Shown in pieces: positions 1 through 34,729 of a stretch of 34,729 bases of DNA. Below the pieces are notes generated by a model that was not told where the DNA came from, made no database searches, and saw only the letters and a list, made by a program, of their open reading frames with translations. The stretch spans positions 54,950 to 89,678 of the forward strand of contig VBOW01000022.1 of assembly GCA_005893275.1 (NCBI GenBank), given 5' to 3'. The stretch comes from Candidatus Eisenbacteria bacterium (lineage in GTDB: Bacteria > Eisenbacteria > RBG-16-71-46 > SZUA-252). The translations under genes and the position numbers were made by a program. Numbering within the stretch: the first letter of the stretch is position 1; every line of letters begins with the position of its first letter.

Positions 1-199
1 GTGTGGGGGAGATTGCGGGGACGCTGAGGGTACGGAGCAACGATCCGGACGAGGGGGAATTGTCGGTATCGTTGACGGGGACGGGGTTGGTGCCGCCGGA
101 GATATCGGTTTCGCCGGGCTCGATGAGCGCGGCGTTGCTGACGGGGCAAACCGACACCCAGACCCTGACCATCTCCAACACAGGCGGCAACGACCTCTC
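1..199 (+). repeat. 199-bp exact direct repeat, copy 1 (cut by window edge)
   Basis: Bases 1-199 are identical, by base-by-base reading, to 1333-1531. Both copies lie in the giant CDS in the same frame and encode the end of an ASH module plus the first half of a BACON-like module. The left boundary is unknown because the window begins inside the repeat. Confidence 0.95.
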
Positions 200-3100
200 G
201 CTGCAGATCACCGTGCGGCGCTCGAATCCACCCCTTGGCTTGGGGCCCGGGCCGGCCGGGGCCAATCCCGGAGGGGCGACCTCGCAGTCGTCCCGCAGCG
301 ACGCTTCGGTGGCCGCGCGAATCGGCACGGACGACGCGGGGGCGGCGGTCCTCGTGATCCAGGACACCAGTGCCTGGGGTCTCGATATGGGTTCCTTCCT
401 TCTATCGCGCTTCGGCATCACGCCGACGGTGATTCGATCCGATCAGATCGCCTCAACCGATTTCACCGCCTACGATCTCGTCATCACGGTGGGAGATGAA
501 GGGCCCGACTATTACGGCGCCATCTCCGCGAACGTCGCCAAGTTCGAGGCCTTCCTGGCCGCCGGAGGCACCGTTCAGTATCAGCTCGCGACACAGGGCG
601 ATGACGTCTCCATCGCGAACGGGGTACTCGTTCGATATGGGAACCTCGAAAGGGTGAACCGGGTGCTGCTGCCCGACCATCCCATCGTGGCCGGCCTGCC
701 GGCGCTCCTCGCGGGGAATTTCGCCAATCATTGCACCATGACCCAACTCCCGGCCCGCGCGAAAGTCATCACCGAGACAGCCGTTTCCCACCTGCCGACG
801 ACCGTGGAGTACTCCGTCGGTCCGGGGAACGTGATCGCGACCGGCATGCCGTGGGAGTTTCTTTATCTCTTCGGGTACGAGCCCGGCCCCATGTTGTACC
901 AGGCAACGGCGTACTCGCTGTCCCTCGCCCACCCCCGTTGGATGAGAACCGCTCCGCCCACCGCCACCGTACCTCCTGGGGGGAGCGTGGATGTGGCGGT
1001 GACGTTCGACGCGAGCGGGCTGTTCGGAGGGGGCTACGACGCGTTGATACGGGTGGCGAGCAATGATCCGGACGAGCCTGAGGTGCGGGTGCCGGCGCGG
1101 CTGGAGGTGACGGGGGTGACGGATATCGAGCTCTCGAGCGCGGCGTTGAGCTATGGGTCGGTGTTCGTGGGGGGTTCGCGGCTGGATTCGCTGGTGGTGA
1201 CCAATGCGGGCACGGATCGGCTGGACGTGACGGAGGTGAGCTCGAGCCTCGCGGACTTTTTGGTATCGGTGGGGTCGTTCAGTTTGGATCCGGGGGAGCG
1301 TCGGGTGGTGATGGTGACGTTCCATCCGGGCAGTGTGGGGGAGATTGCGGGGACGCTGAGGGTACGGAGCAACGATCCGGACGAGGGGGAATTGTCGGTA
1401 TCGTTGACGGGGACGGGGTTGGTGCCGCCGGAGATATCGGTTTCGCCGGGCTCGATGAGCGCGGCGTTGCTGACGGGGCAAACCGACACCCAGACCCTGA
1501 CCATCTCCAACACAGGCGGCAACGACCTCTCCTTCAGGCTCTTCGCCCAAATGGCGGACTCCGGCGCGCCGGTCTCCTCGCTGCCGAGAACTGGGGGAAT
1601 CCCGTCTCCCGACCAGCAGCGCGTCGGCGTTGCCGCTGCGGTCGTCACCGGGCCCACGCCGAACGGAAGCAGCCCGTCGACCGGGCCCGTGGTCACGGCC
1701 GGGGAATACAGCGGGAGCTTTCTCAGGTTCGGTATCACGGACTATGGGGAGATCATGCCGTTCCAGTACCCCTTGGGGAACGAGCATTTGCGGATCGGGT
1801 CCTACTACTCAGGCTATACCGTGGCCTATTTCTCCTCCGGACAGGATCACGTGGCCTTCGCAGCGACCGCGAGCCGCAGCGGGATCGTTCCCGTTTCGTA
1901 TCAGGAATTGGTCAATACGCTGTCCGAGCTGGTTGTGCAGGTCGTGACACGGACGAGCGACGGGTCCCTGGAAATCAGGAGGCTCGTCAGCTTTCAGCGC
2001 GACCAAAAGCATGTTCGGATCGAGTCGAGGTTGAGGAATACCTCCGCGGTGCCGCTCACGAACGTGGTGTTCAAGGCCCATGCGGATTGGGACGTGGACG
2101 GCGATTTCGACGATGATGCCTGGGACTACGATCCCGCGCGGCACATGACGTACGCGTCGGACGTGAGATTCGTCGCGATTGCATCGGGACGGGCGCCGGA
2201 TCTCATGGACGCCTACGGCTGGAACGACTACGACACCCGCGCCACGACGGTGGACTACCCCTACGGGCCGATTCGCGGGCTGGACGGGATGGAGGTGCTG
2301 CACTTCGAGCTGGGCGACCTGGCGCCTTCGTCGTCGGCGGTGGTCGCGACGGCCTACGGGGCGGGGGACAATCTGGAGGAGCTCCAGCAGGTGATGACCC
2401 GCGCGGTCCTGCTCCCGTGGCTTTCGTTCCGTCCGGAGAGCGGAACGGTGCCGCCGGGCGCGTCGGCGAATGTCGCGGTCACGTTCAACGCGACCGGTCT
2501 TTTCGGTGGTGACTACCCGGCCGATATCGCGGTGGAGAACGATGACCCCACCGACTCGGAGGTCGACGTCCCGGCCGTCCTCCACGTGACGGCGATCCCA
2601 CTCATCCGAGTGGAACCTTCCGCTTTGGATTTCGGAACGGTCTTCCTGGGGTCGAGTCTCTCGAAGGACCTCACGGTCTTCAACGACGGCACGGATCGAC
2701 TATCCGTGACCGCGATGGCCTCCGACCGCACGGCGTATGTCCCCGATGCGTCGGCCTTCACCCTGGACCCAGGAGGCGCGCGCGTTGTCCATATGACGTT
2801 CACGCCGACAACAGACGGGAGCCAGCCGGCCACCTTCACGATCGAGCACAACGCGGCGGGATCGCGCACGACGGTCGCGCTGACAGGCACCGGCTTGGTG
2901 CCGCCCGTGATCTCGGTATCGCCGGTCTCGATTTACTCCGACCTGCCAACCGGTGGACGCCAGGATCACTCCATACTCGTGAGCAACGGGGGTGGAAGCG
3001 ATCTCCACTTCACCGTGACGACCTTCACCGGCGCAGCATCGGTTGCGGTGCGGGAGTCCGCGTCCTATGGAAAGGGTGAGATCGACCCCCGCGTCGGGGA

Positions 3101-6100
3101 CCCGGTCACAACCGGGTCCGGCGGGCCGGACCGATTCGGCTATACCTGGGCCGACAGCGACGAGCCCAACGGGCCGTCCTTCGGTTGGGTGGAAATCAGC
3201 GCGATAGGATCCGAGGTCCCCATATCCGGTGACGATGAGACCTCCTCACCCATTCCGATCGGGTTCCAGTTCAAGTTCTATGACACGACCTTCACGTCAT
3301 TCCAGGTCTGCACGAATGGGTTCCTGAGCTTCACCTCGTTTTCTTCGCCATTCACCAACCAGCCGCTGCCGAGCCTCGCGGCGCCGGAGAATCTGCTGGC
3401 TGCGTTTTGGGATGACCTGTTCGTCGGCCCCAGCTCCCGGGTGCTCACGCACACGGACGGATCGAGGATGGTCGTGGAGTTCCAAAATGTCCTTCTGCTG
3501 TCGGGCGCCGGGCCCTTCACCTTCGAGGTCATCCTGTTTCCGACCGGGACCATCTTGTACCAGTACCTCTCCATGGGAGGCCCCACGACCCTGGCCACCG
3601 TCGGATTCCAGAACGGCGCTCGGGATGACGGCGCGACGATCGCCTTCGACGCCCCGTATCTGCACGACCATCTGGCCATCCGGATCGCCTCGGCGCCCTC
3701 CTGGCTGCGCGTCGTGCCCGCGTCGGGAACCGTGCCTGCGGGGACCTCGGCTCCGGTCCAGGCGACCGTCGACGCGACCGGGGTCTTTCCGGGAGACTAC
3801 GCGGCCACGATCCGGTTCGGCAGCGACGATCCGGTTACGCCCAGCCTCAGCGTCCCGGTTACGCTCCACGCGCGCGGGGTGCCTCATCTCGAGGTCGATC
3901 CCATTTCGATCGACTTCGGCAACGTCTTCGTGGGCCAGAGCGCCACCCGATCGCTCACCATCCGAAACATGGGGACCGATGTCCTGACGGTGACCTCGAT
4001 CGGGGCCAGTGCCTCCGAGTACACGGCCAGCCCATCCGCGTTCAGTCTTCCCGCCCTCCAGAGCCTCGAGGTCCTGGTCACCTTCACGCCTGCCGCCGCG
4101 GGAACCAGGGGAAGCACCCTCACGATTCTGAGCAATGATCCGAGCTCTCCCCACGTCGTCTCGCTCGCGGCCTCCGCGCTGATCCCACCGGTAGTGGGGG
4201 TCAGTCCGCGAGAGATCGTGGCGGCGGCCTTGCCCGGCGGGCAGAAGGTCAAGACGCTCCGAGTGTGCAACACGGGCGGGAGCGGGCTCGATTTCACCGT
4301 CCCGTCTCCTCTGCTGACGGTCCCCGCCGTTGCTTCGGGGAGCTACGTGGGAAACGGGAAAGGAAGCCAGGATCCCCGTTCGGGCATCCTCGGAACCGGG
4401 GGCCCCGACGCCTTCGGACACGTCTGGACGGATAGTGACGATCCTGGAGGGCCGACCTTCCGGTGGATCGATATCACCTCGACGGGCACGAGGGTCCCGT
4501 TCGGATCGAACGAGGACGATCGAACCCTGGGTCCTTTCCCGATCGGGTTCGGGGTTCCGTTTTTCGGCGCGACCTTTGATTCGTTCCGCGTCAGCACGAA
4601 CGGGTGGGTGAGCTTCACGAGCGACGACAGCGGGTTCGACAACCAGCCTCTGCCCAATTCCCATCGCGGCGTGCCCGAAAACCTTCTCGCAATCTGCTGG
4701 GATGACCTGGTGCTTCGGGATGACGTAGGGAGCAGTGTCTACTTCCGGAATGACGGGGCAAAGCTGATCATTCAATTCAATAATTTGCGGCCGTTCAACC
4801 TGTTTTCGCCGGCGCTGTATACGTTTGAAGTCTTCCTCTATCCCAGCGGGGCTGTCCAGTATCAGTACCTCACGGTCGGCTCTCCTCTCAGTGGGGTCAC
4901 GGTCGGGATCCAGAACGCCGCGCGGGATGACGGGCTCACCGTGTCATTCAATTCGGCCTACCTTCACGGCAATCTGGCCATTCTTTTCACCGAGCCCCCT
5001 CGATGGATCGAGGTGTCCCCCAGCGCGGGGGTCGTTCCCACCGGGGGCTGTGTCGATCTCGCGGTTCACCTCGATGCCTCGCAGCTGGCGCCTGCGGACT
5101 ACTCGGCCGCCATCTCCGTGATGAGCAACGACCCGAGCAATCCGCGCATCGTGAGCAACGTCCTCTTCCACGTTGGATCGATCGACGCGGTGGCCGCGGA
5201 TGTGGATCCCAACACGCTCAACCTCGATAGCAACGGCCGATTCATACACGCGTCTCTGGAGCTTCCCGCGGGGTTGGATCCGAATCGGACCGTGCTCTCC
5301 ACGGTCCGATTCCAGGGACAGGTTCCCTGCAGTCAAGACGCGCTTGCCATCGGGGATTTCAACCATGATGGGATCGCAGATCTGAGATTCCAGTTCGATC
5401 GGGCTGCCGTGGAGGCGATCCTAACCGAGGGGGACCCGGTTCCCGTGACCGTCACGGGAGAGATCGAGGATACGATCTATTTCGTGGCGAGGCACAACCT
5501 TCGCGTGATCCGGCCCCGGGTGCACGCCCCCAATGGCGGTGAGACCTTGGTTTCCGGCGGGGGATTCCAGATCACGTGGAGTAATCCCGAAGGCTGGCAC
5601 GTCGACCATGCCGACCTCTACTACACGACCGACGATGGGGTTTCCTGGACTCTGATTGCCCAAGGAGTCATCGGACAGAGCTACGTGTGGCCGGTGCCCG
5701 CGGTACCATCGAGCGCCGCGCGTGTGCGCGTTTACCTCTATGATGCCGCGGGAATCATGGGCTACGATTCGAGCGACGGCGTATTCAGGATTACGCAGAT
5801 CACGGCGGTTGCTTCGGAAGAGGCGGCTCCGCCGGCCGTCCACGCGCTCTTCCAGAACAGCCCCAACCCCTTCAACCCGACCACGAGCATCCGCTTCGAC
5901 CTCCCTGTTCCTTCGTCGGTCCTGCTCATGGTCTACGACATCCAGGGTCGGACGGTCCAAACGCTGCTCCGGGGGTGGATGCCCGCGGGAAGACACAGGG
6001 CCACGTGGGATGGCCGCGACGACCGCGGACAAGACGTGGCTTCTGGGATTTACTACTACCGCCTCTGGGCCGGGGGATTTCAGGCAAACAAGCGAATGCT

Positions 6101-6113
6101 CTTGTTGAAGTAG
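1..6113 (+). CDS. Giant secreted multi-domain surface protein, 5'-truncated by the window edge
   Basis: Frame is open from base 3 to the TAG at 6111. The gene continues left of the window: the second copy of the internal repeat shows that the GTG at 3 is the Val of an internal PGSVGEIAG segment. Visible residues (about 2036) are modular. ASH/choice-of-anchor-D-like modules lie at about 372-475, 865-965 and 1294-1395. BACON-like halves of the type 'SNTGGNDL' and 'WL..P.SGTVP.G' recur around large guest domains. Guest 1 (about 68-312) looks ThuA/amidotransferase-like; guest 2 (about 513-803) is unrecognised; guests 3 and 4 (about 1004-1233 and 1435-1665) are paralogous, nidogen-like folds. After about 1727 come a cohesin/dockerin-like segment (GDFNHDGIADL), an Ig-like PNGGE domain, and a terminal FlgD-Ig-like sorting domain (NSPNPFNPTTSIRF, about 1860-2036). 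Probably exported and cell-surface anchored; the substrate or partner is unknown. Confidence 0.85.
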   Translation, partial: VGEIAGTLRVRSNDPDEGELSVSLTGTGLVPPEISVSPGSMSAALLTGQTDTQTLTISNTGGNDLSLQITVRRSNPPLGLGPGPAGANPGGATSQSSRSDASVAARIGTDDAGAAVLVIQDTSAWGLDMGSFLLSRFGITPTVIRSDQIASTDFTAYDLVITVGDEGPDYYGAISANVAKFEAFLAAGGTVQYQLATQGDDVSIANGVLVRYGNLERVNRVLLPDHPIVAGLPALLAGNFANHCTMTQLPARAKVITETAVSHLPTTVEYSVGPGNVIATGMPWEFLYLFGYEPGPMLYQATAYSLSLAHPRWMRTAPPTATVPPGGSVDVAVTFDASGLFGGGYDALIRVASNDPDEPEVRVPARLEVTGVTDIELSSAALSYGSVFVGGSRLDSLVVTNAGTDRLDVTEVSSSLADFLVSVGSFSLDPGERRVVMVTFHPGSVGEIAGTLRVRSNDPDEGELSVSLTGTGLVPPEISVSPGSMSAALLTGQTDTQTLTISNTGGNDLSFRLFAQMADSGAPVSSLPRTGGIPSPDQQRVGVAAAVVTGPTPNGSSPSTGPVVTAGEYSGSFLRFGITDYGEIMPFQYPLGNEHLRIGSYYSGYTVAYFSSGQDHVAFAATASRSGIVPVSYQELVNTLSELVVQVVTRTSDGSLEIRRLVSFQRDQKHVRIESRLRNTSAVPLTNVVFKAHADWDVDGDFDDDAWDYDPARHMTYASDVRFVAIASGRAPDLMDAYGWNDYDTRATTVDYPYGPIRGLDGMEVLHFELGDLAPSSSAVVATAYGAGDNLEELQQVMTRAVLLPWLSFRPESGTVPPGASANVAVTFNATGLFGGDYPADIAVENDDPTDSEVDVPAVLHVTAIPLIRVEPSALDFGTVFLGSSLSKDLTVFNDGTDRLSVTAMASDRTAYVPDASAFTLDPGGARVVHMTFTPTTDGSQPATFTIEHNAAGSRTTVALTGTGLVPPVISVSPVSIYSDLPTGGRQDHSILVSNGGGSDLHFTVTTFTGAASVAVRESASYGKGEIDPRVGDPVTTGSGGPDRFGYTWADSDEPNGPSFGWVEISAIGSEVPISGDDETSSPIPIGFQFKFYDTTFTSFQVCTNGFLSFTSFSSPFTNQPLPSLAAPENLLAAFWDDLFVGPSSRVLTHTDGSRMVVEFQNVLLLSGAGPFTFEVILFPTGTILYQYLSMGGPTTLATVGFQNGARDDGATIAFDAPYLHDHLAIRIASAPSWLRVVPASGTVPAGTSAPVQATVDATGVFPGDYAATIRFGSDDPVTPSLSVPVTLHARGVPHLEVDPISIDFGNVFVGQSATRSLTIRNMGTDVLTVTSIGASASEYTASPSAFSLPALQSLEVLVTFTPAAAGTRGSTLTILSNDPSSPHVVSLAASALIPPVVGVSPREIVAAALPGGQKVKTLRVCNTGGSGLDFTVPSPLLTVPAVASGSYVGNGKGSQDPRSGILGTGGPDAFGHVWTDSDDPGGPTFRWIDITSTGTRVPFGSNEDDRTLGPFPIGFGVPFFGATFDSFRVSTNGWVSFTSDDSGFDNQPLPNSHRGVPENLLAICWDDLVLRDDVGSSVYFRNDGAKLIIQFNNLRPFNLFSPALYTFEVFLYPSGAVQYQYLTVGSPLSGVTVGIQNAARDDGLTVSFNSAYLHGNLAILFTEPPRWIEVSPSAGVVPTGGCVDLAVHLDASQLAPADYSAAISVMSNDPSNPRIVSNVLFHVGSIDAVAADVDPNTLNLDSNGRFIHASLELPAGLDPNRTVLSTVRFQGQVPCSQDALAIGDFNHDGIADLRFQFDRAAVEAILTEGDPVPVTVTGEIEDTIYFVARHNLRVIRPRVHAPNGGETLVSGGGFQITWSNPEGWHVDHADLYYTTDDGVSWTLIAQGVIGQSYVWPVPAVPSSAARVRVYLYDAAGIMGYDSSDGVFRITQITAVASEEAAPPAVHALFQNSPNPFNPTTSIRFDLPVPSSVLLMVYDIQGRTVQTLLRGWMPAGRHRATWDGRDDRGQDVASGIYYYRLWAGGFQANKRMLLLK
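1333..1531 (+). repeat. 199-bp exact direct repeat, copy 2
   Basis: Second copy of bases 1-199, offset 1332 bp. Divergence starts at 200/1532, where each copy runs into a different guest domain. The copy sits in a tract (about 985-1490) with strongly G-ending codons (GTG, GCG, GGG, ACG, CTG), unlike the C-ending codons of the rest of the gene. Confidence 0.95.
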
Positions 6114-6146
6114 GTGTTGCGAGGCGGGAGGGCTGGACGGCGGCAC

Positions 6147-6170
6147 GCCGAAGCTCTATTTTGCTTCGGC
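6147..6170 (+). terminator. Hairpin after giant surface-protein gene
   Basis: GCCGAAGC (6147-6154) and GCTTCGGC (6163-6170) form a perfect 8-bp stem around the 8-nt loop TCTATTTT, 34 bases past the stop codon. There is no U-tract after it, so it is a terminator-like hairpin rather than a textbook intrinsic terminator. Confidence 0.5.
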
Positions 6171-6174
6171 TGCG

Positions 6175-6194
6175 GTTGACGCCGCGGCGTCAAC
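6175..6194. promoter_or_regulatory. 20-bp perfect palindrome directly before the patatin start
   Basis: Half-site GTTGACGCCG is followed at once by its exact reverse complement, ending 3 bases before the ATG at 6198. It occupies the place where a Shine-Dalgarno sequence would lie, and none is visible there. It could be a repressor operator or an mRNA hairpin that hides the start codon. Confidence 0.45.
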
Positions 6195-6197
6195 GCC

Positions 6198-8225
6198 ATG
6201 AGCGACCCTTACCGGAACCCCACGAGAGAATGTGATCTCGTCATGAAAGGCGGGATCACGAGCGGCCTCGTCTACCCGCAGGCTCTCCTCGAGCTGGCTC
6301 AGGAGTACCGGTTCCGATCCATCGGAGGCACATCGGCCGGCGCGATGGCGGCCTCTCTGGCCGCGGCGGCCGAGTATGGACGTGAGCCTTCGGATCCGAA
6401 AGGGAAGGGCGGTTTCGAGAAGCTGCGGGATCTGGACGAGTGGCTTTCCACGGGCCGGAATCTTCTCAGCCTCTTCCAGCCGAGTCGATCCACAGCCGCA
6501 TTGTATCGAGTGCTGCTCGCACTGAACGAGGAAGCGAGCCGTTCCGCCGGGCGTCTCTCGAAGGTCCGCCCGCATGCCGGTCGCATTTGGGCGGGACGCC
6601 TCAGGCGGCTCCTCGTGCTGCGAAAGGACGCGGTCAGCTTCTGGGCAGGTGGGATTTCGGGCGGGGCGCTCGGCCTGGCCCTCGCGTCTTGCGTCTTGCG
6701 GTCCGTGTTCCCGCACAGCGGCAGCTCCCTCGCGCTCGCGGCCTCGCTCGCCATCGTGATCAGCGGCTTCTCCCTTGGGCTGGTCGGCGCAATCCTCGGA
6801 AGCGGCTTGCACCTCTTCCGGATCGCGACCGGGCATTTGCCCAGGAATCATTTCGGCTTGTGCACCGGGCGAAAAGATTCAGAGTCGCCCTCCTCTCCCG
6901 ATGTCCTCACGGATTGGCTGAGCGCACGGATCAATGACCTCGCCGGGTTGGATCCCAACGGCCCGCCTCTCACCTTTGGGGATCTCCAACGAAAGGGCCT
7001 GTCCTTCCGGGAAGGAGGCACCGGCGGCGGGGAGCAAAGCATCGATCTCCGAATGATCGCGACGGACCTGAGCCACAACCAACCCTACGTGCTCCCCTTC
7101 GAGCAGCAGCTATTCCTGTTCCAGGAAGAGGAGATGCGCCGCTTCTTCCCAGCCAACATCGTGGAGAGAATGACCCACGCGAAAAGATCGGAACGCGTTT
7201 CCCTGGAAAGGCTACCCGGGGTTCATTTCGTGCCGGATGCCGCGGATCTCCCCATCGTCTTCGCAGCGCGCCTCAGCATGAGCTTTCCCGCGCTGCTGAG
7301 CGCGGTTCCCCTCTACACGATCCGACAGTCCGCCTTTGAGATTCGACGCGTGGGGGAGAGGGTTGTCCTCGAGCATCCGGACGAAGACCTCCAGGAGAAT
7401 CTCTTCAGCGACGGGGGGATCGCGAGCAATTTCCCGATCCATTTCTTCGATCGATGGCTCCCCGGCCGTCCGACATTCGGGATTAATCTGACCCAGATGC
7501 CCGAGGAATCATTTGAAGCGGAGTTGCCCGTCACCACGCAGAGGGGCGTGACCTCCAGAAAGATACTCCGGGCGGAGTGCTTCAGTCGTGTGTCGTCCGA
7601 GTCGCCCGGGGAGGACCCCGAGTTCGTGCGATCGGTCTATCTTCCCAAAGCGAATGCCCCGCGGCGCCCGGAGTGGGTGTCGATCAAGAGCCTCGCGGAA
7701 TTTTTCGGTGCGGTCTGGACGACCGCGCAGAATCATCGCGACAGGACGCAGGCGATGCTCCCCAGCTATCGGGACCGGATCGTGAACATCCGCTTCTCTC
7801 GAGGCGAGGGCGGCCTGAATTTGGCGATGGGGTCCGACCGGATCGAAAGTATTCGAAGGAAGGGGCGGGCGGCGGGAAAGATGCTTCGCAACTTCACCTT
7901 CGATGAGCACCGCTGGGTCCGCTTCCTGGTCCTGTTGGACGAGCTCGAGGCGGAGCTTTTCAAGCTGAGGGAGCGGTTTGCGACGCCTCTCCCGTACGAG
8001 GATCTCCTCATCGATGGGGTGGCGCGCGGGCATCCTTATCCACGGTCCGTCGCGTGGCGACAGGAAGCGCTCGCACGAATGGAGTTTCTCCTGCACATGG
8101 TCGGGCAATGGGAGGACCGGCAGGTCACGTGGAGCGCGAGCCACCCCGGTTGGGGCGACGCGCGCTTTTTCGAAAAGGACGGTCCTAAGCCCGAGGGTTC
8201 CCTTCGAGTGACCCCTAAGGTCTAG
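6198..8225 (+). CDS. Patatin-like phospholipase with inserted membrane hairpin
   Basis: 675 aa. The patatin fold is shown by the glycine-rich oxyanion segment near the N-terminus (MKGGITSGLVYP), the nucleophile elbow GTSAG with Ser46, and the catalytic Asp405 in DGGIASNFP. The Ser/Asp dyad hydrolyses acyl esters of phospholipids or neutral lipids. Unusually, about 360 residues separate Ser and Asp. This stretch holds two hydrophobic segments (about 145-172 and 176-208) that would form a transmembrane hairpin, so the enzyme is probably membrane-attached. The C-terminal 200 residues are charged, of unknown role. ATG at 6198 is the only start close to the conserved N-terminus; no ribosome-binding site is visible because the palindrome occupies it. 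A PH-domain membrane protein follows after 45 bp, probably in the same transcript. The lipid substrate is unknown. Confidence 0.88.
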   Translation: MSDPYRNPTRECDLVMKGGITSGLVYPQALLELAQEYRFRSIGGTSAGAMAASLAAAAEYGREPSDPKGKGGFEKLRDLDEWLSTGRNLLSLFQPSRSTAALYRVLLALNEEASRSAGRLSKVRPHAGRIWAGRLRRLLVLRKDAVSFWAGGISGGALGLALASCVLRSVFPHSGSSLALAASLAIVISGFSLGLVGAILGSGLHLFRIATGHLPRNHFGLCTGRKDSESPSSPDVLTDWLSARINDLAGLDPNGPPLTFGDLQRKGLSFREGGTGGGEQSIDLRMIATDLSHNQPYVLPFEQQLFLFQEEEMRRFFPANIVERMTHAKRSERVSLERLPGVHFVPDAADLPIVFAARLSMSFPALLSAVPLYTIRQSAFEIRRVGERVVLEHPDEDLQENLFSDGGIASNFPIHFFDRWLPGRPTFGINLTQMPEESFEAELPVTTQRGVTSRKILRAECFSRVSSESPGEDPEFVRSVYLPKANAPRRPEWVSIKSLAEFFGAVWTTAQNHRDRTQAMLPSYRDRIVNIRFSRGEGGLNLAMGSDRIESIRRKGRAAGKMLRNFTFDEHRWVRFLVLLDELEAELFKLRERFATPLPYEDLLIDGVARGHPYPRSVAWRQEALARMEFLLHMVGQWEDRQVTWSASHPGWGDARFFEKDGPKPEGSLRVTPKV

Positions 8226-8270
8226 GGAAGGAGCCGATACGCACCGCGGGGCCGGAAACGGAGGAGGGTC

Positions 8271-8774
8271 TTGAGCTACGTTGATAAGAATCTCATTCCA
8301 GGAGAAACAATCCTATACAGGACCAAGCTTCACTGGGTGGTGCTCCTCTGGCCCGTGCTGGTGGGCTCGTTCCTCGGTCTGGCATCCCTGGTCCTGATTT
8401 TCGGCGCGGTCGGGGCCCGCGCCGGCGACCATCAGTCCCATGCCGTCGCGACGGGCGCTGGACTGTTCTTCCTCCTGGTTGCCGCCGCGATCACAGGGTT
8501 TGGGATTCTTCGACGAAACGCGACGGAGATTGCGGTGACGAACAAGCGAGTTCTCATCAAGACGGGGCTTCTCAGCCGGCGCACCATCGAATTGCTTATC
8601 TCGAAGATTGAAAGCATCGGCGTCGACGAGTCTCCCTTCGGAAGAATCCTCGGCTTCGGAACGGTGATCGTGCGCGGTACGGGTGGAACCCCTGAGTCGT
8701 TCGACCGGATTGCCCATCCTCTGGAGTTCAGAAGGCAGGTGCACGGCCAAGTGGATCCGGCGCAGGGGCGCTAG
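8271..8774 (+). CDS. Bacterial PH-domain (bPH2/YdbS-type) membrane protein
   Basis: 167 aa. Start is TTG at 8271, chosen for the strong ribosome-binding site GGAGGAGGG just upstream and for the family-typical N-terminus MSYVDKNLIPGE. Two transmembrane helices (about 17-45 and 61-80) precede a compact PH-like beta domain (about 84-160) with the usual 'T.NKRVLIKTGLLSRRT.EL...KIESI' core and 'GFGTVIVRGTGG'. Proteins of this family (DUF304) sit in the inner membrane with the PH domain in the cytoplasm; their ligands are mostly unknown. The position 45 bp after the patatin gene suggests joint transcription and a lipid-related role, which is inference. Confidence 0.88.
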   Translation: MSYVDKNLIPGETILYRTKLHWVVLLWPVLVGSFLGLASLVLIFGAVGARAGDHQSHAVATGAGLFFLLVAAAITGFGILRRNATEIAVTNKRVLIKTGLLSRRTIELLISKIESIGVDESPFGRILGFGTVIVRGTGGTPESFDRIAHPLEFRRQVHGQVDPAQGR

Positions 8775-8813
8775 AGCGCACGCGCGCATGCCCCTCACCC
8801 CCCGAGTCCATCC

Positions 8814-11789
8814 TCAAATCAGGTCCCGGAGAAAGCGGCCCAGATTGCGCAGCAACCCGGTCGGCTCGGGGAAGTAGACGTCCAGTTCTTTCGCATTCAC
8901 GGGCCACGTCGCCGTTCCCATCAGAAACGCGAAATCGATCATCGCCGGAAGACAATCATCTCCCGAGACCGCGGTCAGGGCCTCGCCGTCGAGAAACATG
9001 CTCCGCCGGTCCTGATTGTGGGATCCGAGGGTGGAGATCACGATGGCGCCCCCGCGCCGCGTACAGGAAACCGAGTCCGGGATGAGCGAGCGGCCGATCG
9101 CGTCCGAGTCAACCGCAGCCCCCAACGACTGGTGTCTCCGTGCTTCGAGGTAACGGCTGAGAACTCCCGCCCACTCCTCCCGAGCCAGCAGCGAGAGGGC
9201 GGCCTCATTTGCGAAGAACTGGGCCTTCAGGTGCATGTGAGGCTTGTGCGGATTCGCGACCGATATTTCGTCCACAGGCGCCGTGTGCGTCTCTTGCATG
9301 CGGGAATACTCCTCGCGCAGGACTTGCACGACGGAGGGATGGATATGAAATCGATCGCGCAGAGGAGTGTCGCGGCATTCCTTCTCGAGCATGCGCTCCA
9401 CGAGCGCGCATACGTCGTTCACGTCGCGATCATTGGTGTAGAGGCCGACCCGCAGCGTCCCTCCCGCGGCACGAATCGCGTCGCCGAGCAGCTCGGAGGA
9501 GCGAAGGAGGACCCAAAGGGTCTGGTGCATGAGGCCCATCGTCGGTAATGCGCTGCTGGGCGCGTTCTCACGCGCCGGCGCGATGGGGAATGCGTGACAC
9601 CCGCGCAGCGCGGCGGAGACGAACATTCCGGCCCAGAAATCGCTAGTCCAAAGCGAGTCCGGCGCCAGCAGGACGGCGCCGCGCTGCATGAGGTTATAGA
9701 GCGCCGCCTTCAGCACCGTTGCCGTTTTCATTCGGAACCCCGTTCCGTTCATGACGGCCAGCACGTTCGCGGTCCACCCCGCGGAACGGAGGGAGTCGCA
9801 GGTCCTCGCGTAGGTCGCTGGAAAGGGTCCTTCTCGCAGGAAACCCGGCAGCTCATCGGGGTGGATGCCCTGGGTCACGAGAAGGCTCCGGGCGGCGGTC
9901 TTCAGACGAACCAGCTCCGTTCCACGCAGGACCAGGCTCCGGTCCTCCCATTGAGGTCCGACATAGTGTTCTCCCACGCCGAGCCCAGTGAAGATCGCCT
10001 CACCGGACGCCGGGTTCTCCTCGAAGACGTCTCGGAAGGCGAGCTTCGTGTGATCGCGCATCAGCATGTCGTCCATGAAGGTTGGGTCGTAAGGGTGGGT
10101 GATCGCGACCTGAACCCTGACCCGTCGCCTGAGGTATCGCTCGCCGCGGCTCCTCATCGCGCTCGACTGTTCGAGGGTCTCGCGGAGGCGCACGACCCCG
10201 GAACGCACCCGAGATTCCAGGTTGGCGTCGGAGAGGTGGGGTGCCTTGGTCGAACCTAGGTTCTCTAGAAAGGAGAGCACCTCTTGGGACCCGTTCGTGC
10301 GGTAGTAGTGCTCGTCGAGAAGGATGAGGAATTCCGGCAGATCCGAGCGCTCGCCGCGGTCCATGGCCCGGACCGCCCGGATGAAGGCTTCGATGTAGCC
10401 GTCCACCGCAAGCGCCCAGGCAATCCGGTCAGGCCCCTTCGCGTCGTTGCGCCCGCTGTAGTCGTGGACCCAGAGGACGTGGTGGCTTCGCGTCTCGAGG
10501 ATGGAACGTCGCAGCTCGCGGAAGAACTGCTCGTTCAGTACGTACCGGACCGTGTTGGCGGACGAAAAAGGCTGTCCCACGACCGCGCCGAGAACCGAAT
10601 CGAGCTCGGCCTGGGAATCGTACTCGTCAGGGCGGAGCCCGTAATTCAGGGGGAGCCAGACCAGGCGCCACGTCCGCCAGCGCCGGTGGGCGGATCGTGC
10701 CACCTCGTCGAGCTGCTCCAACACTTGACGAAATACCTCGCGAGCCGCGTCACGCTCCGTCGCGCCAAGCCGCGCTTCAGGCTGTGAGAGCGAGGCGCCA
10801 AATTCAGCGCAGGCCCCTTCGAGGAGTCCGGTCAGCTCGCCGGGTCGTTTGATACGGCCGAGGAGACGATTGTACGGAAGGATTACCTTGCGCAGGAGGA
10901 TGGCGCGAGCCCTCGCTGCAAGGGCCTCGCCGATGGCAGCGTCTCCACCCGCGGCGAGCGCGAACGCCTCCGCCAGGCAGGCGTGGTAGGAAGAGTCCTC
11001 CGCCGCGAAGGAGTGACCGGGCTGGACCACGTGCTCCCTCAAGGCTGCGGCCTCTCGCTCGAACGCCTCGCGCCCCTTTCGACTTGTAGCACCCCGCGGG
11101 GTCATGTTCGGAGTGAGCAGCCGGTCCATCCATTCCATCGAGTGACGGACGCGCGCCACATCGACCGCCGGCCAGAGGGCCGGCTCCGGTGGGACGGGAC
11201 GCGGGAGCCTCCCTCGCGCCATCGCCACGTGGGCGTTCCGCGGCCGGGTAGCTCTGTAGTCCGCCCATGGAAAGGGCATTTTCATTCCAGCCTCGAGGCT
11301 CCGCCTGGCGGGGATGTAATCGATCCGCACGCGATCGCCGCGCCCCAAGATGCCGCCTCGGCGCGGGGCGCCCTGGAGCGAGAGCTTGATGAACGGCTTG
11401 CTCGCGTGGAGGTCGTATTCGAACCCGCCGCGGAGAATGGGCAGCTTCAAGGAGGCGCCGAACGTGCCGCCCGACCCTTCCCCTCTCCTCATATAGGTCC
11501 CCTCGAACGCGACGTCGATGAGGCCAAACTGTGGGGCCGCCACCCGCCCTTCCATGTCGAGCAGAAAGCGGTAGGTTGGCCGCTCCGCCCGAAATCCATA
11601 GCCGGCAAGGGTGCCCCATTCAAAGCGGTAGTAAGGAGGCTGGCCGAGGGGGAAGGCTTTCAGTGTCGGCGGGAACGTGGGCGGATTCGTGGCCGAGGGA
11701 CTTGGTTCGGCCGCTCCGGATGCGGGGTACAATGTGAGCGTGGTAGCGAACACGAGGGAAACTGCGTGTGCTACGAACGCGGATTTCAT
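8814..11789 (-). CDS. Large exported phospholipase-D-superfamily protein
   Basis: 991 aa from the ATG at 11789, chosen because it opens a signal peptide (MKSAFVAHAVSLVFATTLTL..ASGA), has a GAAGGGGG ribosome-binding site and lies just behind a good sigma-70-type promoter. The open frame runs a further 148 codons upstream, but that part is antisense to the MBL gene and looks non-coding. HKD motif 1 is HTKLAFRD (about residue 580), followed by GLGVGEHY and a W.D..L.L.G segment. Motif 2 is HLKAQFF (about 851) with GSHNQDRRSMFLDGE (about 921). The second motif lacks the usual Asp, so the two halves are asymmetric. PLD enzymes cut or transfer phosphodiester head groups through a His intermediate. 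The N-terminal 550 residues include a beta-rich stretch (about 45-200) and a helical region not recognised. Probably periplasmic or outer-membrane associated. Confidence 0.75.
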   Translation of the reverse strand: MKSAFVAHAVSLVFATTLTLYPASGAAEPSPSATNPPTFPPTLKAFPLGQPPYYRFEWGTLAGYGFRAERPTYRFLLDMEGRVAAPQFGLIDVAFEGTYMRRGEGSGGTFGASLKLPILRGGFEYDLHASKPFIKLSLQGAPRRGGILGRGDRVRIDYIPARRSLEAGMKMPFPWADYRATRPRNAHVAMARGRLPRPVPPEPALWPAVDVARVRHSMEWMDRLLTPNMTPRGATSRKGREAFEREAAALREHVVQPGHSFAAEDSSYHACLAEAFALAAGGDAAIGEALAARARAILLRKVILPYNRLLGRIKRPGELTGLLEGACAEFGASLSQPEARLGATERDAAREVFRQVLEQLDEVARSAHRRWRTWRLVWLPLNYGLRPDEYDSQAELDSVLGAVVGQPFSSANTVRYVLNEQFFRELRRSILETRSHHVLWVHDYSGRNDAKGPDRIAWALAVDGYIEAFIRAVRAMDRGERSDLPEFLILLDEHYYRTNGSQEVLSFLENLGSTKAPHLSDANLESRVRSGVVRLRETLEQSSAMRSRGERYLRRRVRVQVAITHPYDPTFMDDMLMRDHTKLAFRDVFEENPASGEAIFTGLGVGEHYVGPQWEDRSLVLRGTELVRLKTAARSLLVTQGIHPDELPGFLREGPFPATYARTCDSLRSAGWTANVLAVMNGTGFRMKTATVLKAALYNLMQRGAVLLAPDSLWTSDFWAGMFVSAALRGCHAFPIAPARENAPSSALPTMGLMHQTLWVLLRSSELLGDAIRAAGGTLRVGLYTNDRDVNDVCALVERMLEKECRDTPLRDRFHIHPSVVQVLREEYSRMQETHTAPVDEISVANPHKPHMHLKAQFFANEAALSLLAREEWAGVLSRYLEARRHQSLGAAVDSDAIGRSLIPDSVSCTRRGGAIVISTLGSHNQDRRSMFLDGEALTAVSGDDCLPAMIDFAFLMGTATWPVNAKELDVYFPEPTGLLRNLGRFLRDLI

Positions 11790-11814
11790 GGCCCCCTTCG
11801 CATCCGGCCGCCCG

Positions 11815-11843
11815 ATTAAACGCCCCCGCGTGGTGCGTGTCAA
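11815..11843 (-). promoter_or_regulatory. Sigma-70-type promoter of the PLD-like gene
   Basis: On the minus strand TTGACA (11843-11838) is followed by a 17-bp spacer and TTTAAT (11820-11815). Transcription would start near 11808, about 20 nt before the ATG at 11789, leaving just room for the GAAGGGGG ribosome-binding site. This is the best promoter match found in the window. Confidence 0.7.
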
Positions 11844-11936
11844 CGGGGCTTCTGGACCTGTTTTCGGCCGCGGGCGGGCTCGGCCGCGGCCCAGGAACGA
11901 GGAGAATAGACCGCCGTTCGGGGTACTCCCGCTTGA

Positions 11937-12815
11937 ATGGCGTACCGAGTCCTCATGGCACTCGTTGCGGTGATGCTGAGCGAGAGCTGTGCGCCGGCGA
12001 TCCACGTTCGACCGCGAATCGATCCCGTGCTTTACCCGGAGCCTCGACAGAACGCGATCACCTTCTGGGGTCATGCCTGCGCCTACATCGACGTGGGCGG
12101 GGTAGGAATCGTGACCGATCCCGTTTTCGCAGGTTCGTATGGACTCGTTCATCGACGTCAAATTCCAGCACCGCCGTCCGAGGCGTATGATCGGGCGCAG
12201 GTTGTGCTCCTCTCGCACGCCCACCACGACCACCTGGACTTCGGCACCCTGGCACGGTTTTCGCCGCGAACGGCGGTCCTATGTCCGGCACCGGCGGCAA
12301 GATATCTCAAGGAGCGGGGCATTCGCGCGCGGGTGATGAGGCCAGGGAGCGAATATCGCTTCGCCGGCGGCACGATCACAGCGGTCGCCGCCCACCATCC
12401 GGGGGGCCGCCTGTCCATGAAGGCGCGCTCGGATGGGCGGGCCTTGGGATACGTGATCCGAACCGATAGCGTGAGGATCTTCTACAGCGGGGACACGGAG
12501 TACTTCCCCGAGCTTGCCGCGATCGGACTCAAGTACGCTCCGGACATCGTCCTCCTCAACGTGAACCGTCACCTCCACTCGAAGGACGCGCTCCATGCGG
12601 TAAAAGACCTGCGGGCGCCGCTCGTTGTCCCGATGCACTTCGGTGCGTACAGCGGCTCCAACGCGCGGCTGGGGCGCAAGTGGCGCGCCGAGCTGGTGCG
12701 CGCTCTCGGCCCCATCGTGGCGCCGCTCGAGGTAGGCGCGGCCTTGCCCATTCCCCATTTGAAACCGGAGAATACGGCCGTGCAAGGAGACACCGCGTCG
12801 TGTTTCGCGCGTTAG
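11937..12815 (+). CDS. Exported MBL-fold metallo-hydrolase (UlaG/NAPE-PLD-like)
   Basis: 292 aa. The metal-binding signature HAHHDH is at residues 94-99, followed by further conserved metal-site segments HHPGG, SGDTEYFP and PMHFGAYS. This pattern fits the Lactamase_B_2 branch that includes UlaG lactonases and NAPE-hydrolysing phospholipase D. A hydrophobic N-terminus ending in a Cys (VAVMLSESCAP) suggests an exported lipoprotein, although the lipobox is imperfect. ATG at 11937 is used; an in-frame ATG at 11955 also keeps the signal segment, and neither has a clear ribosome-binding site. The gene is divergent from the PLD-like gene (147-bp gap) and overlaps the phosphatase gene downstream by 16 bp. 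Substrate unknown; a phosphodiester or lactone is possible. Confidence 0.85.
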   Translation: MAYRVLMALVAVMLSESCAPAIHVRPRIDPVLYPEPRQNAITFWGHACAYIDVGGVGIVTDPVFAGSYGLVHRRQIPAPPSEAYDRAQVVLLSHAHHDHLDFGTLARFSPRTAVLCPAPAARYLKERGIRARVMRPGSEYRFAGGTITAVAAHHPGGRLSMKARSDGRALGYVIRTDSVRIFYSGDTEYFPELAAIGLKYAPDIVLLNVNRHLHSKDALHAVKDLRAPLVVPMHFGAYSGSNARLGRKWRAELVRALGPIVAPLEVGAALPIPHLKPENTAVQGDTASCFAR

Positions 12816-13429
12816 CGCGCTCGATTCAGATTTCCACACGCGCCGGGCTGGGGCTCACCGGTGTCCTAGCTGTCGGGACCGTTCTCGCGGTGGCCTCCCC
12901 GGGTGTTGCCGGGTCACGTGTGCTGGACCGGCTCGCCACAAGCACGGGGAAACACTTCGCCGTGCCCGTGCCGGGGGTGCGAGGGATTCCCAATCTCGCT
13001 GAAATCGAATCGGGTTTGGCGCGCGGCGGCCAGCCGGCGGACGATGGGATCGAATACCTCCGAAGTCGGGGCTTTCGGACCGTGATCGGTTTTCGAACGA
13101 ACGCCACGGAGAGGCTGAAGCTTCAGCGCGCGGGGCTCACCTATGTGGAGATTCCGCTGCGCGCCGATCTCTTTGGTTCAAGGGCGCCCACGCAAGACCA
13201 AATACGTCTGTTCTTATCCACCGTTGGGGATTCGGCGCGGCGTCCCGTCTTCTTCCACTGCAGACGCGGAGTGGATCGAACGGGCGCCATGGCGGCGATC
13301 TACCGGATTGAGGCGTGCGGGTGGACCCGGGAGGAGGCGATCGAGGAAATGAAGGCCTTCGGTTTCAACGGGTACTACAAGAGTCTTCTGCGATTTGTGC
13401 AACGTTACGCTCGGAGAGGTGCCCCGTGA
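12800..13429 (+). CDS. Exported dual-specificity/tyrosine-type phosphatase
   Basis: 209 aa from GTG at 12800. This start is chosen because AAGGAGA (12784-12790) lies 9 nt upstream and because it leaves a short basic N-terminus before a hydrophobic signal or anchor (LGLTGVLAVGTVLAVASPGVA). The catalytic loop HCRRGVDRTG gives the CX5R signature Cys154-Arg160. The fold fits the DSP family, with 'GLARGGQP' near the N-terminus typical of the compact bacterial group. Such enzymes act on phosphoproteins, phosphoinositides or phosphatidylglycerophosphate, and the sequence does not decide which. The start lies inside the last 16 bases of the MBL gene, so translation is probably coupled. Location is likely periplasmic. 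Confidence 0.85.
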   Translation: MFRALARSIQISTRAGLGLTGVLAVGTVLAVASPGVAGSRVLDRLATSTGKHFAVPVPGVRGIPNLAEIESGLARGGQPADDGIEYLRSRGFRTVIGFRTNATERLKLQRAGLTYVEIPLRADLFGSRAPTQDQIRLFLSTVGDSARRPVFFHCRRGVDRTGAMAAIYRIEACGWTREEAIEEMKAFGFNGYYKSLLRFVQRYARRGAP

Positions 13430-13467
13430 GGGTGATCCCAGAGACCCTTCCGCACGCGAGCCGCCCA

Positions 13468-13496
13468 TTGTGCCGGAACTACGGAGGGCATAGATT
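13468..13496 (+). promoter_or_regulatory. Possible promoter of the cupin-cytochrome pair
   Basis: TTGTGC (13468-13473), 17-bp spacer, TAGATT (13491-13496), followed 55 nt later by the cupin start. Each hexamer matches the sigma-70 consensus at 4 of 6 positions, so this is only a candidate. Confidence 0.35.
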
Positions 13497-13551
13497 CAGG
13501 GGCCGCGCGGTGCGGGAATCGGGCATTGCAGCCATGGAAAAGGAGGAGGTT

Positions 13552-14100
13552 GTGAAATCTGTCTTGTCGGCACTGGTTTTCGGTCTTGCTCTCGCGATTC
13601 CCGCCGCGGCTCAGGATTCTACCTCGGCTCCGCCCCCGGCGACGACGCCACCGCCCGCGGAGGCGACGACACCATCCTCGGCGGCGCCGGCGTCCGCCCA
13701 CGTCATGATCAACCCCATGGAACTGAAGTGGGGCGACCCGCCCGCGGTGCTAGGGAAGGGGGCCAAGTTGGCCGTCCTGTCCGGGGATCCGGGGGCGGCC
13801 GGTCCGTACACCATTCGGCTCAAATTGCCGGCGGGTTACAAGATTTCTCCGCACTGGCATCCCACGGACGAGAACGTGACCGTGATCGCAGGGACGTTCT
13901 CGCTGGGACAAGGCGAAAAGTTCGACCGGGCATCCATGAAAACGCTGACAGCGGGAGGCTACGCTCTTCTGCCCGCGGAGATGCGGCACTTCGCATGGAC
14001 CAAGGGGGGAGCCACCATTCAGGTTCACGGGATGGGCCCGTTCGTCCTCAACTATGTGAATCCAGCCGACGACCCAAGCCAGTCGGCGGGCACGAAGTAG
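13552..14100 (+). CDS. Exported single-domain cupin protein
   Basis: 182 aa from GTG at 13552. AAGGAGGAGG lies directly upstream, and the start gives a clean signal peptide (MKSVLSALVFGLALAIPAAAQ). A longer frame from ATG 13534 would use the ribosome-binding site itself as coding sequence. After a Pro/Ala/Thr-rich linker (about 22-50) comes a cupin barrel with metal ligands His101, His103 (PHWHP), Glu107 and His146 (MRHFAW). The family covers small periplasmic cupins in which metal binding is expected but the reaction is usually unknown. The cytochrome gene follows after 43 bp, so the two may share a transcript. Confidence 0.82.
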   Translation: MKSVLSALVFGLALAIPAAAQDSTSAPPPATTPPPAEATTPSSAAPASAHVMINPMELKWGDPPAVLGKGAKLAVLSGDPGAAGPYTIRLKLPAGYKISPHWHPTDENVTVIAGTFSLGQGEKFDRASMKTLTAGGYALLPAEMRHFAWTKGGATIQVHGMGPFVLNYVNPADDPSQSAGTK

Positions 14101-14143
14101 CGGGCCGGGCAATCGTTCGCGAACTCTGAGGGGGGGAGCTCCA

Positions 14144-14923
14144 ATGATCTTGCGCCGGCGTGTCCGAGGCATTTTCGCCATACTCGCCACACTCGCCGTG
14201 GCCGCGACTGCTTCGGCCCCAGTGGCACAATCCCAGCCGAGATTCGAATGGCCGGAGAAGGCCAGGAATCTCAAAGTTCTCCCCAAGAACACACCCAAGG
14301 AAAAGCTCAGCGCCACGATGATCGGGTTCACCAGGGCGCTCGGCGTCCGGTGCCCCTTTTGCCACGTCGGACAGGAGGGGCAGCCCCTGACCACCTACGA
14401 TTTCGTGTCCGATCAGAAGCCTACGAAGAATATCGCCCGGCGGATGATGAAGATGGTGAGCACTATCAACCACGATCTAAGCAAGATGAAGTTCCCGGAA
14501 CCGAAGCGCATCAACGCGGAGTGCGCCACATGTCACCGGGGACGGCCACGGCCCATGACGCTGGCGGAAGAGCTCACGTTGGTCTATGAGACGGCCGGGA
14601 TCGACAGCACGGTCGCGCGGTACAACACTCTCCGCGAGCGTTTCTACGGCAGCGGTTCCTACGACTTCAGCGAGAGAAGCCTCAACGAGGTCGGCGGCAC
14701 GCTCCTCGCCCAAGGGCACCCCGATGACGCCATCCGTATCTTGAGTCTCAACGCCGAGCAGAATCCGAAGTCCTCATTCGCCTACTCGAGTCTGGCGAAC
14801 GCCTGCGCGGCCGCGGGGAAGAAAGACCTTGCCGTCCAGAATTATGAAAAGGCGCTCGAGCTCGACCCGAGAAACCGGGAAGCGGAGCAGAAGCTGAAGG
14901 AGCTTCGGGGGGAACCCAAGTAG
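14144..14923 (+). CDS. Dihaem c-type cytochrome (reaction-centre cytochrome-like) with TPRs
   Basis: 259 aa. A basic N-terminus and hydrophobic segment form a signal peptide. Two haem-binding sites follow: CPFCH (Cys70, Cys73, His74) within LGVRCPFCHVG, typical of the photosynthetic reaction-centre cytochrome family, and CATCH (Cys127, Cys130, His131). A Met 11 residues before the first site (M59) is a candidate axial ligand. The C-terminal 110 residues contain about two TPR units (GHPDDAIRILSLNAEQNP, LAVQNYEKALELDP). In non-phototrophs such proteins are periplasmic electron carriers. No reaction-centre genes are in the window, so a role in photosynthesis is not implied. A GGGGGGAG ribosome-binding site precedes the ATG. 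Confidence 0.85.
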   Translation: MILRRRVRGIFAILATLAVAATASAPVAQSQPRFEWPEKARNLKVLPKNTPKEKLSATMIGFTRALGVRCPFCHVGQEGQPLTTYDFVSDQKPTKNIARRMMKMVSTINHDLSKMKFPEPKRINAECATCHRGRPRPMTLAEELTLVYETAGIDSTVARYNTLRERFYGSGSYDFSERSLNEVGGTLLAQGHPDDAIRILSLNAEQNPKSSFAYSSLANACAAAGKKDLAVQNYEKALELDPRNREAEQKLKELRGEPK

Positions 14924-14942
14924 GCGGTCACCCTGGACGTGG

Positions 14943-14966
14943 CCCCGCCCAGCTCATCGGGCGGGG
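14943..14966 (+). terminator. Terminator-like hairpin after the cytochrome gene
   Basis: CCCCGCCC (14943-14950) and GGGCGGGG (14959-14966) form a perfect 8-bp stem with an 8-nt loop, 20 bases after the stop codon. No U-tract follows on the plus strand. Confidence 0.5.
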
Positions 14967-14980
14967 AGCGTGAAAGGAGA

Positions 14981-15008
14981 CGGGGCGGCACCCTTCGGCG
15001 CCGCCCCG
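14981..15008 (-). terminator. Intrinsic terminator of the cold-shock gene
   Basis: Read on the minus strand, CGGGGCGGC and GCCGCCCCG form a 9-bp GC-rich stem with a 10-nt loop, followed by the pyrimidine-rich TCTCCTTTC, 33 bases after the csp stop. It may also stop plus-strand transcripts. Confidence 0.65.
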
Positions 15009-15040
15009 CAGCTTTGTTCGGTGATGTTGGTTCGAGCCGG

Positions 15041-15241
15041 CTACGCCTTGCGGACGTTGGCCGCCTGGAGCCCCTTGGGTCCTTGGACGATTTCGAACTC
15101 CAAGCGCTCGCCTTCGGCCAGCGTCTTGAAGCCTTCGCCGGAAATGGACGAGTAGTGCACGAACACGTCCTCGCCGCCTTCCTGCTGGATGAATCCGAAA
15201 CCCTTCGACTCGTTGAACCACTTCACGGTTCCTACTGCCAC
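15041..15241 (-). CDS. Cold-shock-domain protein (CspA family)
   Basis: 66 aa, the normal family length, from GTG at 15241 with AAGGAGT seven or so bases upstream. An in-frame GTG at 15259 would add six residues absent from the family and place the ribosome-binding site inside the gene. RNP1 (KGFGFI) and RNP2 (DVFVHYSSI) are intact, and [11 protein letters not shown] is typical. The product is a small cytoplasmic OB-fold protein that binds single-stranded RNA or DNA and loosens RNA structure. It lies alone between two terminators and has a long upstream leader region with its own intrinsic terminator, which suggests control at the transcript level. Confidence 0.95.
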
Positions 15242-15348
15242 TCTGTACTCCTTACGCACTGGGGCGCTGGGCCCCTACTCGCCGTCCTCTCGGATCGGCC
15301 AACCCGGCCACTATGGTCGGGCCCCCGGATGAGCTTCCACCCGGACAC

Positions 15349-15379
15349 AAAAAAAGCCGCAGGTGATTTCTCCTGCGGC
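15349..15379 (-). terminator. Strong intrinsic terminator upstream of the cold-shock gene
   Basis: On the minus strand GCCGCAGG/CCTGCGGC form a perfect 8-bp stem (15379-15372 with 15363-15356) around an 8-nt loop, followed at once by seven T. This is the clearest intrinsic terminator in the window. It points towards csp and ends 108 bases before the csp start. The gene on its other side is on the plus strand, so it must end a short transcript starting within about 150 bases. Confidence 0.85.
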
Positions 15380-15450
15380 AATGTCATCGCGTCTCGGCGC
15401 TACGTACGACCGTCAGGCAACTGCTCGCCGATAGTGTCGGCCAACCCGCC
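15349..15450 (-). ncRNA. Candidate short leader RNA or small RNA before csp
   Basis: The stretch ends in the strong terminator at 15349-15379 and contains a second perfect hairpin, GCCGA-CACTA-TCGGC (15441-15427). Its 5' end is a guess: a weak -10-like TTTACA lies at 15461-15456. It may be a free-standing RNA of about 100 nt or the prematurely ended 5' leader of csp. No known RNA family was recognised. Confidence 0.35.
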
Positions 15451-15456
15451 GCTCAT
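15400..15456 (-). CDS. Possible 18-residue leader peptide
   Basis: ATG at 15456 opens an 18-codon frame (MSGGLADTIGEQLPDGRT) ending with TAG at 15402-15400, 21 bases before the terminator stem. There is no convincing ribosome-binding site and no run of one amino acid, so evidence for translation is weak. Confidence 0.15.
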   Translation of the reverse strand: MSGGLADTIGEQLPDGRT

Positions 15457-15524
15457 GTAAAGAACTCTTTTTGGGGATTTCGTCACCGGCCGATCCGCCC
15501 CGTTTGGGGCATCATGGAGTCGAT

Positions 15525-15839
15525 ATGAGCCCGCGCACCCAACCATCCCCGGCCAGGGTCTGGGCCGCGCGCCTCGTCGCGGTCGCGGCGGACGCGGTCC
15601 AGATCTTCGCCGTGCCGGCGTTCCTCGGCGGTGCCGCCTCGCCCCTCAACGACGCGCTCGATATCGGCGTCGGGATCGTGATGATCGCGCTGCTCGGCTG
15701 GCACATCGCCTTCCTGCCCACGCTCGTTGCCGAGCTCGTCCCCGTGCTCGACATTTTTCCCACGTGGACGGCGGCAGTGCTCTTTGTGACCCGGGGCAGC
15801 AGGTGGCGGCAGCCTGGCGGGCGCGTTGGAGGCGCTTGA
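15525..15839 (+). CDS. Small integral membrane protein, function unknown
   Basis: 104 aa from ATG at 15525, preceded by GGAG at six bases; the frame is open further upstream but without a ribosome-binding site. After a short basic N-terminus there are about three hydrophobic segments (roughly 14-32, 42-60 and 62-88), with the charged C-terminus GSRWRQPGGRVGG. The family was not recognised beyond a conserved-hypothetical type. It stands alone, followed by 120 bases with no clear feature before the next gene. Confidence 0.65.
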   Translation: MSPRTQPSPARVWAARLVAVAADAVQIFAVPAFLGGAASPLNDALDIGVGIVMIALLGWHIAFLPTLVAELVPVLDIFPTWTAAVLFVTRGSRWRQPGGRVGGA

Positions 15840-15959
15840 AGAACTCCTAAAGTATATGCCTGGCGGCCCTGGCGGCTCCCCGGATTGGTGCTATCCTTAC
15901 TTCACGCAGGGATCTTGTTCGGACGAAGGGCACGGACAGCGACTCCAGTCGAGCTCACT

Positions 15960-16790
15960 ATGCTTCCCCGGCGCATAACACCATGGCGGGTCATCCTGTT
16001 CGTCGCCGCCGTGCCGGCCGTTTTGGCCGTGCATCCTGCCGCGGCCCAAACCGACTCCTCGGGCGTCCGTTACTACGAGCTTGCCACCACAAGCAATTAC
16101 CAGTCAGGTTGTTTCGGTCCATGTCTCTGCCCGGTTCTAATCTCCGGCCCGCTCAAGGGCACCTTCATCCTCAAGCACTTGGGCTTCGACGGGCTCTTCG
16201 ATCGATATGACGTGTCCGACGTGCGGTGGACCGTGCCGGATAACACGACGAATCTCACGATTCGGGGTGCCGGCACGTACCGCGTCGGGGGCGAAGTCGC
16301 GATCCAGCAACAGCTAAGCCTGGACCTCTCGGTCGGTGGAAGCCCGCCGGAGCACTTCGATAGCGGGCTTGTCGCTGGAGGGGGCGAGTTCCCGAAGATC
16401 GATATCACCATCTCCCTCCACCAGAACACAGCGTGCCACGATACGGTGATGCACGTGGTGGCATCGCCCTACTACACAACGACCGGCGTGGAGCAGGGGA
16501 CCGGCGGTGTCTCAGCGGCTCTGGACCGCGTAACGCCGAACCCCTTCGGCGGACAAGTCAAGCTGCGCTTGACGCTCGCCCGGCCGGGGCCGGTCGAGAT
16601 CGTGATCTATGACGTCCTCGGTCGAGCGGTCCGCGTTCTAGCGAAAGGCGCCTGGCTGACCGCCGGAGAGCACACGCTCTCCTGGGACGGGCGGCGTGAT
16701 GGCGGCGCGGCCTGCACGGCGGGCGTGTATTTTGTCGGCGCCCACGTGGAAGGCCGCGTTTTCATGAGTCGAGTCGTAAAGGTGAACTAG
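15960..16790 (+). CDS. Exported protein with CxxxCxCP motif and FlgD-Ig-like sorting domain
   Basis: 276 aa from ATG at 15960, which opens a signal peptide (basic MLPRRITPWR then VILFVAAVPAVLAV, cleavage near HPAAAQ). A beta-rich domain follows (about 30-175) with the cysteine cluster CFGPCLCPV, possibly a metal- or disulfide-bearing loop. The last 85 residues form a FlgD-Ig/type-IX-like sorting domain beginning VTPNPFGGQVKL and ending with GVYFVGAHVEGRVFMSRVVKV. It is therefore probably carried across the outer membrane and anchored or released there. The sugar-dehydrogenase gene begins 14 bases after the stop and carries the same type of C-terminal domain, so the two may be co-expressed. 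The function of the N-terminal domain is unknown. Confidence 0.75.
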   Translation: MLPRRITPWRVILFVAAVPAVLAVHPAAAQTDSSGVRYYELATTSNYQSGCFGPCLCPVLISGPLKGTFILKHLGFDGLFDRYDVSDVRWTVPDNTTNLTIRGAGTYRVGGEVAIQQQLSLDLSVGGSPPEHFDSGLVAGGGEFPKIDITISLHQNTACHDTVMHVVASPYYTTTGVEQGTGGVSAALDRVTPNPFGGQVKLRLTLARPGPVEIVIYDVLGRAVRVLAKGAWLTAGEHTLSWDGRRDGGAACTAGVYFVGAHVEGRVFMSRVVKVN

Positions 16791-16803
16791 GTTCGCGGCG
16801 CTC

Positions 16804-19017
16804 GTGGCACGGCAGATACCGTCGATCCCCCGGCGCCGAGCGGTGGAGCGCCGAAAGCAACCCCTCCGACTCGCTCCGGTCCTCGGACTCCTGCTCGCAT
16901 GGGCGACGGTGCCTCACGACGCCCGCTCCGAGACTCCGCTGACAACGGTCCGGGTGGCGCAGGGCCTAAGCCTTCCACTCTTCGCCACCTCGCCTCCCGG
17001 TGACACCACCCGTCTCTTCATCGTCGAACAGCGCGGGACGGATCGCCGCGGCCGCATCAAGATCCTCAAGAGCGGGACCGTCTTGGGCACCGAGTTCCTA
17101 GCGACGCCTCCCCTCGCCGCCGGCACCGAGCAGGGGCTTCTTGGGCTCGCGTTCGCGCCCGACTATGCGACGAGCGGACGGTTTTATGTCAACTATACGG
17201 ACTCCCTGGGAACGACGAGAATCGTACGCCACACCGTTTCGGGGAATCCGGACATCGCGAACCCCGTCGGCACCGAGATTCTGTCGATCCCCCAGCCCTT
17301 CGCGAATCACAACGGCGGCTGGCTGGGTTTCGGTCCCGACGGCTACCTCTATATGGCGACGGGGGATGGCGGCGGCGCAGGGGACCCTGCCGACCGCGCC
17401 CAGAACGTCGACAGCCTCCTTGGGAAGATCCTGCGTCTGGACGTGAGCGGCGCGGGGTACACGATCCCGCCGGGGAACCCGTTCGCGGGTCCGACGCCGG
17501 GCCGTGACGAGATCTGGGCGTTCGGCCTCAGGAATCCCTGGCGGCCGAGCTTCGACCGCGCGACGGGCGACTTGGTGATCGCCGATGTCGGGCAAAACCT
17601 GCGCGAGGAGATCGACTTCGCCGCTTCCGGAACGGGAGCGGGCGCGAACTACGGATGGCGTTGCTTCGAAGGCTCGCTTCCCTTCACCTCCAGCACCACG
17701 ATCCCCTGCGGTTCCTGCTCGGCGCCGGGATGCCCCAAGATATTCCCGCTCCACGAGTACGACCACACGCTCGGACGCTGCTCGATCACCGGCGGGTTCG
17801 TTTATCGCGGGTGCGCGATCCCCGATCTCAGAGGCCAATACTTCTTCGGGGATTACTGCGGGCGCCAGATCTACACCGGCCGGTTCCAGGGCGGAGCCTT
17901 CGTGGATTTCAGAGATCGGACCTCTCAGCTTGCGCCAGGCGGAGGCCTGACGATCGGCAACATCACGAGCTTCGGAGAGGACGCGCGCGGCGAGATCTAC
18001 ATCTGCGATCAAGGCGGACAGATTTTCAAGATCGTGCCGAGCGCCGCCGTGCTCGAGTCGGACATGCCGGCCCTGCGCGCGCGAACCGCGCTTGGCGATA
18101 GCCTCGGCTCCACCGCGCCGGGAAACGCGCTCGTCACGGGGATCATCCCCTTCGCCGATGCGGGGAGCCGGATTCGGGGGGTCGGGTATCTCAAGAACGC
18201 GACGATTCGGGAGTGCACGGCGATTTCGGGCAGCTGCCTGACCTCCCATGTCCGGCTCGACCCATTCGACATCGACCTCACCGCCTGCGTCGATTCCGCG
18301 GTCAACGCGCTCACCCGTACGTTTGTTTTCAGAAACACATCGGCATCATCCCGCGCGCTCGCCTACGTGGACGTCATCACGCCCGTCCTGCGTGGGGATC
18401 CCGACGGCGCCGTGAAGGCCGCGCCGTCCGGCCCGAGCAAGAGCGCGGTGCTGGTTCAAGCCGATACCTTTTCTCCGGATCGTTGGATCGTCCACTCCGG
18501 CTCGGGCTCTGCGGGGGTGACCTACAGCGCCGACGTGGATACGGCGTCGGAGCTCGGCGCACGCGTGGCTGCCGATCAGCCGCTCGCCGAAGGCGCGTCC
18601 GCGGGGCCGGCCTCCGTCGGGTTGGCTCTCGGCTTCGACTTCGGATCGGTCGCGCCGGCGGTCCGCGAAACCGTGGTCGTCGTGACGCAGCTCAGAGCCT
18701 CGGCGCCGAGCGGCGTGGATGGGGGGGCGCCAATCCCTGCCGGGGGCGAGCTTCGCGTCCTGGGCCCGATTCCATTCCGCTCGGACCTTCGTCTCCAGGT
18801 CGGCCTGCCGCGCGCCGGGCGGATCTCGCTCGACGTGTTCGATCCGGCCGGAAGGCGCGTGCGGACGCTGACGAGGGGCCGGATGCCTGCGGGGAGAAGC
18901 TTCATTCAGTGGAACGGGAGGCTTGACGGCGGAGGAAACGCTCCGTCCGGGATTTATTTCGTCAAGCTGAAGAGCGACGACTGGGCGGTGATGCGCCGGG
19001 TCGTGCTGGTGCGATGA
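16804..19017 (+). CDS. PQQ-type sugar dehydrogenase (glucose/sorbosone family) with sorting domain
   Basis: 737 aa from GTG at 16804. The basic N-terminus and hydrophobic LAPVLGLLLAWATV fit a signal peptide; no ribosome-binding site is evident. Residues about 45-415 form the six-bladed propeller of the GSDH/aldose dehydrogenase family: EQGLLGLAFAPDY, NHNGGWLGFGPDGYLYM, TGDGGGAGDP, WAFGLRNPWRPSFD and ITGGFVYRG are family landmarks. Such enzymes oxidise sugars outside the cytoplasm with PQQ, although some homologues are not active. Residues about 415-650 are an unrecognised beta-rich region, and the last 85 residues are a FlgD-Ig-like sorting domain (GPIPFRSDLRLQVGLP ... SGIYFVKLKSD). The enzyme is thus probably exposed on the outer surface. 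No PQQ-synthesis genes are in the window. Confidence 0.85.
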   Translation: MARQIPSIPRRRAVERRKQPLRLAPVLGLLLAWATVPHDARSETPLTTVRVAQGLSLPLFATSPPGDTTRLFIVEQRGTDRRGRIKILKSGTVLGTEFLATPPLAAGTEQGLLGLAFAPDYATSGRFYVNYTDSLGTTRIVRHTVSGNPDIANPVGTEILSIPQPFANHNGGWLGFGPDGYLYMATGDGGGAGDPADRAQNVDSLLGKILRLDVSGAGYTIPPGNPFAGPTPGRDEIWAFGLRNPWRPSFDRATGDLVIADVGQNLREEIDFAASGTGAGANYGWRCFEGSLPFTSSTTIPCGSCSAPGCPKIFPLHEYDHTLGRCSITGGFVYRGCAIPDLRGQYFFGDYCGRQIYTGRFQGGAFVDFRDRTSQLAPGGGLTIGNITSFGEDARGEIYICDQGGQIFKIVPSAAVLESDMPALRARTALGDSLGSTAPGNALVTGIIPFADAGSRIRGVGYLKNATIRECTAISGSCLTSHVRLDPFDIDLTACVDSAVNALTRTFVFRNTSASSRALAYVDVITPVLRGDPDGAVKAAPSGPSKSAVLVQADTFSPDRWIVHSGSGSAGVTYSADVDTASELGARVAADQPLAEGASAGPASVGLALGFDFGSVAPAVRETVVVVTQLRASAPSGVDGGAPIPAGGELRVLGPIPFRSDLRLQVGLPRAGRISLDVFDPAGRRVRTLTRGRMPAGRSFIQWNGRLDGGGNAPSGIYFVKLKSDDWAVMRRVVLVR

Positions 19018-19018
19018 G

Positions 19019-19047
19019 GGGATAGACGAGGAGGCGGGGACTATCCC
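19019..19047. terminator. Hairpin between convergent genes
   Basis: GGGATAG (19019-19025) and CTATCCC (19041-19047) form a 7-bp perfect stem with a 15-nt loop in the 36-bp gap between the dehydrogenase gene and the small basic gene. It could serve either strand; there is no T-tract. Confidence 0.4.
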
Positions 19048-19053
19048 TCGAGG

Positions 19054-19248
19054 CTACTCCGGAGGCTTGTCGGGTGGGGCCGCATCGTCTTCGGGCGCCT
19101 GAGGTTCAGGGGGAAGTGCCGCCGCGGCGCGGGCCGCGGCCTTCTCGGCCTGACGCGCTTGCCGGGCAGCCCGTTTTTCGTTCGCCCTTTCGACCCGCTT
19201 CTTTGCCTTCTGGTTCTTGAGAAAGGATGGATTTCCTCTGCCCGCCAT
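19054..19248 (-). CDS. Small highly basic protein (MAGRGNPSFLK type)
   Basis: 64 aa from ATG at 19248 (GGAG seven bases upstream); a longer frame to 19329 lacks support. The N-terminus GRGNPSFLKNQKAKKR is shared by small conserved proteins of several high-GC phyla. The middle (about 12-42) is a Lys/Arg/Ala-rich helix and the tail is Pro/Glu/Asp-rich, giving a charge-split molecule. Nucleic-acid or ribosome binding is plausible from the composition but not shown. It is divergent from the redoxin gene with 140 bases between. Confidence 0.7.
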   Translation of the reverse strand: MAGRGNPSFLKNQKAKKRVERANEKRAARQARQAEKAAARAAAALPPEPQAPEDDAAPPDKPPE

Positions 19249-19388
19249 CGTGTTCTCCACGATCCGTGTATCGCCGCCGATTCTCGTAGCCCAGGCCCTC
19301 AGTCTCGCCTCTTGGAGCCCGCGACACAAGATGAAAGCGTCGGGGCGCGATTGCCGTTCTCCGGATCGTTCCTGGGGCGTACGCTTCG

Positions 19389-19940
19389 GTGGTGCCGCTC
19401 ATCTTTCTCGCCCTCTTCGCGCTCGCCCAAGGGGCGGACATCATCGGCCTTCCTTCACCCGATTGGCCGGCAGAACGATGGGTCCAAGGCGGCCCGCTGC
19501 GTCTCGCCGATCTCCGGGGCAGGGTGGTCCTCATTCGCTTCTTCATGGACGCACGGTGTCCCCTTTGCCGGGGTACAGCTCCGGCCCTGAACGAGCTCTA
19601 CCGCGAGTTCGCGCCGAAGGGGATGATCGTGATCGGGTTCTACACGCCCAAGCCGCGGCCGCGGCCCACGACGGTGGAGGAGGTGCGGGACTACGTGAAG
19701 GCATTCGGATTTCGCTTTCCGATCGCCGTCGATGACGACTGGGGATGCTTGCGACGGCTCTGGCTCGACCGGGTTCCGGAAGCGGAATTCACGTCCGCGT
19801 CGCTTCTCATCGATCGCAAAGGAATCGTGCGCCACATCCAGGCCGGCGGGACTTATTCGAAGGACTCCAAGGACCGGCGGGCCCGGAGCGACTACGAGTC
19901 GATGCGCTCGGCGATCATAAAGCTCCTCGCGGAGCGGTGA
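19389..19940 (+). CDS. Exported TlpA/redoxin-family thiol protein
   Basis: 183 aa. Starts at GTG 19389 or the adjacent GTG 19392; a short hydrophobic N-terminus (PLIFLALFALAQGA) indicates export. The thioredoxin fold is shown by LADLRGRVVLIRFFMDARCPLCRG with the redox pair Cys57-Pro-Leu-Cys60, followed by 'GMIVIGFYTPKP', 'FRFPIAVDDDWG' and 'ASLLIDRKGIVRH'. The family includes TlpA, ResA and peroxiredoxin-like proteins that reduce disulfides or peroxides in the periplasm. The CPLC pair is unusual for TlpA (commonly CPPC or CEPC). No cytochrome-maturation genes are near, so the partner is unknown. Confidence 0.82.
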   Translation: MVPLIFLALFALAQGADIIGLPSPDWPAERWVQGGPLRLADLRGRVVLIRFFMDARCPLCRGTAPALNELYREFAPKGMIVIGFYTPKPRPRPTTVEEVRDYVKAFGFRFPIAVDDDWGCLRRLWLDRVPEAEFTSASLLIDRKGIVRHIQAGGTYSKDSKDRRARSDYESMRSAIIKLLAER

Positions 19941-19973
19941 CGCCGGGCCGATCGGACAGGCGAGCGCTGGAGA

Positions 19974-21272
19974 TCAGCGGCTGCCGGCCAGCAGCCTTCC
20001 GGGTTTGCCGGCCCGCATGCGCTCCACCACTCGTTCGCCGATCAGCCGGCCCACCCTCGCGCCCTCTTCGTTGTCGTGACGGAAGTGGATTCCACCGTAG
20101 AGGCGGGAGACCGCGGCCTCCTCGGCCTGCTGCTCGAAGTAATCGCGCTCGCCCGGAAAAATCACGCCCAGGACGGCGGCAGCGGCGGCGGAAACCGTAG
20201 AGTGACCCGACGTATAGCTGGGGAAATTAGGGGTCGCGATCACCGTCGTGAGGCCCGGGATGCGCTGGAACGGGCGGGCGGTCCAGAACCTGTATTTCGT
20301 TTCCCAGCACGAGACGAACCCGTCGGCCATGGCCATGTTGAGATAGGCATGCGCGCGCGCCGATCCGGCGAGATCCAGGTTCGATTCCTCGATGCGGTCG
20401 TTGAGCAAATCGTTCCAGATCGTGGGCGGCGGGAGATCGGCCCATTTGTGGACGATCGCGATCTGCTCGGGCGTGCGGTGTAAGGATACGTCGTAGACCT
20501 CCTGGGTCTCGTTCTGATCCAGCGTCGAGCCGAAGGGGTACGGGGGTTCCGGCTGGATCTCCGAGCCCGATTCGAGAATCCAGGTCTTCCACGACCCGCA
20601 GATCGGCAGCACCGGATTTGTTCCGGTCCAGATTCCATCCCCGCTGGGGGCGGTTCCGTTGAAGGGAAGGTCGGACCCGTCCCCCTTTCCGCGTGCGACG
20701 ACGATGCCGGCTACCGCACGGCCGAGAGCCCAGCCTCCGAGCGCGCGCCCCCGTAAACCGCCGGCGAGCGCGATCTGATCCGCGGCGGCCGCGGCAATTC
20801 GCTCGCCTGCGGCTGGAAAGAGGTAGAGCAGGACCCTCGAGGCTACTCCCGCGGCGACCGCGTGCGCCGGAAGACGGCCGCGGAGATGATCCCCGGAAAC
20901 CACCAGGGCCTCGTAGACGCCCACCTGAACCAGTGCGTAGTCGCGCGCCAGCATCGGCGGCGGCAGCTTGGCGGCAAGTCCCAATTCCCTCGCAACCCGA
21001 TTCCAGAAGACGACAGGGTTGGGAGCCGCGCCGAGCCTCGGCTCGCCCGCGGACGATATCAGGCGATCGAAGAGCGCGCGGTCCTCGGGCGAGGCCGCCT
21101 CTCGGCCGGGAGCGGGCAGCCGAGGATCCAGCGGACCACGAATCAGGAGGGTTTGTGAATCGCCGGCACCTGCCGGCTCGCGTCCAGCGGGGGCGACGGC
21201 GTTCTCGAGGCTGCAGCTGCTGGTGGCCAGCGCGAGGAACAGCGCGCCGGCGAGGATGCGGTCGATGCGCAT
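19974..21272 (-). CDS. Vanadium-dependent haloperoxidase-like/PAP2-fold lipoprotein
   Basis: 432 aa from ATG at 21272; a GTG three codons upstream is also possible, but the ATG has GAGG at a better distance. The N-terminus (RILAGALFLALATSSC) is a probable lipoprotein signal with Cys after SS. The vanadate/phosphate site of the PAP2-haloperoxidase superfamily is complete: Lys326-x6-Arg333-Pro (KYRFWTARP), SGH with His357 (PSYTSGHST), and Arg390 with His396 (SRLYGGIHFRHD). The order and spacing match bacterial vanadium haloperoxidase-like proteins. These either oxidise halides with peroxide or act as phosphatases; the sequence alone cannot separate the two. It is transcribed alone, convergent with the redoxin gene. 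Confidence 0.85.
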   Translation of the reverse strand: MRIDRILAGALFLALATSSCSLENAVAPAGREPAGAGDSQTLLIRGPLDPRLPAPGREAASPEDRALFDRLISSAGEPRLGAAPNPVVFWNRVARELGLAAKLPPPMLARDYALVQVGVYEALVVSGDHLRGRLPAHAVAAGVASRVLLYLFPAAGERIAAAAADQIALAGGLRGRALGGWALGRAVAGIVVARGKGDGSDLPFNGTAPSGDGIWTGTNPVLPICGSWKTWILESGSEIQPEPPYPFGSTLDQNETQEVYDVSLHRTPEQIAIVHKWADLPPPTIWNDLLNDRIEESNLDLAGSARAHAYLNMAMADGFVSCWETKYRFWTARPFQRIPGLTTVIATPNFPSYTSGHSTVSAAAAAVLGVIFPGERDYFEQQAEEAAVSRLYGGIHFRHDNEEGARVGRLIGERVVERMRAGKPGRLLAGSR

Positions 21273-21594
21273 GGTTGTCACCCTCGGTGGGGAACAGTCT
21301 TGAGTTTAGGAACGCGTGGAGGCCGCATCCTAGCACGGTGCCGCCCGTCCTGAAAAGGTGTCGCGGCTCCCTCGTACTGGTTCGTCCGGAGCGATCCGGA
21401 AGGGACATCGATGCCGAGCATCTCGTGCCCCGTGGCACATTTCAAAGTTGCGACAACCGAAAAGGTGTAGGGTGGTTAGGTCTCCCAGGCGGCTCTGGGC
21501 GGCTCCCCATGGCACGGGCTTTGAAGGTCTGGCTGAGGCCGGCCGGAGCGAGAGGCGCTATCGTCGGCCTGGATCAACGGTAAGGAGGGAAATC
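21273..21594. other. 322-bp divergent intergenic region
   Basis: Lies between the haloperoxidase-like gene and the barrel gene, so it should hold both promoters. The only structure seen is a small hairpin GTGCC-CCGT-GGCAC (21425-21438) and a repeated GGCGGCTC (around 21490-21504). A TAAACT -10-like hexamer lies on the minus strand at 21308-21303 without a matching -35. No coding sequence is supported, although the frame of the barrel gene stays open back to 21358. Confidence 0.4.
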
Positions 21595-22098
21595 ATGAAG
21601 CGATTCGCAGCAGTGGCGGCCGTAGTCCTGGCGCTCGTCGCGTTCACGGTTTCGCAAGCGTCAGCGCATGGTTTCGGACTTTCCGCCTTCGGCCTCCGAG
21701 TCGGCGGCGTGGACCCTGAGAAGGCAGACGGGTCCGCTTTGGTGGGCGGCCATCTCGAGTTCGAAGAGTCCGGGACCCGGCTGCACCTTCAGCCCGGGAT
21801 CCTGTACTGGTCCAGCGACCATCTGAGCGACTTCAATCCCAACTTCGACGTCATGTATCACTTCGTTCCGACCTCGGAGGTGAGTCCCTACCTCGGCGCC
21901 GGGGCCGGACTGCACTTCTACTCGTCGGACGTCCTAGGTCCCAACGACAGCGGCACCGATTTGGGCGCGAACCTGTTCGGCGGCGTTCTGATTCCCTCGA
22001 GATCGCTCCGCCTCTTCATCGAGGGTCGCTTTGTCGCGTCGGACCGTTCGCAAGCGTCGATCAACGGTGGAGTTACGCTGCCCTTCCGGCACCATTGA
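21595..22098 (+). CDS. Outer-membrane beta-barrel protein (OmpW/Omp_b-brl-like)
   Basis: 167 aa from ATG at 21595, behind a perfect AAGGAGG ribosome-binding site. The signal peptide is clear (MKRFAAVAAVVLALVAFTV..ASA). The mature part alternates aromatic and small residues in about eight amphipathic strands (HLQPGILYWSS, FDVMYHFVPTSE, SPYLGAGAGLHFYSS, LGANLFGGVLIP, LRLFIEGRFVAS) and ends SINGGVTLPFRHH. This is the layout of small eight-stranded barrels used as outer-membrane porin-like or adhesion proteins. No ligand can be inferred. It stands alone in its own transcript unit. Confidence 0.78.
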   Translation: MKRFAAVAAVVLALVAFTVSQASAHGFGLSAFGLRVGGVDPEKADGSALVGGHLEFEESGTRLHLQPGILYWSSDHLSDFNPNFDVMYHFVPTSEVSPYLGAGAGLHFYSSDVLGPNDSGTDLGANLFGGVLIPSRSLRLFIEGRFVASDRSQASINGGVTLPFRHH

Positions 22099-22155
22099 GA
22101 CGCCGCGCCGAGCCGCGGCCGCCAGGACCGCTCGGTCGCTCGATACGCGCGGTCC

Positions 22156-22164
22156 TGCTATACT
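22156..22164 (+). promoter_or_regulatory. Extended -10 promoter of the DUF4242 gene
   Basis: TGC-TATACT (22156-22164) matches an extended -10 element; no good -35 is seen, as is common for this promoter type. Transcription would start near 22171, about 63 nt before the ATG at 22234. Confidence 0.45.
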
Positions 22165-22184
22165 CTCCGGCCCATACCATGCTG

Positions 22185-22208
22185 GCCCGTGGGTCCCATC
22201 CCGCGGGC
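22185..22208 (+). promoter_or_regulatory. Hairpin in the 5' leader of the DUF4242 gene
   Basis: GCCCGTGGG (22185-22193) pairs with CCCGCGGGC (22200-22208) as a 9-bp stem with one G-U pair and a 6-nt loop, between the promoter and the ribosome-binding site AGGGAGG. It may stabilise the message or modulate initiation. Confidence 0.35.
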
Positions 22209-22233
22209 GTGAGACGCAGAAGGGAGGCCGTAC

Positions 22234-22509
22234 ATGCCGAAGTACGTCATCGAGCGCGATATTCCCGGAGCCGGAAAGCTGTCCGCCAAAGACCTTCAGG
22301 GAGTGTCGCAGAAGTCATGCGGCGTGCTCGCGAAGCTGGGACCGCAGATCCAGTGGGTCCATAGCTACGTCACCAACGACAAGATCTACTGCATCTACCT
22401 CGCTCCGAACGAAGAGATGGTACGGGAGCACGCCCGCCAGGGAGGATTTCCCGCGAATCGCATCTCCGCGGTGAAAGCGGTTATCGATCCGACCACTGCG
22501 GAAGTCTGA
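22234..22509 (+). CDS. DUF4242-family small protein
   Basis: 91 aa, a usual length for the family, with AAGGGAGG upstream of the ATG. The beta-alpha-beta ferredoxin-like pattern is recognisable: YVIERDIPGAGKLSAKDL, then WVHSYVTNDKIYCIYLAPNEEMVREHA and a final VIDPTTAE. Members are cytoplasmic single-domain proteins with a proposed metal-binding role, and no reaction is established. Two cysteines (Cys29, Cys53) are present. It has its own extended -10 promoter and a leader hairpin. The reductase gene begins 48 bases downstream and could be read through. Confidence 0.85.
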   Translation: MPKYVIERDIPGAGKLSAKDLQGVSQKSCGVLAKLGPQIQWVHSYVTNDKIYCIYLAPNEEMVREHARQGGFPANRISAVKAVIDPTTAEV

Positions 22510-22557
22510 AACGGCCATGGCTTCGGGACCGGCCGTCGGGGGCGTAGCCTCGGGGTC

Positions 22558-23541
22558 ATGAAGCTGCTCGTACTCGGAGGCACGCAGTTCGTCGGCAGGC
22601 ACATCGTCGACGCGGCGCTATCCCACCGTCACCAAGTCACCATCTTTCACCGCGGCAGGACGAATCCCGGCCTTTTCCCCTCGGCCGCGGAGATTCTCGG
22701 GGACCGGGACGGCGGGCTCGATCCGCTGAGGGGCGGAAGTTGGGACGCGGTCATCGACGTGAACGGCTACGTGCCGCGAATCGTGCGGGACTCGACGCGA
22801 CTCCTATCGGGAGCGGTCGAGCGATACGCCTTCATCTCCACGCTTTCGGTCCTGGCCGATCCGAGCATCGCGGACCAGGATGAGAGCGCGCCGCGCGCGG
22901 CGTTCCACACGCTCACGACCGAGGAGATCAGCAAGGATACCTACGGGCCGCTCAAGGCGGCCTGCGAGGCGGCCGTCGAGGCCGCGGCCGGGGAGCGCGC
23001 CCTGATCTTTCGCCCCGGGTTCATCGTAGGGCCATGGGATCATACGGGGCGATTCAACTACTGGCTGCGCCGCGCGAGCGAAGGGGCCGACATGCTCGCG
23101 CCGGGCGAGCCGGGAGCGCCGGTCCAGTTCATCGATGCGCGCGATCTAGCCCTCTTCGTGCTGCGGGCGGTGGAGACCCAGAAGACCGGCACCTACCACA
23201 CGGTCGGCCCCGAGGGGCAGCTTACCTGGGGCCGTCTGTTCGAGGAGTGCAAGAAAGCCACCGGCGTGGACACGTGCCTCATTTGGGTCGCGGAGGACTT
23301 CCTCGAAGACCGAGGAGTCGCTCCGGGCGAGCTGCCGATGCGGTTTCCCGGAGCGGAGGGCCTCTCCCAGACGAACTGCGCGAAGGCGATCGCGGCAGGG
23401 CTCACGTTCCGGCCGCTCGTGGACACGATACGCGACACGCTGGCGTGGGATTCGCTCCACGGCCGGAGCGATGTCGGGCTCTCGAGGAATCGCGAACGGG
23501 AGCTGCTTGCGGCGTGGAATGAAGCGCGGGAGACCGTCTAG
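22558..23541 (+). CDS. NAD(P)-dependent epimerase/reductase (atypical extended SDR)
   Basis: 327 aa. The Rossmann nucleotide motif is LVLGGTQFVGRH (Gly7, Gly8, Gly13), the variant typical of atypical extended SDRs related to CSP41/isoflavone-reductase-like proteins. The active-site pair Tyr129-x3-Lys133 is in TYGPLK, with Ser in FISTLSVL as the third residue. FRPGFIVGPWDHTGRF and QFIDARDLALFVL are further family landmarks. It probably reduces or epimerises a nucleotide sugar or small carbonyl compound; the substrate is unknown. No strong ribosome-binding site is seen. It converges with the amidotransferase gene, with only a weak 5-bp hairpin (GGGAG-ACC-CTCCC, 23550-23562) between them. Confidence 0.85.
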   Translation: MKLLVLGGTQFVGRHIVDAALSHRHQVTIFHRGRTNPGLFPSAAEILGDRDGGLDPLRGGSWDAVIDVNGYVPRIVRDSTRLLSGAVERYAFISTLSVLADPSIADQDESAPRAAFHTLTTEEISKDTYGPLKAACEAAVEAAAGERALIFRPGFIVGPWDHTGRFNYWLRRASEGADMLAPGEPGAPVQFIDARDLALFVLRAVETQKTGTYHTVGPEGQLTWGRLFEECKKATGVDTCLIWVAEDFLEDRGVAPGELPMRFPGAEGLSQTNCAKAIAAGLTFRPLVDTIRDTLAWDSLHGRSDVGLSRNRERELLAAWNEARETV

Positions 23542-23574
23542 CCCACCGAGGGAGACCCTCCCGCCCGAAGCGCG

Positions 23575-26163
23575 CTACCCCTCCGGTCGGACCCATCCCT
23601 CCTCGGGCAGGAGCGCCTTGTGCCCGGACGGGCGGATCTTGCGGTAGATCTCCGAAGGGTTGCGTTCCCGGCCCTCGACGGTCAATAGCGCGCGGAGCGG
23701 GATCCCGAAGAGCCGCTCGTTTTCTTCGAGGTAAGGCCGCGCGACCTCCCAATCTTCGGGTCCCAGCTCGGCAAACTCTCCCCCGTTCAGCTGATCCTCC
23801 GTGAGCGTCCGCCCCGGATCCCGGACGTAGATCGCGCCCCCCGAGGCGAGCGAAAAGAGATTTCCTCCGGGGTAGGGGCTTTCGAGATCGCGCAGCGCGC
23901 CGTCCTCGTCGAAGGCGATGCCGTTCAAGATCACGAAACCGCCTCCGCTCAGAGGATCACCGGCCATGAAGGATTCGGCCAGGTAGTCGAGGCACGTCCC
24001 GTTGATCACGACGCGGGGGCGTCCCACGGCATTGATCATCGGACGCCCCGCCGCGTTTCCCAGGATGAACGCCCTGCCGCCTTTCGCGCCGTACATGAAC
24101 GTCTGCCCGATGTCGCCGTGCACGACGAGTGTCCCGTCCTTCATGATCTGCGCGAGCTGATCCTGAGCCGAGCCGTGGACGTGGACCGAAGCGCCGTCGA
24201 TCCCCGAAGCGAGATAATCTCCGGAGGATCCAAACACGTCGATGTGGAGCCCGCGTGTCTCCGGGCCCAAACCGCAAGCTATGAACCGCTGCCCGCGGAC
24301 GTCGAATGCCAGGATTCGCCGGAAACCGCGCCGGTGAAGCCCGACGATCCCCCGCGCGAGAGAGTCCGCCCCCTCGGGAGGAAACCGCCGCGCGTCGACG
24401 ATCGCGACCCCTCCCTCCCCGTAGGGGGACGGCATCGGGACGCCGAACTCATACCACGCGTGCCGTGCATCGCGCGCCTCTCGGGCTTCCGTGAGCACGC
24501 GAACCAAGGAGCGATCCATCATCGAGAGCACGCAGCTTCGCTTCATGGAGCCGGTCGGGTAGCGCCGGTCGATCAGGAGCGTGAGCAGGGAGACGATCTC
24601 CAGCCGGTCCGTCCCTTCCCGCGCGGCCTGCTCCAGCTCCTCGAGGAGACTCGCGACATCGGAGTAGTCCCATGCGGGAGCCCGCTCGCGGATCATCCCG
24701 AACCGGCTGGCCGGATCCTGGGTCCGCTCGAGGATGTCGGCGGGGTTCGTCGTCCGGGCGCCGCTCGGAGGGATCGCGCCCGAGAAGGCGCGCTTGGACG
24801 GGTCGGGCTCGATCCTATTTCCGAACTTGTCCTCGCAGCGGAAGGCGCTGCCGTCCCCGCCGTTCGGACCCACCGTGAACGTGAAGGCGCCTCCGTCGGT
24901 GTGGCTTCCGCCTCGCGCGTTCCAGAACAGGTCGGCCCGCGACCAATAGCGGGGATCTTCGCTCGCCAAGCTCTCGAGCGCCGCGTCGATCGCCTGTTTC
25001 TCGGAAGCCGCGAATCCGATTGACGCTGAGCCGCATTGAATCGCGAACACCTGCGGCCGAAGCATGGAGGTGTCCGTGATCCCGATCAGGCGCTTTTCCC
25101 CGTTTTGGGGGTCGGACTGCGCGATGAGGAAGAACCACGGGCCGTCGGGCGAGCCGTGGATGTGCACGGCATGCAGCTTACGGTAGAGATTCCGGCGTTC
25201 CTCGGGCAGGAGCGTGAAATCGCGTTCCGTGGTCGGCGCCATCGCCTCGATCACGTACTCGAGTGGATAACCGTACACTCTGCTCAGGAGATCGAAGGCC
25301 AGGACGGCGACCTCGGTATCGGTGAGGTAGAGCGGATAGATCTTCCGCTGTGCGAGATAGCTCGAGATCGAGGCGTAGTTTGCGAAGTCCCCGTTATGGA
25401 CGAGAGCTTCGTGCATGCCGATGAAAGGGTGGGCGCCCCCCGGGTGCCATACCCGCCCCTTCGTCGGATAGCGGTGGTGGCCGATCCAAATGTTCGCGTG
25501 AAAGTTCTCGAGACCATAAGCGCGAATGACGTCTTCTCCGTAGCCGACCATCTTGAGGACGAGCATGTCCTTGCCATGGGACAGGACGAACGCGCGCTTC
25601 TCGCCCGTCGAGGCGTAACACTCCCGGTTCAGGCGGTACGTGTTCTGGTACACGATCTCGTCTTCCGCGGCGCGCCCGTCGGCAATGCCGTGGGCGCGCA
25701 CGAACTCGGCGCGTGCCTCCTCCCGCACGCGAACGAAGTAGCACGCTACCTCCGGCGGGGGGACATCCAGTCGGAGCTCCTTTTGCGCGCCGGCGAGAAG
25801 CGGGATCTCGGTGGTATGGTCCACCACGAAGGTGGGCTCGACGAAAGTCCTCTCCACATGGGCGCGGACGGACCGGTCGAGGAAGGCCACGGCGAGCAGG
25901 TAGTTCTCGGCGAGGACGCGGGCGGGCACCCCGAAGAACTCGGGATCGAGGCCGACCGCGGCGATGCCCCCTCCCTTGCCGTTTCCCCGGTTTCGCATTT
26001 GCAGGAGAGACTGCAAGAGGTGGCGTCCGGCGACGGCCTCGCTCGAGGCGATCCCGATGACGCCGCAGCCTCCTTCGGCCTCGACGGGGCGGACCGGGGC
26101 GTGCGGCGGCTTCTCGAGGAAGCCGCGCGAGGCGAGGATCGCATCCGCTCTAGCGCGCGGCAT
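23575..26163 (-). CDS. Class II glutamine amidotransferase fused to a GltB-type GXGXG domain
   Basis: 862 aa from ATG at 26163, which overlaps the upstream FMN gene by 14 bases. A longer frame to 26229 would lie inside that gene. Residues 1-32 look like a propeptide ahead of Cys33 in GG-CGVIGIAS, the N-terminal nucleophile of class II amidotransferases. RYPTKG and HNGDFANY (about 256) are further glutaminase motifs. The C-terminal third (about 590-790) is a beta-helical GXGXG domain of the glutamate-synthase/FwdC type (HVHGSAQDQLAQIMKDGT, GDIGQTFMYGAKGG, GNAAGRPMINAVG). In archaeal-type and Glx-type enzymes these two domains are separate proteins; here they are one chain without the FMN barrel between. 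The protein should release ammonia from glutamine for the FMN subunit encoded just upstream. Confidence 0.85.
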   Translation of the reverse strand: MPRARADAILASRGFLEKPPHAPVRPVEAEGGCGVIGIASSEAVAGRHLLQSLLQMRNRGNGKGGGIAAVGLDPEFFGVPARVLAENYLLAVAFLDRSVRAHVERTFVEPTFVVDHTTEIPLLAGAQKELRLDVPPPEVACYFVRVREEARAEFVRAHGIADGRAAEDEIVYQNTYRLNRECYASTGEKRAFVLSHGKDMLVLKMVGYGEDVIRAYGLENFHANIWIGHHRYPTKGRVWHPGGAHPFIGMHEALVHNGDFANYASISSYLAQRKIYPLYLTDTEVAVLAFDLLSRVYGYPLEYVIEAMAPTTERDFTLLPEERRNLYRKLHAVHIHGSPDGPWFFLIAQSDPQNGEKRLIGITDTSMLRPQVFAIQCGSASIGFAASEKQAIDAALESLASEDPRYWSRADLFWNARGGSHTDGGAFTFTVGPNGGDGSAFRCEDKFGNRIEPDPSKRAFSGAIPPSGARTTNPADILERTQDPASRFGMIRERAPAWDYSDVASLLEELEQAAREGTDRLEIVSLLTLLIDRRYPTGSMKRSCVLSMMDRSLVRVLTEAREARDARHAWYEFGVPMPSPYGEGGVAIVDARRFPPEGADSLARGIVGLHRRGFRRILAFDVRGQRFIACGLGPETRGLHIDVFGSSGDYLASGIDGASVHVHGSAQDQLAQIMKDGTLVVHGDIGQTFMYGAKGGRAFILGNAAGRPMINAVGRPRVVINGTCLDYLAESFMAGDPLSGGGFVILNGIAFDEDGALRDLESPYPGGNLFSLASGGAIYVRDPGRTLTEDQLNGGEFAELGPEDWEVARPYLEENERLFGIPLRALLTVEGRERNPSEIYRKIRPSGHKALLPEEGWVRPEG

Positions 26164-27484
26164 GTTCCACGTCCCGCGAGGCCTTCGCGGCCGGCCGGCC
26201 GGCGTAGGTGAGCACGTCGGTGCGGCCACGAAGCTCGCGGACGCTCCGCATTCCGAGTTGACGCAATAGCTCGGCGAGCTGCCACTGGAAGGATTCGTAC
26301 AGGCGGCTGATGCGACCGCGGCCCCATTCCGGTTCCACGAGCTTCGAAAGCTCGGGGTCGGTGGTGGTCAGACCAAAGGGGCACCCGCGGCCGCGCTCGC
26401 AATTGCTGCAACGCGTGCATCCGAGCGCGACCAGCTCGGTGGTCCCCAGGATGCAGCCGTCCGCGCCCAAGGCGATCGCTTTCGCGATGTCGTCCGCGGT
26501 CCGGATTCCGCCGCTCGCCATGAGCACGATCTCGTCGCGGATCCCCTCGCTCGAAAGGAAACGATGGACGCGCGGGATGGCGAGCTCGATCGGCATCGCA
26601 ATATTCTTCTTCGCGATCTCGGGCGCGGCGCCCGTTCCGCCGTAGCTCCCGTCGATGTGCAGGATGTGGGCGCCGGTGTAGTAGCTGCCCACGGCCACCA
26701 TGTCGACGTCGGTCGGGGTGGATACCTTCACCGAGACGAGCGCCTCCGGGTGCATCGCCTTGATCCAATCGACGTGCTTCTTGTGGTCCTCGACCGAGTA
26801 CACGCTGTGAAAGGGGAACGGCGAGAAGAGACTCACCCAGGGCACGCTTTCGCGCATCCTCGCCACCGCCATCGTGGCCTTGTCCCCCAAGAGATGGCCG
26901 CCGAGGCCGGGCTTGGCTCCCTGGGCGTACTTGAATTCGACGATCGGCGCGCGAAGAATCGTCTCCTCGCGCACGCCGAACATTCCGGTCGCGACCTGGG
27001 TGATGACGTGGTCTCGATACTGCGCCACGGAGTCGGGGTAGCCGCCTTCCCCGGTGCAGGTGAAGGTGCGCCATTCTTTCGCGGCCATCGCCCGCGCCAG
27101 CATGATCTGCTCGCTGATCGAGCCGTAGGACATTCCCGCTCCGTACCATGGGACCGGGATCTCGATCTTGCGGTCGTAGGGCCGCCGGTTGAGCGAGATC
27201 GAGGTGTCGATGGGTTCCGTTTCGGGAAGCCGGCGCTCGGGACCCGCAGATCGAAACCCGAGGAGATCGAAACCGCCCCCGGACCTTCCGACTCGATACT
27301 CGAGGCCGTTCCGCGGAGGGCGGCCCGTCTCCGCCTGGATCCAGGTGGCGAGAACGAGGTCGGGAGACCACCGCGCATCCCCGAGGGCCGGGGGCATGAA
27401 GCCGAGCCCGGGCCAATCGTGAAAGCCCTGATGCAGGGCGTGCCGGTGCTTTTCGACGATGAGTTCGATCGCGGTCACGGTCAT
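26150..27484 (-). CDS. Glutamate-synthase-type FMN/[3Fe-4S] subunit
   Basis: 444 aa, the usual length of stand-alone FMN-binding glutamate synthase domains (GltB2/GlxD type). A TIM barrel is recognisable by PVPWYGAGMSYGSIS, GEGGYPDS, KYAQGAKPGLGGHLLG, HIDGSYGGTGAAP and the FMN-phosphate loop ASGGIRTADD. The iron-sulfur loop follows with Cys356, Cys359, Cys362 and Cys368 in CTRCSNCERGRGCPFG. These match the family's substrate channel, in which ammonia from the glutaminase aminates a 2-oxo acid. The start ATG overlaps the stop of the upstream paralogue as ATGA, so translation is coupled. No GltD-like NADPH subunit is encoded nearby, so the electron source is probably a ferredoxin or the iron-sulfur paralogue. 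Confidence 0.88.
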   Translation of the reverse strand: MTVTAIELIVEKHRHALHQGFHDWPGLGFMPPALGDARWSPDLVLATWIQAETGRPPRNGLEYRVGRSGGGFDLLGFRSAGPERRLPETEPIDTSISLNRRPYDRKIEIPVPWYGAGMSYGSISEQIMLARAMAAKEWRTFTCTGEGGYPDSVAQYRDHVITQVATGMFGVREETILRAPIVEFKYAQGAKPGLGGHLLGDKATMAVARMRESVPWVSLFSPFPFHSVYSVEDHKKHVDWIKAMHPEALVSVKVSTPTDVDMVAVGSYYTGAHILHIDGSYGGTGAAPEIAKKNIAMPIELAIPRVHRFLSSEGIRDEIVLMASGGIRTADDIAKAIALGADGCILGTTELVALGCTRCSNCERGRGCPFGLTTTDPELSKLVEPEWGRGRISRLYESFQWQLAELLRQLGMRSVRELRGRTDVLTYAGRPAAKASRDVEHAAR

Positions 27485-28923
27485 CCTTCGTACCCTTCAA
27501 TCCCCGCGAACGCCTCGCGCTCCAATTCCTTCTGGAACATGCACCGGCCCACCTCGCCTCGGAGCCTCCGCACTTCGCGCAGGCCCATCGCGCCCAAGAT
27601 CTCGAGAAGCTGATCCCGCCACGAGGCGGAGAGGTTCACGAGCCGCTGGACCGCCCAGGTATGATCCAGGCCGGGCAGCCGGATCGCCGCGGCCCCGGGG
27701 TCCCGCCCGGGCCCGCGAAAACGAGCCTGGAGCGCGACCATCGGCGCCATCTCGAGCGCGACCGCGTCGAGCCCGCAGATGATCGCCTTGGGCACGTGCT
27801 CGGCCAGCACGATTCCGCCGCTTCCGATCAGCGTCACCTCCTCGCGGACGCCATCCAGGACGAGCTTTCGGTGGATCTCGAGGATCACGTCCCCGAAGAA
27901 CCGGCCCCCGGCGCGCGCGGTTTCGTCCGCCACGAGATGAAGCACGCGGGCGCCGGCCCGAACCATTTCCGGCACGTCGGTCCCGGCGGGGACGCGGACC
28001 GCGACGACGCTTTCGGGGAAGCGACCGCGGATTCGCTCGTAGCGCTCCCGGTTCCATCCTTCGAGGAGAAGCATTCGCGGGATCCAGCACATGCGCTCCA
28101 GGGCCGCGTCCTCCTCGGAGCGCACGAGGGGGACGACCTCCGGGCTCTCGGGAAGCCCCGCCGCCAGGGGAAAGGGGACCACGGCGAGCGAGTCGATCCG
28201 TCGGGCGGCCTCGGCCGTCACATGCAGAAGTGCATCCGACCGGACAGCCGGCGGCGGCACGTCGAACAGGAAGGGAACCTGGATCGCGAAGACCCGAGGC
28301 TCCGAGCCGCTGACCCGGCCTTCCTCATCGAACGCGAGGTAGGGGGGTTTCTCGCCGATCTCCGTCACGGTTGAGATGAACTCCCGGCCGTGGATCCCAT
28401 CGCGCGTAGGCCGTACGATTTCCGACATGTCCGTCCACATTCCATCCCAGCCCGGCCCGCCGAACATGCCTCGGTACCCCGCGCCGCGCACGGGTACGCG
28501 TCCGGTCCGCGCCTCGTAGAGGATCGTGTCCACCTGGTCGGGGCCCAGATCGGATCCCGGCAGCCCGGCACGCTCCGGGTTCGGGTGGATCTGCACGATA
28601 TCCGGATACTGGGTTGTGCACCGCAAGCATCCGACGCAGGAATGCTCGCGCGGGGCGAGCCCGCCGAGGGGCCCCGAGAAAACACCGTAAACGCACGGAC
28701 GACTCAGGACGACCGGCATGTTGCCGCGGTACTGGACGAGCTCCTTGAGGAGGAGACCGATCAGACGATGTTTCTTCACCCGGACCCGAAAGCGCGACGG
28801 ATGCGGATACAGGTCGGGCGCGGGCTTTGTCTCGATGTGATAGCGCTTGTACGTGCTCACAGAGTCTCGCGGACCCAAACAGGCCAAGGACCAGAGTCGG
28901 TCGACATGCGGATAAGGCCCCAT
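27481..28923 (-). CDS. Glutamate-synthase-related paralogue with ferredoxin-like cysteine cluster
   Basis: 480 aa from ATG 28923 (AGG at six bases); GTG 28860, giving MSTYKRYHIETKP, is a good alternative start. Near the N-terminus lies Cys77 then CVGCLRC (Cys96, Cys99, Cys102), a ferredoxin-like site whose usual fourth Cys is replaced by Tyr, so Cys77 may complete the cluster. The remainder resembles the FMN barrel: GGPGWDGMWTDMSEIVRPTRDG, then IGSGGIVLAEHVPKAIICGLDAV (about 365). The position of the [3Fe-4S] loop in the neighbour reads ALQARFRGPG and has no cysteines. It may be an electron-entry or regulatory subunit that pairs with the canonical FMN subunit. Its stop overlaps that gene's start. 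Confidence 0.72.
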   Translation of the reverse strand: MGPYPHVDRLWSLACLGPRDSVSTYKRYHIETKPAPDLYPHPSRFRVRVKKHRLIGLLLKELVQYRGNMPVVLSRPCVYGVFSGPLGGLAPREHSCVGCLRCTTQYPDIVQIHPNPERAGLPGSDLGPDQVDTILYEARTGRVPVRGAGYRGMFGGPGWDGMWTDMSEIVRPTRDGIHGREFISTVTEIGEKPPYLAFDEEGRVSGSEPRVFAIQVPFLFDVPPPAVRSDALLHVTAEAARRIDSLAVVPFPLAAGLPESPEVVPLVRSEEDAALERMCWIPRMLLLEGWNRERYERIRGRFPESVVAVRVPAGTDVPEMVRAGARVLHLVADETARAGGRFFGDVILEIHRKLVLDGVREEVTLIGSGGIVLAEHVPKAIICGLDAVALEMAPMVALQARFRGPGRDPGAAAIRLPGLDHTWAVQRLVNLSASWRDQLLEILGAMGLREVRRLRGEVGRCMFQKELEREAFAGIEGYEG

Positions 28924-28996
28924 AGTACCTGCGCCCGGTCAGGGCGCAAGTGCCGGAAGTCGCGCCGTTCCTCCCCGATCGCGCGGAGACGACGCA

Positions 28997-29857
28997 TCAC
29001 TCGTCGAACAGCACGGTGCTCTCCTCGTAGAAGCGCACCTGTTTCTGCGCGACCCGTTCCGCGATCCAGCCCTCTAGCCAACGGTTCTTCTCCCCGAGCG
29101 GACGAGCGGGATCGGCCAGGATTTCGAGGGGGATGTTGACGCGGAGCGCCCTCCAGGGGATCAGATGGCGGGTGATGCCGGCGGGAAGACGGGCCCCGCT
29201 CGAGGCGATCTCGAGAATCTCGTCGGGATGGAATCGCGGGAACACGACGAGCGCGGTGACGTCCGGAAACCGCGCCCGGGCGTCCGCCAGCGAGTCGCGC
29301 ATCACCCGATGGAAGGGTGCCCGCTCCCGGTAGATGTCGACCACGGCGTTCAAGAGGGCGTTTCGCTCGTAGAGGCCGCGGCCGCCGTGGAGCGTGAGGG
29401 CGCGATCCTCATCCGCCACGACGTACGCGATCGCCTCACGCCGCGCGAGCAGGGCACGCGCCTGACTCAGGCCCTCGGGACGCCGCTCCAGGCCGGGGAG
29501 AGCCGCGAGCTCGCGCTCCAGCGCCTCGAACGAGCTCCCCGAGATCGCGTGGTGCCATGTGGATAGCTGGATCTCGGGGTCGTCATAGCGCACCGCTTGG
29601 ATGAGCATGTGCGGCAGCCCCGCGGTGGCCGTGGCGGCCACGCGATTGGCGCCGTCCAGGACCACGAAGCGCTCCTCCCGATGGGGCGGGGCGATGGGGG
29701 TCGCGATGGGCGGGTTCTTGAGATGGCCGGACCGGCGAAGCCGTTCGCTCAAGCGCCTGGTGCGGCTCTCGTCCTCCCGCTCGTGGGGTACGAGCGAGGA
29801 CACAGGAACGATTCGCAGATCGGGGAGCTTGAAATCGGAGTGACCGGCCGGGGACAT
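28997..29857 (-). CDS. ParB-fold SerK/SbnI-like protein (possible free-serine kinase)
   Basis: 286 aa. The N-terminal domain has the ParB/SerK pattern: IVPVSSLVPHEREDE with His25-Glu26, then VLDGANRVAAT with Asp68-Gly69 and Asn71-Arg72. SbnI and archaeal SerK use this fold to phosphorylate free L-serine with ATP or ADP, with a glutamate of the HE motif and the DGxHR loop in the active site. Here the His of DGxHR is Asn, so activity is uncertain. The C-terminal half includes PRFHPDEI and is not a DNA-binding domain I recognise. It lies 73 bases upstream of the glutamate-synthase-related genes and 33 bases after the HAD gene on the same strand. A role in amino-acid metabolism with these genes is inference. 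Confidence 0.65.
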   Translation of the reverse strand: MSPAGHSDFKLPDLRIVPVSSLVPHEREDESRTRRLSERLRRSGHLKNPPIATPIAPPHREERFVVLDGANRVAATATAGLPHMLIQAVRYDDPEIQLSTWHHAISGSSFEALERELAALPGLERRPEGLSQARALLARREAIAYVVADEDRALTLHGGRGLYERNALLNAVVDIYRERAPFHRVMRDSLADARARFPDVTALVVFPRFHPDEILEIASSGARLPAGITRHLIPWRALRVNIPLEILADPARPLGEKNRWLEGWIAERVAQKQVRFYEESTVLFDE

Positions 29858-29890
29858 GAGCGCTCTAGTGTATCACCACGCACGCTCTCC

Positions 29891-30523
29891 TCAGGCACGC
29901 TCCAGCCGGTGGGCCAGGTCGTGGAGGTCGCGCACGTGGAGGTCCGCCCGGCCGGGGCGCGCGTGGGGTCGGGAGACGAAGACGCAGGTGAGTCCGAGGC
30001 GTCGGGCGGTCTCCAAGTCGTAGTCCGCATACGCCGAAACGTGATACCAGTCCCGCCCGAATCGCGCGCCGAGTCGGGAAGCCACGTGGGCCCAGATTGC
30101 AGGGTTCGGCTTGTAGCTGCGGATCTCTTCGGAGCAAATCCATTCGGTCAAATCGAAACCGAGCGACCGCTGCATCTGCCTTCCGTGGGACTCGTCGCTA
30201 TTCGTGCTCGCGACGCACGGAGCGATCCTCATGAGGCGGCCGAGCCCTGCCCGGACGTCGGGGTAGAGAGGCCAGCTTCCGGCGTCCACGGCAATCGAAC
30301 GTGCCGCCTCGGACGGAATTCCGAGGACGTGGACGAGGCTCGATGCCACGATGGAGGCATAGGAGCGATAGCGGCCGTTCTCGAGGTCCGCCTGGAAATC
30401 GATCACCTGGTCGAACTCGGGATCGTTGAGCTCGGTCCCGTGCCGGCGCAGGGATTCCCGAAGACCGCGCCGCCAATCGATCACCGTTCCGAAGATGTCG
30501 AAGGTCAGGAGCGCGGGCCGCAT
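29891..30523 (-). CDS. HAD-superfamily hydrolase (type II haloacid dehalogenase-like)
   Basis: 210 aa from ATG at 30523, where GGAG precedes at about nine bases; the longer frame to 30640 adds an Arg/Gly-rich stretch with no family support. Motif I is FDIFGT with nucleophile Asp9 followed by VIDW, typical of the L-2-haloacid dehalogenase branch. Motif II is STNSD, the conserved lysine lies in SYKPNP, and the acidic motif is ADYDLETARRLGL. The branch contains both dehalogenases and phosphatases. Cytoplasmic. It sits between the MFS transporter gene (65 bases upstream) and the SerK-like gene, so a small phosphorylated metabolite is as likely a substrate as a halogenated acid. Confidence 0.83.
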   Translation of the reverse strand: MRPALLTFDIFGTVIDWRRGLRESLRRHGTELNDPEFDQVIDFQADLENGRYRSYASIVASSLVHVLGIPSEAARSIAVDAGSWPLYPDVRAGLGRLMRIAPCVASTNSDESHGRQMQRSLGFDLTEWICSEEIRSYKPNPAIWAHVASRLGARFGRDWYHVSAYADYDLETARRLGLTCVFVSRPHARPGRADLHVRDLHDLAHRLERA

Positions 30524-30588
30524 TCCCGTAGCTCCAGCACCGCCCGATGCAGATCGGCCGCGACTGCGACGTGGGCTGCCGGGGAGGC

Positions 30589-31917
30589 TCATCGCACGCC
30601 GCGGACCTGCCGCACCAGGACGGTTCCCAAGACGAACCAAACCGCCGTGAGGGTGAAGACCACGGTATACCCCAGAAGGAGTGAGCGGTGTTTGAAGCCC
30701 GAGAGAATGACCCCCGTCAGAGCGGGCGCGATCATCTGGGGCAGTACCAGAGATACGTGCCAGATTCCCATGTCCTTCGCCGCAGCGTCTCCCTTCGGGA
30801 GCACGTCGATCGCGAGGGCCCAGTCCACCGCCTGGTAGGCGCCGTAGCCAATGCCGAAGAGCGCGCCGATCCAGAACATGGCGGTGAGGGAAGGGTAGAG
30901 GCCCACCCCGACGAAGAGGAGCGAGGCAAACGCCATGAGACCGCCGCTCGCGTAAATCAGGGGTTTGCGGCCGTGCCGGTCCGAGAGCGCGCCCGCGGCG
31001 AGGCTCGTGGGGATTCCGGTCGCGATGATGACCGCGATCAGGTAGGAGGTCCCGAGGGCGGGATTCCCGAGTCGGACGACATCTTTCAGGAAATACAGGA
31101 AAAACGTGAACACCGAATAGATTCCCATCATGACGAGCGCACGCGTGAGGAGGACGAAGAAGAAATTCCGGTACTCAGCGGCCCGCGGCAAGAACGAGCC
31201 GGCGAAGGGACCGAGACGAAACGGCCCGGGGCTCGCCTCCAGGGGACGCTCCCTCACCCCCGCGACCGTGAGCGCAAGGAAGAGGACGAGCACCGCCGCC
31301 ACGGTCCCGTACATCGGCCAGTAGCCCTCCCCCCGAATGAGATTCCCGGCCGCGATCACGCCGAAGAGCGTCCCTCCGGCGGTCATGAGCGCGAGCCATC
31401 CGCTCGCGGCCCCGCGCTGCTCATGAGGGACCAGGTCCGGGATGAGTCCGGCGTAGGGCCCGCCGGCCCAATTGCTGCCGAGCTGGACCCCGAGGTAACA
31501 GAAGAGAAACAGCCAGATGCTCCCGCCGGCGCCGAACCCCGCGAGAAAGAGCAGAAACAGGACGTTGATCGCCGTCCCGACGACGAGGAAGGGACGCCGC
31601 CGCCCGAATCGGCTGAGCGACCGGTCGGAAAAGGCGCCCGCGATCGGGGTCGCGACGAGGGAGAGCGTGGCACCGATCGGGGGAATGAGGCCGTTGTAGA
31701 GCTCCTTTCGCGCATCGCCCACGAGCGCCGCGATCTGGCTCGGGAGCGCGATCGCGAGGAGGGCGCCCCACTGGAAGTTGTAGGCGAGCCAGAAACAGGA
31801 GACGGCCAGATGATCGCGTGGACGCAGCCGGGCAGGCCCGCCTGCGGGCGCTTCGCTGCCATGGATCAGGGCGTTCCTCCCGGCGGCAGCCGGAGCGAGG
31901 CGGCGTAGTCGGGCCAT
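30589..31917 (-). CDS. MFS-family transporter
   Basis: 442 aa from ATG at 31917, which overlaps the upstream gene by 52 bases; no ATG, GTG or TTG follows before the first membrane segment. About twelve hydrophobic segments start at LAVSCFWLAYNFQWGALLAIAL. The signature between helices 2 and 3 is GAFSDRSLSRFGRRRP, and the matching loop in the second half is GALSDRHGRKP; both are typical MFS motifs A. The sequence recalls the sugar/cation GPH or SLC45-like branch (TPIAGAFSDR, FCYLGVQLGSNWAGGPYAGLIPDLVP), but the substrate is not readable. It is an inner-membrane protein, probably co-transcribed with the HAD and downstream genes. Confidence 0.85.
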   Translation of the reverse strand: MARLRRLAPAAAGRNALIHGSEAPAGGPARLRPRDHLAVSCFWLAYNFQWGALLAIALPSQIAALVGDARKELYNGLIPPIGATLSLVATPIAGAFSDRSLSRFGRRRPFLVVGTAINVLFLLFLAGFGAGGSIWLFLFCYLGVQLGSNWAGGPYAGLIPDLVPHEQRGAASGWLALMTAGGTLFGVIAAGNLIRGEGYWPMYGTVAAVLVLFLALTVAGVRERPLEASPGPFRLGPFAGSFLPRAAEYRNFFFVLLTRALVMMGIYSVFTFFLYFLKDVVRLGNPALGTSYLIAVIIATGIPTSLAAGALSDRHGRKPLIYASGGLMAFASLLFVGVGLYPSLTAMFWIGALFGIGYGAYQAVDWALAIDVLPKGDAAAKDMGIWHVSLVLPQMIAPALTGVILSGFKHRSLLLGYTVVFTLTAVWFVLGTVLVRQVRGVR

Positions 31918-33791
31918 CGGAGCAGGATCTCCCGCCACACCACGAGAGCGGAGTCCGCCCGGCCGCTGCGGTAGAGCGCGAGGCCGAGATTGTGGCGTAG
32001 GACGGGAAGGTTGCCTTCGAGGCTGACCGCGTCCCGGAACAGAGGCGCCGCCTCGGCGTAGCGCCCCTGCTTCATGTAGCAGAGGCCGAGGTCGTACTTG
32101 CCCTCCCACCGTCCCGGTCCGCGCCGCACCCCTTCCACCAAGTAGGGGACCGCTTCGCCAAATCGTCCCAGCGCCATGAGCTCATTCCCCACGTTGGTCC
32201 AGTGGCGGGGGTTCGTGGGCTCGGCGGCAAGGGTGGCTCGCGCGTAGGGGAGCGCCGCCGCGTTCATGCCGCGGTCGCGGAAATGCTGCTCGAGGGTGGC
32301 GTTGCCGTAGGCTCTGCCGTATCGCGATACCCGGCTCTGGTCATTGACGACCGCCCGGAATCGCGCGACCGATGCCTGCTCGCTCGCGTTGACGAGCAGG
32401 AATGCGAAGAGCGAGCTTGCGGAGAGGCCCACGAGCGCCGCCGGCGCCCAATCTTTCGCATCGTTTGCGAAGAGCCATCGACCGGCGGCGACCCCGAGCA
32501 GGGCCGTTGGAGCGAGGAAAATCGACGTGAGATCCCAGTCCTGGGCCGGCGCGACCGGCGTCATGAGCCCCACCGCAAGAAGGAAACCCGGGATCGCGGC
32601 AGCCGCCAGGACTGCAAGGTCGGGAGGGAACGGCCGGAGCCTTCCGCGCGTCGAGACGAGACAGCCGAGCAAGAGCAGGGTCGGGCCGGGCAACACGAGG
32701 AGCACCGCGTTTCCGATATCGGCCAGATGCCCGTAGGAGAAAAATCCGTAAGGCCGGTGGAAAGTCGCTCCTTCGAACCCTCCGCGAATCCCCCTCGTCG
32801 CGCCGCGGAAGGGCTCGATCCAATCGGAGGGTCGATACCCCAGCGCCCAGAGAAGCGCGACCAGGAGCGCGGCTGGGACCGCGATTTCAAGAAGCTTTCG
32901 CCCAAGCGGCCGCCGTTCCAGGAACACCAACACCAGATAAGAGGGCAGGAGGTACACCGCGCTCAGATGCGACGCGACGGCCAACGCCAGAGCCGCCGCC
33001 GCGAGGTACGGCGAATCGGCGCCGCGCGCCCGTCGCAGCGCGAGCCAGAGGTAGAGAAGGATGAAGAGCGCGGCGGTCGGGTAGCTCTCGATATAGCCGA
33101 AATAGAGCTGCGAAATGCCGAGTGTCAGGAGCAGAGCGAACGGCAGGAGCCACCGCCCCCGGTCGGGCGCTATTTCCTTCGCAATCCCCGCCAGGAGCGG
33201 AGCGCCGAGTACGCCGCAGAGCACGGAGAGAAGCGACATCGAGAGCGCATCGGGCGGCCGGCCCATGAGCCGGATGAGATTCGCGAAGCCGTGCCAGAGG
33301 GCGGCGGAGAGCGGTTCGCTGTACGCCCGACGTTCGCCCGATAGGACGGTGGCGAGCCAGACCGCGCCGTCCCCGAGGAGCTGGGTGCGCGTCCGGAGCA
33401 GCCACAAGATTGCGGCGAAGGGGATCAGCAGCGCCAGAAGCCACGCGCCGGGCTGGCGCATGGCGCGCGCCAGCCGTGGCAACGCGTTGCCACGATGTGA
33501 CTTATCTGGCCAAGGCTCCGCCGGCTGCCCCGCGCCGGGCTCGCGCAAGGCTTCCGGCCCGAAGGTGGCGATCGCGAGGACCGCCACGCTTCCCACGAGG
33601 ACCGCGAGCAGCGCGAGACGAACCGGAGGCGCCAGGAACCCTGCCGCGTGCAATCCCCACCCGCGGGGTCCCTGGCTCGCGGAAGCCCAGACCACCGCGG
33701 CCGCGTAGGCGATCGCGCCAACGGCCACCGCGACCTTGCCGGCTCGGATGGAGGAGTTGTCATGCCGCCGTGCGCCGGCGTGCTCGGGCAA
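31866..33791 (-). CDS. GT-C-like multi-pass membrane protein with C-terminal TPRs
   Basis: 641 aa. The start is uncertain: TTG at 33791 is the earliest possible, and a GTG about 20 codons later would also keep the first helix. About ten to twelve hydrophobic segments fill residues 20-480. A loop with LLGDGAVWLATVLSGERRAYSEPLSAALWH and LYFGYIESYPTAALFILLYLWLA resembles GT-C glycosyltransferases or bacterial O-mannosyltransferase-like proteins. The last 115 residues hold three TPR units (about 515-632: NPRHWTNVGNELMALGRFGEA, KYDLGLCYMKQGRYAEA, LRHNLGLALYRSGRADSA). Probable role: sugar transfer from a lipid carrier at the inner membrane, with TPRs for protein contact; this is inference. First gene of the minus-strand run. 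Confidence 0.7.
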   Translation of the reverse strand: MPEHAGARRHDNSSIRAGKVAVAVGAIAYAAAVVWASASQGPRGWGLHAAGFLAPPVRLALLAVLVGSVAVLAIATFGPEALREPGAGQPAEPWPDKSHRGNALPRLARAMRQPGAWLLALLIPFAAILWLLRTRTQLLGDGAVWLATVLSGERRAYSEPLSAALWHGFANLIRLMGRPPDALSMSLLSVLCGVLGAPLLAGIAKEIAPDRGRWLLPFALLLTLGISQLYFGYIESYPTAALFILLYLWLALRRARGADSPYLAAAALALAVASHLSAVYLLPSYLVLVFLERRPLGRKLLEIAVPAALLVALLWALGYRPSDWIEPFRGATRGIRGGFEGATFHRPYGFFSYGHLADIGNAVLLVLPGPTLLLLGCLVSTRGRLRPFPPDLAVLAAAAIPGFLLAVGLMTPVAPAQDWDLTSIFLAPTALLGVAAGRWLFANDAKDWAPAALVGLSASSLFAFLLVNASEQASVARFRAVVNDQSRVSRYGRAYGNATLEQHFRDRGMNAAALPYARATLAAEPTNPRHWTNVGNELMALGRFGEAVPYLVEGVRRGPGRWEGKYDLGLCYMKQGRYAEAAPLFRDAVSLEGNLPVLRHNLGLALYRSGRADSALVVWREILLRWPDYAASLRLPPGGTP

Positions 33792-33933
33792 GGGTCGGCT
33801 CAGGGGATGGATCCATGGCTCGGGGTCGTAGCCTTCCAGTCTAACGCCCCGCGTCCGCGGGTGTACAATATTCGCCGTCCCGGGTAGTGGGTCGTTTTGG
33901 GGTGGCCTTCGCGTAGCCTAGGAAGCGCCGCCG

Positions 33934-33942
33934 TGCGATAAT
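33934..33942 (+). promoter_or_regulatory. Extended -10 element giving a near-leaderless mRNA
   Basis: TGC-GATAAT (33934-33942) ends eight bases before the ATG at 33951. A start site six or seven bases downstream would give a message with almost no leader, consistent with the lack of a ribosome-binding site. Confidence 0.35.
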
Positions 33943-33950
33943 GCAACCCC

Positions 33951-34100
33951 ATGAACAAGCGTCCAAGGACACCCAAGGATCTGAACCGTCTAGCGGCGTC
34001 GATCATTGACCGGGCCACGACTTCAAAGCGCTCGAAACGCAAGAGCGCAGCCAAGCAAAAGCCTCGCTCTACTTCTTCTCGTGGTCGTCAGTCTCGCTAG
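33951..34100 (+). CDS. 49-residue very basic protein
   Basis: Too short for most gene callers. ATG 33951 opens a 49-aa frame ending TAG at 34098. The N-terminus KRPRTPKDLNRLAASIIDRAT resembles the conserved start (KRPRDxNQLAxxIVDxAT) of small basic, histone-H1-like conserved hypothetical proteins. The rest is Lys/Arg/Ser-rich (SKRSKRKSAAKQKPRS). DNA or RNA binding is plausible from charge alone. Its last 32 bases overlap the end of the minus-strand gene at 34069. G+C is visibly lower than in the preceding genes. Confidence 0.6.
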   Translation: MNKRPRTPKDLNRLAASIIDRATTSKRSKRKSAAKQKPRSTSSRGRQSR

Positions 34101-34284
34101 CGGGTACCATATTCGCCGCGACAGTTAGGTAGGCCTTGAGGTTTTCAAGGTGAGCCTTAGTGAGCTTCTCGGCTCCAATGATCCGCACCTCGGCCATCAC
34201 GTCACCTGAGAGCGGCCACGCAAACGTTTTCACTCCGGCATGGGATTGTCTTGTGCCAGTCGCTGGAGGCGTAAACGCGTCCAT
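34069..34284 (-). CDS. Small conserved hypothetical protein
   Basis: 71 aa from ATG at 34284 with GAGGG eight bases upstream; the frame continues to a TTG at 34332 without a ribosome-binding site. The core FAWPLSGDVMAEVRIIGAEKLTKAHLENLKAYLTVAANMV reads as a beta hairpin followed by an amphipathic helix. I recognise this only as a type of small hypothetical protein and can name no function. It lies 57 bases after the partial gene on the same strand, suggesting one transcript, and overlaps the 49-aa gene tail to tail. Confidence 0.6.
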   Translation of the reverse strand: MDAFTPPATGTRQSHAGVKTFAWPLSGDVMAEVRIIGAEKLTKAHLENLKAYLTVAANMVPASETDDHEKK

Positions 34285-34341
34285 ATTATTGCCCTCGCCT
34301 GATTCCCTGGTCGAATCATTCCCTTCTCCCAAGAGTCTATA

Positions 34342-34729
34342 CTACGTTATGAATGCCCGCGTTCCTCGTTCCGAGAATTCAAGTTCCCTGCCGAGATAAG
34401 AGCCTATCGCATCATCTGATTCCTGGCCTACGGCTTCGTGGATGTTTCTGAATAGTTCCGGGGTGAGCGCGGCCTCTTGAATCGCAGCCTGACGTTCCTC
34501 AGGATTTTTTGGCATCACAATGCGTTTCGCCAGGTTCGACACCGAGAGCTTGCCTCGACCCTCCAAGAGGCCATATTGCTTCATCGCGGCCAGCTTGCTG
34601 CGCGCGGGTCCACTAAGCCCCGAGAACCCTATGCCCTTCGCCGCAGTCTCTTGCGTGACCACGGTCGCGCGCTCCTTTTTCCATAGCTTGTCCACAGCAT
34701 CAATCGCATCCTCCAGCGGTACGGAGGGA
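34342..34729 (-). CDS. Winged-helix-like conserved hypothetical protein, 5' end beyond the window
   Basis: The frame is open to the window edge and reads PSVPLEDAIDAVDKLWKKE before the internal GTG at 34695. The segment PSVPLEDAI fits the usual start of this family, so the gene is probably cut near its beginning. Visible residues (about 128) include GFSGLSGPARSKLAAMKQYGLLE, a helix-turn-helix/winged-helix-like unit with a following beta wing (GKLSVSNLAKRIV), and a helical tail (AALTPELFRNIHEAVG). A DNA-binding role is likely from the fold pattern but not proven. Local G+C (50-57% in two counted 60-base lines) is well below the 72% of a line in the preceding operon. Confidence 0.6.
   Translation of the reverse strand, partial: PSVPLEDAIDAVDKLWKKERATVVTQETAAKGIGFSGLSGPARSKLAAMKQYGLLEGRGKLSVSNLAKRIVMPKNPEERQAAIQEAALTPELFRNIHEAVGQESDDAIGSYLGRELEFSERGTRAFIT

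Follow-up and report, generated by a model that had tools for sequence, protein, structure and literature searches.

Glutamate synthase (GltS) is one of the main enzymes by which nitrogen enters metabolism. The closest described systems are the bacterial NADPH-GltS (GltB/GltD; A. brasilense, 1ea0, 2vdc, and 6s6s) and the ferredoxin GltS (Synechocystis, 1ofd), both composed of four domain types: a PurF-type glutaminase, a rudimentary barrel, an FMN/Fe–S barrel, and a GXGXG helix. Classical GltB carries them in one chain of ~1,500 aa in the order glutaminase–central–FMN–GXGXG. In the split archaeal/Glx/Mgs-type sets, the FMN, glutaminase, and GXGXG parts are located on separate polypeptides, with ferredoxin domains on the FMN subunit. 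In addition, putative F420-dependent enzymes, FGltS(I)/(II) and the ANME FrhB10 cluster, are defined by an FrhB/Fsr-N-like subunit (PMC3448663, PMC9012536), and GltS subunits were noted in ANME gene clusters (PMC9012536). In the portions of these accounts available to us, GltS subunits are combined with an exchangeable electron-input subunit, and there is no mention of a second barrel, a glutaminase–GXGXG fusion, or FAD-oxidase/MetVF modules.

The locus described here lies in a 34,729-nt stretch of a Candidatus Eisenbacteria genome (contig VBOW01000022.1; the whole stretch is termed the window). It encodes three proteins, in the order Pa, Pb, and Pc (Table 1). The trio appears to share all four domain types with both forms of GltS, and the barrel order Pa–Pb would correspond to central–FMN of GltS. 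Unlike them, it is split into three ORFs and permuted, lacks GltD, has a four-cysteine cluster loop, and belongs to a separate clade, and its rudimentary barrel, Pa, bears ferredoxin-type ligands. The trio class resembles the Glx/Mgs type in being split and in the ferredoxin domains typical of its FMN subunit, and the FGltS/FrhB10 systems in its exchangeable electron input, whereas the fused glutaminase–GXGXG and the extra dead barrel subunit set it apart from the Glx/Mgs type. Among open-access papers on unusual GltS architectures and modules, we found the FGltS and ANME reports, but no account of the trio class. Judged from predicted domain content and structure models, the trio represents, with a probability of about 0.7, a separate, widely distributed class of glutamate synthase (GOGAT) with permuted domains.

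Table 1 Features at the trio locus, in window coordinates
Feature	Coordinates	Strand	Description
Pa, 480 aa	27481..28923	(-)	Predicted pseudo-FMN barrel after a remnant ferredoxin domain
Pb, 444 aa	26150..27484	(-)	Predicted catalytic FMN/Fe–S glutamate synthase domain
Pc, 862 aa from ATG 26163 (ORF to 26229)	23575..26163	(-)	Class II glutaminase, linker, GXGXG beta-helix, and C-terminal tail
SerK/SbnI-like (ParB-type) protein	28997..29857	(-)	73 bp upstream of the trio, same strand

The three ORFs lie at the originally given coordinates and overlap as predicted, Pa and Pb by 4 bp (ATGA), and all have a coding-type GC3 (0.825–0.852). The SerK-like gene is probably co-transcribed with them. This neighbor was ruled out as a part of the system, as relatives without the trio keep the gene and it is not linked to the trio elsewhere. 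An Rfam scan of the window gave no matches.

Pc unites both end domains of GltB. Its Pfam matches to GXGXG (E = 3.7e-12) and GATase_6 (E = 2.7e-5) agree with the proposed fusion of a class II glutaminase to the GXGXG domain. Translation likely starts at ATG 26163 rather than GTG 26229, placing the catalytic Cys33 after a 32-aa leader. The glutaminase motifs (Cys, RYPT, HNGD, and TDTE) are intact and invariant among the window protein and two relatives (L010 and L011), and the Cys motif is present in 48/48 Pc.

Pb matches PF01645 with E = 1.4e-87 and solved GltS with 1.3e-50. Sixty-seven columns are invariant in both Pb and GltB; the window Pb keeps nearly all of them, with few substitutions, and retains the motifs KxxQGAKPGxGGxL, GEGG, and GGTG. 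The original prediction of a canonical FMN/[3Fe–4S] subunit thus holds for the active-site motifs of the FMN domain, but not for the cluster loop, which contains four cysteines (C356-x2-C359-x2-C362-x5-C368), whereas most GltB compared possess a three-cysteine [3Fe–4S] loop (C-x5-C-x4-C). An N-terminal ferredoxin domain is found on 59 of 61 Pb family members and is missing from the window Pb.

The sole Pfam match of Pa is a weak hit to PF01645 (5e-5, hmmscan). Pa is modeled as an FMN-oxidoreductase barrel (pLDDT 79.5, pTM 0.80), and Foldseek relates the model to lactate oxidase (E 7e-10, prob 1.00, TM about 0.4–0.5). The suggested FMN-barrel paralogue is therefore supported in its fold, but not as a second FMN enzyme: a deletion removes the catalytic segment from essentially every one of the 36 sequences compared, and the window Pa has no catalytic core. 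The cysteines C77, C96, C99, and C102, previously singled out as ferredoxin-like, are invariant in 70/70 aligned Pa homologues, including the window copy, and are predicted to be the ligand set of one [4Fe–4S] cluster. The invariant segment WTDMSEIVRPTRDGIHGRE is kept as well. The cysteines of the barrel cluster loop are indeed absent from the window Pa, but are retained in at least 90% of Pa homologues, and most Pa of the family contain ferredoxin domains.

The relationship between Pa and the central domain of GltB was assessed by profile comparison. No match to PF04898, the GltB central domain, was found in Pa by hmmscan, and hhalign aligned Pa with GltB central domains with a probability of 93% (E 2.7e-7). 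For a model of the fused Pa–Pb pair, the best seven PDB matches are all GltS, covering 778–919 columns (E 1e-23 to 1e-27, versus 1e-10 for single barrels). The colinear match of the fused proteins to solved GltS suggests that Pa corresponds to the GltB central domain, so that all four GltB domains would be present in permuted form; the structure model of the fusion (pTM 0.50, rmsd 16–18 Å) does not fix the barrel–barrel arrangement. In hhalign, Pa is more similar to Pb than to the GltB central domain, and the two degenerate barrels might have separate origins.

As the original prediction stated, GltB and Glx are arranged differently. The trio arrangement is also not confined to this genome: a search of 84,980 species found at least 545 Pa relatives, and hundreds of bacteria and archaea, anaerobes in many cases, carry related gene sets. 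Same-order sets are present in archaea, ANME included, and in many bacterial phyla, among them Desulfobacterota, Nitrospirota, and Chloroflexi. In phylogenies, Pa and Pb form one clade each outside GltB, separate from ordinary GltB/GltD systems, and in one genome (L072) a Glx-like set of a separate family lies directly beside the trio. The window trio shares the gene order, the invariant Pa segment, the four Pa cysteines, and the clade positions of the class, and lacks two typical, non-universal traits, the N-terminal 2[4Fe–4S] domain of Pb and the full Fe–S sets of Pa.

Family trios are usually preceded by an FAD-oxidase/ferredoxin module or by MvhD-MetV-MetF, a known gene set which in these relatives is located directly before Pa–Pb–Pc. 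Neighbors among 83 sequences include MvhD (45), MetF (41), MetV (40), and FAD-oxidase-Fer4 (21). Desulfospira and TRIP AH-1 each possess six MetV copies, so the GltS-linked copy may be specialized. In some relatives, an 872-aa FAD oxidase–ferredoxin directly precedes a 2,284-aa Pa–Pb–GATase–GXGXG chain, and Desulfobacterota contain single chains of 2,528 and 2,544 aa with the order FAD oxidase–Fer4–2[4Fe–4S]–Pa–Pb–GATase–GXGXG; GlnA adjoins one such chain of ~2,530 aa (L222). Within the ~2,530-aa chains, the glutaminase cysteine occupies an internal position (near residue 1,664). If the glutaminase acts as a normal N-terminal-nucleophile enzyme, the chain would be cleaved just before this cysteine, restoring the subunit boundary of the trio.

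The window genome is 99.65% complete and encodes no GltD-type protein (PF14691, 0 matches), in line with the original prediction, and GltD-fed operation was rejected on this ground. No second GltB was found in it. Neither redox module lies beside the trio, MetV is absent elsewhere in the genome, and in a search for a dedicated FAD-oxidase-Fer4 the best match was distant (E 5.5e-9, 25% identity) and confined to the FAD part. The genome encodes one GS, and its two glutamate dehydrogenases mean that it does not strictly require a glutamate synthase. The window copy itself has been stripped of most Fe–S ligands, namely the Pb ferredoxin domain, Pa cluster I, and the Pa loop ligands. It appears to be an Fe–S-depleted member of the class with two predicted clusters left, one in Pa and one in Pb.

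Working as a glutamate synthase, Pc would hydrolyze glutamine at its N-terminal cysteine, probably after leader processing, and hand the ammonia to Pb, presumably through a channel, where 2-oxoglutarate would undergo amination and reduction by FMN. Pa may fill the structural place of the GltB central domain and admit electrons through its Fe–S clusters, in relatives from the upstream FAD-oxidase/ferredoxin protein or MvhD-MetV-MetF module. With one ferredoxin-type cluster predicted in Pa and one barrel cluster in Pb, the window copy most likely receives electrons from a soluble low-potential donor, either ferredoxin or an FAD protein whose gene lies elsewhere. The earlier idea of a ferredoxin-fed enzyme fits the ferredoxin domains of the family. 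It is also conceivable, though rather unlikely, that Pa is only a structural scaffold of a true glutamate synthase and that a soluble donor reduces the Pb cluster directly. Pa of relative L011, an Fe–S-poor version resembling the window copy, lacks ferredoxin ligands, as does the Pa part of the f11 single chains, where the ferredoxin domain sits on the FAD protein instead; the invariance of the four cysteines in 70/70 separate Pa, even in the stripped window copy, argues against a mere scaffold. This is a sub-reading of the glutamate synthase assignment, from which it differs in the electron path alone.

The original prediction had also allowed for another acceptor. The complex might keep the GltS fold and aminate a different keto acid or transfer another amine, as N-methylglutamate synthase does. 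Glx/Mgs-type relatives with different roles exist, the frequent MetF–MetV neighbors suggest one-carbon chemistry, and the window genome has glutamate dehydrogenases and the SerK-like gene directly upstream of the trio. Nevertheless, this alternative is improbable: trio neighborhoods contain GS (23 of 83 sequences), PII (13), Amt (12), CarAB, and HisHF, classical GltB is missing from 22/25 trio-bearing Desulfobacterota genomes and 14/15 of the others checked, and the active-site columns invariant in GltB and Pb are retained. Least probable is the view that the locus was gained by horizontal transfer and persists as a decaying or repurposed remnant, mainly a glutaminase or inactive, whose Fe–S ligands are being lost for want of a donor; the patchy distribution (Pa in 3/36 genomes of the phylum and 0/6 genus/family relatives), the stripped ligands, the long Pa branch (0.93), and the missing redox module would fit, but the three ORFs are intact, overlapping, and of coding GC3, the active site of Pb and the glutaminase motifs of Pc are preserved, L011 has a similar Fe–S-poor version, and the lost Pa cysteines comprise exactly one ferredoxin and one loop cluster while all four ligands of the other cluster are kept, a loss by whole clusters indicating coherent loss rather than random decay.

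For the glutamate synthase assignment, a tentative extension is possible: a dead, duplicated FMN barrel may have become an Fe–S electron-entry subunit, with FAD-oxidase or methylene-THF-reductase-like plug-ins replacing GltD and glutamate synthesis drawing on 2-hydroxyacid or C1-folate oxidation. The class raises the questions of where the non-catalytic central barrel of GltB originated, by which route GltS receives electrons when GltD is missing, and whether ammonia assimilation can be powered by the oxidation of one-carbon compounds or 2-hydroxyacids. If this extension holds, Pa would show how the puzzling central domain of GltB, a rudimentary barrel, arose, and the window copy would represent the class reduced to two predicted clusters. 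In most trio genomes checked, including those of uncultured ANME archaea and sulfate reducers, this architecture appears to be the sole GltB-type glutamate synthase.

In the window's genome (2.88 Mb, completeness 99.65%), the three overlapping genes of the original prediction are real, coding-like ORFs with the domains it named. Pb (444 aa) gives a strong PF01645 match (1.4e-87) and Pc (862 aa) contains GXGXG and class II glutaminase domains in the Pfam domain search, where the PF01645 score of Pa is only 5e-5. Judging solely by sequence, context and structure prediction, we infer that the trio represents a distinct, permuted glutamate synthase class with a dead-barrel Fe–S subunit. The window trio is an Fe–S-poor member of this class.

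Coordinates of the genes and chains, within the window or within the named homologous locus
Feature	Position	Strand	Description
Window Pa	27481-28923	minus	transcribed first of the trio
Window Pb	26150-27484	minus	
Window Pc	23575-26163	minus	ORF reaches to GTG 26229
Window SerK/SbnI-like gene	28997-29857	minus	O-phosphoserine-forming, ParB-type
L222 chain	1966-9552	minus	2,528 aa; FAD_binding_4 oxidase-Fer4-2[4Fe-4S]-Pa-Pb-glutaminase-GXGXG, Desulfobacterota
L223 chain	3092-10726	minus	2,544 aa; same order, Desulfobacterota
L144 chain	2084-8938	minus	Pa-Pb-glutaminase-GXGXG, window-class relative; overlaps its upstream FAD oxidase-ferredoxin gene
L144 FAD oxidase-ferredoxin gene	8710-11328	minus	upstream of the chain
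L145 chain	2127-8834	minus	Pa-Pb-glutaminase-GXGXG, window-class relative; overlaps its upstream FAD oxidase-ferredoxin gene
L145 FAD oxidase-ferredoxin gene	8615-11011	minus	upstream of the chain
L011	6597-9065	minus	Pa-Pb fusion
L072	15724-20867	plus	Glx-like set
L166	589-3639	plus	1,016-aa chain

The AlphaFold2 model of Pa, based on 70 Pa sequences (pLDDT 79.5, pTM 0.80), shows a barrel mostly above 90, and Foldseek matches it to FMN-dependent 2-hydroxyacid oxidases and type 2 IDI (E 7e-10, probability 1.00, TM only ~0.4–0.5). Because of this model and these matches, Pa is described as a recognisable but degenerate FMN-type barrel, which bears out the fold proposed for the 480-aa protein. 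In Pa the barrel is dead. Pb and classical GltB share 67 invariant columns; of these, the stretch running from K185 to H226 of Pb (KxxQGAKPGxGGxL ... SPxxxH) has been lost from essentially every one of 36 Pa sequences, which also lack GEGG and GGTG. The central domain of GltB is a rudimentary FMN barrel. Pa aligns with GltB central domains over 175 columns in hhalign (93%, E 2.7e-7), slightly above Pb (91%) and above GltB-FMN (70%). The top seven matches of a fused Pa–Pb model from locus L068 are GltS chains (778–919 columns, E 1e-23 to 1e-27), its single-barrel matches being far weaker (only 1e-10), while its pTM of 0.50 and rmsd of 16–18 Å leave the domain arrangement itself unconfirmed. We take Pa as the probable positional counterpart of the central domain. 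The predicted FMN paralogue beside a canonical FMN subunit stands as to fold and not as to a catalytic segment. A single duplication may have given rise to both Pa and the central domain, although Pa resembles Pb more closely than it does that domain.

Typical Pa and Pb each combine a 2[4Fe–4S] ferredoxin domain with a four-Cys loop, located in the barrel in Pa. The barrel cysteines are retained in 34–35 of 36 Pa sequences, and the window Pa is the exception; as originally noted, it lacks the loop cysteines and carries the ferredoxin-like C77, C96, C99 and C102. These four occupy positions invariant in 70/70 Pa sequences. On the ligand pattern that 2[4Fe–4S] ferredoxins usually follow, C77 is the final Cys of motif 1, and C96, C99 and C102 are the initial three of motif 2, which gives window Pa all four ligands of one cluster, those of the other being all gone. 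At least eight N-terminal cysteines occur in 59 of 61 Pb; the two without the set are that of L021, whose ORF start is doubtful, and the window Pb, where the ferredoxin domain is absent and C356/C359/C362/C368 are retained. The four-Cys loop of Pb would hold [4Fe–4S]; most classical GltB sequences compared have a three-Cys loop. The Pa–Pb fusion of L011 is without any ferredoxin cysteines, has a three-Cys Pb loop, and is a second Fe–S-poor version, apparently an independent one.

Two types of module lie directly upstream of Pa, namely FlpD/MvhD-MetV-MetF (PF02662, PF12225 and PF02219 in 45, 40 and 41 loci) and a FAD_binding_4 oxidase with Fer4 (21 loci). In L222 and L223 the oxidase continues in frame through to GXGXG, and the L222 chain adjoins glutamine synthetase (GlnA) and carA (CarA); L224 (genome G057) has the same fused order with a frame break. 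In the f11 genomes, from the window's own class, a 2,235–2,284-aa Pa-Pb-glutaminase-GXGXG chain is preceded by a FAD oxidase gene whose product carries a C-terminal 2[4Fe–4S] domain; Pfam detects only the PF01645 part of the L144 chain. The in-frame fusions are strong evidence that the FAD oxidase, ferredoxin, Pa, Pb, glutaminase and GXGXG parts would act as one electron-transfer complex, for which 2-hydroxyacids or methyl-THF are guesses at the oxidised substrate. Neither module was found in the window, and searches of its whole genome returned no MetV, no close FAD-oxidase-Fer4 homologue and no PF14691 protein, the last agreeing with the predicted absence of a GltD subunit. Genomes G036 and G037 (of loci L039 and L070) have six MetV matches each, one set preceding the trio; the MetVF paralogues are suggestive of use as electron modules for different enzymes.

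A leader of ~33–36 residues usually precedes the glutaminase Cys in Pc homologues, and 32 residues precede Cys33 in the window, counted from ATG 26163; the leader of classical GltB is of similar length. In single-chain forms this Cys is internal, and therefore cleavage there, or an unusual glutaminase, would be predicted.

Scanning the Pa alignment against 84,980 species genomes gave at least 545 relatives, the best 80 of which come from ANME-1/Methanophagales, Methanocellales, Thermoplasmatota, Desulfobacterota, Nitrospirota, Chloroflexi, Latescibacterota, Poribacteria and others. Loci were chosen on Pa, and adjacency of Pb and Pc is independent evidence; almost every locus on a long enough contig repeats the order Pa-Pb-Pc, so the trio is conserved in other genomes. 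Intact glutaminase-GXGXG fusions number 48, counting the window, L010 and L011, and Pa–Pb fusions six. In a tree made by a quick method, Pa (36), Pb (36) and GltB form three separate clades (SH-aLRT 99, 99 and 98). In the Pa half and the Pb half alike, the window groups with L011, L015 and Thermoplasmatota (support 89 in the Pb half, under the star threshold), which suggests that Pa and Pb were inherited jointly. Pa occurs in only 3 of 36 genomes of the window's phylum and in 0 of 6 genus or family relatives, and GC does not deviate; horizontal gain and repeated loss are both possible. The SerK/SbnI-like gene directly upstream of window Pa is a native gene of the family, conserved there without the trio and independent of it.

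Other GltS-like architectures were also met. At L072 two systems stand side by side, a complete Glx-like set (glutaminase, FMN/ferredoxin, and GXGXG fused to a GltD-like domain) lying directly downstream of the trio. The L166 chain (G036, Desulfospira) has the order GXGXG-FMN-degenerate second FMN-like barrel and is putatively another such architecture.

Neighbour clusters, covering 83 sequences, include GS (23), PII (13), Amt (12) and CarA, CarB and HisF (8–9 each). Among 79 Desulfobacterota genomes, Pa (counted at E<1e-100) is present in 25 and classical GltB in 15; both occur together in only three, near the 4.7 expected by chance alone. Classical GltB is absent from 22 of these 25 trio genomes and from 14 of 15 further ones. 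Because most of these trio genomes are thus without classical GltB, the trio most likely acts as the glutamate synthase in them.
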